Notes under the pieces: generated by a model | Told to the model about the DNA's origin: nothing | Database searches by the model: none | Seen by the model: only the letters and a program-made list of their open reading frames with translations | Source of the DNA: Gordonia sp. SID5947 | GTDB lineage: Bacteria; Actinomycetota; Actinomycetes; Mycobacteriales; Mycobacteriaceae | Reading direction: 5' to 3' | NCBI RefSeq assembly: GCF_009862785.1 | Contig: NZ_WWHU01000001.1 | Location: 3,162,001 to 3,226,000 of the forward strand | Length of the DNA: 64,000 nt | Part shown: positions 1 to 64,000 of the stretch, piece after piece | Position numbering within the stretch: position 1 is the stretch's first letter | Layout: each line of letters opens with the position of its first letter | Made by a program: the position numbers and the translations under genes

Positions 1-670
1 GCGGCCCACCCCATCGTTCAGCGGAGACGAGCAGGACGTCGGCGCCCAGCTCGGCGATGTCGAGTGGCAGGTAGGGCGCGGCGCTCGTCGCATCGACCAC
101 CAGCAAGGCGCCCGCCGCCCGTGCCCTGGTGGCGATCGCACCGACGTCGGTGATCGCACCGACGGTCGACGACGCGAGGGTCACCGCCACGACGGCAGTC
201 CGCTCGTCGATCAGATCCCGGTATTGCCAGGTCGGCAGGGCGCCGGTCTCGACGTCCACCTCCGCCCACCGGGTACGGGCGCCATGCCGGTCGGCCACGC
301 GTAGCCAGGGCACGATGTTGGGTTCGTCGTCCTGGCGGCTCAGCACCACGTTGCCGCCCAGCCACGACGACACCGGCATCGCCTCGGCGAGGCCGCTCAC
401 CAGTGCCGATCGCGAGGGTCCGAGGACCACGGCCGCGGAGTCGGCGGCCATCAGATCCGCGACGGCACGGCGTGCACCGTCGACCACCTCGGCGGATGCC
501 CGCGCGGCCGGGTAAACGCCGCCGGGTGCCGCCCCGAGCTGCCGAAATCCTTTGGACACGGCAGACGCGACCGAGTCCGGTATCTGCAGGCCGGCCTGCG
601 GGTCGAGATGGATCCAGCCGTCACCGAGCGAGGGAAACAATCCACGCACGTGTGCGACGTCGAAGGCCAT
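1..670 (-). CDS. Cysteine desulfurase-like class V aminotransferase fold protein (3' part missing)
   Basis: The first 223 codons are visible; the gene leaves the window at its left end. The reading frame starts at ATG 670 with MAFDVAHVRGLFPSLGDGWI and keeps normal coding composition throughout. The protein has the class V PLP fold pattern: VVDATSAAPYLPLD corresponds to the family's Asp that contacts the cofactor, followed by LLVSAERWGGP where the family normally has S-x-H-K-x-x-G-P. The Lys that forms the Schiff base is replaced by Arg here, so PLP catalysis is doubtful. Its place next to bpa matches the Rv3778c/Rv3780 neighbourhood of M. tuberculosis. Family assignment is fairly sure; substrate unknown. 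Confidence 0.75.
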   Translation of the reverse strand, partial: MAFDVAHVRGLFPSLGDGWIHLDPQAGLQIPDSVASAVSKGFRQLGAAPGGVYPAARASAEVVDGARRAVADLMAADSAAVVLGPSRSALVSGLAEAMPVSSWLGGNVVLSRQDDEPNIVPWLRVADRHGARTRWAEVDVETGALPTWQYRDLIDERTAVVAVTLASSTVGAITDVGAIATRARAAGALLVVDATSAAPYLPLDIAELGADVLLVSAERWGGP

Positions 671-734
671 AGCTCACACGATAGACATGGGGTATCACGA
701 CAACCGACACACGTCCTTCGGCACAATGGGTGTC

Positions 735-1274
735 ATGACATCTGGACCGTTCGGAGGCAACGACCCACGCACCGGCGTTCCCGGCGAAGAACCGGAGAAC
801 GTGATCGTCGTGGGAGGCCAGTCCGGCGGCGACGCCGACGGCGACAGCAGCAGCGTCGCCGACATGGTGGAACAGCCGGCCAAGGTGATGCGGATCGGCA
901 CCATGATCAAGCAACTGCTCGAGGAGGTGCGGGCCGCTCCTCTCGACGAGGCGAGCCGCAACCGGCTCCGCGAGATCCACGAATCGTCGATCCGCGAACT
1001 CGAAGACGGTCTCGCGCCCGAGCTGCGCGAGGAGCTCGAGCGGCTGGCATTGCCGTTCACCGACGACGGGGCGCCGTCGGACGCGGAGCTGCGGATCGCC
1101 CAGGCGCAGCTGGTCGGGTGGCTGGAAGGGCTGTTCCACGGCATCCAGACCGCACTGTTCGCACAGCAGATGGCCGCCCGCGCGCAGCTCGAACAGATGC
1201 GGCAAGGAGCACTGCCGCCGGGCGTCATGACCGGCGGCGGACCGCACGGACCCAGCACGGGGCAATACCTCTGA
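735..1274 (+). CDS. bpa: Bacterial proteasome activator Bpa
   Basis: A 179-residue ring-forming, ATP-independent activator that opens the gate of the actinobacterial 20S proteasome. The protein ends in GQYL, the C-terminal motif with which Bpa docks into proteasome alpha-ring pockets. The central helical part (VEQPAKVMRIGTMIKQLLEE, then a stretch ending AAPLDEASRNRLREIHESS) matches my memory of Rv3780 almost residue for residue, while the acidic N-terminus is variable as in the family. I chose ATG 735 because conservation begins there; ATG 726 is possible. A longer upstream reading has no homologous sequence. It probably starts the run leading into the galactan export genes, 25 bp ahead of wzm. 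Confidence 0.93.
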   Translation: MTSGPFGGNDPRTGVPGEEPENVIVVGGQSGGDADGDSSSVADMVEQPAKVMRIGTMIKQLLEEVRAAPLDEASRNRLREIHESSIRELEDGLAPELREELERLALPFTDDGAPSDAELRIAQAQLVGWLEGLFHGIQTALFAQQMAARAQLEQMRQGALPPGVMTGGGPHGPSTGQYL

Positions 1275-1299
1275 TGCCCCGCTTGTATGCTGAGTCCCC

Positions 1300-2163
1300 G
1301 TGTCATCGGTAGTCAACAGCGAGGTACCCCCAGCACCGGCGGTGTCCGATTCCCGCACGCTCCGCCGGGCGGTCAAGGATCTCCGTGACGGCCTGACCAC
1401 CTCCGAGTTGTGGCTTCACCTCGGGTGGCAGGACATCAAGCAGCGCTATCGGCGGTCTGTGCTCGGTCCGCTGTGGATCACCATCGCCACCGGCGTGACC
1501 GCGGTCGCCATGGGACTGTTGTACGGCGAGCTCTTCGGTATGGACATCAAGGTCTTCCTGCCGTACGTGGCGCTCGGCTTCATCTTCTGGAACTTCATCC
1601 AGAGCTCGATCCTCGAGGGCGCCGAGGTGTTCTCCAAGAACGAGGGGCTGATCAAGCAGATCCCGGCACCGGTGAGCGTGCATGTCTATCGCGTGGTGTG
1701 GCGGCAGCTGATCATCTTCGCGCACAACATCGTGATCATCGTGGCGATCTTCCTGATCTTTCCGCCGCCTCTGCACTGGTCGGTGCTGCTGGTGATCCCC
1801 GCCATCATCTTGTTCGTGTTGAACGCGGTGTGGGTCTCCATCGTCTTCGGCATCCTCTCCACCCGGTTCCGCGACATCGGTCAGCTGCTCACCACCGTCG
1901 TGCAATTGGTGTTCTTCATGACCCCGATCATCTGGAGCACCCAGAGCCTCGGGAACACCGCGGCCGGCGAGAAGTCGTCGCGATTGAAGCTCGTCGAACT
2001 CAATCCGATGTTCCACTACCTCGAGATCTCCCGCGGCCCGCTCCTGGGCCAGTCGGTGGAGTTCTACCACTGGGCGATCGTGATCGGCTGCACTGTGGTC
2101 GGCTGGCTGATGGCCATGCTGGTGATGCGCAATTACCGAGCCCGCGTGGCGTACTGGGTTTAG
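1300..2163 (+). CDS. wzm: ABC-2 type galactan export permease Wzm
   Basis: A 287-residue membrane permease of the TagG/Wzm family. With Wzt it forms the ABC transporter thought to flip the lipid-linked galactan precursor across the plasma membrane (Rv3783/RfbD role). The N-terminal segment LWLHLGWQDIKQRYRRSVLG is the typical amphipathic start, followed by about six hydrophobic helices (for example near residues 60-85, 105-125, 145-170, 175-200 and 255-275). Translation starts at GTG 1300, 25 bp after the bpa stop. The next gene, wzt, begins 12 bp downstream, so the pair is very likely co-transcribed. Confidence 0.9.
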   Translation: MSSVVNSEVPPAPAVSDSRTLRRAVKDLRDGLTTSELWLHLGWQDIKQRYRRSVLGPLWITIATGVTAVAMGLLYGELFGMDIKVFLPYVALGFIFWNFIQSSILEGAEVFSKNEGLIKQIPAPVSVHVYRVVWRQLIIFAHNIVIIVAIFLIFPPPLHWSVLLVIPAIILFVLNAVWVSIVFGILSTRFRDIGQLLTTVVQLVFFMTPIIWSTQSLGNTAAGEKSSRLKLVELNPMFHYLEISRGPLLGQSVEFYHWAIVIGCTVVGWLMAMLVMRNYRARVAYWV

Positions 2164-2175
2164 GACGGGCGAGAA

Positions 2176-2985
2176 ATGGCACCTGACGACAGAGTTCGCG
2201 TCGACACATGGGGAGCATGTGTCGACTTCCCGATCTTCGACGCGAAGACCCGATCCCTGAAGAAGTCGGTGATGGGGGCGGCAGGCGGCGTCATCGGCGC
2301 CACCGAATCGAATGTGGTGGTGGTCGAGGCGCTCAAGAACATCGACCTCCACCTGCAGCACGGAGACCGGGTGGGACTCGTCGGACACAACGGCGCAGGC
2401 AAGTCCACACTGTTGCGTCTGCTGTCGGGGATCTACGAGCCCACCCGCGGCTCGTGCCGGGTGAGCGGACGGGTCGCCCCGGTCTTCGACCTCGGCGTCG
2501 GCATGGACCCCGAGATCTCCGGCTACGAGAACATCATCATCCGCGGCATGTTCCTCGGCATGACCCGTAAGGCGATGCTGAGGAAGATCGACGACATCGC
2601 GGAGTTCACCGAACTCGGTGACTACTTGCAGATGCCGCTGCGCACGTACTCCACCGGCATGCGGGTGCGTGTGGCGCTGGGCGTGGTGACCAGCATCGAC
2701 CCCGAGATCCTCATCCTCGACGAGGGCATCGGCGCGGTCGACGCGGACTTCATGAAGAAGGCCCGCACGCGGCTGCAGGCACTGGTCGAACGGTCCGGCA
2801 TCCTCGTGTTCGCCAGCCACTCGAACGAGTTCCTCGCGCAGCTCTGCGACCGTGCACTCTGGGTCGACCACGGTCAGATCCGGATGGAGGGCGGCATCGA
2901 AGACGTCGTCGGCGCCTACGAGGGGCCGGCCGCCGCGGCCCACGTCCGTAAGGTCCTCGCCGAATTGGAGGCACCGGGCACATGA
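2176..2985 (+). CDS. wzt: Galactan exporter ATP-binding subunit Wzt
   Basis: A 269-residue ABC ATPase partnering Wzm. Visible motifs in order: Walker A GHNGAGKST (about residue 73), signature YSTGMRVRVALG (about 158), Walker B EILILDEG (about 175), then the switch His in FASHSNEF. There is no long C-terminal carbohydrate-binding domain such as some O-antigen Wzt proteins carry, in line with the short mycobacterial form (Rv3781). Its stop overlaps the start of glfT1 by 4 bp (ATGA), indicating translational coupling of export with galactan priming. Confidence 0.92.
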   Translation: MAPDDRVRVDTWGACVDFPIFDAKTRSLKKSVMGAAGGVIGATESNVVVVEALKNIDLHLQHGDRVGLVGHNGAGKSTLLRLLSGIYEPTRGSCRVSGRVAPVFDLGVGMDPEISGYENIIIRGMFLGMTRKAMLRKIDDIAEFTELGDYLQMPLRTYSTGMRVRVALGVVTSIDPEILILDEGIGAVDADFMKKARTRLQALVERSGILVFASHSNEFLAQLCDRALWVDHGQIRMEGGIEDVVGAYEGPAAAAHVRKVLAELEAPGT

Positions 2986-3896
2986 CCGACCGCGTGATCG
3001 CAGTGGTGGTCACCCATCGCCGGGTCGAGCTCCTCGCCGGATCGTTGGCCGTGGTCGCCAACCAGGACCGGCCCGTCGATCATCTGATCGTGGTGGACAA
3101 CGCCGACGAACCACAGGTGGCCGAACTCGTTGCCGAACAGCCCATCCCGACCACCTACCTCGGCTCACAGCGGAATCTCGGTGGCGCGGGCGGCTTTGCG
3201 CTCGGCATCCTGCATGCGCTGGCGATGGGCGCCGACTGGATCTGGTGCGCCGACGATGACGGCCGCCCCGACGGACCGGCGGTGTTGAGCACTCTCCTCG
3301 ACTGCGCTGCCCGCCACGGACTCGAGGAGGTCTCGCCCGTCGTCGCCAACATCGACGATCCGGACGCCCTCGCCTTCCCGTTGCGTCGCGGACTCGTGTG
3401 GCGGCGCAAGCGATCCGAGCTGTTCGCCGATACCCCCGACAACCCCGCCCACGACGACGATCTGCTCCCGGGCATCGCGTCACTGTTCAATGGCGCACTC
3501 TTTTCTGCGCGCGCGATCGAAGAGGTCGGCGTACCCGACCTGCGTCTGTTCTTCCGAGGCGACGAGGTCGAGATCCACCGCCGCCTGCAGCGGTCGGGCC
3601 TCCCGTTCGGCACCTGTCTCACCGCCGGTTATCTGCATCCCGACGGCTCCGACGAGTTCCGCCCGATCCTCGGCGGTCGGATGCACACCCAGTATCCCGA
3701 CAATCCGACGAAGCGCTTCTTCACCTACCGCAACCGCGGGTACCTGATGAGCCAACCCGGGATGCGTAAACTGTTGCCTCAGGAATACGCCCGGTTCGGC
3801 TGGTATTTCCTTGTCCAACAACGCGATCCGAAGGGTTTTGCGGAATGGCTGCGGCTGCGGCGCCTGGGTCGCAAGGAGCGGTTCGCGCGGCCGTAG
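2982..3896 (+). CDS. glfT1: Galactofuranosyltransferase GlfT1 (initiating)
   Basis: A 304-residue GT2 enzyme that adds the first galactofuranose residues to decaprenyl-PP-GlcNAc-rhamnose on the cytosolic face, starting the galactan chain that GlfT2 extends. The N-terminal beta strand RVIAVVVTHRR, the metal-binding cluster WCADDDGRP (residues near 87-95), and the acceptor-region acidic motif FFRGDEVEIHRR are seen. NPTKRFFTYRNRGYL near residue 245 is typical of GlfT1. Length equals Rv3782. It is the third gene of the wzm-wzt-glfT1 run; M. tuberculosis has the same three genes with the permease last. Confidence 0.92.
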   Translation: MTDRVIAVVVTHRRVELLAGSLAVVANQDRPVDHLIVVDNADEPQVAELVAEQPIPTTYLGSQRNLGGAGGFALGILHALAMGADWIWCADDDGRPDGPAVLSTLLDCAARHGLEEVSPVVANIDDPDALAFPLRRGLVWRRKRSELFADTPDNPAHDDDLLPGIASLFNGALFSARAIEEVGVPDLRLFFRGDEVEIHRRLQRSGLPFGTCLTAGYLHPDGSDEFRPILGGRMHTQYPDNPTKRFFTYRNRGYLMSQPGMRKLLPQEYARFGWYFLVQQRDPKGFAEWLRLRRLGRKERFARP

Positions 3897-3954
3897 GCCC
3901 TTCCAGACGCGCCGCTCGTACCTCGCGCCGCCCTCAGGGATCAATCCTCCCCGC

Positions 3955-4110
3955 GAGCGTGCGAACGCCACCCGGTCCCTGAGGAGCGAGCGTGCGAGCG
4001 TCACCCGGCCCCTGAGGGGCGAGCGTGCGGACGCCACCCGGTCCGAGCGTGCGGACGTCACCCGGCCCCTGAGGAGCGAGCTTGCGAGCGTCACGAAGGG
4101 TCGCCCCACT
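3955..4110. repeat. 33-bp tandem repeat array
   Basis: Head-to-tail units of 33 bp begin at 3955, 3988, 4021 (shortened to 24 bp), 4045 and 4078 (last, diverged). The unit begins GAGCGTGCG and ends CCTGAGGAGC. The last copy, CCTGAGGAGCGAGCTTGCGA followed by the AAGGGT block near 4100, closely resembles sequence at 50221-50250 on the other strand. The array sits between the convergent 3' ends of glfT1 and the PPOX gene and codes for no recognisable protein. It may help end transcription or be a dispersed repeat of this genome. Confidence 0.8.
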
Positions 4111-4111
4111 C

Positions 4112-4540
4112 TCAGAAGCTGAACCGGCGGACCGCCTCCGGGTGGATGACAAGACGTACTTGCGGCTCGGCGAGCAGCTCGTCGCGATCTCGCGCCCGGA
4201 CCGGGTCATCGAGGTCCCAGTAGCGTTCGGCGAGCCGGGCGGCCAGGTCGTGTGCTCCATCGGGTTCCACGGTGACCCGGCCGGTCACCGACACCCACCG
4301 CTCCCGCTCCCCCACCGGCGCTGCGATGACGATCGACGCCCGCGGGTCGCCACGCAGATGGCGGATCTTGATGGACTCGGGCCCGGTGAACAGTGCGATC
4401 GTCCCGTCGTCGCCTGCCTCGAACCAGACCGGTCTGGGTTGCGGCGGGACCGGGCCTGCGGCCATGGACAGGAAGCCGTGCAGAGGCCGGCGCAGGAACT
4501 CCAGGTCGTCGGCGGTCAGCGAAGTGGTGTCGTTGCCCAT
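4112..4540 (-). CDS. PPOX-class (pyridoxamine oxidase-like) FMN/F420-binding protein
   Basis: A 142-residue split beta-barrel protein of the PPOX/FDOR superfamily. The run RPVWFEAGDDGTIALFTG followed by SIKIRHLRGDPRASIVI is the characteristic beta-strand and phosphate/flavin-binding region, and VSVTGRVTVEPDG the later barrel strands. Start ATG 4540 gives MGNDTTSLTADDLEFLRRPL; longer reading upstream lacks family similarity. Members reduce small substrates using FMN or F420, and the divergent neighbour is an LLM-type F420 enzyme, which fits an F420-linked pair. Substrate not predictable. Confidence 0.8.
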   Translation of the reverse strand: MGNDTTSLTADDLEFLRRPLHGFLSMAAGPVPPQPRPVWFEAGDDGTIALFTGPESIKIRHLRGDPRASIVIAAPVGERERWVSVTGRVTVEPDGAHDLAARLAERYWDLDDPVRARDRDELLAEPQVRLVIHPEAVRRFSF

Positions 4541-4608
4541 GATCCGGCAACACGGACCATGTCCCGACAATTCCGGCACCGGTACCGTCGATCCCTTCCC
4601 CACCAAAC

Positions 4609-4622
4609 TAGAACGTGTTCTA
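4609..4622. promoter_or_regulatory. KstR-like operator (TAGAACGTGTTCTA)
   Basis: TAGAAC-GT-GTTCTA is a 6-bp-arm inverted repeat. It fits exactly the KstR operator pattern TnnAACnnGTTnnA known for the TetR-family repressor of cholesterol catabolism. It lies 38 bp before the start of the LLM gene at 4660 and 69 bp from the divergent PPOX gene, in the only intergenic space between them. The match is to a 14-bp motif, so binding by KstR itself or by a related TetR repressor is an inference. Confidence 0.6.
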
Positions 4623-4659
4623 CTCTTGGTGAAGACCGCCACACGTCCTGAGGAGCACG

Positions 4660-5537
4660 ATGCGCTTCACCTTTGCCGAGGCAATGACCGACCCCACGTT
4701 CTACCCTCCGCTCGCCCAGGCGGCGGAGAAGGCAGGCTATGCGGGTTTCACCATCCCGGACTCGCTGGCCTATCCCGAGGAATCGGACGCCACATACCCC
4801 TACACCGAGGACGGCAACCGCGAGTTCCTCGAGGACAAGGCGTTCATCGAGACGTTCATCCAGGCGGCCGCACTCGGGCGGTCACCTCGACCATCCGGTT
4901 CACCCCGTTCGTCGTCAAACTCCCGGTCCGCCCACCCGCGCTGGTGGCCAAGCAGGCGAGTTCGGTCGCGTTCCTGACCGGCAACCGCTTCGCGATGGGC
5001 GTCGGCACCAGCCCGTGGCCCGAGGACTACGACTTCATGGGTGTGGACTTCAAACGCCGCGGCAAGCGGATGGACGAGTGCATGGACATCATCCGGGGCC
5101 TCACCACCGGTGAGTACTTCGAGTTCCATGGCGAGTTCTACGACATCCCCAAGATCAAGATGTCGCCGGCACCCACCGAGCCGATCCCGATGCTCGTCGG
5201 TGGCCACGCCGACCCGGCCCTGCGACGGGCGGTGGTACGCGGCGATGGATGGATGCACGGCGGCGGTGACGGCGAGGAGCTCGACGCGCTCATCGAGAAG
5301 ATCAACGACATCCGCAAGGCCGAGGGAAAACTCAACGACCCCTTCGAGATCCACGTGATCTCGGTCGACGCCTACTCGGTCGACGGATGCAAGCGCCTCG
5401 AGGACAAGGGCGTGACCGACGTGATCGTCGGATTCCGGCTGCCCTACATCAAGGGGCCCGACACCGAGCCGCTGCAGAAGAAGATCGACCACCTGAACTG
5501 GTACGCGGACAACGTCATCGCCAAGGTGAACGGCTGA
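4660..5537 (+). CDS. LLM-class F420-dependent oxidoreductase (one apparent frameshift)
   Basis: A luciferase-like monooxygenase fold protein of about 292 residues once one base is restored. The first frame runs from MRFTFAEAMTDPTFYPPLAQ to AAALG; the second resumes at AVTSTIRFTPF. Restoring a G in the GGG run at 4876-4878 joins them. Family features: AGFTIPDSLAYP, the NRFAMGVGTSP strand, RGKRMDECMDIIRGL and PMLVGGHADPALRRA. Such enzymes transfer hydride to or from F420. The start is fixed by AGGAG at 4651-4655. An upstream KstR-like site suggests induction with sterol or lipid catabolism. The exact reaction is unknown. Confidence 0.8.
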
Positions 5538-5568
5538 CCCGCAGCACCGATGGGGGTACGTGGTCGCG

Positions 5569-6072
5569 TCAGCGGATCCTGAAGATGACCAGCCGCTGCA
5601 CGACGAAGTTGATGACCGTCGCGGTGCCCTGCGCGATCACGTACGCCGCGAAGCTGTAGACGATCGTCTGCGGCCACAGGTGCGAGCACCAGGTGTACAG
5701 GCCCACGTTGACGAAGAACGTCACACCGTAGAGCGCCGCCACCGCGACGAACCGCAGCGCGCTCGGTTCCGCTTCGAAGGTCCACCGACGGTTCAGCAGA
5801 TACGCGGTGGTGGTGCCGAGGATGAAGCCGAACGACTTGGCGATCCAGAACGGCGTCCCGACCACGTACTGGAGGAGCAGGGTCAGGCCGAAGTCGAGGA
5901 CCCCGGACCCCGCACCGGTGATGGCGAACCGGATGATCTGCGTCTTGAGGTCGACATTCGTGGACGCCTCACCGTCGCTGAACGGCAATTCGACCGGAGT
6001 CGGCGCATGGCGGGTCGTGAAATCGTCGTGGCGCGGATGTTTGTCCTCCGCGCCGGACTCGGGTCGAGACAC
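5569..6072 (-). CDS. GtrA-family membrane protein (Rv3789-like)
   Basis: A 167-residue protein with about 45 polar N-terminal residues and then four transmembrane helices: IRFAITGAGSGVLDFGLTLL, the region near FWIAKSFGFILGTTTAYLLN, ALRFVAVAALYGVTFFVNVG, and YSFAAYVIAQGTATVINFVV. The pattern TAYLLNRRWTF is diagnostic of GtrA. In M. tuberculosis the homologue Rv3789 stands directly before dprE1 and is linked to arabinan assembly, proposed either as a decaprenyl-phosphoryl-arabinose flippase or as an anchor for AftA. Here it is 5 kb from dprE1 on the opposite strand. The start is GTG. Function is inferred by family. Confidence 0.8.
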   Translation of the reverse strand: MSRPESGAEDKHPRHDDFTTRHAPTPVELPFSDGEASTNVDLKTQIIRFAITGAGSGVLDFGLTLLLQYVVGTPFWIAKSFGFILGTTTAYLLNRRWTFEAEPSALRFVAVAALYGVTFFVNVGLYTWCSHLWPQTIVYSFAAYVIAQGTATVINFVVQRLVIFRIR

Positions 6073-6090
6073 GCCTGCAACCCTAACCCC

Positions 6091-6921
6091 TCAGAACTCT
6101 TCCTCCACGTCGGAGTCGCGCGCGGCCTTCTCACCGCGGTCGAGTTCGGCCAAAGCGGACAAATCGTCGGGGTCGAACTCGAAGTCGAAGAGATCTGCGT
6201 TCTCGATCTGCCGGCCGGCATGTGACGACTTCGGCACCACGCTGATCCCCTGCTGGACGGCCCACCGAAGCGCGATCTGGGTCGGCGACTTCCCGTATTT
6301 GCGGGCCAGCCGTATCACCGCGGCCTCGCCGAGCATGCCCTCCTTCCGCCCGGTCGGGTGCCACGCCTGGGCGTGAATGCCGTTGTCCTCCATGAATTCG
6401 CGAAGTTCCGTCCGCGCCATCGCCGGCGAGCACTGGATCTGGTTGAGGGCAGGCCAGCGGCCGGTCTCGTCGTAGAGCGCCTGCAGCTGGTGTTGCTTGA
6501 AGTTCGAGACACCCGCGGTACGGATGAACCCCTCGTCGGCAAGGGTCAGCAGCGCCTTCCACGACTCGACCGTGCGGCCGAGACTCGGACAGGGCCAATG
6601 GATCAGGTAGATGTCGATGTGGTCGACAGCGAGGCGGCGCGCGCTGTCCTTCGCCGCGTTGATCGCCTCGTCGAAGCCGTGGTCTCCACCGCCGAGCTTG
6701 GTCTGCACCACCACGTCGTCGCGGGGGACCCCGGACTGCCGCAGACCCATCCCGACGCTGCGCTCATTGCTGTACCGGCTCGCCGTGTCGATCATGCGAT
6801 AGCCGGACCGCAGGGCTCCCGCGACAGCCGAGACACTGGGTCGTCCCAACAGGCCCGACGTCCCGAGCCCGACCATCGGGATCACGTACCCGTTGTTCAG
6901 CTTCACCGACGGAATGTCCAC
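6091..6921 (-). CDS. Aldo/keto reductase
   Basis: A 276-residue NADPH-dependent (beta/alpha)8-barrel reductase, usual length for AKR family 5-like proteins. The catalytic tetrad is visible: Asp in GYRMIDTASRY (about residue 45), Tyr in RYSNE (about 50), Lys in VVQTKLG (about 75) and His in IYLIHWPCP (about 108). The C-terminal NADP site GISVVPKSS is present. It ends 18 bp upstream of the GtrA-family gene on the same strand, so the two may form one transcript. It diverges from the lipase gene with 67 bp between starts. Physiological carbonyl substrate unknown. Confidence 0.87.
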   Translation of the reverse strand: MDIPSVKLNNGYVIPMVGLGTSGLLGRPSVSAVAGALRSGYRMIDTASRYSNERSVGMGLRQSGVPRDDVVVQTKLGGGDHGFDEAINAAKDSARRLAVDHIDIYLIHWPCPSLGRTVESWKALLTLADEGFIRTAGVSNFKQHQLQALYDETGRWPALNQIQCSPAMARTELREFMEDNGIHAQAWHPTGRKEGMLGEAAVIRLARKYGKSPTQIALRWAVQQGISVVPKSSHAGRQIENADLFDFEFDPDDLSALAELDRGEKAARDSDVEEEF

Positions 6922-6988
6922 TCACCAAGGATAGGCGTATCCGGGCATCTCGGTGAGCTGGTCGAAGACGTGATCTACGCTGCCGTTC

Positions 6989-8206
6989 ATGAAGTCTCAC
7001 TCGCTGCGCCGGGGCGCCGCCGCATCCATCGTCGCCCTCGCGGTCGCCGGCGCCGCCTGGTCGGTGTCGCCGTCGGCCGTAGCCGCCCCGGAACCGGGCA
7101 CCGCCGCCCCACAGTGGTCCGGAATGGATGTCCGCGACTACCCCGGTCCGGTACCCGCAAAGGCCGGCACCCTGATCTCGCAGGTCCCCCTCGACGCCGG
7201 ACTCGGCGTGCCCGGCGCGGCCAGGTCATACCGGATTCACTACGCGACGCCCGATCAGCACGGTCGTCCGGCGTCGAGCACCGGCGCCGTCTTCGTTCCC
7301 GGCGGGACACCGCCGCCGGGCGGTTGGCCGATGATCGCCTGGGCGCACGGCACCACCGGACTCGGCGACGATTGCACCCCGTCCGCACAGCCCCGCAGCG
7401 CGCGCGACTCCGCCTACCTCGGGCACTGGCTACGGGAGGGGTACGCCGTGGTGGCCACCGACTACGTCGGCCTCGGCACCCCAGGTCTGATGAGCTACCT
7501 CAACGGGGAGTCCGAGGCGCACTCGATCGTGGACTCGGTGAAGGCGGCGCGACAGATGGGCCTTCCCCTCGCGTCGCGATGGGCCATCGTCGGCCAGTCA
7601 CAGGGCGCGGGTGCCGCACTCGGCGGAGCACGTCGGGCGACCGAGCTGTCCGCGGGCAGCGGCCTCGACTACCGGGGCGTGGTGGCCACCGGAACACCGG
7701 CGAACCTCGAGTTGATCCTCGGTCTCGGCGGGCCCACGTTCCCGCCCGTGACCCTGCCGGGAGCGCTCAACACCTATGCCGCCTACATCTTGGCCGGGTT
7801 CGCCGACGCGCGCCCGGATCTCGACCCGATGTCGATCATGACCCCGACCGGCCGCCGGCTTCTCGATGCCGCACGGACACTGTGCTATCCGGAGATGACC
7901 GCGCTCATGAAGGGGCGCGATCTGCGGACCATGTTCCGCAAGCCGATCTCGTCGCTCCCGGGCGGCCAGGCGGCGTTGACCGAGTACATGGGCACCCCCT
8001 ACTCCGGCTACGACCGCCCGATCTTCCTCGGCCAGGGACTGCTCGACACCGATGTGCCTGCGCCGTCGGCGCTCTCGCTGTACGCCCAGATGCGTGCCAA
8101 CAACCAGCCGGTCGAGTTGCACGTCTACCCGAACAAAGACCATTCGGGCACAGTGATCGCGTCGATGGCCGACTCGACGCCGTTCCTGGCACGCATCATG
8201 CGGTGA
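6989..8206 (+). CDS. Secreted lipase (LIP family alpha/beta hydrolase)
   Basis: A 405-residue secreted hydrolase. The first 32 residues form a Sec signal peptide (RR, hydrophobic stretch, then AVAAPEPG). An alpha/beta-hydrolase follows: oxyanion segment MIAWAHGTTG, nucleophile elbow GQSQGAG (Ser near residue 202), acid in GLLDTDVPAP and the catalytic His in NKDHSGTV. The organisation agrees with the secretory lipase family known from fungi and actinobacteria, acting on acylglycerols or other esters outside the cell. Monocistronic in appearance; the next gene begins 16 bp later on the same strand and could be co-transcribed. Confidence 0.85.
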   Translation: MKSHSLRRGAAASIVALAVAGAAWSVSPSAVAAPEPGTAAPQWSGMDVRDYPGPVPAKAGTLISQVPLDAGLGVPGAARSYRIHYATPDQHGRPASSTGAVFVPGGTPPPGGWPMIAWAHGTTGLGDDCTPSAQPRSARDSAYLGHWLREGYAVVATDYVGLGTPGLMSYLNGESEAHSIVDSVKAARQMGLPLASRWAIVGQSQGAGAALGGARRATELSAGSGLDYRGVVATGTPANLELILGLGGPTFPPVTLPGALNTYAAYILAGFADARPDLDPMSIMTPTGRRLLDAARTLCYPEMTALMKGRDLRTMFRKPISSLPGGQAALTEYMGTPYSGYDRPIFLGQGLLDTDVPAPSALSLYAQMRANNQPVELHVYPNKDHSGTVIASMADSTPFLARIMR

Positions 8207-8222
8207 TCTGCCAGGCTGGACG

Positions 8223-9767
8223 GTGATGACGACCTACGACGACATCATCATCGGCGCCGGACACAACGGCCTGACGGCGGCGGCATATCTCGCGGCTGCC
8301 GGACGCTCGGTTCTGGTGCTCGAGCGCGCCGATCACGTCGGTGGCGCCGCGGTGTCGGCGATGCCGTTCCCCGGTCTGCCCGCACGCGTCTCCCGCTTCT
8401 CATATCTGGTGTCGCTCCTGCCACGGGAGATCATCGCCGATCTCGACCTCGACATCGAGCTGATCCGCCGCCGGTTCTCGTCGTACACGCCCCTCCCGAC
8501 CGACCCGGCGACCGGCATCCTCGTCGACAACGAGGACGCCGCCGCGACCGCCGAATCGTTTCGGCGGGCCACCGGGTCGGAAGCGGCGTTCACCGCATGG
8601 GAGTCGTTCGGCACCCGGATGCGTACCGTGGCTCAGCGGGTCTTTCCGACCATGATCGAACCCCTCCGGTCCGCCGAACAGATGCGCGATCTGGTGGTCG
8701 GCACGGACACATCGGACGCCGAGATCTGGGAGATGCTCACCAGGCGTCCACTCGGTGAGCTCCTCGGCCAGTATTTCGACGACGACGTGGTGCGCGGCAT
8801 CGCCGCCACCGACGGACTCATCGGCACCTTCGCCGACCTCGACGAACCGGCACTGCGGCAGAACATCTGCTTCCTCTATCACCTGATCGGCGGGGGCACC
8901 GGCGACTGGGATGTGCCCGTCGGCGGGATGGGTACGGTGTCCGGGGCGCTCTATCAGGCGGCGATCGCCGCGGGTGCCGAGATCCGCACGGGCGTCCGCG
9001 TGCTCGGTGTCGACCCGTCGGACGGGACCGTCGAACTCGCCGAGGGCCGGGAGGCCGCGTCGATGCTGTACGCCGCTTGTGCGCCACAGGTCATCAACGG
9101 TCTCCTCGACGACCCCGTCGACACCGAGGCGGACCCGAGGGGTTCGCAGATGAAGATCAATCTGCTCCTCGAGCGTCTGCCCCGCCTGCGCGACACGTCG
9201 ACGTCGCCGGAAGCCGCCTTCGCCGGTACCTTCCACATCAACGAATCGGCCACCCAACTGCGTACCGCATGGGAGCAGGCGAGCCGCGGCCAGGTACCCG
9301 AGGTCCCTCCGTGCGAGATCTACTGCCACACACTCTCGGACGGTTCCATCCTGGGCCCCGAACTCGAGGGCAGGCACACGCTGACGTTGTTCGCGCTGCA
9401 CATGCCGCCCGAGGTGTTCGAGGCGCCCGGCGCCGTCGAACATGCGGTCGGTGCCACCCTGGCGTCGCTGAACTCCGTCCTCGCCGAGCCCATCCAGTCG
9501 GTGATCGCCCACGATGTGACCGGCAATCCCTGCATCGAGGTCAAGACGCCGCAGGACCTCGAGGACACACTCGGGCTGCCCGGCGGCAACATCTTCCATC
9601 GCAGCCTGCAGTGGCCGTGGGCCGAGACCGACTCCGAGGTCGGCGCCTGGGGTGTGGAGACACGGCACCCGCGACTCCTGCTCTGCGGCGCAGGCGCCCG
9701 ACGCGGCGGCGGCGTCAGCGGCATCCCGGGCCGAAACGCGGCGACCAAGGTCATCGACGGCGGATAG
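8223..9767 (+). CDS. FAD-dependent oxidoreductase (phytoene desaturase/PYROXD2-like)
   Basis: A 514-residue flavoprotein of the phytoene-desaturase-like superfamily. The FAD-binding start IIGAGHNGLTAAAYLAAAGR (residues 8-27) with LERADHVGG is clear, and the C-terminal FAD motif LLLCGAGARRGGGVSGIPG closes the Rossmann fold. Middle segments such as GGGTGDWDVPVGGMGTVSGA are typical of the NAD(P)/FAD oxidoreductase family that includes PYROXD2, not true carotenoid desaturases. No carotenoid genes are nearby, so the substrate is unknown. GTG 8223 and ATG 8226 are alternative starts. Confidence 0.82.
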   Translation: MMTTYDDIIIGAGHNGLTAAAYLAAAGRSVLVLERADHVGGAAVSAMPFPGLPARVSRFSYLVSLLPREIIADLDLDIELIRRRFSSYTPLPTDPATGILVDNEDAAATAESFRRATGSEAAFTAWESFGTRMRTVAQRVFPTMIEPLRSAEQMRDLVVGTDTSDAEIWEMLTRRPLGELLGQYFDDDVVRGIAATDGLIGTFADLDEPALRQNICFLYHLIGGGTGDWDVPVGGMGTVSGALYQAAIAAGAEIRTGVRVLGVDPSDGTVELAEGREAASMLYAACAPQVINGLLDDPVDTEADPRGSQMKINLLLERLPRLRDTSTSPEAAFAGTFHINESATQLRTAWEQASRGQVPEVPPCEIYCHTLSDGSILGPELEGRHTLTLFALHMPPEVFEAPGAVEHAVGATLASLNSVLAEPIQSVIAHDVTGNPCIEVKTPQDLEDTLGLPGGNIFHRSLQWPWAETDSEVGAWGVETRHPRLLLCGAGARRGGGVSGIPGRNAATKVIDGG

Positions 9768-9845
9768 GCCTCGGCACCGGCCTCGCGGGAGGTCGGTGGC
9801 GTACTGTCGAGCTGACGTGGCGACAGGGATGGTCATCGAGGCGAC

Positions 9846-10651
9846 ATGATCAGAGTGGGTACTTCTGGTTGGCGCTATGCGGGCTGGCGGCGCACCTTCT
9901 ATCCCGAAGGGCTGGTGCAGCGCCGGGAGCTCGAATACCTCTCCCGCCAGGTGAACTCCATCGAGATCAACGGGTCGTTCTACTCGCTACAGTTGCCGTC
10001 GAGCTATCAGGCGTGGTTCGACGAGACCCCGGATGACTTCGTCTTCTCGGTGAAGGGCCCCCGCTTCATCACCCATATGAAGAAGCTGGCCGACGTGCAG
10101 GAGCCGCTGGCCAATTTCCTCGCCTCGGGCGTGCTGAGGCTGGGACACAAGCTGGGTCCGATCCTGTGGCAACTCCCCCGAACCTGGGGTACCACGAGGA
10201 TCGGTTGCGCACCTTCGCAGATCTGTTGCCGCGGAGCACAACTCAGGCCGCCGAGTTGTCCCTCGCGCACGGTGAGCGTATGAACGGGAGAGCATGGACC
10301 AGCACCGATGCCGACCGTCCACTTCGTCATGCGTTGGAGGTGCGACATCCCGGTTTCATGGAACCGTCTGCGGTACAGACGATCAGAGAACTGGACATGG
10401 CGCTGGTGCTCGCCGACTCCGCGGACAGATTCCCGGTGTTGGACGAGACCACAGCCGATTTCAGCTACGCCCGCCTGCATGGTGATCAGGAGCTGTATGT
10501 GAGCGGATACAGCGAAGAGTCTCTCGACGACTGGGCGCGACGATTCCTGGCCAAAGCGGAACTCGGCGATGTGTTCGTGTACTTCGACAACGACGCAAAG
10601 GTCTACGCCCCCTACGACGCCCTGTCTTTGCTGAGGCGCGTGCAGAAGTGA
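9846..10651 (+). CDS. DUF72 (YecE-like) protein with one apparent frameshift
   Basis: DUF72 family TIM-barrel protein of about 268 residues after correction. First frame: MIRVGTSGWRYAGWRRTFYP with FYSLQLPSSYQAWFDETPDDF and FSVKGPRFITHMKKL, all hallmark DUF72 blocks. After ILWQLP the frame changes and resumes with PNLGYHEDRLRTFADLLP, ending FVYFDNDAKVYAPYDALSLL, again family-typical. A single missing C in the C run 10175-10179 explains the break exactly. Molecular function of DUF72 proteins is unknown. Confidence 0.82.
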
Positions 10652-10769
10652 CGGGGCTCTGATCCCCAGACAGCCACGCCGTACCTTGGATCGTTCCGAT
10701 CTGGGTCATGGTGCCACGCCCATGTCGTCGGCGATGGCCTGCCTGCGACGGTTCACAAGCGCGAGCTCG

Positions 10770-11080
10770 ATGGCCGGGATGAGAGTCAGAGCGACGTGCA
10801 CGACCTCGCCGGCGTCGTCGAGCTCCTGCGCCATCACCCGCACCGCACCGGTCTTGCGGCACGGCCGTCGGTCCAGCGCGTCCTGGACACGTTCACGGCC
10901 CCGCCGTCGTGGTGAACGCGCAACAGGATCTGATCGCCGCAAACCTCATGGGATGCGCGCGCTGCCGTCGCAGCACTTCGAGGCAGACCAGCCCGATCTC
11001 GTGCGGTTCATCTTCCTCGACAGCCGGGCCCCGAGTTCTACGCGGACTGGGCACCGGGAAGCGGAGGTAGACGATCGACG
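10770..11080 (+). pseudogene. Remnant of an MmyB-type XRE regulator
   Basis: Translated piecewise, the plus strand gives GLAARPSVQRVLDTFTAP, then VVVNAQQDLIAANLMG, then MRALPSQHFEADQPDLVRF with FIFLDSRAP, then EFYADWAPGSGG. These four blocks lie in order in three frames and match the ligand-binding part of MmyB-like helix-turn-helix regulators (R-PSVQR-LD, I-AAN-LG-AL, ARF-FLD-RA-EFY-DW). The HTH half and the C-terminal third are absent. Three frame changes in 300 bp and missing ends argue for a decayed gene, although C/G-run errors like those elsewhere in this sequence may account for some of the breaks. Confidence 0.55.
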
Positions 11081-11168
11081 GGACGGATGATCCAACCCTC
11101 CATGCCTGCGACCAGGTGTTTTTCATCGCGAACCGACCATGTGAGCGGTAGAGGTACCCTCATGAGCG

Positions 11169-12586
11169 ATGTCTACAGAAGAGCTGTTGCCGATCGAGAC
11201 CCGCAAACTGATGGGTTGGGGACGCACGATGCCCATCCAGGGCCACGTGCTGACAACCCCCTACCCGGAGGTCATCGCCGAGGCGGTGGCACGTGTCGCC
11301 GACCAGAATGCCGACAAACCCGACTATCTCAAACGCGGAGTGATCGCGCGCGGACTCGGTCGCTCCTACGGTGAGAACGCGCAGAACGCCGGTGGTCTGA
11401 CCATCGACATGTCGTTGCTCAACCGCATCTACTCGATCGACCCCGACACCGCCGTCGTCGATGTCGATGCCGGTGTCGATCTCGACACCCTGATGCGCAA
11501 GGCATTGCCGTACGGGCTCTGGGTGCCGGTCCTGCCCGGCACCCGGCAGGTCACCGTGGGCGGCGCCATCGGCTGCGACATCCACGGCAAGAACCATCAC
11601 AGCGCCGGCAGCTTCGGCAATCACGTCGTGGAGATCACGCTGCTGCTGGCGAACGGGAAGGTCATCACGATCACCCCGAGGGCACCGACGACGATCCCGA
11701 TGCCTCGATCTTCTGGGCGACTGTCGGCGGTATCGGCCTCACCGGCATCATCCTGCGGGCGAAGATCCGGATGACCCGCACCGAGACGGCGTACTTCATC
11801 GCCGACGGCACGGTCACGTCGACACTCGACGAGACCATCGCCCTGCACCAGGACGGCAGCGAGTCGAACTACACCTACAGCTCCGGCTGGTTCGACGCCA
11901 TCAGCAAGCCGCCGAAGTTGGGCCGCGGCACCTTCTCCCGCGGTTCACTGGCCACCGTGGATCAGCTCCCACCGGAATTGGCCAAGGACCCGCTGAAGTT
12001 CGACGCCCTGACGCTGATGAACTTCCCGGACATCTTCCCCAACGGCCTGGCCAACAAGTTCGACTTCTCCATCGTCGGCGAGGCCTACTACCGGATGGGC
12101 GGCAACTACACCGGCAAGATCCAGAACCTGACGCAGTTCTATCACCCGCTCGATCTGTTCGGGAACTGGAACCGCGCCTACGGCTCCAAGGGATTTCTGC
12201 AGTATCAGTTCATCGTGCCGCCCGAGGCCGTCGAGGAGTTCAAGCAGATCATCATCGACATCCAGGCATCCGGACACGTGAGTTTTCTCAACGTGTTCAA
12301 ACTGTTCGGTCCGGGAAACCAGGCGCCACTGTCGTTCCCGATGGCCGGATGGAACATCTGCGTCGATTTCCCGATCAAGAAGGGCCTCGCCGAGTTCTGC
12401 AACGAACTCGACCGGCGGGTGATGTCGATCGGCGGCCGCCTCTACACCGCAAAAGACTCGCGGACCTCCGCCGAGACCTTCCATGCCATGTACCCGAGGA
12501 TTGACGAGTGGATCTCGACGCGACGTCGCGTCGACCCGGAGCGGGTGTTCATGTCCGACATGGGCCGCCGTCTCGAACTCGTCTGA
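11169..12586 (+). CDS. dprE1: Decaprenylphosphoryl-beta-D-ribose 2-oxidase DprE1 (one apparent frameshift)
   Basis: FAD enzyme that oxidises decaprenylphosphoryl-ribose at C2; DprE2 then reduces the ketone to give decaprenylphosphoryl-arabinose, the donor for all arabinan. About 472 residues after correction (M. tuberculosis 461). Seen: [37 protein letters not shown] with [11 protein letters not shown] (FAD domain), and [13 protein letters not shown], which holds the active-site Cys (about residue 398) attacked by benzothiazinones in M. tuberculosis (Cys387). The frame breaks after VITIT; one missing C in the run 11674-11677 restores [18 protein letters not shown]. Co-directional with dprE2, 51 bp on. 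Confidence 0.93.
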
Positions 12587-12637
12587 ACCAGCCCGAACCA
12601 CCAGGGCCACAACACTTCCCAAAGGAGAATCGACACC

Positions 12638-13399
12638 ATGATCAATGCCGTCGGCGTGCCGCGGTCCGTCCTCGTACTGGGCGGGAGTTCCGAGATCGGG
12701 TTGGCCATCACCGAGGAATACCTGAAGAAGGGCCCGATGCGGGTGGTGCTGGCCACCGTCCCGGGCGACCCGGCCGCCGCAGCGGCAGCGGAGAAGATGA
12801 CCAAGGCCGGCGCGTCGAGTGTCGAGCTGATCGACTTCGATGCACTCTCGCCGGAAACCCATCCGGCGGTAGTCGACAAGGCATTCGCCGGTGGCGACAT
12901 CGACGTGGCGATCGTGGCCTTCGGTATCCAGCCCGACGACGAGAAGGCCTGGCAGGACCAGAAGACCGCGGTCACCGAGGCGGGGATCAACTACACCGCC
13001 GCGGTGTCGGTCGGCGTGCTGCTCGGCGAGAAGATGCGTGCGCAGGGCTTCGGACAGATCATCGCGATGAGCTCGGTCGCCGGTGAGCGCGTGCGGCGCA
13101 GCAACTTTGTCTACGGTTCCACCAAGGCGGGTCTGGACGGCTTCTATCTCGGCCTCGGCGACGCCTTGCGGCCGTTCGGCATCCGTGTGCTGGTGATCCG
13201 GCCGGGGCAGGTCCGCACCCGCCTGTCGGCACATGTGAAGGAAGCACCGATGACGGTCGAGAAGGAGGACGTCGGCCGCCTGGCCGTCGCGGCCGCCGAC
13301 AAGGGCAAGGAAATCGTCTGGGCGCCCGGACCGTTCCGCTTCGTGATGATGATCCTGCGGCACATCCCGCGTCCGATCTTCCGTCGACTGCCCATCTGA
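12638..13399 (+). CDS. dprE2: Decaprenylphosphoryl-2-keto-ribose reductase DprE2
   Basis: A 253-residue short-chain dehydrogenase that uses NADH to reduce the DprE1 product, yielding decaprenylphosphoryl-arabinose. The Rossmann start [14 protein letters not shown], catalytic Ser region [10 protein letters not shown], and active-site pair Tyr/Lys in [10 protein letters not shown] are all present; length equals the M. tuberculosis enzyme (254). AAAGGAG lies about 10 bp before ATG 12638. It overlaps in function and transcription with dprE1 upstream, and aftA starts 2 bp after its stop. Confidence 0.95.
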
Positions 13400-13401
13400 G
13401 G

Positions 13402-15339
13402 ATGGGAGTCCCCGCTCGCCGCACCCGCGACGTCGGAGAACTCGTCGTCGGTGCGGCCGTTGCCGCCCTGATCGCCTTCGTCGGCCTCAAGATCATCGGC
13501 GCCGTCGACTGGCCGGCGTTCAACTCGTCCAACGTGAGCCGTGCGCTCACCACCGTCGGCCAGGTGGCTGCCGTAGTGCTGCTGGTGATCGCGGTGGTCG
13601 TCCATCGCGCGGGCCGTGCGCGGTGGCTGACGAGCCTCCTGTCGGTGATCGCGTCGGCCGGCCTGGTGACGGTCACTCTCGGGATGCCGCTGGGCGCGAC
13701 CAAGCTCTATCTGTTCGGGCTCTCGGTGGACCAGGAGTTCCGGACCGAGTACCTGACCCGGATGACCAGCAGTCCGCGGCTGGCCGACATGACCTACATC
13801 GACCTCCCGCCGTACTACCCCGCGGGATGGTTCTGGTGGGGCGGACGTTTCGCAAACTTCGAGGGCCTTCCCGGCTGGGAGGCCTACAAACCGTGGGCGA
13901 TCATCTCGATGTCGGTGGCCGCGGCCGTCGGTATCTTGCTGTGGACCCGGATGGTCGGCGCCACCCGTGGTATCCCGATCGCCCTGGCGGTCACCACCAT
14001 CACCCTGATGTACGCCTCCCCGGAGCCGTACGCCGCGGTGCTGGTCATGATCGGCACGCCGATGCTCATCACGCTGCTCTACGCTCTGCGCGGCCGATCC
14101 CGGATGGCCGACGGCCCGGTCGGCGGCCTGCGCACCGGGACGAGTTGGCCCGCGGTGGTCGCCGCGGGTGTGTTCTTCGGACTCAGCGCCACCTTCTACA
14201 CGCTCTACACCGGCCTGTTCGCACTCACCGCGGTACTGATGGCGTTCTACCTCGTCGTCCAGGGCTGGATCGGGGCGTCCAACAAGGCGGTTCCCGACGA
14301 GACGGTGTCCGCGCGGCGCCGTTCGACGATCGGCGCCGTCATCGGGCGACTGGTGTCGGTCGGGGTGATCGCCGGTCTCATCGCGCTGCTGGTGTGGGCG
14401 CCGTACCTGTGGTCGAGGGCGCGAAGCGAACCGGCGAGCGGCGGCACCGCCGAGCATTATCTGCCCGAGCGCGGATCCATCCTGCCGCTCCCCTTCTTCC
14501 ACTTCACCCTGGTCGGGATCATCACCTTCATCGGGCTGGTCTGGATCCTGTTGCGCTTCCGGAAGCGCACCGTCGCGCTCGCGCTGGGCCTGACCGTGGT
14601 GACCGTGTATCTGTTCTGCCTGCTGTCGATGCTGGCCACCGTCGCAGGCACCACCCTCCTCTCGTTCCGCCTCGATCCGATCCTCGACGCGACGCTCGGC
14701 GCCGCAGGCGTGCTCGGGGTGGCGGAGTTGTCGCGCTGGGCGGTCGGCAGATTCGGCGATGTCCGGTTCGCGATCGGTGCGGTCGCGACCGTGTCCGCGA
14801 TCGCCCTCGCGCAGGGCGTGCCGGGTTACCTCGCCACGGAGATCACCACCGCCTACACCGATACCGACGGATACGGGAAGCGCGCCGATCAACGGCCACC
14901 GGGCGCCGAGTCGTACTTCCCCGAGATCAACCGCCTGATCCACAAGCAGACCCGCCTGCCCGCCGACCAGAACGTGGTGCTCACCGCCGACTACGGATTC
15001 CTCTCCATCTATCCGTATTGGGGCTTCCAAGGGCTGACGTCGCACTACGCCAATCCGCTTGCCGAGTTCGACAAGCGGGCGGCCACCATCGAACGCTGGT
15101 CGAAATCCACCACACCGGATCAGATCATCCGCAAACTCGACCGCGCGCCGTGGAAGCCACCGAACGTCTTCCTGTTCCGTTACGGGGCAGACGGTTACAC
15201 GTTGAGGTTGGCAAAGGACGTCTACCCGAACGACCCGAACGTCAGCCGGTATTCGGTGACCTTCGACCCCGCGGTGTTCGCCGATCCCCGGTTCGCCGTG
15301 ACCGAGGTCGGGCCGTTCGTGGTGGTGGTACGCCGATGA
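13402..15339 (+). CDS. aftA: Galactan 5-O-arabinofuranosyltransferase AftA
   Basis: A 645-residue GT-C membrane enzyme (Rv3792, 643 residues) that puts the first arabinofuranose on galactan from decaprenylphosphoryl-arabinose. About eleven hydrophobic helices precede a periplasmic C-terminal domain from about residue 490. Visible blocks: the first-loop acidic region YLTRMTSSPRLADMTYIDLP with YYPAGWFWWGGRFA, and FYTLYTGLFALTAVLMAFYL. ATG 13402 is 2 bp after the dprE2 stop, so expression is coupled with the donor-forming enzymes. Position before the emb genes is as in mycobacteria, though here six genes intervene. Confidence 0.92.
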   Translation: MGVPARRTRDVGELVVGAAVAALIAFVGLKIIGAVDWPAFNSSNVSRALTTVGQVAAVVLLVIAVVVHRAGRARWLTSLLSVIASAGLVTVTLGMPLGATKLYLFGLSVDQEFRTEYLTRMTSSPRLADMTYIDLPPYYPAGWFWWGGRFANFEGLPGWEAYKPWAIISMSVAAAVGILLWTRMVGATRGIPIALAVTTITLMYASPEPYAAVLVMIGTPMLITLLYALRGRSRMADGPVGGLRTGTSWPAVVAAGVFFGLSATFYTLYTGLFALTAVLMAFYLVVQGWIGASNKAVPDETVSARRRSTIGAVIGRLVSVGVIAGLIALLVWAPYLWSRARSEPASGGTAEHYLPERGSILPLPFFHFTLVGIITFIGLVWILLRFRKRTVALALGLTVVTVYLFCLLSMLATVAGTTLLSFRLDPILDATLGAAGVLGVAELSRWAVGRFGDVRFAIGAVATVSAIALAQGVPGYLATEITTAYTDTDGYGKRADQRPPGAESYFPEINRLIHKQTRLPADQNVVLTADYGFLSIYPYWGFQGLTSHYANPLAEFDKRAATIERWSKSTTPDQIIRKLDRAPWKPPNVFLFRYGADGYTLRLAKDVYPNDPNVSRYSVTFDPAVFADPRFAVTEVGPFVVVVRR

Positions 15340-15358
15340 TCGTGACCCAGGAGTGATC

Positions 15359-16114
15359 GTGCCGAAGAGCAAGTTCCTCATCAGCCGAGTGGACGCCGGA
15401 TCGTCGGTGGCCTACCTCGTCCACACCGACGTCGTGAACTGGGTTCTGCTCCAAGAGGGTTCAGACCTCACGCTGATCGACGGCGGGTATCCGGGCCAGG
15501 CCTCCGACGTCGTCGAGTCGATCCGCCACATCGGCGGACGGCCCGAGGACATCCGTGGCGCGCTGCTCACCCACGCCCACGTCGACCATCTCGGCGGACT
15601 GATCTCGCTGAGCGAGCGGTACGGGTTCGACGTCTACATGGATCCGGTCGAGGTGGCACACGCCCGACGCGACCATCTCCAGCAGGCCGGCCCCCTCGAC
15701 ATCCTGCCGATCGCGTATCGGCCACGCGTCCTGCGGTGGCTGGCCACCGTCACCCCGCTGGGTGTGTTGAGTCGCAAGGGGATCGACGACGCCAAGCCCT
15801 TCGGGACCTCACTCGACCTTCCCGGCGGCCCGACTCCGGTTGCCGCGCACGGGCATACCGACGGCCACAGCGCCTACCTCGTCGCCGACGGCGAAGTCCT
15901 GGTGTCCGGTGACGCGTTGGTCAGCGGACATCCGATCTCCGCGCTTGCAGGCCCGCAATGCATCTCGGATACCTTTCAGCACGACGTCGAGACGGCGCGG
16001 CGCACGGTTGAATCGTTCACCCAGCTCGACGCGACCGTTCTGTTCCCCGGCCACGGGCCGCGCGTCGACGGTTCCGTCGCCGACGCGGCCCGCCGGGCAC
16101 TTCAGGTCTCCTGA
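15359..16114 (+). CDS. Metallo-beta-lactamase fold hydrolase
   Basis: A 251-residue MBL-fold protein. The zinc motif LTHAHVDHLGG (H-x-H-x-D-H, near residue 76), GHTDGHSAYL, SGDALVSGHP and FPGHG are the usual metal-ligand positions in order. Start: AGGAG at 15349-15353 is well spaced for GTG 15359 (MPKSKFLISRVDAG); an in-frame GTG at 15353 is less well placed. The 19-bp gap after aftA suggests co-transcription with dprE1-dprE2-aftA. No substrate can be named; hydrolase, lactonase and glyoxalase-II-like activities occur in this fold. Confidence 0.85.
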   Translation: MPKSKFLISRVDAGSSVAYLVHTDVVNWVLLQEGSDLTLIDGGYPGQASDVVESIRHIGGRPEDIRGALLTHAHVDHLGGLISLSERYGFDVYMDPVEVAHARRDHLQQAGPLDILPIAYRPRVLRWLATVTPLGVLSRKGIDDAKPFGTSLDLPGGPTPVAAHGHTDGHSAYLVADGEVLVSGDALVSGHPISALAGPQCISDTFQHDVETARRTVESFTQLDATVLFPGHGPRVDGSVADAARRALQVS

Positions 16115-16162
16115 ACTTCCGAGGTACCTGTGTGCATGCGCATCCGGGTACTCATCCGGGTA

Positions 16163-16525
16163 CTACCGGTTCCCGCCCTCGGCGAGCGACCTGATGCGAT
16201 CGAGGCGCCGTTCCCACCCGCTCGCGATGAGGTCGAGCTGTCGGGCGACCTGACTCAGGCGGGCGCCGACCGGCTCGTAGCGCACCTCGCGACCGGCCTT
16301 CGCGCCGTCCACCAGCCCCACGTCCTCCAGGACGCGAAGGTGTTTCGCGATCGCCTGCCGTGAGATCGGCAGCTCCGAGGCGAGCGCCGACGCCGACGCC
16401 GGCGACCGGGAGAGTCGGACGAGGATCTGCCACCGGCTGTCGTCGGCCAGCGCCGCGAACAGCTCGACGGGGGCGTCGGCCATCGCGGCGTCAGGCACGG
16501 GCAGCGGCTCCGGTGAGGTGGGCAC
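16163..16525 (-). CDS. ArsR-family transcriptional repressor
   Basis: A winged-helix protein of 120 residues from GTG 16525, or 106 from ATG 16483 (MADAPVELFAALADDSRWQI), the latter looking more like the family's usual start. HTH: SASALASELPISRQAIAKHL, followed by the wing around GAKAGREVRYEPV. No CxC-type metal site is present, so it belongs to the non-metal ArsR proteins that travel with SRPBCC/AHSA1 genes. The longer start overlaps the SRPBCC gene upstream by 35 bp. Twin inverted repeats before that gene are its probable operators. Confidence 0.87.
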   Translation of the reverse strand: MPTSPEPLPVPDAAMADAPVELFAALADDSRWQILVRLSRSPASASALASELPISRQAIAKHLRVLEDVGLVDGAKAGREVRYEPVGARLSQVARQLDLIASGWERRLDRIRSLAEGGNR

Positions 16526-16940
16526 GAGCCAGATCCAGCTCGATACGCCAGCCCTCGGTGTGATCGTCGAATCGGGAGCGGCGATCGGCCTCCGGTTCGG
16601 AGAGCGACGCGAATCCGGACTCGGCGACCTTGAGCACCACGCCGGTGTCGGTCGGGGTGACCCAGAATTCCACCAGCGTCGACGAACTCGACAGGTCGTC
16701 GACGTCGATATGCCAGCGGAAGGCCGCGTAATCGGGTTCGTCGAGCGTCACTGTGCGGAAGGCGAACCGGCCGTGGGTCGGGTCCGTGACATACGAGATC
16801 TCGCCGTCCTTGGTGATCTGGTGGTCCAGAATCTGCTGGTCGTTGATGTACCAGCCCGGCTCGCTGACCAGCGCCCAGACACGGTCGGCGGGGGCGTCGA
16901 TGCTGATCTCACGTTCGATGCGATCGAATCGGGCATCCAT
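16491..16940 (-). CDS. SRPBCC (AHSA1/START-like) domain protein
   Basis: A 149-residue hydrophobic-pocket protein of the AHSA1 family. It begins RIEREISIDAPADRVWALVS, the signature first strand, continues through FAFRTVTLDEPDYAAFRWHI and VEFWVTPTDTGVVLKVAESG, and ends with the family's helix EGWRIELDLARAHL. Start ATG 16940 is preferred over ATG 16955 since homology begins at MDARFD. It is the first gene of a two-gene unit with the ArsR repressor; such pairs are often involved in response to small hydrophobic ligands. Ligand unknown. Confidence 0.85.
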   Translation of the reverse strand: MDARFDRIEREISIDAPADRVWALVSEPGWYINDQQILDHQITKDGEISYVTDPTHGRFAFRTVTLDEPDYAAFRWHIDVDDLSSSSTLVEFWVTPTDTGVVLKVAESGFASLSEPEADRRSRFDDHTEGWRIELDLARAHLTGAAARA

Positions 16941-16966
16941 GATGTGCTCCTTCACTCGGGGTTATC

Positions 16967-16984
16967 TGCAACTCCATAGTTGCA
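16967..16984. promoter_or_regulatory. Inverted repeat operator 1 (probable ArsR site)
   Basis: TGCAACT-CCAT-AGTTGCA, perfect 7-bp arms with a 4-bp spacer, 27 bp upstream of the SRPBCC start on the minus strand. It is paired with a second copy centred 34 bp away. Placement immediately before the SRPBCC-arsR unit suggests autoregulation by the ArsR protein. Confidence 0.7.
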
Positions 16985-17000
16985 TATCGACGCCAGGTCA

Positions 17001-17018
17001 TGCAACCCTCCGGTTGCA
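17001..17018. promoter_or_regulatory. Inverted repeat operator 2 (probable ArsR site)
   Basis: TGCAACC-CTCC-GGTTGCA, perfect 7-bp arms and the same 4-bp spacer as operator 1, with the shared half-site TGCAAC. The centre-to-centre distance of 34 bp is close to three helical turns, so two dimers could sit on the same DNA face. Confidence 0.7.
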
Positions 17019-17036
17019 ATATGATGAGAAGCCTTG

Positions 17037-17056
17037 ACCTCAAGTGAACTTGAGGT
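17037..17056 (+). promoter_or_regulatory. SoxR box within promoter (ACCTCAAGTGAACTTGAGGT)
   Basis: A perfect 9-bp-arm dyad with a 2-bp centre. It differs from the E. coli soxS SoxR box (CCTCAAGTTAACTTGAGG) by one central base. TTGACC at 17034-17039 can serve as -35; with the 19-bp spacer typical of MerR-family promoters the -10 falls at 17059-17064, placing the transcript start at or next to ATG 17071. No soxR gene is in this window, so the regulator would act from elsewhere. Confidence 0.8.
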
Positions 17057-17070
17057 ATCAGAGTTGACGG

Positions 17071-17385
17071 ATGACCTCAACGCTTCTGCATCGCATCGAC
17101 AAATTCTCCGTGCCCACCGAGGCAATGACCGAGTTCCTGGACCGGGTACGGCACACGCACCGGATCCTCGGCGCCCAACCGGGCATCCTCCGCAACGACG
17201 TCGTCACCCTGGTCGACGGCGAGAGCGACTACAACGTGGTGACCGCGGTGACCTGGGAATCACGCGATGCCCTCCAGAACGCAGGCCGAGCGGTGGCCGC
17301 CGATGTCGCGGCGAGTGGCTTCGACCGGGCCGAATTCCTTCGGCGTCTCGGAGTCACCGCCGACTTCGGCACGTATGCGTCCTGA
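17071..17385 (+). CDS. Antibiotic biosynthesis monooxygenase (ABM) domain protein
   Basis: A 104-residue dimeric alpha/beta-barrel protein. The start IDKFSVPTEAMTEFLDRV, followed by GILRNDVVTLVDGESDYNVV with VTAVTWESRDAL, is the ABM fold, whose members act as cofactor-free quinone or heme monooxygenases. The SoxR box directly before it predicts induction by redox-active compounds such as phenazines or quinones, which matches known actinobacterial SoxR targets that include small monooxygenases. The mRNA is probably leaderless. A role in disposing of quinones is an inference from the operator and family together. Confidence 0.8.
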   Translation: MTSTLLHRIDKFSVPTEAMTEFLDRVRHTHRILGAQPGILRNDVVTLVDGESDYNVVTAVTWESRDALQNAGRAVAADVAASGFDRAEFLRRLGVTADFGTYAS

Positions 17386-17390
17386 CCGCG

Positions 17391-18359
17391 TCAGGCGCCC
17401 GGATCCATCCGGCCCACCGCCCGGACCTTGGCTACACGACGTTGTGAGAACGGCTCCCACAGACGCCGTTGCACCCACAACGTGATGCACCCGGCGACGG
17501 TCATCCCGACGATGTTGATCACCAGCTGCAAAGCGGACCCACGCACCTCACCCCACTCCGCGAAAGCAGCGGCCAGCCCGAGGTTGCCGGCGGCCGGGAT
17601 CGTGGTCACCGATATGAACACCCCGGCCAGCGCCCCGGTGTGGGCGGAGGTGATGGACAGGACGCCCGCGACGGCGGCGAGCACCGCAACAAGCAACGAC
17701 CACCGGTCAGGGGAATAGATGAACTCGGTCTCGGGATGGTGGTGGACGTCGTCGGCCGTCACCCAACCCAGCCCCCGTGCCGCCATGGAGACCAGGAAGG
17801 TCACCAGGATGGCGACGACGAAGCCCACGATCAGCGTGCGGCAGGCCAGCCAACACAGGTGCGGTCGCCGCAGCACCACCGCCACCCCGATCGCGGTGAT
17901 CACACCGAACTCTGGGCCGAGCACCATCGCACCGATCGTCAGGATCTGCGAATCGAGCACCACGGCGACGGCCGCGAGCAGGGTGGCCAGGATCATGAAG
18001 CCGAGGTAGGTGAAGTTGAGTTCCGAATCGCCATAGGCCCGTCGGCCCACCTGGGCCCACACGACCGCGTCCGACCCGAAACCGGGCGCACGCCGTTCGG
18101 CCTGCAGCGCGCGACGGGACAGAAAGGTCTCGACCTCTTCCACCCGCAGGCAACCGTCCGCGGCCACTCCGAGGTCCCGGAGCGCGATGATCAGATCGTT
18201 GGCGGCCTCGCGCGCGACATCGATCGTCACCAGATCGCCTGCGGGCTTCACCGAGGCGCCCCGGACGACGGACACCGCACTCACTGCTTCGTCGTCGGAG
18301 ACCAGGCCGAGTAGGTCGTCGGTCAGATGCGCAGGTGATGACACCTCGATGTGCAGCAC
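17391..18359 (-). CDS. DUF389 membrane protein
   Basis: A 322-residue protein: about 110 cytosolic residues (two short alpha/beta units, ending SRRALQAERR) and then six hydrophobic helices, including FTYLGFMILATLLAAVAVVL, ILTIGAMVLGPEFGVITAIG, and LLVAVLAAVAGVLSITSAHT. The GAMVLGPEFGVITAIG and GVFISVTTIPAAGNLGLAA blocks are diagnostic of DUF389. No transport or enzyme function has been shown for the family that I know of. It converges with the ABM gene with only 5 bp between the stops. Confidence 0.82.
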   Translation of the reverse strand: MLHIEVSSPAHLTDDLLGLVSDDEAVSAVSVVRGASVKPAGDLVTIDVAREAANDLIIALRDLGVAADGCLRVEEVETFLSRRALQAERRAPGFGSDAVVWAQVGRRAYGDSELNFTYLGFMILATLLAAVAVVLDSQILTIGAMVLGPEFGVITAIGVAVVLRRPHLCWLACRTLIVGFVVAILVTFLVSMAARGLGWVTADDVHHHPETEFIYSPDRWSLLVAVLAAVAGVLSITSAHTGALAGVFISVTTIPAAGNLGLAAAFAEWGEVRGSALQLVINIVGMTVAGCITLWVQRRLWEPFSQRRVAKVRAVGRMDPGA

Positions 18360-18389
18360 GTCGTCATTGTGCCGCCGGTGTCGCCGGAA

Positions 18390-18851
18390 TCAGTCGATGA
18401 CGTCGGCGAGCCGTCGGATCGCGAACTCATAACCCCGTACACCACAGCCGGCGATCACCCCGACCGCGATCGGCGACACGTACGAGTGATGCCGAAAGGA
18501 CTCGCGCCGGTGGATGTTGCTGATGTGGACCTCCATGATCGGCACCTCCGGAACCACCAGCGCATCGGCCAGCGCAACCGATGTGTGCGTCCACCCACCC
18601 GGGTTGATCACGATGCCGCTGACCTGTCCGCGGGCCTCATGGATCCAGTCGATCATCTCGCCCTCGTGATTCGTCTGGGCGGCACGCAGGCCGAATCCGA
18701 GCTCGGATGCGGTCCGTTCGGCGAGTTCGACGACATCGCCGAGCGTCGACGAGCCGTACACCTCCGGTTGCCGCACGCCGAGGGTGTTCAGGTTCGGGCC
18801 GTTGAGCAGCAGAATCGGCAAGGGTTCGGGGCTCGTCGCGGTGTCCGGCAT
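18390..18851 (-). CDS. aroQ: Type II 3-dehydroquinate dehydratase AroQ
   Basis: A dodecameric shikimate-pathway enzyme converting 3-dehydroquinate to 3-dehydroshikimate in the cytosol. Conserved blocks: ILLLNGPNLNTLGVRQPEVY with the catalytic Tyr (about residue 31), INPGGWTHTSVAL with the substrate-binding Asn and catalytic His region, and EVHISNIHRRESFRHHSYVS. Of 153 residues from ATG 18851; an ATG 9 bp upstream is possible. Not next to other aro genes here. It diverges from embC, the starts being 69 bp apart. Confidence 0.94.
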   Translation of the reverse strand: MPDTATSPEPLPILLLNGPNLNTLGVRQPEVYGSSTLGDVVELAERTASELGFGLRAAQTNHEGEMIDWIHEARGQVSGIVINPGGWTHTSVALADALVVPEVPIMEVHISNIHRRESFRHHSYVSPIAVGVIAGCGVRGYEFAIRRLADVID

Positions 18852-18920
18852 GCCCCTCACACTAGTTGAGGGTGCTGAGGGGCAAAGTGCGTCGAGGGGT
18901 ACCGGTTACCATCTCTCTTT

Positions 18921-21900
18921 GTGCCCGAGCAGACGGTTCGACGAGCCAAGATCGTCGCGATCATCACCGGCCTGCTCGGTCTCTTCATGGCACTGGCCAC
19001 CCCACTCATGCCGGTCCAACAGACCACGGCGCAGATCAACTGGCCTCAGGACAACACCCTCGGATCGGTGGCCGCCCCGCTGATCAGTTATGTACCCATC
19101 GATTTCGACGCGCACGTCCCGTGCAGCGCCATCGATCAACTCGGCGACGACGAATCGGTACTGCTGTCGACGACGCCCAAAGAGGCCGAGAAATCTGCCG
19201 AACGCGGTCTGTTCATACGCAAGACGGGACAGCCGGGTGATCCAGCCGCCCGACAGACCGTCGAGGTGGTCATCCGCAATCTCCCGCTGGTGTCGGCGAC
19301 GGTGGCGCAGGTCCGACAGCAGGACTGTCGCGAGATCGTCGTGCACGCCGATTCCGAAGCGGTCTCGGCCGAGTTCGTCGGAATGCACAACGACCAGGGC
19401 GAACCACTCGACGGCACCACCGCGGGCCGGGAGTCCAACACCTACGACAAGGACCAGCGACCGCAGGTCACCGGGCTGTTCACCGATCTCTCCGGGCCGG
19501 CCGCCAGTCAGCCCGGGCTCAGCGCTCACGCCACCATCGACTCCCGCTACTCGACGGCTCCGACCATCCTGAAGTGGCTCGTCCTCATCGTCGGCATCAT
19601 CTGCACCCTGTTGTCGCTGGCTGCGCTCGCCGTCCTCGACTCCACCGACGGCCGCAAGCACCGGCGCATCCTCCCGGCACGCTGGTGGCGACTCAACGCT
19701 CGCGACTACGTGGTCATCGGCGCGCTGATCGTATGGCACTTCATCGGACCCAACACCTCCGACGACGGCTATCTGCTGACCATGGCCCGCGTCGCGCAGA
19801 ACGCGCAGTACACGGCCAACTACTTCCGCTGGTACGGCGCGCCCGAAGCGCCGTTCGGCTGGTACTACCAGGTCTTCGGGCTCCTCAGTCATGTCAGCGT
19901 GGCGAGCCCGTGGATGCGCATCCCCGCGTTGATCTGCGGCATCGGCGTCTGGCTCATCATCAGCCACGAGGTGCTACCGAGACTCGGTCGTGCCGCCATC
20001 ACCCGGCCCTCCGTCGCGTGGACCGCCGCCTTCGTTTTTCTGGTGTCGTGGTTTCCGTTCGACAACGGGCTGCGCCCGGAACCGATCATCTGTCTCGGTG
20101 CCCTGCTCACGTGGTGTTCGGTTGAGCGTGCCATCGCGACCGGACGCCTGCTGCCCGCCGCGGTGGCTTGTCTCATCGGCGCGTTCAGCCTCGCCGCCGG
20201 CCCGACCGGGCTCCTCGCCGTAGCTGCGCTCATCGCCGGTGCACGACCGATGATCCTGGCATTGATCAAGCGCGCGAAGGTCATCGGCGGCGGCCGTTGG
20301 GCCTACGTCGCCCTCGTGGCGCCGATTCTCGCCGCCGGCACGTTCATCATCTTCGTCGTGTTCTCCAATCTCACACTGAGATCATTCGTCGAGGCGTCGC
20401 AGATGAAGACGGCCCTCGGACCATCCGGCCACTGGTACAACGAGATCAATCGCTACTCGTCATTGTTCGCCTTCTCTGCCGATGGCTCCATCGCCCGACG
20501 GTTCGCCGTCCTCGCGATGATCCTGGGCCTGGTGGTGTCCGCGGCGATGTTGATCCGCCGGTCCCGCATCCCGGGCACCGCGCTGGGTCCGTCCCGACGT
20601 ATCGTCGGGATCACCTTCGCGTCGTTGGTGTTCCTGATGTTCACCCCGACAAAGTGGACACACCATTTCGGGGTGTTCGCCGGACTCGGAGCGGCACTCG
20701 CCGCCATCGCGGCGATCGCGGCGAGCAATCAGATCATGCATTCCAGGCGCAACCGCACACTGTTCGCGGCGCTGGTCCTGTTCATCGCCGGCCTGGCATT
20801 CACCGCACCCAACTCGTATTACTACTCGTCCGCCTGGGGCATGCCCTGGGGTGTCATGCAGGTCTCCATCGCCGGCGTGAACCTGGCAAATCTGCTCCTC
20901 TACGCCGCACTCGCACTCCTGTTGGCGGCCTTGTGGTTCCACTTCCGTGAGCCGTTCACCGGTGCCGATCCCGCCGACGAGACCCCCGACCGCTCTGCTC
21001 GGCCGTGGTACCGCCGTGCCGCGACGGTACCGGCCTCGGCCCCTTGGCCTTCGTCAGCGCGGCGGTGGTGATCTTCGCCCTGGTGACCGCGATGTTTGCC
21101 GGCATCCAGCAGAGTTCGTCGTACTCGGTACCGCGCGCGAACCTGGAGGCCCTCGCGGGCGAGGAATGCGGTATGGCAGACAAGGTCTGGGTGGAGACGG
21201 ACCCCAGCCGCTACCAGCTCACCCCCGTCGACGGATCGATCACCGACCCGCTGGCAGGCCCGCCGACCGCACCAGCCGACGCGACCCAGCCGGCCACCAC
21301 CGGCTTCACCGCGAATGGTGTGGACGAGGATCTCGAGACCACCGCGAGTGAGGGTTCGCTGGGCGTCCTGGCGGGCAGCGCAGTCTCGTCACCGGACGTG
21401 CTGACTGCCAACCCCGGCGGTACCGGTGGTGGCGTGGAGACGACCGCCGGAGTCAACGGCAGTTACGCACAACTCCCGTTCTTCCTCGATCCGGCGAAAA
21501 CACCGGTGATGGGCTCCTATTCGAAGACCGATCAGGTCCCCGCTCGCCTGACATCGGCGTGGTACACGTTGCCCGCTGATTTCAAGGAGCGCCCCTTGCT
21601 GGCGTTCTCGGTCGCCGGTCTGTTCGACAATCCGGACCTGTTGCTCGAGTACACCACCGACCCGGTCGGACCGGGCACCCGCGACGCGTCGTTGCATGCC
21701 ACCGGCGACACCGAGATGATCGACCCCGGCCCGCGACCATCGTGGCGAAACGTCCGTGTCACCACTGATTCGCTCCCGGACGACATCACCGCGGTACGAA
21801 TCGTCGCGACCGACGACAACCTCTCGGAGGACCGCTTCATCGTGGTCACCCCGCCTCGGCTCCCCGAGATGCAGACGCTGCAGCAGGTGGTCGGGCGTGA

Positions 21901-22249
21901 GGACCCGGTGCACGTCGATTGGACCTCCGGCCTCTCCTTCCCGTGCCAACGACCGTTCACCCACAAGGACGGGGTCGCCGAGATCCCGAAGTGGCGGATC
22001 AAGCCGGGGTCCGACCTGGCGGCCGCGGTCTCGGCATGGCAGGACTCCTTCGGCGGAGGGCCCCTGGGCTGGATCGAGGTCTCTCAGCAGGCCACCGCGA
22101 TGTCCACCTACCTCCAAGACGACATCGGGCGTGACTGGGGCGCCCTCGAGCGGTACACACCGTACGGCGACGTGACCACCCTTGCCGATGTCGACACCGG
22201 TACCGCGACCCGTAGCGGGCTGTGGAGTCCCGCGCCGATCCGTCACTGA
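18921..22249 (+). CDS. embC: Arabinosyltransferase EmbC (one apparent frameshift)
   Basis: GT-C enzyme of about 1,109 residues transferring arabinofuranose from decaprenylphosphoryl-arabinose; in mycobacteria EmbC builds lipoarabinomannan. TM1 (VAIITGLLGLFMALATPLMP), a periplasmic lectin-like domain, then the catalytic loop NTSDDGYLLTMARV, some fifteen helices, and a C-terminal carbohydrate-binding domain. It is EmbC rather than EmbA/B by GPSRRIVGITFASL, FPCQRPFTHKDGV and the end TRSGLWSPAPIRH. The frame breaks near residue 706; one missing C in the run 21040-21043 joins SAP to LAFVSAAVV. Start is GTG, possibly leaderless. Confidence 0.92.
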
Positions 22250-22304
22250 CCGGGCAACCGGCCTTTTTCGACGATCGGTAGATGACGAGCTCCCCCGCCG
22301 ATCG

Positions 22305-22455
22305 AATAGGTGGCAACCTCCCCTCGCCGATCGAGTGGGCGACGAGCGCAGCGAGGAATCGTATCGAGATCACCACACCAGGTCTCGATACGGTCTCCGC
22401 GGACGCTCCGGGCCACTCGATCAACGGGGCCGGACGCTCGGGGCCACTCGATCAC
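22305..22455. repeat. Paired inverted intergenic repeat between embC and embB-2
   Basis: The 245-bp gap between the convergent embC and minus-strand embB genes holds a palindromic element. GTATCGAGA (22361-22369) pairs with TCTCGATAC (22383-22391). Outside these arms the sequences GATCGAGTGGGCGACGAGCG and CTCCGGGCCACTCGATCA are near-complementary, so two copies of one element face each other. A third partial copy, GGACGCTCGGGGCCACTCGA, follows at about 22433. The left arm includes GAGCGCAGCGAG, a 12-mer also present in the in-frame repeat of embB-2. It could end transcription in both directions. Confidence 0.7.
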
Positions 22456-22494
22456 CCGCAGAACATCAAGCAGCGCATGCGAATCGGCAGCAGC

Positions 22495-25400
22495 TCAGTT
22501 CTTGATCGCGCGCATCGGTCCTGGCGTCCACAGACCTCCGTGGACGTCGTCGGTGATCTTCAGTTCGGCCTCGACCTGAGGCTTGAGCGGTACCAGCCGC
22601 TGCAGACTGCCCCAGTCCCTCGCCCAGCTGTTACGCAGGTAGGAGGGGAGGACGACCGGACGCAACTCGTTCTCGACGATGCCGAGAGGGCCGCCGTAGT
22701 CGCCGGCCATCCATCGACGGGAGTTCACCCGCTCGCCCTCGGCGTCGGGCGTGACCCGCCACATCGGCGTCTCCAGCACCCCGTTGACCGCCGCGGCCGG
22801 TCGCTGACACGGAAAGGCCAGCGCCACCTCCCAGTCCAGCAACACCGGATCATCGCTACCCACCAGGGAATTCAGAGTCGTCATCTCCGTGACACGCGGC
22901 GGGGTGACCGCCAGCCACTGCTGGGAGTCCGTCGAGGTGTCGTCGGCGACGATCCGGGTGACCGTCGCGCGCGGCGGCACCTGATCGAGAGGCACCCGCA
23001 GATTGCGCCACTCGGGGTCGGTGTCGATGCCCAGCGGAACCACCGACGCCACGGTGGAGACGCGCCCGTCCGGCTCCACCCGGCCGAACTCGAGCCGCAC
23101 CTTCTGGCCCGGGTGCGTGACGGCGAGGTGGTCGACGTACTCGATCTTGCCCGCGACCGACATCGTGACCAGCGGCGCGTCATCGCTTCGGGGCGGGAGT
23201 TGATACCAGTCCGACGTCAGATGGCCTCGGCCAGAAGGCGACTGATAGGTACCGAGGACCGGGACCCGGCGCTGATCCAGACCGAACGGCAATCGCACCG
23301 ACGACCCGTTGACACCCTCGGTGGCGGTGGTGCCGCCACCCGTGTCGGCGGCACCTGCCGAGCCGCTCGGCTCTTCCTGCGCCGACGACGGATCCGTTTG
23401 GGAACGGTCCAGACCCGGGGAACTCTTGTCGGAGTCTGCCGACGAGTCCTCACCGGAGTCGGCCTCGCTCTCCAACTGCGTCGACACACCGTTGGGGTCA
23501 AAGCCGGTCATGCCTTGGCCGGCCAGCGTCGCGCCCGGCGACGGATTGTTCTGCCCGGCAACCTCGGCCGGTGCCAACAGGCCCTTGTTGGGATCTCCCT
23601 CGACCATGACCGCATCTGCCAGCGCGCACGGGTTGCCGCGCAGCGCATCGATGTTGGAGCTGGTCCACGACCACGAATCCTGTTGCGTCTGCGCCGCCTT
23701 GGCGAACGATACGAAGTTGAACAGCAGGACCACGGTGGAGATGATCGCCAGCGAATAGGTCGGCATCCGCTGGACGATGCTGCGGCCAGAATCTGTCTGC
23801 ACCGCAACAGGTTCGCCGCGCTGCGCACGCTGATCGTCACGGTAGTACTGCCAGACGCCGTACAGGGTGAGGAGTACCGCGACCGCCAGGATCGGGACGA
23901 AGAGTTCGATACCCGCCACGTTGGGTGTGTCGTCGGCCCAGGGGATGCCGTAACTGCCCACGTACCACCATTGATTGCGGCCGGCGAAGGCGACCGCGAG
24001 GGCGTATGCAGCGGCGGCTGCGATGAAGGTCCTGTTGCATCGACGACGCATCACGGACGGCTGGAGGAACACCGTCGCCGCAGCAGCGAGAACACCGGTG
24101 AGACAGGCGAATGCACCCATCTGGTGCGTGGCCTTGGTCGGGACGAACGCCAGTACCGCCACCGCACCGGAGGTGACTGCGACGAGACGCCAGAGCGGCG
24201 CGCTCGGCACACCCGGCACCCGACGCTTGCTCAGCAGCGTGAGAACGATGACGGCGACCGACAGGAATGTCACGAAGATGCCGACACGCCGGGCGATGGA
24301 ACCGTCGGGGGTCGGGTTCAACAGGATGTAGTACCGCATCGCCTCGGTCCACCATTCGTTGGTGGGACCGACGATGCCCTGCACCTTGATGCCCTCCCGG
24401 ATCGCCGCGAGGGGCTGGTCGGCGAAGATCTCGAAGAGCACCGCCAATCCTGCCGCCAGAATCGGCATCACCAGGGGTAGCAGGCCGTCACGCCGGGCAC
24501 GCCGACGCAGTCGCCGCAGCAGCGGTCGCAACGCCGCCAGCAACGGCAGGATCGCGATGGCGCCTGCCGGGTGGATCGTCAGCGTGAAGGCCGCCGACAG
24601 GACGGCCAGGGTCAGGGGGAACAATCGGCCGGTGGCGATCGATCGCTCGACCAGCACCCAGGTGAGCAGGATGCCGACGCTGAGCGCCGGCTCCACGCGC
24701 AGACCGTTGTTGAACGCCAACCACACCACCAGGAACCCGAGTGCCGCCGTCCATCGGGCGGCGTTCGACGACCGGACCGCGCGACCCAGACGGGGCAGCG
24801 CGGCGCGGCTGATCAGGAACCAGCCCGCCAACGCGAACAGCAACGGCAGCACTCGAAGCCACGGGGTGGCGGTACTCACCTGCATCCACAGCGCGAGATA
24901 GCGGTAGTGCCAGCCGAACGGGTCCTGCGGCGCACCGAAGTACCGGTAATAGTTGTCGAGATAGCCCGCACCGGGCGCCACGCGTCCCACGGTCACCTGA
25001 TAGCCGTCGTCGGCGGTGTTGCCTCCCACGAACAGCCACACCAGCAACACACCCGTGACCACCACATCAAGCGGCTTGATGCGCCACCACCGTTGCGCGC
25101 CGGCGCGGACCATGCGCCGTAACCGCCGCCCGTCGCGTGCGTCGAGCACAGCCAGCGCGATCATCGAGATGATCGTCGAGATCACACCGAGGATCAGCAA
25201 CGCACCCTTGAAGGTGGTGGGACTGGAGATGAATCGCGTGTCGATCGCCGATCGATACGAGAGGCCCTCCGTGGACACATCTTTCGGAAGGTCGGTGTAG
25301 ACGCCGATGATCTGCGGTCGCGCATTGGGGTCGTCGAGGCGGAAGCTCTGCGTTCCCGCACCGGGATCGACGCCTTCCACCGCACCGCGACTACCGGTGG

Positions 25401-25992
25401 TGTCCGCGTGGATGACCACGCGACATTGCGCATTCTGCTGCGCGGCGGCGCGAGGAACGTTCAGCAGCACCGCGTTTCGCTGCGTCACCAGCAGACGGTC
25501 GTGGGTGGCACGGACGAACAGGCCGACGGTACCCGCCTGGGCACCGTTCTCGGGAACGGTCGACAGCAGCACACCGCCCGCCGGGGGCAGATCGGCGGCG
25601 AGTCGGCACGGCACCGAGATGTCCATCGACACCGGCGCATACGACACATTGGGCGCCGCCACGTTCTGCACGACGCCGGCCCCATTCGGCCCGCTCGCTG
25701 CGCTCCCGGCGCCGGCCTCATTCGGCCCGCTCGCTGCGCTCCCGGCGCCGGCCTCATTCGGCCCGCTCGCTGCGCTCCCGGCGCCGGCCTGACCCTGGGG
25801 CCATTGCAGCTCACTCTTGGTGTAGGACACCGGCAGGAACGGAGCCGCGATCGCGAGCAGCACGCCGAGCGCACCGGCGACCACCGCGACGATCTTCGCG
25901 ACCTTGATGGTCCTGCTGTCCGGGGCGAAGCGCATGGATCGTGTCGTCTTCTGCTCTGCTGTCTTCGGTTCTGGCGTCTCGGGCTCAGTCAT
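22495..25992 (-). CDS. embB: EmbB-type arabinosyltransferase, second copy
   Basis: A 1,165-residue GT-C arabinosyltransferase. TM1 lies near residue 32-52, the catalytic Asp pair in NTADDGYQVTVGRV (near 328), some fifteen membrane helices end near 770, and a C-terminal carbohydrate-binding domain ends GGLWTPGPMRAIKN. That ending and FPCQRP place it in the EmbB branch with the plus-strand copy at 32728. Two oddities: a 36-residue Ala/Gly/Ser repeat insert at residues 68-103, and a long Ser/Glu/Asp/Thr-rich stretch around 830-900. It overlaps the preceding embA copy by 8 bp. Val stands where M. tuberculosis EmbB has Met306. Confidence 0.9.
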   Translation of the reverse strand: MTEPETPEPKTAEQKTTRSMRFAPDSRTIKVAKIVAVVAGALGVLLAIAAPFLPVSYTKSELQWPQGQAGAGSAASGPNEAGAGSAASGPNEAGAGSAASGPNGAGVVQNVAAPNVSYAPVSMDISVPCRLAADLPPAGGVLLSTVPENGAQAGTVGLFVRATHDRLLVTQRNAVLLNVPRAAAQQNAQCRVVIHADTTGSRGAVEGVDPGAGTQSFRLDDPNARPQIIGVYTDLPKDVSTEGLSYRSAIDTRFISSPTTFKGALLILGVISTIISMIALAVLDARDGRRLRRMVRAGAQRWWRIKPLDVVVTGVLLVWLFVGGNTADDGYQVTVGRVAPGAGYLDNYYRYFGAPQDPFGWHYRYLALWMQVSTATPWLRVLPLLFALAGWFLISRAALPRLGRAVRSSNAARWTAALGFLVVWLAFNNGLRVEPALSVGILLTWVLVERSIATGRLFPLTLAVLSAAFTLTIHPAGAIAILPLLAALRPLLRRLRRRARRDGLLPLVMPILAAGLAVLFEIFADQPLAAIREGIKVQGIVGPTNEWWTEAMRYYILLNPTPDGSIARRVGIFVTFLSVAVIVLTLLSKRRVPGVPSAPLWRLVAVTSGAVAVLAFVPTKATHQMGAFACLTGVLAAAATVFLQPSVMRRRCNRTFIAAAAAYALAVAFAGRNQWWYVGSYGIPWADDTPNVAGIELFVPILAVAVLLTLYGVWQYYRDDQRAQRGEPVAVQTDSGRSIVQRMPTYSLAIISTVVLLFNFVSFAKAAQTQQDSWSWTSSNIDALRGNPCALADAVMVEGDPNKGLLAPAEVAGQNNPSPGATLAGQGMTGFDPNGVSTQLESEADSGEDSSADSDKSSPGLDRSQTDPSSAQEEPSGSAGAADTGGGTTATEGVNGSSVRLPFGLDQRRVPVLGTYQSPSGRGHLTSDWYQLPPRSDDAPLVTMSVAGKIEYVDHLAVTHPGQKVRLEFGRVEPDGRVSTVASVVPLGIDTDPEWRNLRVPLDQVPPRATVTRIVADDTSTDSQQWLAVTPPRVTEMTTLNSLVGSDDPVLLDWEVALAFPCQRPAAAVNGVLETPMWRVTPDAEGERVNSRRWMAGDYGGPLGIVENELRPVVLPSYLRNSWARDWGSLQRLVPLKPQVEAELKITDDVHGGLWTPGPMRAIKN
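25684..25790. repeat. Three 36-bp in-frame tandem repeats in embB-2
   Basis: Three units start at 25684, 25720 and 25756 and are identical except for the final base. Each codes for a 12-residue unit like AGAGSAASGPNE in the first periplasmic loop. The other EmbB copy runs straight from LNWPQGNGVG to NVAAP at this point, so the repeat is an insertion at a precise site. The core GAGCGCAGCGAG on the minus strand also occurs in the intergenic repeat near 22343. Confidence 0.88.
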
Positions 25993-28900
25993 CTTGCGGC
26001 ACCACCCTGATCGATCCCGGTCGCGTCCATCCCCACGTCGTCGTGGTACCGGTGGTCACCTGTGCGGGTGTCGCATCCGCGACCAACGGCGACAAGCGCT
26101 GCAGCCCACCCCAATCGCGGAACCAGTCGTTCTCCAGGTAAGTGGCCATCGTCGTCGCACTGGTCAACGCCTCCGGCGTGGTGAGAATGCCACCGTTGAC
26201 CGAAGCCTGCCACGTCTTGGACTTGGAGTTGGTGGTCGTCTGGTCCGGCACGATACGCCAGCGGGGCACCTCGCTCACGCCGTCGCGCGTGCTCATCGGA
26301 TGCTGACACGGGAACTGACTGCCGACCGACAGATCGAGCAGCACCGGCGTCCGCGAACCGACGACGTCCTGCAATGTGTGCAGTTGCGGCGCCCGCGGCG
26401 GCGTGAACGCCAGCCATTGGTCCGGACTCACGTTGTCGTCGACGGCGACGATCCGCATGGCCGTGGCGCCACCGGGCACCGCTGTCATCGGGATACGCAG
26501 GTTCCGCCACGGCCGATTCGGCCTGCCCGGTCCCGGATCTATCGGCGTGTAGGCCTTGCCCACCTGCTTGAAACCACCGGCCGCATCGGTTCGACCGAAC
26601 TGCACCTGCAACGACCGCCCAGGGGTTGCGACGCCGTCCTGGTCGACCGAGAAGACCGGTCCGGCCGCCGTGATCACCAACAGCGGCGACGCATCGCGGG
26701 ACGGCAGCCGGTACCAGCCGGAGGTCAGTTCCGCGGTGCCGTTGTCGTGTCCGTAGCTGCCCAACACCGGCGTGGTCTTCGGGTCGAGGCCGAACGGCAG
26801 CGCCGCCGACGATCCGTTGATCGTCTTCGGCCCGGTGCCGCCGGTGGTACCGGGAGGCCCGCCGGTGACGACGAACGGGCGCGACAGGTCGCCAGAGGTG
26901 TTGATGGTGCCCGCTCCCAGCGATGTCGGGTCGGGCGTCAGGTCACCCGCCACACCGTCCGGGGTGAAGCCGGTGGATTCGCCGGCGAGCGCACGCGAGA
27001 TGTCGCGGGTTCCGATCGGCGCGAGTGCACCGAGGTTCGGGTTCTGTTCCAGGAGAACCTGATCGGCCATTCCACACGGATCGCCCGCGAGCGCACGGGT
27101 GTTGGCGTGAAAAGTGGTGTAGGTGTCCGAACGGTCCATCGCGGCTTTGGCGAACAACCCCATCTCACCGACCACCACGAGCGTGGCGATCACCAGCATG
27201 GGGGCCGACGCGACGGCGATCTGTGTGCGCGACAGGCGAGTCCGGTCACCGCGGACCTTTCCGCGCTCTGCGTCGACATCGATCCGCAGGTGATACCAGG
27301 TCGCGACTGCGAGCGCCAAGACGGTGAGCACCAGGAAGACCGACGACAACGGCGTCCCCGCCACCACCGGCGCCTTGTCGAACCACGAGATGCCGAAGTC
27401 GTACCCCCAGCCCCACGCGTTCTCACCCGCGACAGCGACCGCGCAGGCGAACAGCAGCACGGCGATGTACATCCACAGATTTCGTGGCGAACGCCGCGCC
27501 GATTGCGCGACGGCGACCGTCGCGACCGCAGCCATGGCCGCGCCGACGCCCGCGTAGATCCCGAACTGGACGGTCCACTTGGTGGGCGTGAACGACAACA
27601 ACAACACCGTCAGCAGGATCGAGCCGACGAGTCGCCACACCGGTCCGGGGTCGACACCGCGGATGTGCTTGCGACGCAACATCACCGCCAACGTCACAAA
27701 CAGTGCGGCGACCAGGAGCAACAGCGGTACGCGACGCACCAGCGAACCATCCTGGGTGGTCAGCGAGAGATAGTAGAAACGCAGGAGTTCCTGATACCAG
27801 GCCAGTGTCGGCCCCACGGTGTATCGAAGTCGCACCGCCTCGGCCACGTTGGCGAGCGTCTGGTCACGGAAGACCACGATGACCACCACCGCGAATGCCC
27901 CGGCCACCGGCGCGAGCAACGGGAGCATCCCGTTCTCGCGACGGCGGGTCCGGATGGTGCGCAACATCGGTCGCGATCCGGCGATGAGCATGGCGAGCGC
28001 GATCACGCCGTGCGGGGCCACCGCCAGGGTGAGGCCCGCGCTCAATGCCGCTCCCGCCGCCGGCAGCATCCGACGGGTGGCGACGGCCTGCTCGACCCCC
28101 CACCACGTGAGCAGCGATCCCAGCACGATGATTCCCTCGCTGCGCAACCCGCTGCACAGCGGCATCCAGAACGCCACGAACACCGCGGCGGCGGTGAACA
28201 TCGCCCACTGCGAGCGACGGACCGCACCACCCAGCCGTGGCAACAGGATCCGGCTCAGCACGAACCAGCTGATCAGTCCGGCCACCAGTGCGGGCAGTCT
28301 CATCCAGACGCCCGCCGTCGACACGGTCGACCAATGCGACAGAAAAGTGTAGTACCAGTCGAACGGCGCCTCGGGAATTCCGAAGAAACGGTAGTAGTTC
28401 GCGAGGTAGCCGGCATCGTGCGCGGTGCGGCCCATGTTGAGGATGTAGCCGTCGTCGGACGATCCGGCCCCGAGGAAGTGCCAGACGACGAGTGCCGCGG
28501 TCACCGCGATGTCGGCCGCACGCGGCGCGAACAGCCGCCGAAGGTCGAGGCGACCGATCCGGCGGTGATAACCGTTTCGTACATCGAGTACGGCGATCGC
28601 GACGAAGGAGATCGCCGCGGCGATCAGCCCGATGATCATCACGATGAGTTTGAGCACCGACGGTCCGGTGTCGAAGCGGTTGTCGATGTCGACGTGGACT
28701 GCCAGCCGATCGGCGGGGGCCCCTTCGCCGGCCGCCTGACGCACCGCGGCCGGGCGGAGCCCGGTGAAGACTCCCGACACCTGCGGTCGATCACCGGGAT
28801 CGCCGGCGACGGCCGGACCGAGCCCGACGAAGTGCGCCTCGGTCGCCGACGCCGACGCACGAACCGTCAGTCGGTCGCATCGGTTCAGGTCGGCGCGATC

Positions 28901-29275
28901 GGCACGGACCAGTTCCTTGCCGCGCATCGTCACCGAGACCGCCTGGCGGTCCGCGGTCACGAACAGTGCCTTGTTCGACGAGTTGCGCCCGGCAGACGGC
29001 ATGGTGGAGACCACAACGGTCGTCTCGTCGGCCGGCGTCTGCGCCAAAGCGCGACACCCGACGGTGACATCGAGTCCTGACGCCGTCTGAGCGACCAGGG
29101 GCGCCGTCACCGACGCGCTCGAGCCGATGGTCTCCTGGGGCCAGTCGATGGACGCGGTGTGCTGGCTGACCGGCAGCAATGGCGTCAGCACGGCAGCGAC
29201 GATCGCGACAAGTCCGGACACGATGGCGATCGCGGCCCAGACACGTGTGGGCGCTCGTCGGGAAGAGGCAGTCAT
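25985..29275 (-). CDS. embA: EmbA-type arabinosyltransferase, second copy
   Basis: A 1,096-residue GT-C enzyme of the EmbA branch (ends TTWGWTRPGSIRVVPQDD, like the M. tuberculosis EmbA ending GWGRPGPIR). TM1 is IAIVSGLVAIVAAVLTPLLP; catalytic loop SSDDGYILNMGR about residue 285, then helices such as GYLANYYRFFGIPEAPFDWY for donor/acceptor binding, FTPTKWTVQFGIYAG, and a C-terminal carbohydrate-binding domain with FPCQHPMSTRDGVSEVP. In mycobacteria EmbA works with EmbB to form the branched arabinan termini of arabinogalactan. First gene of a minus-strand embA-embB pair; divergent from its paralogue at 29370 across 94 bp. Confidence 0.92.
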   Translation of the reverse strand: MTASSRRAPTRVWAAIAIVSGLVAIVAAVLTPLLPVSQHTASIDWPQETIGSSASVTAPLVAQTASGLDVTVGCRALAQTPADETTVVVSTMPSAGRNSSNKALFVTADRQAVSVTMRGKELVRADRADLNRCDRLTVRASASATEAHFVGLGPAVAGDPGDRPQVSGVFTGLRPAAVRQAAGEGAPADRLAVHVDIDNRFDTGPSVLKLIVMIIGLIAAAISFVAIAVLDVRNGYHRRIGRLDLRRLFAPRAADIAVTAALVVWHFLGAGSSDDGYILNMGRTAHDAGYLANYYRFFGIPEAPFDWYYTFLSHWSTVSTAGVWMRLPALVAGLISWFVLSRILLPRLGGAVRRSQWAMFTAAAVFVAFWMPLCSGLRSEGIIVLGSLLTWWGVEQAVATRRMLPAAGAALSAGLTLAVAPHGVIALAMLIAGSRPMLRTIRTRRRENGMLPLLAPVAGAFAVVVIVVFRDQTLANVAEAVRLRYTVGPTLAWYQELLRFYYLSLTTQDGSLVRRVPLLLLVAALFVTLAVMLRRKHIRGVDPGPVWRLVGSILLTVLLLSFTPTKWTVQFGIYAGVGAAMAAVATVAVAQSARRSPRNLWMYIAVLLFACAVAVAGENAWGWGYDFGISWFDKAPVVAGTPLSSVFLVLTVLALAVATWYHLRIDVDAERGKVRGDRTRLSRTQIAVASAPMLVIATLVVVGEMGLFAKAAMDRSDTYTTFHANTRALAGDPCGMADQVLLEQNPNLGALAPIGTRDISRALAGESTGFTPDGVAGDLTPDPTSLGAGTINTSGDLSRPFVVTGGPPGTTGGTGPKTINGSSAALPFGLDPKTTPVLGSYGHDNGTAELTSGWYRLPSRDASPLLVITAAGPVFSVDQDGVATPGRSLQVQFGRTDAAGGFKQVGKAYTPIDPGPGRPNRPWRNLRIPMTAVPGGATAMRIVAVDDNVSPDQWLAFTPPRAPQLHTLQDVVGSRTPVLLDLSVGSQFPCQHPMSTRDGVSEVPRWRIVPDQTTTNSKSKTWQASVNGGILTTPEALTSATTMATYLENDWFRDWGGLQRLSPLVADATPAQVTTGTTTTWGWTRPGSIRVVPQDD

Positions 29276-29369
29276 CAGACGGTGACCCTAGTTGACGGGA
29301 AGAACCCTGTTGTAGCGCAGTCCGGGTCTGACTAGGTCCTCTCAGGGAAGTCCCATAACATCAGACATC
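29276..29369. promoter_or_regulatory. Shared promoter region of two divergent embA genes
   Basis: Only 94 bp separate the starts of the two embA paralogues (ATG 29275 minus, GTG 29370 plus), so both promoters must sit here or inside the genes. An imperfect dyad is visible: GACCCTAGTTGAC (29284-29296) against GTCTGACTAGGTC (29326-29338). A related CACTAGTTGAGG lies before embC at about 18859. A common regulator (for example an EmbR-like protein) is conceivable but not shown. Confidence 0.5.
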
Positions 29370-32300
29370 GTGCCTGTGACAGCCTCGAACGCTGCGCCCG
29401 ACGCCGCGCCGCCGACATCCAGGGTGTCTGTGGGCACCGTCCGTGCGGTCGCCGTCATAGCGGGCATCATCGGCATCGTCCTGTGCGCCATCACACCATT
29501 CCTCCCGGTCAAGGCCACCGACGCGTCATTCGACTGGCCTTCCGGGCAAGGTCTGTCGGCCGAGTCCGCCGACGTCGTCGCGCCCCTGATCGCCCAGACA
29601 CCGCAGGCCCTCGACGCCCGCATACCGTGCGGCGTGTTGTCGGAAATGCCCGCGGCCGGCGGCCTGGTCTTCGCGACGATGCCCACCAACGCGCCCAAGA
29701 GCAGGTCGTCAGCGCTCTACGTCAACGCGAACCGCACCACGGTGACGGTCACCTTCCGCAACACGGTGGCGGCAAGCGCCCCACGTGACCAACTGTCCGG
29801 ATGCTCACAGCTGCACATCTGGTCGGCTGCGACCGGACCCGGCGCACAATTCGTCGGCCTCGGCGAGTCGACCGTCCTCCCGCCGGACAAGCGTCCGCAG
29901 GTCGACGGCATCTTCACCGACCTCTCCACCCGGCAGGTGCAGTCGGCGGCCGATGCCGGTCTCCGTGTGCACGTCCAGATCGACAATCGCTACGTCAGCT
30001 CGCCCTCGGTTCTCAAGCTGGTGGTGATGGTGCTGGCCGTGATCGCGGTGCTCGTCGCACTGGTCGCGTTGTACCTGCTCGATCGGGCACACGGTCACCA
30101 CCGTCGCATCGGTAGGCGCGCCGACGGTGAGGACGGGCCGAGCCGCCTCGGCTCCTGGTGGCGCAGTCTCATCCCGCGCGCGTCCGACGTCGCGGTGACC
30201 CTCGTCCTGCTGATCTGGGCTCTGCTCGGGGCCGGAACCGCCGACGACGGCTACATCCTGAACATGGGACGCACGGCCGACGCGTCCGGCTATCTCGCGA
30301 ACTACTACCGCTGGTACGGCATACCCGAGGCCCCGTTCGACTGGTACTACAGCTTCCTTGCCCACTGGTCGTCGATCTCCCCGACGATTCTGTGGACACA
30401 CCTTCCGTCGCTGGCCGCGGGCCTCGTCTCCTGGTTCATCCTGAGCCGGGTGCTGCTGCCACGTCTGGGCGCAGGTGTCCGCCGCAGCGGATGGGCGGTG
30501 TGGGCCGCCGCACTGGTCTTCATCGCGTTCTGGCTCCCGTTCAACAGCGGCCTGCGCAGCGAGCCGATCATCGTGCTCGGTTCGCTGCTCACCTGGTGGG
30601 CAGCCGAACAGGCGATCGCCACCCGCCGCCTGTTCCCCGCCGCCCTCGGCGCGATCGCCGCAGGGTTCACCCTTGCGCTCGCCCCGCAGGGCGTGATCGC
30701 GGTGGCCATCCTCCTGGTGGCGGCTCGTCCCCTGCTGCACATCATGCTCGACCGTCGACGCGAGTCGGGCACGCTCGCACTCATCGCGCCGATGACGGCG
30801 GCCGGCCTCCTGGTGCTGATCGTGGTGTTCCGGGATCAGACATTGGCCACCGTGCTCGAGGCGATGAAGATCCGGTACCAGGTGGGACCGGTGATCAGCT
30901 GGCATCAGGAGTTCCTGCGTTACTACTTCATCTCGGTCACCACCGACGATGGCGCACTGACTCGACGCGTGCCGGTCCTGCTCCTGCTGGCCGGTCTGAT
31001 CGTGACGGTCGCGGTGATGCTGCGTCGCAACAAGATCCGTGCTGTCGATCCCGGCCCCACCTGGCGACTCATCGGCTCGATCGGCGTCACGCTGCTCCTG
31101 CTGGCCTTCACACCGACCAAGTGGACCATCCAGTTCGGCGTTTTCGCCGGACTCGCCGCCGCCATCGCCGCCACCGCCACCCTCGCGGTGGCCCAATCGG
31201 CGGCCCGCTCCGCGCGCAACCTGACCGTGTTCGTTTCCGGCCTGTTCTTCGCGCTCGCCGCCGCCATGGCGGGCTACAACGCCTGGCCGTTCGCCTATGA
31301 GTACGGGATCTCCTGGTTCGATCGGGCTCCGGTACTCGCCGGACGACCGGTGTCGACGCTGTTCCTGGTACTCGCCGTGATCACCGCGGTCATCGCGGTG
31401 TGGCAGCACCTGCGCCTGGACTACGTGGAGAACAAGGGCCTCACCCATACCGTCGACGGCGGAGGAGAGAGCAAGGCCGACCGTCGTCGACTCTTCCTGG
31501 CGTCGTCACCGATCGCGGTGATCGCCGGCCTGATGGTGGTGGCCGAACTCCTGGTGTTCGCGAAAGCCGCGGTGACCAGGTATCCGGCCAACACGGTGTT
31601 CTCCGAGAACGTGAGCGCGCTCCGCGGCGACGGTTGCGGCATGGCCGACGAGGTTCTCGTCGAGTCGGATCCCAACGCCGGGATGTTGGCGCCGGCCGAT
31701 GGGAAGTCGGTGTCCGCGGCTCTGCGTGGGACCGATCCCGTCGGATTCACGCCAGATGGGATTCCCAGCGACCTGTCCCCCGATCCGGGCAACCAGCGTC
31801 CTGGACAGATGAACGTATCGGCCAGTGTGTCCAGACCCTTCGCCATCACGGGTGGGCTCGGCGCGGGCACCACGGGAGGCACCGGACCCCGCACCGTGAA
31901 CGGGTCGACGGTCGCGCTTCCCTACGGACTCGACCCTTCGACGACCCCGGTCCTCGGCAGCTACGGTTATCCGGGCGAGGCGCACCTGACGACCGGTTGG
32001 TACCAGCTGCCCACGGTGCGCGCGACATCGCCACTGCTCGTGTTCAGTACGGCCGGTGCCGTATCGACGATCGACACCTTCGGCGTCCGGAACTTCGGGC
32101 AGAAGCTCGTCGTCCAGTTCGGACGTCCCGGCCCCGACGGATCGTTCACACAGATCGGACCGGACGTGCTGCCGATCGACCCGGGACCGGTCATCACCAA
32201 CCGACCCTGGCGCAACCTACGGGTGCCGATGAGTGCGGCGCCGCGCGCGGCCACCGCGATGCGTTTGTCGCTGCTGGACAACAATCTCGGACAGAGTCAG

Positions 32301-32738
32301 TTCATCGGTATCACCCCGCCGCGGGCGCCCCGGTTGCGGTCCCTGCAGGATGTCGTCGGCTCACAGTCACCGACACTGATCGACTTCACCGTCGGCGCAC
32401 ACTTCCCATGCCAACGGCCACTGCGGATCACCAACGGTGTCGCCGAGGTCCCGCAGTGGCGCATCCTCCCCGACTACCCACTGGCCAACTCGCAGTCCAA
32501 GACCTGGCAGTCGGGAGTCGACGGCGGACTGTTGTCGATCTCGGAGTCGACCACTTCGGCGCAGGCCGTGCCGACCTACCTCAAGGACGACTGGGCACGC
32601 GAGTGGGGAGCCCTCGAGCGTCTGACGCCGCTGGCCGAGGACGCGGGAGCGGCGCGGGTGACCACGTCGCAGACGACACAGTGGGGCTGGTCACGCGCCG
32701 GTTCGATCAGGGTGGAGCCACAATCAGATGACCAGTGA
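29370..32738 (+). CDS. embA: EmbA-type arabinosyltransferase, first copy
   Basis: A 1,122-residue GT-C enzyme of the EmbA branch. TM1 VAVIAGIIGIVLCAITPFLP, catalytic loop GTADDGYILNMGR near residue 294, then NYYRWYGIPEAPFDWYYSF, NSGLRSEPIIVLGSLLTWW, FTPTKWTIQFGVFAG, and C-terminal carbohydrate-binding domain with FPCQRPLRITNGVAEVP and the end QTTQWGWSRAGSIRVEP. It shares these blocks with the minus-strand EmbA copy. Start GTG 29370. It overlaps embB downstream by 11 bp, the usual embA-embB order, implying coupled translation of a functional pair in arabinogalactan synthesis. Confidence 0.93.
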   Translation: MPVTASNAAPDAAPPTSRVSVGTVRAVAVIAGIIGIVLCAITPFLPVKATDASFDWPSGQGLSAESADVVAPLIAQTPQALDARIPCGVLSEMPAAGGLVFATMPTNAPKSRSSALYVNANRTTVTVTFRNTVAASAPRDQLSGCSQLHIWSAATGPGAQFVGLGESTVLPPDKRPQVDGIFTDLSTRQVQSAADAGLRVHVQIDNRYVSSPSVLKLVVMVLAVIAVLVALVALYLLDRAHGHHRRIGRRADGEDGPSRLGSWWRSLIPRASDVAVTLVLLIWALLGAGTADDGYILNMGRTADASGYLANYYRWYGIPEAPFDWYYSFLAHWSSISPTILWTHLPSLAAGLVSWFILSRVLLPRLGAGVRRSGWAVWAAALVFIAFWLPFNSGLRSEPIIVLGSLLTWWAAEQAIATRRLFPAALGAIAAGFTLALAPQGVIAVAILLVAARPLLHIMLDRRRESGTLALIAPMTAAGLLVLIVVFRDQTLATVLEAMKIRYQVGPVISWHQEFLRYYFISVTTDDGALTRRVPVLLLLAGLIVTVAVMLRRNKIRAVDPGPTWRLIGSIGVTLLLLAFTPTKWTIQFGVFAGLAAAIAATATLAVAQSAARSARNLTVFVSGLFFALAAAMAGYNAWPFAYEYGISWFDRAPVLAGRPVSTLFLVLAVITAVIAVWQHLRLDYVENKGLTHTVDGGGESKADRRRLFLASSPIAVIAGLMVVAELLVFAKAAVTRYPANTVFSENVSALRGDGCGMADEVLVESDPNAGMLAPADGKSVSAALRGTDPVGFTPDGIPSDLSPDPGNQRPGQMNVSASVSRPFAITGGLGAGTTGGTGPRTVNGSTVALPYGLDPSTTPVLGSYGYPGEAHLTTGWYQLPTVRATSPLLVFSTAGAVSTIDTFGVRNFGQKLVVQFGRPGPDGSFTQIGPDVLPIDPGPVITNRPWRNLRVPMSAAPRAATAMRLSLLDNNLGQSQFIGITPPRAPRLRSLQDVVGSQSPTLIDFTVGAHFPCQRPLRITNGVAEVPQWRILPDYPLANSQSKTWQSGVDGGLLSISESTTSAQAVPTYLKDDWAREWGALERLTPLAEDAGAARVTTSQTTQWGWSRAGSIRVEPQSDDQ

Positions 32739-35700
32739 GACAGCGACCCCCGCCTCGGAGACCCGCTCCCGCAACTACCGCACGGCGAAGATCGTCGCCG
32801 TGGTGGCAGGTGTGCTCGGCTTCCTCGCGGCCATCATCACGCCACTGCTGCCGGTGAATCAGTCCACCGCGGAACTCAATTGGCCGCAGGGCAACGGTGT
32901 GGGCAATGTGGCCGCGCCCCTCGTCTCGTACGTCCCCATCGACATGGATGTCACGGTTCCGTGTTCACTGGCCGCGCAACTGCCCCGGGACGGCGGGCTC
33001 CTGCTCTCCACCATCCCGGAGGGCGGGCAGGATGCCGGCGCCCGCGCACTGATGATCCGGGCCACCGACGACGCACTGACCGTGACCGATCGCGACGTCG
33101 TGATCCTCAACACCGATCGCGCAGGCGCCCAGACGAATCCCGACTGCCGGATCATGTTCCACGCCGACGGCTCGGGCGTTTCGGCCCGTTTCGAGAACGC
33201 GCCCGGCGACGGACTGCACACGTTCTCGGTCGCCGATCAGGAGATGCGACCCCAGATCGTCGGTATCTACACCGATCTGCCCGAGTCCGCGCCGCGGGAC
33301 GGGTTGTCGGTGCACGCGACCATCGACACCCGCTATGTCAGCACGCCGTCGGCGCTGAAGCTCGCGGTGATCGTCATCGGCATCATCATGACGATCCTGT
33401 CGCTGATCGCGCTGGGTGTTCTCGATCGCCGGGACGGCAGGGGGCACAAGCGGTTCCTGCCGGCCGGCTGGTTCACCATTCGCGGCCCCGACGTCGCGGT
33501 GTTCCTCATCCTGGCCTTCTGGTGGTTCGCCGGGGCCAACACGTCCGATGACGGCTACAACTTCACCGTCGGCCGGATCGCCGGGGATGCGGGCTACGCG
33601 GACAACTACTTCCGCTATTTCGGCGTGCCACAGGACCCGTTCGGCTGGCATTTCCAGGTCATCGCCGCGATGACACACGTGAGCCTCGCCGCGCCGTGGA
33701 TGCGTCTGCCCGCCTTTCTCCTGGGGCTCCTCGGCTGGTGGCTCATCAGCCGAGAGGTGATCCCCCGCCTCGGCCGCGCGGTCCGCAACAGCACGCCCGC
33801 GGTGTGGTCGGCGGCCTTTGTCTTCCTGGCCATCTGGCTGCCCTACAACAACGGTCTGCGCCCCGAACCCGCCGAGGCCGTCGGCGCCCTGCTGACGTGG
33901 TGTTGCGTCGAGCGGGCGATAGCCACACGCCGGATGCTGCCGTACGCCATCGCGGTGGTGGTCGCGGCCTTCACCCTTGCACTCGCGCCCGGCGGGCTGA
34001 TGGCGGTCGCCGCGCTGCTCGCCGGTATCCGTCCGGTGGTCAAGACGTTGGTGACACGGCGCAAGCGGGACGGCCTGCTGCCCATGCTCGCCCCGGTCCT
34101 CGCCGCGGGAACCGCGGTGCTCTACCAGATCTTCTTCGACCAGCCACTGATGCCGCTGATCGTCGGCAACAAGGTCGCCACCGACGTCGGCCCGACGCTG
34201 GAGTGGTGGCAGGAACCGGTCCGGTACTACTACCTGATCCTGCCGACCGCCGACGGCACGCTCGCACGACGTTTCGGTGTGCTGCTGATGATCCTCTGCC
34301 TGGTCGTCGTGCTGCTCCGGCTCTTGCGTCGCGTGCATCCGAACGGCATTGCCCGCGCCCCGATCTGGCGCCTGATCGCGGTGATCCTCGGCACGATGTT
34401 CTTCATCGCCTTCACCCCCACCAAGTGGACGCATCATTTCGGCGTCTACGCGGGCATCGCGGCCGGTCTCGCCGCCGCCGCCGGCGCCATGATGGCCCCC
34501 GCCATTCTCCGATCGCGTCGCAACCGGACGTTCTTCGCGGCCGCCGTGCTGGCGGTGACCGCGATCTCGTTCACCGGCACCAACGGCTGGTGGTTCGTCG
34601 GTAGCTACGGAATCCCGTGGTGGGACCGCCCGCCGTCGATCGCCGGGATCAAGGTGGGCTGGGTCATCCTGGCATTCGCGGTGATCACCGCGTTGGTGGG
34701 TCTGTGGTTCCACTTCCGCGACGACTACGTCGACGAGAAGACCAGGACGCAGGGCGGGGACGGCTGGGCATCGAAGCTGAAGTTCTCACCGCTGCCGGTG
34801 ATCTCGGGACTCGTCGTGATCTTCATGGTGTTGTCGTTCGCCAAGGGCGGGTACGAGCAGCGTGACAGTTGGTCGTGGATGAAGTCGAATGCGCGCGCGA
34901 TGACCGGCAACGAATGCGCTCTCGCCAACGACGTTCTGGTGGAACAGGATCCCAACACCGGCCTGTTGCCGCCGGCCGCGGTCGACGGACGGCCGGCACC
35001 GAATGTCTCGGCGGCACTGGCCGGGACGGGTAACGGCCTACCCGACCCCGACGGTTTCACACCGAACGGCGTACCGAACCGGCTGTCCATCGACTCCACC
35101 GAGGAGCAGGACACCGCGACCTCGACGGCGCAGAACACCGCCCAGTCGGGCGCGGGCTCCGACGAATCCACTCAGACCACCGAGTCTGCGCAAGGTGGAA
35201 CCGAGGGCGGGCAGGGTGCGCGCGGTGTCAACGGCTCGACTGTGCGACTGCCGTTCGGGCTGAACCCGGCGAACACTCCGGTACTCGGTTCCTACGGCTC
35301 CCCCAGCGGGACCGGTTCGCTGACCACCGACTGGTACTCACTTCCCGAACGCAACGCCGACGCGCCACTGCTCACCATCGCCGCGGCCGGCTCGATACAG
35401 GCCGTCGACGGGCTCGGCGTGCAGCACAGCGGCCAGCAGGTCATCGTCCGGTTCGGCCGGACCGGGGCCGACGGTCGCGTCACCCCGGTCGGCGTGAGGT
35501 CGCCGATCGACATCGGCGAGGTACCCACCTGGCGGAATCTGCGGTTTCCGCTCGCCGACGCCCCGCCACGCGCCGACGTGGTACGGGTGGAGGTCAGTGA
35601 CACCGCTGGTGCACCGTCGGAATGGGTGGCGATCACGCCACCGCGGGTGACCCAGTTGCGCACTCTCAACGACGTCGTCGGGACCACCGATCCGGTCTTC

Positions 35701-36045
35701 ATCGACTGGCTACCGGGCATGGTCTTCCCGTGCCAGCAGCCGATGAAGGTTCGTGACGGTGTGCTCGAGGTACCGAAGTGGCGCATCATGCCCGACGCCG
35801 AAGCCACCCGAAAGAACAGCCAGACCTGGATGTCCGGCAAGGCGGGCGGTCCACTGGGCATCACCGAGGCGATGCTGACCCCGACCTTGCTCCCCACGTA
35901 TCTCCGCAACAACTGGGGACGAGACTGGGGTGGCCTGCAGCGGTTCGCCGAGATCGATCCGGCACCTCCGGCCGAGCTGGAGTTGGGCACCGCACGCCAT
36001 TCCGGGCTCTACAACCCGGCCCCGATGCGGTCGAGCGGGTACTGA
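32728..36045 (+). CDS. embB: EmbB-type arabinosyltransferase, first copy
   Basis: A 1,105-residue GT-C enzyme. TM1 IVAVVAGVLGFLAAIITPLL, catalytic loop NTSDDGYNFTVGRI near residue 275, NYFRYFGVPQDPFGWHF, NNGLRPEPAEAVGALLTW, FTPTKWTHHFGVYAG and the EmbB-like NGWWFVGSYGIPWW, then a C-terminal carbohydrate-binding domain (FPCQQPMKVRDGVLEVPKWR). Residue 281 is Val at the position of M. tuberculosis Met306, a major ethambutol-resistance site. An Asp/Glu/Ser/Gln-rich linker lies near residues 785-835. Because it follows embA with the normal overlap, I take this as the orthologous embB and the minus-strand copy as the extra one. Confidence 0.93.
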   Translation: MTSETATPASETRSRNYRTAKIVAVVAGVLGFLAAIITPLLPVNQSTAELNWPQGNGVGNVAAPLVSYVPIDMDVTVPCSLAAQLPRDGGLLLSTIPEGGQDAGARALMIRATDDALTVTDRDVVILNTDRAGAQTNPDCRIMFHADGSGVSARFENAPGDGLHTFSVADQEMRPQIVGIYTDLPESAPRDGLSVHATIDTRYVSTPSALKLAVIVIGIIMTILSLIALGVLDRRDGRGHKRFLPAGWFTIRGPDVAVFLILAFWWFAGANTSDDGYNFTVGRIAGDAGYADNYFRYFGVPQDPFGWHFQVIAAMTHVSLAAPWMRLPAFLLGLLGWWLISREVIPRLGRAVRNSTPAVWSAAFVFLAIWLPYNNGLRPEPAEAVGALLTWCCVERAIATRRMLPYAIAVVVAAFTLALAPGGLMAVAALLAGIRPVVKTLVTRRKRDGLLPMLAPVLAAGTAVLYQIFFDQPLMPLIVGNKVATDVGPTLEWWQEPVRYYYLILPTADGTLARRFGVLLMILCLVVVLLRLLRRVHPNGIARAPIWRLIAVILGTMFFIAFTPTKWTHHFGVYAGIAAGLAAAAGAMMAPAILRSRRNRTFFAAAVLAVTAISFTGTNGWWFVGSYGIPWWDRPPSIAGIKVGWVILAFAVITALVGLWFHFRDDYVDEKTRTQGGDGWASKLKFSPLPVISGLVVIFMVLSFAKGGYEQRDSWSWMKSNARAMTGNECALANDVLVEQDPNTGLLPPAAVDGRPAPNVSAALAGTGNGLPDPDGFTPNGVPNRLSIDSTEEQDTATSTAQNTAQSGAGSDESTQTTESAQGGTEGGQGARGVNGSTVRLPFGLNPANTPVLGSYGSPSGTGSLTTDWYSLPERNADAPLLTIAAAGSIQAVDGLGVQHSGQQVIVRFGRTGADGRVTPVGVRSPIDIGEVPTWRNLRFPLADAPPRADVVRVEVSDTAGAPSEWVAITPPRVTQLRTLNDVVGTTDPVFIDWLPGMVFPCQQPMKVRDGVLEVPKWRIMPDAEATRKNSQTWMSGKAGGPLGITEAMLTPTLLPTYLRNNWGRDWGGLQRFAEIDPAPPAELELGTARHSGLYNPAPMRSSGY

Positions 36046-36162
36046 CGCCCCACTGCCGACCGAGGTCGAGTCCGTGCCCCGGCCGCCGGTCGAGTGGTCG
36101 CGAACGCAGCGGCGCCTCGCCGGATACTCGATCGGCGGCCCAGGCTGCGCTAGCCTGACCTC
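36046..36162. promoter_or_regulatory. embB-mpaB gap with degenerate repeat and leaderless promoter
   Basis: The gap holds CGGTCGAGTGGTCGCGAACG (about 36087) and GATACTCGATCGGCGG (about 36122), weak relatives of the inverted element after embC. TAGCCT at 36151-36156 is a good -10 hexamer six bases before ATG 36163, predicting a leaderless mRNA for the next gene. Confidence 0.45.
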
Positions 36163-37056
36163 ATGGACCGTGTGGTGAACACGTACCAGCACGAGCACGT
36201 CGCCGAGGTCAGGCCGGCTCGCGCGCGTCGTCGTGTTCGGCGGACCGGCGACCTGGTCACCGGGCTCGGCCCAACCATCGCGGGCGCCAACGTGATCATG
36301 CAACTGGCGAATCCCAAAGTCGGCCACGGTGTGGTGGAGAGCCGCGTCGACTCCGGTAACGCGGTGAAACATCCGATCAAGCGCAGTCGCACCACCGGCA
36401 CCTTTCTCGCGGTCGCGCTGCTGGGCGACGCCGACGACCGGGCTTTTGTCGGTGCCGAGCTCGAACGCATCCATGATCTCGTCTACTCGACCGCCGAGAG
36501 CCCTGTTCGTTACAGCGCCAACGACTCCCGGCTCCAGTTGTGGGTGGCGGTCTGCCTGGTGAAGTACTTCCTCGATCAATACGAACTCCTCTACGGGCCA
36601 CTGAGCCCTGCCGAGAAGGACCGAGTCGTCGACGACTCCCGCTGGCTCGGCACAACCCTCAACGTGACCGCGCAGCAGTGGCCGGACAGTTACGCCGACC
36701 TGCAGGAGTACTGGCGCAGCCAACTGGACGACATGACGATCGACCCACCGGTTCGCGCGATGCTGCAACAACTCTCGGACCTGTCGTTCCTCGAGTACCG
36801 GATCGGCGCCGCCGGCACCCTGGCCCACAAGGTCTTCGGTCGTCCGATGAGTTACCTGATCAAGGCGGGACTGCCGCCGGAGTTCCGCACGATGATGCAC
36901 TGGCGCTGGAGCGCCGAGGACGACGCGGCCTACGACCGGACGCTGCGGGTGGCACGCTTCGTCGATCCGGCCACCGGACGTGTCGTGCGCGGACTCCTGC
37001 AGGCCTACCTCTACGACATGCGTCTGCGACGCCGGCTGGGGATCAAGGTCTTCTAG
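36163..37056 (+). CDS. Oxygenase MpaB / DUF2236 family protein
   Basis: A 297-residue protein of the MpaB/latex-clearing-protein-like family (DUF2236). The N-terminal MQLANPKVGHGVVESRVDSG and RTTGTFLAVALLGDADDRAF, the helix region QLWVAVCLVKYFLDQYELLY, and the C-terminal RTMMHWRWSAEDDAAYDR fit this all-helical fold, which in latex-clearing protein binds b-type heme through a His. His in HDLVYSTAESPVR and in HWRW are candidates. Many family members oxidise hydrophobic substrates, but substrate and heme content are not predictable here. The upstream -10 suggests a leaderless transcript. Confidence 0.78.
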   Translation: MDRVVNTYQHEHVAEVRPARARRRVRRTGDLVTGLGPTIAGANVIMQLANPKVGHGVVESRVDSGNAVKHPIKRSRTTGTFLAVALLGDADDRAFVGAELERIHDLVYSTAESPVRYSANDSRLQLWVAVCLVKYFLDQYELLYGPLSPAEKDRVVDDSRWLGTTLNVTAQQWPDSYADLQEYWRSQLDDMTIDPPVRAMLQQLSDLSFLEYRIGAAGTLAHKVFGRPMSYLIKAGLPPEFRTMMHWRWSAEDDAAYDRTLRVARFVDPATGRVVRGLLQAYLYDMRLRRRLGIKVF

Positions 37057-37134
37057 GTCACTCTTTCTCACCGCATCACTAAGGCAACCGTGTCCTTGCT
37101 TGCGTGAATGCCGCTGTGGCAGTTGAGTCGAACC

Positions 37135-37860
37135 ATGACCGTCGGCCACGAACACCAGCACACAGGTGAGCCCCACCGCGGTGGCGGACTCGCCAATCGC
37201 CTCAACTGGTTGCGCGCCGGCGTTCTCGGCGCCAACGACGGGATCGTCTCCACGGCAGGCATCGTGGTCGGCGTCGCCGCCGCGACAGCCGAGAGAGCAC
37301 CGATCTTCACCGCGGGCGTTGCCGGCCTTGCCGCGGGCGCGGTGTCGATGGCACTGGGCGAATATGTCTCGGTCAGCACGCAACGCGACACCGAACAGAC
37401 CCTGCTCGCGAAGGAAGAGCGCGAACTCCTCGAGCAACCCGAAGCCGAGTTCGACGAACTCGTCGGTCTCTACGAGTTGAAGGGACTGACCCACGAGACC
37501 GCGTGCCGTGTGGCGCGGGAACTCAGCGACCGCGACGCCTTCGAGGCACATGCGGACGCCGAGCTCGGCATCGACCCGCACGAGCTGACCAATCCGTGGC
37601 AGGCGGCGTTCTCGTCGGCGGTGTCGTTCACCGCCGGGGCCCTCCTGCCCTTGGTAGCGATCCTCACGCCGCCGGCGGCCTGGCGAATCCCGGTCGCTTT
37701 CATGGCCGTCATCATCGCGCTCGCACTCACCGGCGCCGTGGGCGCGACGCTCGGCGGTTCCCGTCCGTGGCGACCGATGGTGCGTGTGGTGATCGGAGGT
37801 GCGCTGGCGATGGTCGTCACGTTCGCCATCGGCCGGCTGGTCGGGCAGACCGTGGCGTGA
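37135..37860 (+). CDS. VIT1/CCC1-family iron/manganese transporter
   Basis: A 241-residue integral membrane protein. The first helix NWLRAGVLGANDGIVSTAGI is the family signature, with the metal-binding acidic residue in GANDG. Next come AGLAAGAVSMALGEYVSVS, a cytosolic helical domain rich in Glu (residues about 82-145, TEQTLLAKEERELLEQPEAE), which in VIT1 binds metal, and three C-terminal helices. It should export or sequester ferrous iron or manganese. ATG 37135 is chosen because homology begins after the His-rich HEHQHTGEPH. No clear IdeR box was found in front. Confidence 0.87.
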   Translation: MTVGHEHQHTGEPHRGGGLANRLNWLRAGVLGANDGIVSTAGIVVGVAAATAERAPIFTAGVAGLAAGAVSMALGEYVSVSTQRDTEQTLLAKEERELLEQPEAEFDELVGLYELKGLTHETACRVARELSDRDAFEAHADAELGIDPHELTNPWQAAFSSAVSFTAGALLPLVAILTPPAAWRIPVAFMAVIIALALTGAVGATLGGSRPWRPMVRVVIGGALAMVVTFAIGRLVGQTVA

Positions 37861-37966
37861 TCCCGGCTCCGCAGCGGCAAAAGCTGTCGGGGTCGCTCGG
37901 TAGTCTATGGGGTTCGCCGCGGGTCGATTCGACCAAATTCTTTGCAGCACTGAAGAATTCCTTGAC

Positions 37967-37982
37967 TCGAACACATGTTCGA
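37967..37982. promoter_or_regulatory. LexA SOS box (TCGAACACATGTTCGA)
   Basis: Perfect dyad TCGAAC-ACAT-GTTCGA, the standard actinobacterial LexA site. It overlaps a promoter: TTGACT at 37963-37968 and TAGACT at 37985-37990, 16 bp apart, with the -10 six bases before ATG 37997. LexA bound here would block polymerase directly, and the mRNA is predicted leaderless. Confidence 0.88.
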
Positions 37983-37996
37983 GTAGACTGGTTCGC

Positions 37997-39232
37997 ATGG
38001 GGGAAATCAGCTCGGCCATCGAGGTCATGCGTGAGGTCACCGTCGCCGATGCGGCGTCGGGCCGGCAGGTGTTCGACGCCACCAAGGCGTTGATGGAACT
38101 GCGCAACCTGGTCGATCACCTGCTGGCGGTACACGCCGAAGCGCTCGACCGGCTGGGAGTGGCGACACAGTCCGGAGCAAAGACCCGGAACCTGTTGATG
38201 GAGATGGGTGCCGCACCGAGTGTGGCCGCCCGCTGGTTACGCATCGGCGCCGCACTGGCGTCGCTGCAGCGACTACCCGGTTACGCCGGTGACGGTGTGT
38301 TCTCCGGCGAACACGTCGATGCGATGGTGCAGGGGCTGGCCCACATCGCCCGGCGCGCCGCCGACGGACTGTGTGAGCAGGAACGCCTCGAGCACGAACG
38401 GGCACTGATCGCCCAGACGCTCTCGGGTGCGACAACAAAGGAGCTCGAGCAGACGGCACGGGCGATCGGCAACCAGATCGCCACCGAAACCGGGGGACTA
38501 CCCGCGGGGGAAGATCGCCGGCTCAACGAATTCACAGTTGTCCCGACCCCCGACGGGCGGGTGAAGGTCACCGGTGATCTTGATGTCGTGATCGGCGAAA
38601 AGCTGATCGCGGCGATCAACTCGTTGGCCCAACCACGCCCGGAGCCAGACGGTTCCCCCGATGCCCGCACCATCGGCGCTCGACGCGCAGACGCCCTCGA
38701 ACAAATCCTCGACGCCGCCGCCACCGCAGACACCCCCTTCATGACCGCACCGAAAACCCACCTCACCCTGACCATCCCCGTCGACACCCCCGACCTCGCG
38801 TCGCTGACATGGTTGGGCCCGATATCACAGGCGACGGCGAAGATGCTGGCCTGCGATGCCGGCATCACCGAAATCATCATCGACGGAAACCGGGCACCCC
38901 TGGACATGGGCTACGAACAACGCCTGTTCACCCCACACCAACGCACAGCCATCACCGCCCGCGATCGATGCTGCATCAAATGCGGCGGGCCCGCCGCCTG
39001 GAGCCACATCCACCACATGATCCACTGGCACGACGGTGGCCCCACCGACCTCGACAACGGCTGCCTACTCTGCCCGTCCTGCCACGCCCACGTCCACGCC
39101 CACGGCTGGGACATCGTGATCGGAATCGACCGCCACCCCTGGCTCATCCCACCCACCACCACCGACCCACACCGAACACCACTACCCGCCCACAACCGCC
39201 GCACCATGCACCTCCACGAGACCGCCGCCTGA
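37997..39232 (+). CDS. DUF222-HNH endonuclease domain protein (13E12 type), SOS-regulated
   Basis: A 411-residue protein of the 13E12 repeat family. Residues 1-300 form the alpha-helical DUF222 domain (ARWLRIGAALASLQRLPGYA, VFSGEHVDAMVQGLAHIAR); the C-terminus holds a zinc-type HNH nuclease: CIKCGG, SHIHHMIHWHDGGPTDLDNG, then CPSCHAHVH. All metal and catalytic His/Asn residues are present. The LexA box overlapping its promoter indicates induction by DNA damage, as seen for several mycobacterial 13E12 genes. These genes occur in many copies per actinobacterial genome, and their role is unknown. ATG 37997 is chosen by promoter spacing. Confidence 0.87.
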   Translation: MGEISSAIEVMREVTVADAASGRQVFDATKALMELRNLVDHLLAVHAEALDRLGVATQSGAKTRNLLMEMGAAPSVAARWLRIGAALASLQRLPGYAGDGVFSGEHVDAMVQGLAHIARRAADGLCEQERLEHERALIAQTLSGATTKELEQTARAIGNQIATETGGLPAGEDRRLNEFTVVPTPDGRVKVTGDLDVVIGEKLIAAINSLAQPRPEPDGSPDARTIGARRADALEQILDAAATADTPFMTAPKTHLTLTIPVDTPDLASLTWLGPISQATAKMLACDAGITEIIIDGNRAPLDMGYEQRLFTPHQRTAITARDRCCIKCGGPAAWSHIHHMIHWHDGGPTDLDNGCLLCPSCHAHVHAHGWDIVIGIDRHPWLIPPTTTDPHRTPLPAHNRRTMHLHETAA

Positions 39233-39364
39233 CGCCAGACCGCAGCAGCGAAACAGACCACAGCGCAGCACATTTCGCGACGCACCTTCACCGCGTGACC
39301 GACCACCACCGGGCCACGCACGACCCTTGACAACTCAACAGTGTGAGAGCGGCAGGTGGGAGCT

Positions 39365-39403
39365 CGTTGCCCTGGAGCGTGAGACGCAGCCTCCAGGGCA
39401 ACG
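39365..39403. terminator. Bidirectional terminator hairpin
   Basis: A perfect 13-bp stem, CGTTGCCCTGGAG and CTCCAGGGCAACG, with a 13-base loop. It lies between the convergent DUF222-HNH and mqo genes, 10 bp from the mqo stop. No long T run follows, which is usual in high-GC actinobacteria. Confidence 0.8.
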
Positions 39404-39413
39404 GGCCCGCCGG

Positions 39414-40910
39414 TCACGATGCGCGGTTCAGACCCAGCGCGGATGCGGTCCGGTCGAGACTGTCGGTCGCAGCCTCCGGGCCCCAGTCCGTGCGGTCGAG
39501 ATCCGGGATCGCCTCCGCCACCGAGTTTTTCCAGCTCATCTCCCACTCGTCTGGAAAGGACCGCCGAAGCAGGTCCAGCATGATGGGAACCGCCGTCGAC
39601 GCACCCGGCGATGCGCCGAGCAGTCCCGAGATGGAGCGGTCGTCACTCACGATGAGCTCCGTTCCTTGTCGGAGCACACCGATCCGCTTCTTGTCCGGTG
39701 TCACCAATTGGGCACGTTGACCGGCCGGGATCAGCTCCCACTCGTCGGAGCGCGCGGAAGGAAGGAACTTCTGCAATTGACCGAACCTCCGGCGCGGACC
39801 GGCGAGGAGCTCTGAGAGCAGAAATCGGATCAGGGACAGGTTGTGGAGACACGCGGCCACCAACACATGTAGGTTGCGCCATCGCAGCGTGGTGAAGAAG
39901 TCCGTGAGCCTACCCTGCTTGAGGAGTTTGGTACTGAACGTCGCGTACGGTCCGAACATGAGGTACTCCTCGTGATCGACGATGCGTTTGTCCAGGTGTG
40001 GCACCGACATCGGCGGGGCACCGACGGCTGCTTGCCCGTACACCTTCGCATCGTGCCGGGCTACCACGGACGGGGTCGCGCAGCGGTAGAACGCGGCACC
40101 GACAGGTAGCACCGCATAGCCGTTGACCTCCGGGATCCCCGCACGCTGGAGCAGTCGCAGAGCGAACCCACCCGCGCCGACGAACACATGCCGTGCTCGC
40201 ACCGTGAATTCCGCTCGGCCGTGCGTCAGTCGGCCACTCGCACACCAACTGTGATCCGGATTCTGGCGAAGGCTTCGCACATCGTGGTCGAACACCACCG
40301 ATCCGCCCCGATCGACGATGATGCCCGTCAGGGCCTTGGTCAGGGCGCCGAAATCGATGTCGGTACCGCGTGGATGTCGCGTCGCGGCGATCGGTTCACC
40401 GATGTCACGACCCTCGACGATCAGCGGCGACCACGCCCTGATCTGTTGAGGGTCTTCCGAATACTCCATTTCCGCGAAGATCGGTTCGGTGCTCAAGGTC
40501 TGAAAGCGGCGGCGCAGGTAGTTCACATCGCGATGACCGAACACGACATCCATGTGCGGCGCGGTGTTGATGAATCCGGACGGATCGGCGATGAGACCGC
40601 GGTCTGCGAGAAATGCCCACCACTGTCTGCTCAGATGGAACTGCTGTGCGACGGTGGCCGCCTGTCGACCATCCGTCGGATCCGGCATGTAGTTGAGTTC
40701 GCACAGACCCATGTGTCCGGTGCCCGCGTTGTTCCATGGGCCGGTGCTCTCTTCCGCCAGGCCTCCGGCTCGCTCCACCAGGACAACTCGCCAGTCCGGC
40801 TGTAGGACCGCGATCATCGATCCGAGGGTCGCCGACATGATCCCTCCGCCGATGAGGAGTACGTCGGCTTCGCGGGGAGAGCGGATGTCGATGCGTGTTC
40901 CGGTGCCCAT
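39414..40910 (-). CDS. mqo: Malate:quinone oxidoreductase Mqo
   Basis: A 498-residue FAD enzyme at the membrane that oxidises malate to oxaloacetate and passes electrons to menaquinone. FAD motif ADVLLIGGGIMSATLGSMI (residues about 14-32) with VLVERAGGLAEESTGPWNNA, then GTGHMGLCELNYMP, RHPRGTDIDFGALTKAL, and LLGASPGASTAVPIMLDLL are hallmark Mqo blocks. AAGGAG seven bases before ATG 40910 decides the start. The gene diverges from a LysR regulator that probably controls it. It is a TCA-cycle gene unrelated to its cell-wall neighbours. Confidence 0.93.
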   Translation of the reverse strand: MGTGTRIDIRSPREADVLLIGGGIMSATLGSMIAVLQPDWRVVLVERAGGLAEESTGPWNNAGTGHMGLCELNYMPDPTDGRQAATVAQQFHLSRQWWAFLADRGLIADPSGFINTAPHMDVVFGHRDVNYLRRRFQTLSTEPIFAEMEYSEDPQQIRAWSPLIVEGRDIGEPIAATRHPRGTDIDFGALTKALTGIIVDRGGSVVFDHDVRSLRQNPDHSWCASGRLTHGRAEFTVRARHVFVGAGGFALRLLQRAGIPEVNGYAVLPVGAAFYRCATPSVVARHDAKVYGQAAVGAPPMSVPHLDKRIVDHEEYLMFGPYATFSTKLLKQGRLTDFFTTLRWRNLHVLVAACLHNLSLIRFLLSELLAGPRRRFGQLQKFLPSARSDEWELIPAGQRAQLVTPDKKRIGVLRQGTELIVSDDRSISGLLGASPGASTAVPIMLDLLRRSFPDEWEMSWKNSVAEAIPDLDRTDWGPEAATDSLDRTASALGLNRAS

Positions 40911-41002
40911 GTCACGGCTCCTTCGGTTGACGGCCACACATTCACCGTCCCGCACCACTCAATAATCCGTCCAATGAACTATCGGTCCAATACGATCCGT
41001 TC

Positions 41003-41886
41003 ATGGATGAATGGCTCACCGAGCTCGCGCCGCAGCTACGCGCCCTGGTCGAATTGGTTGCCCAAGACGGGCACGTCACCGCATCGGCCACGGCCCTCGG
41101 CATCCCGCAGTCGTCGATGAGCAGGCGAATCCATGCACTCGAAAAGGCGCTACACGTGCCCCTGGTGGTACGCGACGGCCGGACGGTGCGCCTCACGCCG
41201 GCTGCTGTCGCACTCGGCGATTCGGTACGTGCACCGCTGCGCGAGGTCGAGGCCGCCCTCGCGCAGATCGCCGACACCGCAGATCCCGAGCACGGCACCG
41301 TCCGTTTCGGTTTTCCACTGACGATGGGGCCGGACCGGTTCCCGACGTCCTGGTCGCCTTCAGCCATCGCCATCCCGGCATCCATCTCCAACTCAAACAG
41401 GCACACGGTGCCGAACTCAGCGACGATCTCCGCCACGGACGGCTCGACCTCGCGATCACGATCCCGCCTCCCGACGACCTGCCGCACCGGCTGCTCGCAA
41501 CGCAGGAGATCTGCGCGGCTCTGCCGACGGGCCACGCCCTCTCCGGGCGTACATCGATCCGCCTCGACGAACTCGCCGGCGAGCGATTCGTCGCGAATCC
41601 GCCCAGTTATCATCTCCGGCAGATCACCGAGGCATGGTGCCGAACAGCAGGATTCACACCCGCCATCGGGATCGAGATCACCCAGTTCTCGACCATCCGT
41701 GATTTCGTCCGCAGCGGGCTGGGCGTAGCTCTTCTTCCGCGCGCCCAGCACCGACTCCGCGGCATCGTCGAGACGACCATCGCAGGCGGCGAACACACGC
41801 GTCAGATCGCGCTGACATCGGCCACGGCCACCCAAAGCCCCACCACACAGCGATTGAGCACTTTCATCGTCGCTCAACGCTTTTAG
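41003..41886 (+). CDS. LysR-family regulator (one apparent frameshift)
   Basis: About 294 residues after correction. The N-terminal HTH reads LRALVELVAQDGHVTASATA with LGIPQSSMSRRIHALEKALH, followed by the linker helix. After FGFPLTM the frame changes; one missing G in the GGGG run 41326-41329 restores AGPVPDVLVAFSHRHPGIHL and the effector domain through RSGLGVALLPRAQ. It is divergent from mqo (92 bp between starts) and so a likely mqo regulator; ATGAAC at about 40975 and GTTCAT at about 41000 form a spaced inverted repeat near both starts. Effector unknown. Confidence 0.85.
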
Positions 41887-42046
41887 TCATCCGCGCCGCG
41901 ACGGACCCCGGTGTTATCCTGACCACAGGCACCGCGATTGCCATGCCCAGGATGTGAAGAATCTCGCGTCCGCTCATCTCGATGTGAGCGATCGTCCGTC
42001 CCGACGGGAGGCCCGATGGTCCCGTGTTCCAGAAGGTCGATCCACC

Positions 42047-43279
42047 ATGACGCATGACTCCCGACGGGAATCGTCGACCGAGACCGGGTTCACCCTGTTC
42101 GAGGATCTCGAGCTACACATGCAGTTCGCGCCGGTGTGCCGCTTGACCGACGGTGCCGTCGCCGCGCTCGAACTACAGCTCCGCGGTCCTTCGGGGACCA
42201 GACTCGGGACGGTCGACGCGCTGGGCCGGGCGGCGAGGTTGATGGAGCAACATCACGTCATCGACCGCCGTCGGCAACAGTTCGCGCGATCGGCTCGTGC
42301 CCGGTCCGTCGCCACGATCCTGCCGCTGCTGGTGGCGATGGATCTCGAACTCCTCGATCAACTCGAGGAAGACACCATGGTCACCCTCGAACGACAGATC
42401 GTGGTCGTCATGCCGAGCGCGGTCTCCCGCAGTCCGCAACACACGCTCGCACGAGTGGCCCGGGCCCGGGCGGCCGGCAAGATCATCTGCGTCGATGGCC
42501 TCGAGACCAGTGAGGACGCCGCGACTCTGCTCTCCCTGATCGAGCCCGACATCATCGTGACCGGAGCAGCTCTGCTGCAACACAATGCGACTCAGGATTC
42601 GGCCCGCCTGGCTCACATACTCGCCGCCCACACAGAGCGAAGTCATGCCGTGGTGATCGCCGAAGGTGTCGACGACGACGCCCGGAGGATCACCGCCATC
42701 ACGATGGGCGCCTCTTTCGGCATCGGCGCCCTCTACCCTCCGGTGGAGAATCCGACAGCGCTGGCGAATGTCCCGGTGGTCCCGTTGCCCGAGATGCCGG
42801 TGTGGTCCACTCCCGGCCCGGATGAGGCCACCCCGTACGCCATCGCCTCGGCCTCGATCGTCCCGCGCCGCGGCGACAAGCGACTGCTCATCGAGATGAG
42901 CAAGGCGCTCGAACACCAGGCCGCCATCGGCGGCGCAGCCATCGTGCTGGGCACCTTCCAGCAAGCGGAGCACTTCACCCCGCGGACCGCGGAACGCTGG
43001 CGGTTGATGTCCGAGAAGACCGGGCTGGCAGGCGTCTACGGCGTCGGGCTACCCGATCTGCGGGACGGCAACGTCCATCGGGCGCCGCTGCGGTCCGACG
43101 ACGACCTCGTCGACGAGTGGAACGTCGCTGTTCTCGGCCCACACTTCGCCGCTCTGCTGTCGGCACGAGACCAACACAGTGGTAACGCCGACCTCGACCG
43201 CACCTTCGACTTCGTGCAGACCTACGACCGGATGACCGTGACCCAGGCAGTCAGGTCGATCCTGATGCGTTTCGGCTAG
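42047..43279 (+). CDS. Degenerate EAL-like plus DICT sensory domain protein
   Basis: A 410-residue protein. Residues about 20-235 follow the EAL phosphodiesterase pattern: ALELQLRG stands for E-x-L-x-R, and VVIAEGVDDDARRITAITMG for the AEGVE motif, but the DDFG-type metal motif and the catalytic Lys region are replaced (ICVDGLETSEDAATLL, PDIIVTGAALLQ). Cyclic-di-GMP hydrolysis is therefore unlikely. Residues about 280-400 form a DICT domain (LEHQAAIGGAAIVLGTFQQA, TGLAGVYGVGLP). The architecture suggests a sensory or c-di-GMP-binding protein. ATG 42047 with AGAAGG upstream is preferred. Converges with accD4, 42 bp apart. Confidence 0.72.
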   Translation: MTHDSRRESSTETGFTLFEDLELHMQFAPVCRLTDGAVAALELQLRGPSGTRLGTVDALGRAARLMEQHHVIDRRRQQFARSARARSVATILPLLVAMDLELLDQLEEDTMVTLERQIVVVMPSAVSRSPQHTLARVARARAAGKIICVDGLETSEDAATLLSLIEPDIIVTGAALLQHNATQDSARLAHILAAHTERSHAVVIAEGVDDDARRITAITMGASFGIGALYPPVENPTALANVPVVPLPEMPVWSTPGPDEATPYAIASASIVPRRGDKRLLIEMSKALEHQAAIGGAAIVLGTFQQAEHFTPRTAERWRLMSEKTGLAGVYGVGLPDLRDGNVHRAPLRSDDDLVDEWNVAVLGPHFAALLSARDQHSGNADLDRTFDFVQTYDRMTVTQAVRSILMRFG

Positions 43280-43321
43280 ACGGCTGCGCCGCCCCGCCCC
43301 GCCAATTCAGATGTGGCCGAC

Positions 43322-44872
43322 TCAGATCGGCATCAGGTAATGCTTGCGCGGGGTCCGGTACTCGGTCTTGTCGCGCAACTGCGCCAACGCCTTTCGCAGC
43401 TGCAGCCGGGTCTCCGCGGGCTCGATCACGGCGTCGATGTAGCCGCGCTCGGCGGCCAGGTATGGCGTGGCCATGTTGGTGTTGTAGAAGTCGATGAAGT
43501 CGCGGCGAACCTTGTCGGAGTCGGCCGCCGACATCCCCTCGGTCTGACGGCGCGTGAGCACCGCAGCCGCCGACTCCGCACCCATGACCGCGATCTTCGC
43601 GCTCGGCCACGCCAGGTTGATGTCGGCACCGAGTTGTTTGCAGCCCATCACCGCATACGCGCCGCCATATGCCTTGCGCAGCACCACGGTCACCTTGGGG
43701 ACATCCGCCTCGACATAGGCGTAGAGGAACTTGCCGGAACGACGGATGGTGCCCTTCTGCTCCTCGGCGAGCCCCGGGAGGATGCCCGGCGTGTCCACCA
43801 GGAAGACCAGCGGGATGTGAAAGGCGTTGCAGATCCGTACGAAGCGGGTTGCCTTCTCCGACGAATCCGTGTCCAGCACACCGGACATCACGTTCGGCTG
43901 GTTGGCGACCACGCCCACCGCCCGACCGTCGACGCGCGCATATCCGGTCAGGATGTTCGGCGCGAACAGCTCGCCGACCTCATGGAAGGCGCCATCGTCG
44001 AACAGCTTGATGACGATGTCGTGCATGTCGTAGCCGGCATTGTCGTTGTCCGGCATGAATTCGTTCAGTGACAGATCCGACTCGGTGATCTCCGGCTCCA
44101 GACCGGGATTGATGATCGGCGGCAGCTCATATGCGCTGGACGGCATGTACTGCAGATACTCTCGGACCCACTCGAACGCCGTCTTCTCGTCCACTGCGAC
44201 GTGATGGATGTTGCCCCACCGCGCCTGGTTGTGGGCGCTACCGAGGTCCTCGGCCGAGATGTCCTCGCCGTTGACCTGTTTGAGCACATCGGGCCCGGTG
44301 ACGAACATGTAGCTCTTGTCCTCGACCGCGACGAGGATGTCGGTGTTGGCAGGTGTGTACACGGCGCCGCCGGCACACTTGCCCAGGATCACCGAGATCT
44401 GTGGAGCGAGACCCGAGAGCAACAGATTTCGACGGCCCATCTCCGCGTACCAGGCCAGCGACGTGACCGCGTCCTGGATGCGAGCACCCGCCGAATCGTT
44501 GATGCCGACCATCGGGCAGCCGATCTTGCCGGCCCACTCCATCAGTGCGGAGACCTTGCGGCCGAACATCTCTCCGACGGTCCCGCCGAACACCGTCTGA
44601 TCGTGCGAGAACGCCGCAACCGGACGGCCGTGCACCAGACCATGGCCGGTCACCACGCCGTCGCCGTACCCACTCTGTGCGGCCCCGGGCATCTTGGCCA
44701 GCGCACCGATCTCGACAAAGGTCCCCGGGTCGAACAACATCGCCAGGCGCTCACGAGGCGAACAGATGCCCTTCGCCTGGCGCTTGGCGACGGCCTTCTC
44801 GCCTCCGGGGTCCTTGGCGGACTCCAACTTCTCGCGGAGGTCGGCCAGCTTGCCGGCGGTGGTGTCAGTCAC
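43322..44872 (-). CDS. accD4: Long-chain acyl-CoA carboxylase beta subunit AccD4
   Basis: A 516-residue carboxyltransferase that, with AccA3, AccD5 and AccE5, carboxylates the long fatty acyl-CoA to the alpha-carboxy extender used by Pks13 in mycolic acid condensation. The N-terminal acyl-CoA half has [20 protein letters not shown] and [14 protein letters not shown]; the C-terminal half has [20 protein letters not shown] and [23 protein letters not shown] 44872 ([12 protein letters not shown]) is chosen since homology starts there, with a purine-rich site upstream. It follows pks13 by about 13 bp, last of fadD32-pks13-accD4. Confidence 0.93.
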
Positions 44873-44885
44873 GGTGCTCTCTTTC

Positions 44886-47800
44886 TCACTCGCCGGTGTC
44901 GCCGCTGCGACCCGCATTCTTCGAATGCCCGACATTCTTCAGACGTGTGGTGAGGTCCGCCCCGATCTTGCCGATGTAGGGCTCGTCGACGATCGACAGG
45001 TGATCGCCGCCGATGTGGATGATCTCCAGATCGTCGACCACCTCGCCCCACCGGCCGTCCTCGTCGATCTTCGCCCATTGCGGCTCGAGTTCGATGGCGC
45101 CGTCATGCATCTTGTCGGCACGGTAGAGGATCACCGTGCCGTCATAGGTCGACGGTTCGATGTTCGTCAGGGCGCGGTTGTCGAGGAACGACGTGCGCTG
45201 GTGCTCGATGATGCCACCGGGAATCTTGGTCCCCGACATCGACATCATCTCCATGATGATCTGGAACTGTCCCTCGTCGTCGGCCTCGACTAGCCGATCC
45301 ATCGGGATCGGCACATCCTCGTCGAGGTCATAGGTCTTGACCGCGAAGTCGCGCCACCGCTCGAGGCGGGCCCGTTTGGTGTCGGGGGTCTCGACCACCG
45401 GCTCGGACGGACGGACCACGTCGATCAGCCCGACGAAGGAGACCTCCTCGCCCTCCTCGCGTAGCACCTGGGCACAGCCATAGGCCAACGCGCCGCCGAG
45501 CGACCACCCGATCAGCACATATGGACCATTCGGCTGGACCTCACGCAGGCGTGGCATGTACTGCCGCACCCGCTCTTCGATCGAGCCCTCGACGCGGTCG
45601 AAACCGATCACCGGCTGGTCGTCGGGCAGGCGTTTCAGCAGTGCCTCGTACGCCGATGTGTTGCCACCCGCCGGATGGAACAGCAAGGCGGGCACCGGAT
45701 CGCCGGCGGCCGGGTCGTAGCTCTTCTTCCCGTTCGGGACCAGTCTCAGGTACCGCAGGAAGCCGTCGGTGTGGGCGCTGGCATCGAGGAACTCACGAAC
45801 GTAGTTCGACATCTCCTCGATGGTCTCCGAATCGAGGATGTCCTCGACGTCGATGTCGCCGCCGGTTCGCTCGTTCAGGCGGTCGGTGAGCTGCTGGGCC
45901 ACCTCGTCGGTGAGCACCGGAAGCTTGTTGAAGACACCACCGGCCGACTTCTTGGTGACCACCGCGTACACACCGAAAGTCAGTCGTTCGGCGGCATCTC
46001 GCGGCGGCACATCCGAACCCGCAGCATCGGCGACCGCCGACTGATCCGTGAGGCTGGTCGCGGGTCTCGGGTTGCTCTCGGCGGGTTTGACGTTGCTCTC
46101 GGCGGGTTGGACGTTGCTCTCAGCGGGTTTGACGTTGCTGTCGGCGGGGCCGGGTTGCTGTCGGCGGGGGCCGGGTTGCTGTCGGCATCGATCAGCGCGT
46201 TCAGCGCCGCAGTGTCGAGATCACCCTGTCCCGCAGCGCCTTCCGCCAGCTGAGCGACCTCGTCGCGATGCTCGACGGCGTAGGTCACGAACTTCACCAC
46301 GTCGGCCAGGTTGGCCTGTCGCATCGCCTGGAGTTGCAGCTGGGGGATGTCGAACTCGAACTCGACCCGGTTCTTGATGCGGACCGCCATCAGGGAGTCC
46401 AGACCGAGTTCGATCAGCGGGATCTCACGCGGCAGGTCCTCCGGGTCGTAACCCATGGACTCGCCGACGATCACGGCGAGCCGATTCTCCACGGACTCGC
46501 CGGAATCGGGGTTCCACTTGTTGCCGATGTCATCGACGACCTCGTCCTCGACCACCACCTTGTCGTCGGCGAAGACGGCGGCCGGCGATTCGGCAGCCTC
46601 GGTCGCCGCCGGCGACGCCGCGGCCCCGCCTCCGGTCACGACCGCCTCGACCAGGAGGCGGAAGTTCTTGTCCTCCTTGGCATGCACGGTCACCGAGGCG
46701 CCGCCGGGGTGCGGGCTCAGCGTGGTGGTCAGGGTACCCGCGGCCGGGATGTCACCATGGCCGACCACGGCGCCGACCGCGACGTCGGGCAGCACCTGCG
46801 CCGCAGCCGCGCGCACCAGTTCGCGCGGGTCGGTGATCGCCGAGGCGTTCACCTCCCAGGCATGGCGGCCGTCGGGCAGCGCGACATGCGAGCCGGGAGC
46901 CCTACCCGCCGACCCGCCGGACGACAACTGCGCCTTGAGCCAGAAGTCCTTGCGCTCGAAGCGTGTTCGCGGGATGTCGCCGAATCCTCCGACACCGAAC
47001 AGCGATCCGACATCGACGGTGTGCCCGTGCACATACAGCTTCATCAACGCGTTCACCAGCCCGAAGCTCTCATCCTCCTTGCGCCGCAAGGTCTCGATGA
47101 GCTCGGCGTCGTGCAGGCCGGCCGAGAAGGTCACCGCGGCGACGGAGATGAGGACGGCGGGATTCGGCGAGAGTTCCACGAACGTGCGATGCCCGTTCTC
47201 CACCGATTTCCCGATGGCCTGGCTGAACCAGACACTGTGGCGCAACCCCTTGGTGAAGTACTCGATCGTGTGGACCGGCTCGTGGCCGGGCGGTAGAACG
47301 TCTCCCGGTCAACCGAGCTGTAGAAGCCGACGGTGGGACGCAGCGGTTCGATCCCGGTGAGCTCGTAGGCGAGTTCGCCGAGCAACGGATCCATCTGCGA
47401 GGTGTGGCTGGCACCCTTGGTCTGCAGTTTGCGACCGAGTTTGCCCTCCTCCTCGGCACGCGCGACGATCGCATCGACCTGCGGCTCGGGGCCACCGATG
47501 ACCGTGTGGGTCGGTGCCGCGTACACACAGATCTCGAGGTCGGGGTAGTCGACGAGCACGTCGTTGATGTCCTCGGCGCTGTATTCGACGAGGGCCATGA
47601 GACGGATGTCGTCGCCGACGAGCATCGACTCGCCCTCGCCCATCAGTCGCGAACGCTGACAGATCACACGGGTCGCGTCTTCGAGCGACAATCCACCGCT
47701 GATGTAGGCGGCAGAGGCCTCGCCCATCGAATGCGGTACCAGCACACCGGGTTCCACACCGTGGTGCCGCAACGTGTCGGCCAGCGCCACCTGGATGGTG

Positions 47801-50196
47801 TAGATGCCGACCTGGCTCGTCTCGATGCCGTATGTCTGTTCGTCGTCGAGAAACATCTCGGCGATCGAGTAGCCGAGCTCGTTCTGCACGTACTCGTCGA
47901 CGCGGTCGACATACTTCGCGAACACCGGGTTCTCGGTGTAGAGCTGTTTGGCCATCTTGCGGTGCTGCGAACCGAATCCGGAGAGGAGCCAGACCGCCGA
48001 AGCGGCGTCGGGAGAATCGGCCGAGTAGACCAGAGGGTTGTTCTTGCCCTCGGCGATCGCCCGCGCACCGGTGATCGCGTCCTCGTGGGTCCGGGCCATC
48101 ACCACGGCGCGTGAGCGACCGTGGTTGCGGTGAGCCAGCGCCCGACCGATGTCGGCGAGCGATGTCCGTTGTCCCGCTTCGGATTCCAGCCAGTCCAGTA
48201 GGTCCTGCGCGGACTTGCGACGACGTGACGGCAGGAATCCGGAGATCACCAGCGGCACCACGGATCCCTCGGCGGCACACGGTGCGAAGCCGTCGGCCGG
48301 GTCATTCGCGGTGGTGTCGTCGGGTTGGGGTTCCGCGGTGGCGGCTGCAGCCAGCACGGCCCGCTCGGCCTCGGTGAGGTACTCGTCGTCGTCTTCGTCG
48401 TCGAGGGGTGTCGATACGCCGACGGAAGCAGACTCCTCATTCGCCACTCGACCGGCGGTGGGTGCGTCGCCGGCCAGATCCGACGGCAGTACCTCGCGGA
48501 CCACCAGGTGCGCGTTGGTGCCGCCGAACCCGAAGCCGGAGACACCGGCGATCGCATGTCCGGAGTAGCGCGGCCATTCGGTGGTCTCGGGGACCACCTT
48601 CAGCCCGTTCGATCCGAACTGGATGTAGGGGTTGGGTCCCGCGTAGTTCAACGAGGCCGGGATGGTGTCGTTCTGCATCGACAGCACGACCTTGGCCAGC
48701 GCGCCGGCGCCCGCCGCGGACTCCATGTGCCCGAAGTTGGTCTTCGCCGATCCCAGCAATGCCGGTGCTCCGACAACGCGGCCCCGGCCCACCACGCGAC
48801 CGAGCGCATCGGCCTCGATGGGGTCACCCAAGATGGTGCCGGTGCCGTGGGCCTCCACATAGTCGACACTGCGCGGATCGATGGCGGCGTCGGTGTAGGC
48901 GTCACGCAACACCTCGACCTGCGCCTCGGGATTGGGCGCGAAGATGCCGTTGGAGCGCCCGTCCGAGTTGACCGCGGAACCGGCGATCACCGCGAGGATC
49001 TGGTCGCCATCACGTCGGGCGTCTGCCATCCGCTTGAGCACGAACAACCCGCCGCCCTCGGAGCGGACCATGCCGTCGGCATCGCTGGAGAAGGCCTTGA
49101 TGTGCCCGTCCTTGGCGACCGCGCCGATGGTGTCGAAGCCGACGGTCGCCGCGGGGGTCAGGATCATGTTGACACCACCGGCCAGGGCGACCTCGGATTC
49201 ACCCGAACGCAGGCTGCGGACCGCCTGGTGCACGGCGACCAGCGACGACGAGCACGCTGTGTCGAGGGCCACCGACGGCCCGCGGAAGTCGAAGAAGTAG
49301 GAGACGCGGTTGGCGATGATGGACGTCGCCGTACCGGTGAGCGCATAGGCCGCCGTATCGTCGGAGCCCTCACCGAGACCGAGTGCCGCCATCAGCTGGT
49401 AGTCGTTGGTCGAGGTGCCGACGAAGACGCCCACTGCGCCGCCCTTGAGATCGCTGGGCGGGATGTGCGCGTGCTCGAGCGCCTCCCACGTGAGCTCCAT
49501 CGCCAGGCGTTGCTGCGGGTCCACCATCTCGACCTCACGCGGACTCATCTGGAAGAAGTCGGCGTCGAACGCTTTCACATTGTCGAGGTAGCCGCCACGC
49601 AGATTCCGCTGGGCGAGGACCTCGGCCATGCGCGGGTCCGACTTGAACTCGGTCCAGCGGTCCTCGGGCAGATCGGAGATGCCGTCGCGCCCCTCGATCA
49701 GGGCCTCCCACGTCGACTCCGGAGTGCCGCCGGCCTTCGGGAATCGCGTCGACAGACCGACGATCGCGATGTCGTCGTCGTCGCTGCGCTCGCGCTGCCA
49801 GAAGGTGTCGTCGGTCTCGAGCCCCTCGTCCGGATCGCCCTCGATGATGCGCTTGGACAACATCGCGATCGTCGGGTGGTTGTAGGCGGCAGTCGCGGTG
49901 AGGATGACACCGGTCTTGTCCTCGACATCGGCGGCCAATGCCACCGCGTCGCGCGACGACAGTCCGAACTCCTCCATCGGGCGATCATCGGAGATCTGGT
50001 CTGCGGGGATACCCGTGGCCTCCGAGACCCAGGCGCGCAGCCAATCGCGCAGTTCGGCGACGGTGAGATCGCCGGCTGTCTCGCCGGCGGTGCCCTCGGT
50101 GTGTCCCTCGATGTGCGAAGCGTCGTCAGCGCGGCTCGACGACGAATCGTCGCCGGGCTCGGGATTGCTGGACTCTTCGGTATTCAGTTCAGACAT
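44886..50196 (-). CDS. pks13: Polyketide synthase Pks13 (two apparent frameshifts)
   Basis: Condenses the meromycolyl chain from FadD32 with carboxyacyl-CoA to form the mycolic acid precursor and then transfers it to trehalose. About 1,770 residues after correction (M. tuberculosis 1,733). Domains: N-terminal ACP ([13 protein letters not shown], Ser near 80), KS ([16 protein letters not shown], Cys 315; [14 protein letters not shown]), AT ([19 protein letters not shown]), C-terminal ACP ([18 protein letters not shown]), thioesterase ([16 protein letters not shown]). Start ATG 50196 begins [10 protein letters not shown]. Frame breaks near 47286-47290 and 46146-46149; single bases restore [17 protein letters not shown] and the repeat linker. 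Confidence 0.93.
46065..46184. repeat. 21-bp tandem repeats coding the Pks13 ACP-TE linker
   Basis: Units start at 46081, 46102, 46123, 46144 and 46164, with a partial copy before 46081. All are 21 bp except the fourth, which has 20. They code on the minus strand for heptapeptides of the type AESNVKP and ADSNPAP between the second ACP and the thioesterase. The one-base-short fourth unit (GGGG at 46146-46149, where the next copy has GGGGG) pinpoints a missing base and the second frameshift. Confidence 0.88.
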
Positions 50197-50220
50197 CGTT
50201 TCCAGACTACTGATCGGGAC

Positions 50221-50320
50221 CCTTCGTGGCTCGCAAGCTCGCACCTCAGGGATCGTGGACGGTAGGTAGCTCGCACCTCAGGGATCGTGGCGGTCGAACA
50301 ACTCGCGCCTCAGGGCAGCA
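50221..50320. repeat. Intergenic direct repeats between fadD32 and pks13
   Basis: A 23-bp sequence starting AGCTCGCACCTCAGGGATCG occurs identically at 50236-50258 and 50268-50290, with a partial third copy at 50300-50317. The block CCTTCGTGGCTCGCAAGCTC at 50221 matches, as reverse complement, the end of the 33-bp array at 4078-4104. The element fills most of the 132-bp gap between fadD32 and pks13, so it is probably transcribed within the operon or separates two transcripts. Confidence 0.75.
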
Positions 50321-50328
50321 AGCCGTGA

Positions 50329-52230
50329 CTACTCGGCGTCAGGGAACGCGGTCTGCTTGTAGCCGCCACGGAGACTGCCGTCGATGTAGGCCGCGCGGGT
50401 GGCGCGGCGGGCGATCTTGCCGCTCGAGGTCCGCGGGATCGATCCGGCCGGGACGAGCAAGATGTCGCGCGCCATCACGCCATGGCGCGACGCGATGGCG
50501 GCGCGGACCGTGTCGGCGATCTCCTGCGGATCGTGCCTCTTGCCGGGCCCACGCTCGGCGACGATCACCAGTTGCTCGGACGCGTCGTCGGCGTCGAACT
50601 TGAGACCGCTCGTGGACTGCTCGAACACCACCGGGGGGAGCTGATTCGACGGCACGGCGAAGGCCGCGACGAAACCCGGCCGCAGGCTCGTGCTGGACTC
50701 CTGTGCGCTGTACTCGAGGTCCTGAGGATAGTGATTGCGGCCGTCGACAATCACCAGGTCCTTGACGCGGCCGGTGATGTAGAGCTCGCCGTCGAGCCAG
50801 ACGCCATAGTCGCCGGTACGCATCCAGATGGCATCCGCGGGGGCGCCCTCGGTGTGGCTGCCCTCGGCAAGCGGATTGGCGACCTTGTTGTGGAAGGTCT
50901 CCGCGGTCTCCTCGGGCTTGTTCCAGTAACCGGCTCCGATGTTGAGGCCGCTCAGCCAGATCTCGCCGACGTGGCCGTCCTGCTGCTCGGTCGCTGTGTC
51001 GGAATCCACGATCGCAGCCCACTGGCTGACCGCCACCTGGCCGCAGGAGACCTGCGCGACAGCGTTCGGTGAGTGTTGGTCGACGACCTTGAACTGCCCC
51101 GCATTGAGCTCCTCACGGTCGACGTAGATGATCTTGGCCTCGTTCTCGCGCTGAGTCGCGGAGACGAAGAGGGTCGCCTCGGCCATCCCGTAGCAGGGCT
51201 TGATGGCTGTCTTGGGCAGCCCGTACGGCTCGAAGGCGTCGTTGAACTTCTTCATCGAGCTGACCGTGACCGGCTCCGAGCCGTTGATCAGGCCGATGAC
51301 GTTGGACAGGTCCAGGCTCTCGCCATCCTTCGGCAGGCCGCGGACGGCTGCGTGCTCGAAGGCGAAGTTCGGCGCGGCGGCGTAGGTCTCCGCGCCGTCG
51401 CTTGCGGCGGCGAGTTCCTTGATCCATCGACCGGGCCGGCGAACGAAGGCCTGTGGGCTCATGATCGTGATGTAGCGGCCACCGAGCGCGGGCAGGATCA
51501 CCGTGAGCAGACCCATGTCGTGGAACATCGGCAGCCACGTGACGCCACGGGCGTTGCGGTCGATCTCGATCGTGTCGTAGATCTGCAGCACGTTCGCGGC
51601 GACGGCCTGGTAGGTGATCTCGACGCCCGCGGGCACACGCGTGGATCCCGACGTGTACTGCAGGTAGGCGACGGTGTCCTTGTTGTGGTCCTTGCCGGCG
51701 ACCGGGGCCACCCAGCTCGACCCGACCGAGTCCGGAACGGCGTCCACGGCGATGACGCGGGGGCGTTCTTTGGCGGGCAGCGGCTTGAAGAAGTCGCGCA
51801 CGGCCTCGGCGGATTTCGTGGAGGTCAGGATCGCGGTGGGCTTGCAGTCACCGAGGACCGCGTGCAGACGATCGGTGTGTCCGGGCTCGTCCGGCGAGAA
51901 GAGCGGGACCGCGACGTTGCTCGCGTAGAGCGCGGAGAAGAAGCCGATCACGTACTCGAGCGACTGGGGCGCCAGGATCGCGACACGGTCACCGGGCTTG
52001 GTGACCTGCTGCAGTCGCGCCGCCACTGCCCGCAGACGCTTACCGAACTGCGCCCACGTCAGGTCCTGCGCCTCACCGTCACGCTCGCGGCTGTAGTCGA
52101 TGAAGCGGTAGGCGAGGGTGTCGGCCTTGTCGCGCACATTGCGCTCGACATAGTCGACGAGGGTGGCGTCCTCGGTGAAATGCAGCTGGCCGTTCTCATC
52201 GAGGAACTGCTCGAATTCTGTGTTCAACAT
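50329..52230 (-). CDS. fadD32: Long-chain fatty acyl-AMP ligase FadD32
   Basis: A 633-residue adenylating enzyme that activates meromycolic acid as acyl-AMP and loads it on the N-terminal ACP of Pks13. The nucleotide motif [17 protein letters not shown] (near residue 180), [56 protein letters not shown] and the C-terminal Lys in [14 protein letters not shown] are in order. FAAL enzymes of this type carry an insertion that prevents CoA use. AGGAG precedes ATG 52230 by six bases. It heads fadD32-pks13-accD4. Confidence 0.95.
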
Positions 52231-52480
52231 CCGTTACTCCTGTGGCCCCCACGTGGCAGGCAGCACCCGCTGGTCGTTCGGCACTCCCCGCGATGCCGTC
52301 CGCCTGCGCCTTCCACGCCCTGTGTACTACCGCGGTCACGGTAGTCCAATCTCGTTATCTGCTCGAAATGCTCATGATCGTCAACTCGATCTTCGTGCCG
52401 GCGCAGACCGGGCATTTCCCCCGTTTGCCGGCACCCGATGTCCGTTCACCTGGTCATATGCGTTCAGGCCGTCGGCAATC
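52231..52480. other. 250-bp gap upstream of fadD32
   Basis: Lies between the LLM gene end and the fadD32 start, both minus strand, and should contain the fadD32 promoter. Apart from the ribosome-binding site next to fadD32 I see no convincing promoter hexamer pair, strong inverted repeat or coding sequence in it. Confidence 0.5.
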
Positions 52481-53467
52481 TTACTCTCCCTTGAGAAGCT
52501 GGATCACCGGCGCGAACGCATCCATCTGAGTCGGGAAGACCCCGACGTAGGACATCGACGTCCGTCGTCGAACCTCCCGGATCTGGTCCGCGATCTCCTC
52601 GAAGGTACCCATGGCCAGATACGGGGAGTGCAGCACGTCCTCGACGGTGAACTCGGTGTCGCGCTCGATGTTGGGCGGATAGCCCTGCTCGAGGGCTTTC
52701 AGGGCCATCTCCGCCGTCGCCTCGCGGTCGTCGGTGATGACGATGACCGCGATCGTCCAGTTCAGTTCGATGTCGTCGAAGCGCTCACCCGCGGCCTCAC
52801 GGATCCGGTCGACCCGCTCGGCGGTCTTCTCGATCGTCATGTCCGAGAGCTTCATCTTGCCGTCCGGCGTGGTGCTCGGCGCCACCGAGATGATGTCGGC
52901 GTGCTTGGCGGCCAGTGCCAGCATCTTGGGCCCACCCCCGCCGACGGCGATCGGCGGACGCGGCCCCTGGCGCGGTCGCGGGCTGCCCTCCAGCCCGTTG
53001 ATCTGATAGAACTCGCCCTCGAAGTTCACGGTCTCGCCGCGCATCAGACCGTCGAGGACGGTGAGCGCCTCGTCGAGGCGACGGATCCGCACGCCGGGCG
53101 ACTCGAACTCGATACCCGCCTTGTCGAACTCTTCCTTCATCCAGCCGGCGCCGATGCCGAGTTCCAGCCGCCCCTTCGACAGCACGTCGATGGTGGTGGC
53201 CTCCTTGGCCAGCAACGCCGGGTGCCGCCAACCGTTGGCCAACACGGATGTACCGAGCCGGATGGTGCTGGTCGCCTGGGTCAGCGCGCCGAGCGCTGCG
53301 ATGGGACCGACCTGGTTGCCGAGGTGGTCCGGGATGGCGAACGTGTCATAGCCGTACTCTTCGGCCGTTTGCGCGAGCTTCACGAACTTGCGCGCGCCGC
53401 CCTCGTCCTTGTTGCCTTCGCCGCCGGCGCCGAACCGGAACTTTCGAAGGTTCCCGGGTTCGCTCAT
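52481..53467 (-). CDS. LLM-class F420-dependent oxidoreductase (MSMEG_2516-like)
   Basis: A 328-residue luciferase-like enzyme. Seen: KFVKLAQTAEEYGYDTFAIP, IRLGTSVLANGWRHPALLAK, GRLELGIGAGWMKEEFDKAG, PPIAVGGGGPKMLALAAKHA, which fit the F420-linked LLM subfamily rather than bacterial luciferase proper. It sits between fadD32 and the Culp6-type gene, where M. tuberculosis has none, so it may have been inserted into the mycolate locus. Whether it acts on a lipid intermediate is unknown. Preceded by a 163-bp gap with no obvious motif. Confidence 0.85.
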   Translation of the reverse strand: MSEPGNLRKFRFGAGGEGNKDEGGARKFVKLAQTAEEYGYDTFAIPDHLGNQVGPIAALGALTQATSTIRLGTSVLANGWRHPALLAKEATTIDVLSKGRLELGIGAGWMKEEFDKAGIEFESPGVRIRRLDEALTVLDGLMRGETVNFEGEFYQINGLEGSPRPRQGPRPPIAVGGGGPKMLALAAKHADIISVAPSTTPDGKMKLSDMTIEKTAERVDRIREAAGERFDDIELNWTIAVIVITDDREATAEMALKALEQGYPPNIERDTEFTVEDVLHSPYLAMGTFEEIADQIREVRRRTSMSYVGVFPTQMDAFAPVIQLLKGE

Positions 53468-53630
53468 TCGAAATATCTCCTCATGCGCGTGTGCGCGGTC
53501 GTCTGGGGCGGGTGCCCGATCGCCAACACACGTTAATGGAGCGAGAGGGCACCACCAAACGAATCGGTGAAGGTCGGCGGCATTTTACGGCGTAGACCAC
53601 ATCTGGGACCTTTGACCCAGTCGGGGCCAC

Positions 53631-54631
53631 TCAGTTGTGCGCGGGACGAGGCGCGTCGTCGATCACGTCGCTCGCCCAGCCGTACATCCACTGCGTCGCG
53701 GTGGAGCCGTCGTCGGACCAATACCGAGGCGTTGCGTACATCGCGTGCACCGGATTGTTGATCGCGCCCGCGAGTTGACTCACCGCCCCGATGGGGTTCG
53801 TCACCGTCGGCGAGTCACAGATGAGATCCCCCGGCGCACAAATGGATTGGACACGGTCACGGAGATCGCCGAAGCCGCCCGTACGCGGACCGGTCATCGT
53901 GATGCCCGGGACGATGCCGCGCATTCCCGACAGTGCGACCTCGGCGCCGACGCCGTCCGGAGAGGGCCCGATGTCGTTCTGCTTGCCCGGCTCGCGTCGG
54001 CCGTCGGCGATGAGTCCGACACCGAGAACGAGGTCCTGATCCGACGAGTCGAGCACTCCGCGCCCGTTGCCGATGTTGCTCGCGAGGTCGCCGGCGATCA
54101 CCGCCCCCTGCGAGAAGCCCATGATCACGTATCGGGTCAGCGGGCACTTCTTGTTGGTGTCGATGATCTTTCCCGCGGCGCGCTTGTAGCCCTGGGTTCG
54201 CGAGACGTTGTAGTCGGCCTGCCGGTCCGTCAGATTGGTCGGATTCCGGAACTGCGCGATGTAGGGCACCGTGTAGACGCTCGTCCGCGAGGAGGGGAAC
54301 TCGTCGGCGAGCGCGCTCGAGACACGCAGCATCAGCGACCTGGGGTTGGCCGTGGGGTCATACGGGTCGTCGTCGGGCGCGGATTCCCACGTGCCCGGGA
54401 TCACCAGGCTCAACACGTCGGGACAATCAGCCGACTGTGCGTCGGGACGCTCCTTGGTCTCCGACGTCGAGGGTCCGCCCCGGGGGTCGGGAGTCGCGGG
54501 GGCCCCGGCTGGAGAAGAGTGATCACCAGAATCACGATCAAGATGATCGCGATGACCGCGAGCAGACCGAGGAACAGCAGCAATTTCGGCAGCCGGCGCC
54601 TTCCGCGCGGCTTCGCCTTCCGTGCGTTCAC
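53631..54631 (-). CDS. Culp6-type cutinase-like esterase (one apparent frameshift)
   Basis: About 333 residues after correction (Rv3802c: 336), a membrane-anchored, essential phospholipase/thioesterase of the mycomembrane in mycobacteria. N-terminal anchor LLLFLGLLAVIAIILIVILV, then a Pro-rich stretch where the frame breaks; one missing base in the G run 54498-54502 leads into ADCPDVLSLVIPGTWES. Catalytic Ser in IMGFSQGAVIAGDLAS, Asp in ICAPGDLICD, His in NNPVHAMYATPRYW, all with the conserved Cys pairs. GTG 54631 begins 2 bp after the stop of the DUF732 gene, so the two are coupled. Confidence 0.9.
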
Positions 54632-54633
54632 CG

Positions 54634-55184
54634 TCAGCAGTAATGCTCGTCAGCGGCTTTGATCACCTTGTCGGCCTTGGAGTTGGCCTCTGCCACGGTC
54701 TTGGTGCCCGGTCCGACCGATGCCGTCACGAAAGCCTTCACCGTGACCGGATCGGTGCCCTTGCGACGCTCGTTGCAGACATATTCGGCCATCGTCAGGG
54801 CGACCGAGTTGTCGGTGTCGCCCATGAACGTGACCTTCTGCGTCTTCAGGGCGGCGAGATAGGCCTGGCCCTTTGCGTTCACTTTCTGCCCGTCCGGCCC
54901 GGGGAAGCTCTGCGGCACGCCGGTACTCGGGTTGGGCGCGGTGGCGGGCAGCGCCGATCCGGCTGCGGCCGACTGACCGTCCCCGATGCCGACGACGGGG
55001 CCGCAGAGTCGTCGGCGCTCTGGGAGGCCGAACTGGGCTGTGTCGAATACATGGACGTGGTGGTGACCGGATTGCTCGTGATCGGCGCGGTGGCGGTCGA
55101 GTCGTCGGAGCAGGCCGACACCGAACCCAGCGTCAGCGCGGCGCCCGCCACGACCATCGCGAGTTGCAGAAACTTTCTGGTCAT
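54634..55184 (-). CDS. DUF732 lipoprotein (one apparent frameshift)
   Basis: About 183 residues after correction. Starts MTRKFLQLAMVVAGAALTLG with lipobox SVSAC, so it is probably an exported lipoprotein. A Ser/Thr/Ala-rich tether is followed by the DUF732 module (GQAYLAALKTQKVTFMGDTD, AEYVCNERRKGTDPVTVKAF, Cys near the C-terminus EHYC). The frame breaks in the tether; one missing base in the C run 54981-54984 joins SSASG to DGQSAAAGSALP. GAGGAAG five bases before ATG 55184 fixes the start. Function unknown; next to Culp6 and mycolyltransferases. Confidence 0.8.
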
Positions 55185-55425
55185 CGTCACTTCCTCGTCG
55201 CGCCCGGGCAGTGGTTTCGACGGTGATCCATCGACCCCGACCGCCCCGACTCTCACCTGATGCCGCACCTCGCCTTCCGGCGATCGGCCTGCCGCAAGGC
55301 TACCCGCTCAGAGGCAGGCTTCCGGCACAGCGACCCGCCCGACCTGCGGAAACACGCCGATTCCTCAGCGAAGTCTCAGCACGGGTGACACCTGCGCTCA
55401 GATTCACGACCCGGGCGCGAGTTCC

Positions 55426-56910
55426 TCACTTGGTGACCCGAGCGCCGTCCTTGGCGGTCCACACGATCTTGCCGTGCTCGAAGGTGTTGAACCGGCCCTT
55501 GCCGTCACGGGTGGGAAGCTCGTCACTGGTCGGCAGGCCGAGCTTGCCACCGGGACCCCCGGCGCCGACGTAGGCACCGCCGATGCCGCCACCGACCACC
55601 TTCGGGCCCTTCGGCCCGCTGATGATGCGGCCGCCGCGGAAGTCCTGCGCCTTGCCGCCGGGCACGGCGTAGACGGGGGTCAGGCATTCGCCCAGCGACT
55701 TCCGGTTGGCGTCGTAGGCCTTGCGGAACCCGACCTTGCAGACCGGACGATCGCCGCCCAGTCCCAGTGCGGCGGAGGCCTGCGGCCACGACTGCTCCAT
55801 CTCGAACTGCCAGTAGGGCCAGGTGTGCGTGCCCGACGGCCGGTACACGGCCTGTCCGGGGATGCCGAGCTGGTTCAGCTTGATGGCGAACTGCTGGGAG
55901 GTGACCCGACTCAGGATCTCCAGCCCGACCCCGGAGTAGTTGGTGGCCAGCATCGGGATGTCGGAGGGCTTGTCGTGCGGGCCGACCAGGCCGTTGCCCG
56001 ACGACACGTAGAGACTCGTCCCGCGCAGTTTGTCGGCGAGCAGGTAGGGATCGTGTTCCTTCCAGGCCGGGTCACTCGGCGGTCCGAACATCTTCATCGA
56101 GTCGTAGCCGCCACCGTCACGGAGCGCGAACTGGATCGCCTGCGGCATGCCGTACGAGGTCATCTGCAGGATGCCGGAGAACGACGCCGCGTATTTGTAG
56201 TAGCCCGGATTGCGTGCTGCGAGCATCATCGCGGCGGAACCACCCATCGACAGGCCCTGGATGCCGCGCACGTCACTGGATCGCCACTGGCCTTCCAGAA
56301 CGGGCGGGAGTTCCTTCTGCAGGAAGGTCTCCCAGCGGTAGAGCTTGCCCTTGTCGCCCTCTTTCCAGTCCGTGTAGAAACTGGACTCGCCACCGATCGG
56401 GAGCACCACGTTGACATTCTTGTCGCGGTAGAAGTCCTCGATGTCGGTGTTGATGATCCAACCGCTCTGATCCTCCTGGGCACGCAGGCCGTCGAGGGTC
56501 ACCAACTGCGGAAAGGTCTGCTTGGGCTTGGCCCACCAGTCACGGGCCAACAGCAGCTGGACCTGGATGTCGGTGTTCATCGCAGGCGAATGCACCCACA
56601 GCGCCACGCGCCGGTCGGAGTACCAGTAGGTCTTGGTGACCTTGACCTCGCCGACCGGCTGAGCGGCCATCGGCGCGGGTGCGGCCGGCTGCGCCTGCGG
56701 GGCGGGCGGTTGAGCCCGCGGGGCGGGCGGGGCAGCCGGGGCGGCCCCGCGGGGCTGAGCCGGAGCGGGCGGAGCGGCCGGAGCCGCAGGGGCGGCGGGT
56801 GCCGGCGGAGCGGCGGGTTCGGCGCTCGCGGGGGTCACCACAGCCCCTGCGATGAGCACCACCGCGGCGGCGCTCGCCACGCCTGCCGACGTCCACCGGG
56901 CGATCACCAT
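55426..56910 (-). CDS. PS1-like mycolyltransferase with LGFP repeat
   Basis: A 494-residue secreted antigen-85 family protein. Signal peptide (residues 1-30, ending TPASA), then 50 residues of Ala/Pro-rich tether. The esterase domain has GIQGLSMGGSAAMMLAARNP (nucleophile Ser), acid in GVGLEIL and His in PSGTHTWPYWQFEM. C-terminal 50 residues, with KLGLPTSDELPTRDGKGRFN then FEHGKIVWTAKDGARV, form one LGFP repeat, a cell-wall anchoring module known from C. glutamicum PS1/Cmt1. It should transfer mycolic acid between trehalose monomycolates or to arabinogalactan. GGGGGGC precedes ATG 56910. Confidence 0.88.
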   Translation of the reverse strand: MVIARWTSAGVASAAAVVLIAGAVVTPASAEPAAPPAPAAPAAPAAPPAPAQPRGAAPAAPPAPRAQPPAPQAQPAAPAPMAAQPVGEVKVTKTYWYSDRRVALWVHSPAMNTDIQVQLLLARDWWAKPKQTFPQLVTLDGLRAQEDQSGWIINTDIEDFYRDKNVNVVLPIGGESSFYTDWKEGDKGKLYRWETFLQKELPPVLEGQWRSSDVRGIQGLSMGGSAAMMLAARNPGYYKYAASFSGILQMTSYGMPQAIQFALRDGGGYDSMKMFGPPSDPAWKEHDPYLLADKLRGTSLYVSSGNGLVGPHDKPSDIPMLATNYSGVGLEILSRVTSQQFAIKLNQLGIPGQAVYRPSGTHTWPYWQFEMEQSWPQASAALGLGGDRPVCKVGFRKAYDANRKSLGECLTPVYAVPGGKAQDFRGGRIISGPKGPKVVGGGIGGAYVGAGGPGGKLGLPTSDELPTRDGKGRFNTFEHGKIVWTAKDGARVTK

Positions 56911-57056
56911 GTTGCGCCCCCCATCATGCTGCGTCTCGTGACGCCGAACCACTCGCCGTTTCACCCTCGGACTCCTTCGCACACCTGAGCATCACGGCGT
57001 CCGTCCTGGTGAGCCGGTAACTTTCTCCCCAGAAGTCACATCAACCTCACAGACAA

Positions 57057-57095
57057 CAGAACGCCCTACGTGTTTCTTACACGTAGGGCGTTCTG
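57057..57095. terminator. Terminator hairpin after fbpA
   Basis: A perfect 16-bp stem, CAGAACGCCCTACGTG and CACGTAGGGCGTTCTG, with a 7-base loop (57073-57079). It lies about 75 bp beyond the fbpA stop in the direction of minus-strand transcription. No long T run follows. Confidence 0.88.
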
Positions 57096-57170
57096 ATTTG
57101 CGTGCGCCACGCTGTTACGCGTGGGATTTGTGTGACTAATGTTGCCGGGCGGGTTACCCCGCCGCCGCGG

Positions 57171-58160
57171 TCAGCGGAAGAAGCCTCGGTTCTTGGCGTT
57201 CCACAACATGTCCTGCCAGTAGCCCCACGCGTGGGTGCCGTTGGCGTCGTACGTCATGACTGGCAGTCCCTGCAGGGCGGCCGCCGCCTCGAAGGCCTTG
57301 GCCTGGGTGAACGCCAGCACCTCGAGCGTCGAACCCTTGAAGAGATCGTCGAAGACGTTCGGAAGGGCGTTGTACTGACCGAACAAGCCGTTGCCCGAGC
57401 CGACGAAGATCTTCATGCCGTGCATCCGGTTGATGTTCATGAACGGGTCGTTGTCGATCCAGCGCGGGCTCCACGGCGGGCCCCACATGCTGTCGATGTT
57501 CCACGGCTTCGGGTCGACGTCCAGCATCGCGAGACGCAGCGCGCTGCGCATGCCCGGCGCGTTCAGGAAGTTGTATCCCGACAGCGATGCCGCGCGGTCG
57601 AAGTTGCGACGGTTCTGCGCGCCGATCACGAGCGCCGCGTTACCGCCCATCGACAGACCGGCGATGGCGTACTTGCGGCCGGCACCGACGCGGTAACCGC
57701 GCGCGTCGAGGGCGCGGATCAAGGTGTTGGTGATGACGCAGTTCCACTTGTACGTGTACTTCTGGCCGTTGAAATTGCTGGGCGCATCCCAGTCCGAGTA
57801 GAAGCTCGCCGGGCCACCGATGGGCTCGACGACGTTGACGCCGGAGCGCACCATCTCCTGGACGTTGCTGTTGATCTCCCAGCCGCTGTAGTCGTACTGG
57901 GCACGCATGCCGTCGAGCAGGATGACGGTCTTGTAGTTGCCCGGACGCTTCCAGGCACGGACCTTCACATTCGGCATGCCGCAGCCGTTCACGAAGAACT
58001 GCTCACGTCCGACCGACGTCCCACCGATCCGGGCGTCCGCCTGGCCCGCTCCCCCGATTACTCCGGCGAGTCCGATCACTGTCGCCATCGCGACGAACAC
58101 GGCGACGAAACGATTATTCGTCCGACCGGCCATTCGCGGTTTGGCAGCACCTTCGCGCAT
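57171..58160 (-). CDS. fbpA: Antigen 85-type mycolyltransferase FbpA
   Basis: A 329-residue secreted diacylglycerol/trehalose mycolyltransferase. Signal peptide VAVFVAMATVIGLAGVIGGA with cleavage near ADA. Mature domain: ILLDGMRAQYDYSGWEINSN, VEPIGGPASFYSDW, AIAGLSMGGNAALVIGAQN (catalytic Ser), the acid in STLEVLAFTQAKAF and His in DANGTHAWGYWQDML. It lacks the LGFP extension of its neighbour. It attaches mycolates to arabinogalactan and forms trehalose dimycolate. GGGAG is 12 bp before ATG 58160. In M. tuberculosis fbpA and aftB also adjoin. Confidence 0.93.
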   Translation of the reverse strand: MREGAAKPRMAGRTNNRFVAVFVAMATVIGLAGVIGGAGQADARIGGTSVGREQFFVNGCGMPNVKVRAWKRPGNYKTVILLDGMRAQYDYSGWEINSNVQEMVRSGVNVVEPIGGPASFYSDWDAPSNFNGQKYTYKWNCVITNTLIRALDARGYRVGAGRKYAIAGLSMGGNAALVIGAQNRRNFDRAASLSGYNFLNAPGMRSALRLAMLDVDPKPWNIDSMWGPPWSPRWIDNDPFMNINRMHGMKIFVGSGNGLFGQYNALPNVFDDLFKGSTLEVLAFTQAKAFEAAAALQGLPVMTYDANGTHAWGYWQDMLWNAKNRGFFR

Positions 58161-58491
58161 CGACTGTTTTCTCCCTCTGTCACCTGTCAGGTCAGGGACC
58201 TGTTGTCCCCGGCCCGACCGGATCTTCTACGACACCCGGCCGCTGGCCCTCCCCGAACCAACGCCCGATCGACGAGTGAATCACTCATTCATCAGGCGAC
58301 ATTCGGCCATTCGGCACCGTTTGGGGAGCCTATTGCATACCCCTGACCCTGACAAACGCTGTGATGGCTGTCACAGCTTCAGGGCCGGCCCTCCATGGCG
58401 AATCAGCGCACGGGTGTCCTGGTCACGCTGGTCTATCGACCAGATCCCGCCGAACGTTACCGATTCGAGATATTGAACGGCAAACCGGGCG
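58161..58491. other. 331-bp gap between aftB and fbpA
   Basis: Less GC-rich than its surroundings and likely to hold the fbpA promoter on the minus strand, which would make fbpA a transcript separate from aftB. Apart from the fbpA ribosome-binding site I see no clear operator, terminator or coding sequence. Confidence 0.45.
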
Positions 58492-60627
58492 TCAGCGCGG
58501 GTGGATGCGCGGCGGCATCTCCAGGCCACACCGTGCGATCTCGTATTCCGGATCACGCTCGATCCGGTAGTCGGTGAAGGTGAACGATCGTTTGAGGTTG
58601 CTCTTGAACCGCTCGAAGGTCCATGGGCCCTCGTACGACTCGAACCGCTCCTTGGTCTCCGGACACTTCAGTGCCACCTCGGCCTGCCGGACCACGTCTT
58701 CGTCGAGATAGCCCGGCAGCACCGGCTTACGCGGGAAGGCGTGTGCCTCGGCGACCACCCATTCCGACGGCAGCACCTTGTCGTGGCCGATCCGGCCGTC
58801 CTCGAGCCGCTCGGTGTGGGCCGCCAGCGGATATGCCAGGCCCATCTGGTCGATGACACGGACGTCGAGCGGCGCGTTCATGCTCGTCATACCCAGGTTG
58901 AGGAAGTAGACCGACAGCTTGCGCTTCTGGGGCGGGATGTCGCCGGGCAGCTTGGCGATGTACCACTCGTCGTAGTTGAACGACGGCAGGATCACGCCGC
59001 CCTGACGGTGGTATTTGTCGATCCACTCGACCATCGCACGCATGCGCGGGTAGTCGAGGTAATCCTGCGCGGTGATCGGATTCGGATTGCCCATGTTGGT
59101 CGTGTAGAACCGGCGCTCGTCGACGATGCCGCTGCGCCCGATGTCGATGCCGGCGTTCGGCAGGACGTTCTCGTGGCTGTCGACGGCCCACACCAGGGTG
59201 GTCACCCAGATCGCCGCCATCACGACCGAGCCGACGAGCTGGACGCGCGTGCGCCGCGCGCGGGCCGCGGTCTCGGGGGTACGACGGAAGGCCGCACGCA
59301 CTTGGGCCGGGATGGTGACCGGAATCACCATCAGCGGCAGCATCAGGGTGAAGAGCGGCACGAGCAGAACCCGGCCGTGCATGAAGTCGCCACCCTGCCG
59401 GATCCAGTAGATCCCACTGATCAGTCCGGCGACCAGGATCAGGACCACCACAGCGGTCGGGCTCTGCAAGGAGGCCGACCACCGCGACAGGCGTGTCCCC
59501 GGCTGCCGGGCTGCCGGATGCGCGGGATCGTCGTCGGCGGCGGTGACGTCGGCAGTGGTGTCGTCGGCAGTGGTGTCGTCGGCAGTGGTGTCGTCGGCGG
59601 CGGTGACACGCATCCGATTCGCGACGACGATCAGGATCCCCGCGACGACGGCCAGGACGACCGGCAACACGAGCACATAGGGACCGAAGAGGTTGCCCAC
59701 ATAGATGAAGCCCTGATGCCATTTGGAACCGCTGGCATCTTTCGCCACTGCCGGGTTCGGCACCAGGAGGGCGTAGTAGCCCATCCGGAAGATCTGATAG
59801 CCCACCGGCAAGACGGCGGCCGCGAACACCATGCCGAGCCGCATCTTCCACGACGACGGGGCCAGGATCACCAGCAGCAGGACGAGACCGCCCACCACTG
59901 TCAGCTCGGGACGTACCAGCGGTGCCAGCCCCGCGGTGAAGGCCAGCGCGATCGTGGCGGCTCGGCCGCCCAGCGTGACACCACCGCCCTGGCGGCGGCT
60001 CCACGCGACGAGCTGGCACCACAGCACGGCAACCCAGAAGATGCAGAGTCCGTTCTCCAGCCCGCTGGTCGCGAAGTCGCGTGCCGGTGGCAGAGCGATG
60101 TAGACGATCGCGCCGAACGGCAGGAGAAGCGTCCATCCGTCGCCGCCCAGCCCGCCGAGGCGGGTCCGGAACAGACGCGCGGTGCCGTACATCGCGATCG
60201 GGATCGCCGCCACGGACAGGACGAGTGCCACCCACAGGGCCACGTACTCGAGCCGGCCGTCGGTGACCCAGGCCCAGAACCACAGCACGTAGGTCCAGGC
60301 TGTCGACGTGTTGGCTTCCACGCGCTCGCCCGCGTTGAAGACGGGACCGTTGCCGGCGAACAGGTTGCGCAGGGTGCGCAGGACGATGAGCCCGTCGTCG
60401 GCGATCCAGCGACGCTCCCACGCGCCTATCGCGAAGAACGTGGCCGTCACCGCCGCCCCGATGACGAAGCTGATCGTCGGCACCCATTGCCGTGGACCCC
60501 AACCGCGCACACCCGCGCGCGTCGTCAGAGATGCGTCGGCAGTCTCGAATTTGTCGGTGACGGACTCGTCCGAATCCGAATCGTGGGCGGGACTCTGGGC
60601 GAAGGACGAGTGCTCAGGAGACTGCAT
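58492..60627 (-). CDS. aftB: Terminal arabinosyltransferase AftB
   Basis: A GT-C enzyme that adds the terminal beta-1,2 arabinofuranose to arabinan (Rv3805c). 711 residues from ATG 60627, or 715 from GTG 60639; about 80 longer than the mycobacterial protein because of a polar N-terminal extension and a repeat-bearing loop. WERRWIADDGLIVLRTLRNL and VFNAGERVEANTSTAWTYVL form the first periplasmic loop, with the metal-binding Asp pair in ADDG. Ten or so helices follow, then a C-terminal periplasmic domain. The start lies inside the ubiA gene end (14-bp overlap), so translation is coupled. Confidence 0.92.
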   Translation of the reverse strand: MQSPEHSSFAQSPAHDSDSDESVTDKFETADASLTTRAGVRGWGPRQWVPTISFVIGAAVTATFFAIGAWERRWIADDGLIVLRTLRNLFAGNGPVFNAGERVEANTSTAWTYVLWFWAWVTDGRLEYVALWVALVLSVAAIPIAMYGTARLFRTRLGGLGGDGWTLLLPFGAIVYIALPPARDFATSGLENGLCIFWVAVLWCQLVAWSRRQGGGVTLGGRAATIALAFTAGLAPLVRPELTVVGGLVLLLVILAPSSWKMRLGMVFAAAVLPVGYQIFRMGYYALLVPNPAVAKDASGSKWHQGFIYVGNLFGPYVLVLPVVLAVVAGILIVVANRMRVTAADDTTADDTTADDTTADVTAADDDPAHPAARQPGTRLSRWSASLQSPTAVVVLILVAGLISGIYWIRQGGDFMHGRVLLVPLFTLMLPLMVIPVTIPAQVRAAFRRTPETAARARRTRVQLVGSVVMAAIWVTTLVWAVDSHENVLPNAGIDIGRSGIVDERRFYTTNMGNPNPITAQDYLDYPRMRAMVEWIDKYHRQGGVILPSFNYDEWYIAKLPGDIPPQKRKLSVYFLNLGMTSMNAPLDVRVIDQMGLAYPLAAHTERLEDGRIGHDKVLPSEWVVAEAHAFPRKPVLPGYLDEDVVRQAEVALKCPETKERFESYEGPWTFERFKSNLKRSFTFTDYRIERDPEYEIARCGLEMPPRIHPR
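59551..59595. repeat. 15-bp tandem repeats in aftB
   Basis: GGCAGTGGTGTCGTC occurs three times head to tail (59551, 59566, 59581), with imperfect copies on both sides. On the minus strand it codes for the repeated pentapeptide DDTTA in a loop between transmembrane segments. Copy number changes would keep the frame. Confidence 0.9.
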
Positions 60628-61534
60628 AGACCGCGACACCCACGCATACTAACCAGGCGACGGCCAGCAACTGCAGGACGCGGTCCCCGAGCGCGATCTC
60701 CTCGGGTTCACCCGCTTGGCCACCGTCGATGTCCACGGCGTAGCGCAGGATGGCGATGGTGAACGGGACCATCGAGATGGCGTAGGCGACGTTGGTGTCG
60801 TGCCCGGAATTCTTGTCGAATGCCCACAGTCCGTAGAACACGACGACTGCTGTCGCCGACAGTGTCCAGACGAATCGCAGGTACGTGGTCGTGTAGTACT
60901 GCAGTGCCTTGCGGATCTTGGCGCCGGTCCGTTCGGCGAGCTGGAGTTCCGCATAGCGCTTGCCCGCCGCCATGAACAGCGAACCGAAGGCCATCACGAG
61001 CAGGAACCACTGCGAGAGTTCGATCTCGGCGGCGACACCACCGGCGATCGCGCGCAGCAGGAATCCCGACGACACGATGCAGATGTCGATGACGGGCTGG
61101 TTCTTCCACCCGAAGCAATATCCGAACTGGATGCCGAGATAGATCGCGATGACCATCGCGGTCTGCCAGTTGGCGATGAAGGCGATCCCGAGCGAAGCGA
61201 TGAACAACACCGCGGCGAGGCCGTACGCGAGCGGCACCGGCACCACGCCGGCGGCAATCGGCCGGAACCGTTTCGTCGGGTGATTGCGATCGGATTCGAC
61301 ATCCTTGGCGTCGTTCACCAGATAGATGCACGACGCGGCGAGGCAGAACGCGACAAACGCGATCGCCACCGGGCCGAGCACATCGCCGTCGCCGACGCTG
61401 CCCGCGGCCAGTGGCGCCGCGAGGACGAGGACGTTCTTGACCCATTGTCGCGGCCGAACGGCCTTGATCAGACCGGTCGCCAGATTCTTCGGGGGTCCCA
61501 GCACCGGTTCGTGCTCGATCGGCTCTTCGCTCAT
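60614..61534 (-). CDS. ubiA: Decaprenyl-phosphate phosphoribosyltransferase UbiA
   Basis: A 306-residue polytopic prenyltransferase of the UbiA superfamily (Rv3806c, 302 residues). It joins phosphoribosyl pyrophosphate to decaprenyl phosphate, the committed step to decaprenylphosphoryl-arabinose. The metal motif YLVNDAKDVESDRNHPTKRF carries the first Asp-rich site, and the second lies in IDICIVSSGFLLRAIAGG. Eight to nine helices span the protein. ATG 61534 overlaps the PAP2 stop by 4 bp (ATGA), so expression is coupled with the phosphatase that acts next in the pathway. Confidence 0.93.
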   Translation of the reverse strand: MSEEPIEHEPVLGPPKNLATGLIKAVRPRQWVKNVLVLAAPLAAGSVGDGDVLGPVAIAFVAFCLAASCIYLVNDAKDVESDRNHPTKRFRPIAAGVVPVPLAYGLAAVLFIASLGIAFIANWQTAMVIAIYLGIQFGYCFGWKNQPVIDICIVSSGFLLRAIAGGVAAEIELSQWFLLVMAFGSLFMAAGKRYAELQLAERTGAKIRKALQYYTTTYLRFVWTLSATAVVVFYGLWAFDKNSGHDTNVAYAISMVPFTIAILRYAVDIDGGQAGEPEEIALGDRVLQLLAVAWLVCVGVAVYAVS

Positions 61535-62145
61535 GTCCTCGGGCTCATCTCGTTCCTGGATGTCGCGAACAGTCTGTCACCCGCCACCACGGCGGCCGCG
61601 CTCGCGGCACCGATCGTCGCTCCCGCGAGCACATCGGTGGGGTAGTGCACACCCAGGACCAGCCGCGACACCAGCATCGGCGGGACGAGGGCAACCGGCA
61701 ACGCGGCCGGGGGCAGACCCGCGGCGCGACCGATGAGGATCGCCGCGGCGGTCGTCGACGTGGCATGCGACGACGGGAAGCTCAGCTTGCTGGGGGTGGA
61801 CACCCCGATCCGGATGTCCGGATGCGAGGGTCGAGGACGTCGGATGACACGTTTGATGACGACCGATGCGGCGTGGGCGCCGAACGCTCCCACCCCCGCC
61901 TCGATCCACCGTCGCCGCGCGCTCATGTCCCCGCGACGATGCGCCAGGACCGCGCCGGTTCCGGCCACCGTCAGCCAGCCGAGGGAGTGCTCACCGAAAT
62001 GTGAGAGCCCGCGCGCCGCGGGGATCACCCCGGGCCGGTCTGCGATCGCGGTCTGCAGACGTACCAGCAGTCCCGCTTCACCGGTTATCGGGCCGATGAC
62101 CCCCTCCGCCCCCACGCGGCGTGAATCAGTCGATTCCGAAGACAC
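61531..62145 (-). CDS. PAP2-family phosphatase (Rv3807c-like)
   Basis: A 204-residue membrane phosphatase. The three PAP2 motifs are seen: KRVIRRPRPS (near residue 92), FPSSHATSTTAA with catalytic His (near 123), and SRLVLGVHYPTDVLAG (near 165). The family position between UbiA and GlfT2 makes it the candidate that removes the 5-phosphate from decaprenylphosphoryl-5-phosphoribose before DprE1 acts. GTG 62145 lies within the 3' end of glfT2, a 20-bp overlap. Confidence 0.87.
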   Translation of the reverse strand: MSSESTDSRRVGAEGVIGPITGEAGLLVRLQTAIADRPGVIPAARGLSHFGEHSLGWLTVAGTGAVLAHRRGDMSARRRWIEAGVGAFGAHAASVVIKRVIRRPRPSHPDIRIGVSTPSKLSFPSSHATSTTAAAILIGRAAGLPPAALPVALVPPMLVSRLVLGVHYPTDVLAGATIGAASAAAVVAGDRLFATSRNEMSPRT

Positions 62146-64000
62146 GCGCCCAACTCTCCTGACTCGTCAGTTCCTGATGCTTGGCGCGGTAGGTCTCGCG
62201 CATCTCCGGGAATCGTTCGCGAAGTTCCCGTACGAGCGCGGCAGATTCCTTGGCCAGCGCGAACATCTTGTCACGGTCGCGCTGTCGGTAGACCACGCCG
62301 CGGCCGTCTGCCGTGGTCACCGTCACGCCGTCCACTCGGCCGAGGCTGAACCAGCGCGCCTCGATCGGCGGATAGTTCGCCTGCGGCACCTCGTGATGAC
62401 GCGGATCGGCCGGACGCGCGTTGTTGAGCACCGACGCCGCGAGCGACTTGATCTTCGCGACGGTGCCCACGGGCACCCGGGTGCCGAGATGGGTCGCCTC
62501 ACCGCTCGTACGTGGCAGCGCGGTCGCCGACGGCAGCACCACCGCGTCGGGATACTGCTTGCGCATCGCCGCGATCTTCGGCAACGCGGTCGGGAGCAGA
62601 TCCCGGATGTGATCGGGACCGGCAAGGAAGTCGCGGATCGCCTCGTTCTGGATCGCGACTGTCGAATACTCCAGGCACAGAAGATGTTTGGACGTGGCCT
62701 TGACCATCGACTTGAGGATTCCGTCGATCGGACCGTCCTGGATCAGCGATGCGACCACCAGACGATTACGCAGGTGGAAATAGGCCTGCCAGTCGATGGC
62801 ATCATCCTTGTCACTCCAGGCCATGTGCCAGATCGCGATGCCCGGCACGGTCGCCGTGGGATATCCGGCCCGCGCCGCGCGCAGCGCGAACTCCCAGTCG
62901 TCCCATTTGATGAACAGCGGCATGGGCAGCCCGATGGACTCCGCACACTCGCGCGGGATCATGCACATCCACCACCCGTTGCCGTCGACGTCGATCCGAC
63001 GATGCAGGTTCTTGGAGTTCTCCCGGTCGCGCAGCGGATGTTTCGCAAAATTGTGGTCGTATTCGACGAACGGCGCCGCGGTCCACATGAAGTTGTGGCG
63101 GTTGATCACCTCGCCCATGCAGTGCAGGTGGCTGCGATCCTGCAGGTTGAGCATCTGTCCGCCGACGAGCATCGGCGTCTTGGCGAATCGGGACATGGCG
63201 AGCGCCCGCAGGATCGAATCGGGCTCGATCATGATGTCGTCATCCATGTAGAGGATGTACGGAGAGTCGGTGAGCCGCAACGCTTCGTACATGATGCGGG
63301 CGTAACCGCCGGAGCCGCCGAGGTTCGGCTGCTCGAAGATGTGCAACCGGTCGCCGAGTGCGTCGGCGGCCTCGCTGTAGCCGGGCTCGTCGATCACCTT
63401 GCGGGTGCCCTGATCGGGCATCAGGACCGCGTCGATCACCTCGTCCACCAACGGATCCGATGTGAGCGCCGCCAGCGCGTTGACCGCGTCGGTCGGACGG
63501 TTGAACGTGGGGATGCCCACGGTGACGCGGCGGGTCTCCGGTCCGGTGGGGCTGTCGATCGGCGCGTACCAGCCGGCCGCGACGATCTCGGTGTCGGTGT
63601 CGGTGGTGATGTCGAACCAGATCCACCCGCCATCCTCGAACGGACCGAGGTCGAGCTCGAATTCCGCGACGCCACGGCCGTTCTCATCGGTGGCGATCAG
63701 GTCTCCCCCGATGCCGATCCGGGAGCCGTCGATCTTGGAGCGGTACAGGTCCACCCGACAGGTGCCGATGACCTCGACGCGCAGCACCACCGATTCCAGG
63801 ATGCTCCACCGCCGCCAGTACGACGCGGCGAACGCGTTGAAGTAGGTCTCGAAACTCACCTCGGACTCGCCACCGACGAGCACCGACGTGCGGCTCGGGG
63901 CGTGCGCCCGACGCGAATTGTCTTCCGACTCGACCAGATACAGCGATCGCACGTCGATCGGCTCACCGGGGCGCGGGAAGATGACCCGCTGCAGGAGCGA
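62126..64000 (-). CDS. glfT2: Galactofuranosyltransferase GlfT2 (5' end outside window)
   Basis: A bifunctional GT2 polymerase that extends galactan with alternating beta-1,5 and beta-1,6 galactofuranose from UDP-Galf. 624 residues are visible; the reading frame stays open to the window edge with SLLQRVIFPRPGEPIDVR, which aligns near the start of Rv3808c (637 residues), so only a few codons are missing. The N-terminal beta-barrel domain, then TVGIPTFNRPTDAVNALAAL, metal motif ILYMDDDIMIEPD, catalytic region FIKWDDWEFALRAARAG, and WHMAWSDKDDAIDWQAYFHL with the metal-ligand His. An in-frame GTG at 63952 is not the true start. Confidence 0.95.
   Translation of the reverse strand, partial: SLLQRVIFPRPGEPIDVRSLYLVESEDNSRRAHAPSRTSVLVGGESEVSFETYFNAFAASYWRRWSILESVVLRVEVIGTCRVDLYRSKIDGSRIGIGGDLIATDENGRGVAEFELDLGPFEDGGWIWFDITTDTDTEIVAAGWYAPIDSPTGPETRRVTVGIPTFNRPTDAVNALAALTSDPLVDEVIDAVLMPDQGTRKVIDEPGYSEAADALGDRLHIFEQPNLGGSGGYARIMYEALRLTDSPYILYMDDDIMIEPDSILRALAMSRFAKTPMLVGGQMLNLQDRSHLHCMGEVINRHNFMWTAAPFVEYDHNFAKHPLRDRENSKNLHRRIDVDGNGWWMCMIPRECAESIGLPMPLFIKWDDWEFALRAARAGYPTATVPGIAIWHMAWSDKDDAIDWQAYFHLRNRLVVASLIQDGPIDGILKSMVKATSKHLLCLEYSTVAIQNEAIRDFLAGPDHIRDLLPTALPKIAAMRKQYPDAVVLPSATALPRTSGEATHLGTRVPVGTVAKIKSLAASVLNNARPADPRHHEVPQANYPPIEARWFSLGRVDGVTVTTADGRGVVYRQRDRDKMFALAKESAALVRELRERFPEMRETYRAKHQELTSQESWARVFGID

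Follow-up and report, generated by a model that had tools for sequence, protein, structure and literature searches.

In mycobacteria such as M. tuberculosis and M. smegmatis, the arabinosyltransferases are encoded by an embCAB cluster. EmbA and EmbB form a heterodimer and EmbC a homodimer, and aftA is found upstream of embC there as well.

On how EmbA and EmbB divide the labour within the heterodimer, PMC7305291 reports that purified EmbB works alone and describes it as also working with EmbA; in M. smegmatis EmbB, it reports, E313 and R495 contact decaprenyl-phosphate-arabinose (DPA). PMC7341804 describes a C-terminal loop of AG type (S872-Q881) that EmbC lacks. Corynebacterium glutamicum has a single emb, according to PMC6053596. 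A literature search covering few subscription journals listed no study of duplicated emb genes in Gordonia, with PMC10115798 and PMC6053596 read from among its hits.

The emb locus and its reading frames

The window, a stretch of 64,000 nucleotides from the genome of Gordonia sp. SID5947, includes an emb locus with two embA-embB pairs. We think it somewhat better than an even bet (probability about 0.55) that the second pair, having split off from the arabinogalactan pair before Gordonia and Williamsia diverged, encodes a maintained second EmbA-EmbB complex in which EmbA uses the donor. The features are as follows.

13402..15339, plus strand: aftA, context gene upstream of embC (Pfam AftA_N and AftA_C)
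18921..21071, plus strand: embC, N-terminal piece (716 aa; Arabino_trans_N and Arabinose_trans (GT-C) domains)
21005..22249, plus strand: embC, C-terminal piece, in a different frame (414 aa; Arabino_trans_C)
22495..25992, minus strand: embB2, EmbB of the second pair (1165 aa)
25985..29275, minus strand: embA2, EmbA of the second pair (1096 aa)
29276..29369, no strand: divergent region between embA2 and embA1 (94 bp)
29285..29290, minus strand: -10-like TANNNT element (TAGGGT), 9 nt upstream of the ATG of embA2; putative leaderless-type promoter
29356..29361, plus strand: -10-like TANNNT element (TAACAT), 8 nt upstream of the GTG of embA1; putative leaderless-type promoter
29370..32738, plus strand: embA1, EmbA of the first pair (1122 aa)
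32728..36045, plus strand: embB1, EmbB of the first pair (1105 aa)

The five PF04602 profile matches in this genome are embC, embA1, embB1, embA2 and embB2. A sequence-only reading had described five full-length Emb proteins. The five genes are real and four are full-length, with PF17689, PF04602 and PF14896 all above the Pfam cut-off in the whole A1, A2, B1 and B2 proteins, but embC lies in two ORFs, over which these three domains are spread. The sorting into one EmbC, two EmbA and two EmbB was right, and the C-terminal tails are as that reading quoted them (GLWSPAPIRH in EmbC, GWTRPGSIR and GWSRAGSIR in EmbA, NPAPMR and TPGPMR in EmbB). It was also right that the two pairs diverge from 94 bp and keep an overlapping A-then-B order, with overlaps of 8 bp in pair 2 and 11 bp in pair 1.

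Among proteins of solved structure, EmbA is the best relative of both A1 and A2, and EmbC of the embC N-terminal piece. B1 scores 939 bits against EmbC and 921 bits against EmbB; for B2 the scores are 755.3 and 754.7 bits. Operon order, the C-terminal tail and the AG-type loop suggest the EmbB label for B1 and B2.

The embC frame is lost at about 20970-21070. Among the embC-type ORFs of other named loci, 42 of 48 cover both pieces and the other 6 are truncated where the locus ends. Over 200 kb compared with the close relative G. hankookensis, 5 of 86 genes of the window's genome, including embC, are split into two pieces of at least 90% identity each, and 0 of 103 are split in the reverse direction (raw counts 21/86 and 8/103). 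Because the assembly has further frame breaks, in excess of those in G. hankookensis, the embC break is most likely a sequencing or assembly error. We hold a genuinely broken embC to be unlikely, since other genes of the assembly, one of them DprE1-like, are split in the same way.

In the window embC does not directly precede an embA on the same strand, as the opposite-strand pair 2 intervenes; the embC-embA gap is 26-191 bp in 33 of the 37 non-inverted loci measured, Williamsia included. A sigma-70 promoter scan of positions 21900-29700 found none, with 0.7 expected. The TANNNT elements, which were sought post hoc and without a shuffled control, stand at the expected place before embA1 in 11 and before embA2 in 7 of 12 inverted loci, including the window. 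Where the element is missing from that place, the start was probably mis-estimated.

Distribution and origin of the second pair

Five Embs are the usual state in Gordonia: PF04602 gives five or more matches in 49 of 59 genomes. As the other ten have just three, pair 2 is dispensable in some species, and the genus offers a natural contrast between two pairs in most species and one in some. Six matches were returned for 6 of the 59 genomes. A second search of these found five places in three of them; in the remaining three it gave a higher number that included split or partial matches. Since each has two EmbA-type genes, we counted five genes in all six and rejected a sixth emb gene. Just three matches were present in each of 20 surveyed genomes from five genus codes with Williamsia and Jongsikchunia records, the codes having been assigned through shared sequence.

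Of 29 named Gordonia loci, 11 carry pair 2 inverted, 8 carry it in tandem and 10 have it at some other place; embA2 and embB2 are adjacent in all 29, across at least six contexts. Ten of these Gordonia loci have embC, the inverted pair 2 and pair 1 together, in the order and on the strands seen in the window; in the eleventh inverted locus, that of G. desulfuricans, the two pairs are inverted on a contig without embC. Regions L105-L110 are the same records as L061, L054, L055, L066, L086 and L085 and added nothing to the counts. We looked to cell-wall genes beside pair 2 for a clue to its function, but the ten scanned neighbours (five dehydrogenases or oxidoreductases, a transporter, CinA, a DICT-EAL protein and two without a family) gave none.

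The pair occurs as two types. In M. smegmatis EmbB numbering, which is used throughout, B2 has W578 and N495 in type I (11/29) and A578 and Q495 in type II (18/29, and the window likewise). Both types in one genome were not seen in the six Gordonia genomes with six matches.

In the more careful trees, each built on 37 rows that include 14 from pair 2, A2 forms a single clade with support of 100/99 and B2 one with 100/100; a tree of all 238 rows, printed without support, also lists the A2 rows together and the B2 rows together. A1 and A2 of the window fall in the EmbA group with mycobacterial EmbA (support 100), and B2 groups with Gordonia EmbB, so the minus-strand proteins do not fall outside these groups. 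Gordonia EmbB and mycobacterial EmbB stand apart in the best tree, with a joint group not rejected (AU p 0.12 and 0.35).

The stem branch of pair 2 is long. With the pairs concatenated (39 rows), a clade uniting pairs 1 and 2 of Gordonia alone is rejected (p-AU 0.0059); single-gene tests leave it unrejected (EmbA p 0.19, EmbB p 0.056). The concatenated data date the duplication to before Gordonia and Williamsia diverged, which supports the earlier suggestion of an old duplication of the whole pair. Against G. hankookensis, dN/dS is 0.088 for B2, 0.078 for A2, 0.070 for A1 and 0.067 for B1, and B2 evolves under purifying selection.

The embA2-embB2 pair would be an ancient paralogue of embA-embB, the arabinogalactan pair, born before Gordonia and Williamsia separated, absent from the surveyed Williamsia genomes and retained by most Gordonia. 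Within Gordonia it has relocated, and its two genes probably moved together from one lineage to another. In the window it lies inverted between embC and embA1, and each pair has a promoter-like element of its own.

The divergence from 94 bp and the shared overlapping order had suggested a local inverted duplication, here in the window's lineage. This is very improbable and we reject it: A1 and A2 share 54% identity and B1 and B2 48%, the A2 and B2 clades span the genus, 18 of the 29 named loci have pair 2 in tandem (8) or at another place (10), and its origin predates the Gordonia-Williamsia split. The chance that the arrangement is an assembly artefact, to which the excess of frame breaks might point, is negligible in our view, given that ten further Gordonia records have the genes in an identical order and on the same strands; with the eleventh layout from G. 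desulfuricans, this answers the artefact concern raised with the sequence-only reading. We regard it as unlikely, though far less so, that Gordonia acquired pair 2 horizontally, the source being an unsampled relative close to the stem of Gordonia, Williamsia and Jongsikchunia, with later spread within the genus. Its branching outside Gordonia pair 1 and Williamsia, its several unrelated contexts and the three matches in surveyed Williamsia-group genomes would fit such a transfer, as would the type I/type II split, which conflicts both with rpoB (p 0.002) and with the core emb genes (p 0.016). However, EmbB2 shares Q at E313 and the loss of R495 with the EmbBs of Gordonia, Williamsia and Jongsikchunia, and a transfer donor would therefore belong to that lineage. 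Also against it, the nearest named relatives among the matches listed are Gordonia and then Williamsia; where a match bears a name, it is mostly "arabinosyltransferase domain-containing protein" or "(putative) arabinosyltransferase". The earlier suggestion that one pair was acquired can hold only for a transfer inside Gordonia or from a relative not yet sampled; among the 120 protein matches listed, many of them without a name, the best one named for another genus is a Williamsia EmbA at 57%.

Donor-binding residues and probable subunit roles

All five Embs of the window retain D285/D286, the GT-C DDx motif, and embA1 and embA2 also retain E313 and R495. Neither of these two donor contacts of mycobacterial EmbB is present in the window's EmbBs, which have Q/A (B1) and Q/Q (B2) at these positions. 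As to the earlier suggestion that the pairs may differ in ethambutol sensitivity, both EmbBs have V at M292 as well as Q at E313, and position 578 is W in B1 and A in B2. B2 also has H at Q431. The same pattern extends to relatives. Q at E313 is found in other Gordonia B1 (32/32), B2 (29/29), Williamsia-group EmbB (17/17) and Jongsikchunia EmbB, and R495 is replaced by A in 32/32 B1 and by Q or N in 29/29 B2. In EmbA, E313 is E in 29/29 A2 and 33/34 A1, the exception being a partial G. aichiensis frame, and R495 is R in 29/29 A2 and R or K in 34/34 A1. Each examined EmbB of Gordonia, Williamsia and Jongsikchunia has replaced both residues, and the EmbAs retain them, one partial row excepted. 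This loss in EmbB with retention in EmbA was not part of the first reading. Two observations speak against our reading of EmbA as the donor-using subunit: the donor contact Q431 is A in EmbA too, so that conservation is not better there at every contact, and B1 and B2 have at the R493 position a lysine that could serve the phosphate.

The AG-type loop is 15 residues long in A1, A2, B1 and B2 of the window and 5-6 residues in 25/25 other Gordonia EmbC. None was seen in the translation of the embC C-terminal piece, inspected by eye.

A2 most likely associates with B2, and A1 with B1, which would give two EmbA-EmbB complexes in the membrane, both extending the arabinan of arabinogalactan from DPA, and EmbC would serve lipoarabinomannan. 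As EmbB lacks the donor-holding residues and EmbA has them, EmbA is probably the donor-using subunit, with EmbB mainly handling the acceptor. The contrast between EmbA and an EmbB without E313 and R495 makes the division of labour testable in this lineage.

A different possibility is that EmbB2 is dead towards the donor and serves as a partner to stabilise or regulate EmbA2, the second pair adding no new linkage but buffering arabinan synthesis in dose or under stress. In its favour, E313 is Q, R495 is Q or N and Q431 is H in 29/29 B2, W578 is A in 18/29 and the window, and 10 of 59 Gordonia genomes have three matches alone; against it, the DD motif, N630, W633 and P641 are retained in 29/29 B2 and the window, and B2 is under purifying selection. 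We consider it rather improbable. A bolder reading, which we offer tentatively and hold doubtful, is a role swap in Gordonia, Williamsia and Jongsikchunia: EmbB would have dropped donor binding (E313 to Q, R495 to A, S, Q or N) and EmbA would use the donor, giving most Gordonia two asymmetric complexes that build different arabinan, with a mobile second pair under its own promoter that perhaps varies the surface against arabinan-cutting phages or epibionts.

Comparison with known systems

With mycobacterial embCAB the window shares the three-domain proteins, the DD motif, an AG-type loop in A and B with none in C and the upstream aftA, and its EmbA groups with the mycobacterial counterpart. 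Unlike mycobacterial embCAB, the window has a second AB pair, which separates embC from embA1, and unlike M. smegmatis EmbB, both of its EmbBs lack E313 and R495. C. glutamicum, the only match in a PF04602 control search of 14 control genomes, has one gene of the same family versus five in the window. As in other Gordonia, A2 and B2 of the window have relatives in the 29 named loci, and unlike some of these, the window carries its second pair inverted.

Structure of the emb locus and its broken frames

The source genome (5.10 Mb in two contigs) has its closest named locus in Gordonia hankookensis, whose EmbA2 is 93% identical. The emb genes at 18921-36045 run embC (+), embB2 (-), embA2 (-), embA1 (+) and embB1 (+). 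The overlap between the A and B genes measures 8 bp in pair 2 (embA2-embB2) and 11 bp in pair 1 (embA1-embB1), and 94 bp separate embA2 from embA1. The sequence-only reading had counted five full-length Emb proteins; four of the genes are intact, but embC is split into two ORFs in different frames, one with the N and GT-C domains and one with the C domain. Near the N-terminus of EmbB2, a 36-bp unit present in 3.2 copies (25674-25790) gives a GPNEAGAGSAAS-type repeat. Upstream of the emb genes are:

11169-11774 and 11771-12586, DprE1-like gene in two frames, FAD_binding_4 then ALO domain
12638-13399, short-chain dehydrogenase gene (Pfam) in the place of dprE2
13402-15339, aftA

The dprE names at 11169-13399 are presumed from the Pfam matches and from mycobacterial gene order.

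In other named loci, embC-type ORFs number 48; 42 of them extend across both pieces, and the locus end truncates the other 6. We set 200 kb of this genome against an equal length from G. hankookensis. Raw two-frame matches involved 21 of 86 G. hankookensis genes in our genome and 8 of 103 in the reverse direction, and the low identities suggest that many are shadow ORFs. At ≥90% identity, 5 of the 86 genes were in two pieces in our genome versus none of the 103 in reverse; embC and the DprE1-like gene are both among the five. Given this imbalance and the intact embC of relatives, the embC break probably lies in the assembly rather than in the organism. The split of the DprE1-like gene (11169-12586) is, like that of embC, probably another assembly error. 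In G. aichiensis (L088), embA is broken into two ORFs, 819 and 716 aa long, that overlap.

Placement and maintenance of the second pair

Of the 29 named Gordonia loci that carry A2-B2, 11 have the pair inverted beside embA1, 8 have it in tandem, downstream of embB1, and 10 have it apart from the core genes (embC, embA1, embB1). embC is visible on the other side of pair 2 in 10 of the 11 inverted loci. Outside this count, G. malaquae, G. hydrophobica and G. shandongensis also have the second pair away from the core, and only three emb genes were seen in G. alkaliphila and G. hirsuta. Pairs away from the core occupy at least four different neighbourhoods, and a scan of ten neighbours in this group made no cell-wall role evident. 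Since non-inverted loci mostly keep embC and embA1 26-191 bp apart (33 of 37; 1.2-2.7 kb in the other four), pair 2 has parted embA1-embB1 from embC in the inverted lineage. The four longer gaps are those of G. malaquae, G. zhenghanii, G. spumicola and G. liuliyuniae (L071, L091, L093, L094).

TANNNT elements stand 9 nt before the embA2 start and 8 nt before the embA1 start. They recur at the same place in 7 of 12 inverted loci for embA2 and 11 of 12 for embA1 (our locus included; counted without a shuffled control). Leaderless promoters are common in actinobacteria, and this placement fits predicted promoters of that kind; a sigma-70 scan gave no match. The dN/dS values against G. hankookensis (0.05-0.09 for all emb pieces) indicate purifying selection on pair 2, near the level of pair 1.

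Distribution and descent of pair 2

At least five PF04602 matches were found in 49 of 59 genomes of the genus, and three in the other 10. Elsewhere in the family, 12 of 271 genomes had at least five, a count that may include fragments and in which up to five candidates were scored per genome. In five of these 12 genomes, the best-scoring matches to EmbA2 were 45-47% identical, no nearer EmbA2 than the Embs of other genera. Three matches occurred in each of 20 genomes from genus groups with Williamsia and Jongsikchunia records (g7, g10, g12, g16 and g18, tied to those records by shared sequence). Among the 120 of 1042 matches listed in an EmbA2 protein search, many of them without a name, the named ones above 57% identity were from Gordonia with one exception, an unplaced Actinomycetota fragment; below 57%, Williamsia proteins were mixed with Gordonia first-pair proteins.

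In 37-row trees, the 14 sampled EmbA2 form one clade (100/99), as do the 14 sampled EmbB2 (100/100). Single-gene trees place pair 2 outside Gordonia pair 1 plus Williamsia. The alternative, a Gordonia-only clade of pairs 1 and 2, was not rejected by either gene (p 0.19 for EmbA, 0.056 for EmbB) and was rejected by the joined A and B alignments (p-AU 0.0059). The embCAB proteins of a record titled Kitasatospora arboriphila NRRL B-24581 (L057) are listed among Williamsia in the tree, and this record is probably mislabelled or contaminated. The Emb proteins of Gordonia jinhuaensis (L066) cluster with Williamsia rather than Gordonia.

Pair 2 occurs as type I (W578 and N495, M. smegmatis EmbB numbering; 11 named loci) and type II (A578 and Q495; 18 named loci and ours). 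In the pair-2 data, a branch with support 100 sets type I apart. Type I as a single clade is rejected by the core genes (p 0.016) and by the one-gene rpoB tree (p 0.002; 0.024 without amarae). Over 28 taxa, the pair-2 tree and the core tree, whose alignment includes nine taxa without most of embC, each reject the other. Transfer within the genus would account for this conflict, and so would the sorting of two ancient copies; none of six genomes checked held both types.

Active-site residues of the two pairs

Residue numbers are those of M. smegmatis EmbB, transferred along a gap-free part of the 7bvc_B alignment. The part of PMC7305291 on the donor, decaprenyl-phosphate-arabinose (DPA), places its arabinose between D285 and E313, has its phosphate coordinated by R495 and gives Q431 as a further contact. 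D285 and D286 are retained in all rows except one partial G. aichiensis embA frame. E313 is Q in all Gordonia EmbB (32 EmbB1, 29 EmbB2 and both copies in the window) and in EmbB of Jongsikchunia (1) and the Williamsia group (17/17, including the records titled Kitasatospora arboriphila and Gordonia jinhuaensis). The eight Tsukamurella and two Mycobacterium EmbB have E there, as do every EmbC and all EmbA bar the partial G. aichiensis row. R495 is replaced by A in 32/32 EmbB1, by Q (18) or N (11) in the 29 EmbB2, by A (14) or S (3) in the 17 EmbB of the Williamsia group and by S in Jongsikchunia EmbB. The position holds R or K in all EmbA and K in Gordonia EmbC, whereas all eight Tsukamurella EmbC rows have Q. 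A wider set of 47 Emb ORFs included 18 that duplicate named loci; the other 29, which come from 12 other genera and 14 further regions, always have E at E313 and R or K at R495.

The Q431 position is A in EmbB1 and H in EmbB2, and is no mark of EmbB because EmbA has A there too. V occupies the M292 position (M306 in M. tuberculosis) throughout the EmbB of Gordonia and the Williamsia group, noted here as a residue description only. M292 is named as a resistance hotspot in PMC7305291.

In combination, the results fit best with two EmbA-EmbB complexes, both maintained; the residues suggest that EmbA may be the donor-using subunit in them. Any tie of the second pair to arabinan-cutting enemies is speculation; PMC10115798 discusses families of arabinan-degrading enzymes that a Gordonia phage and a Gordonia epibiont encode.
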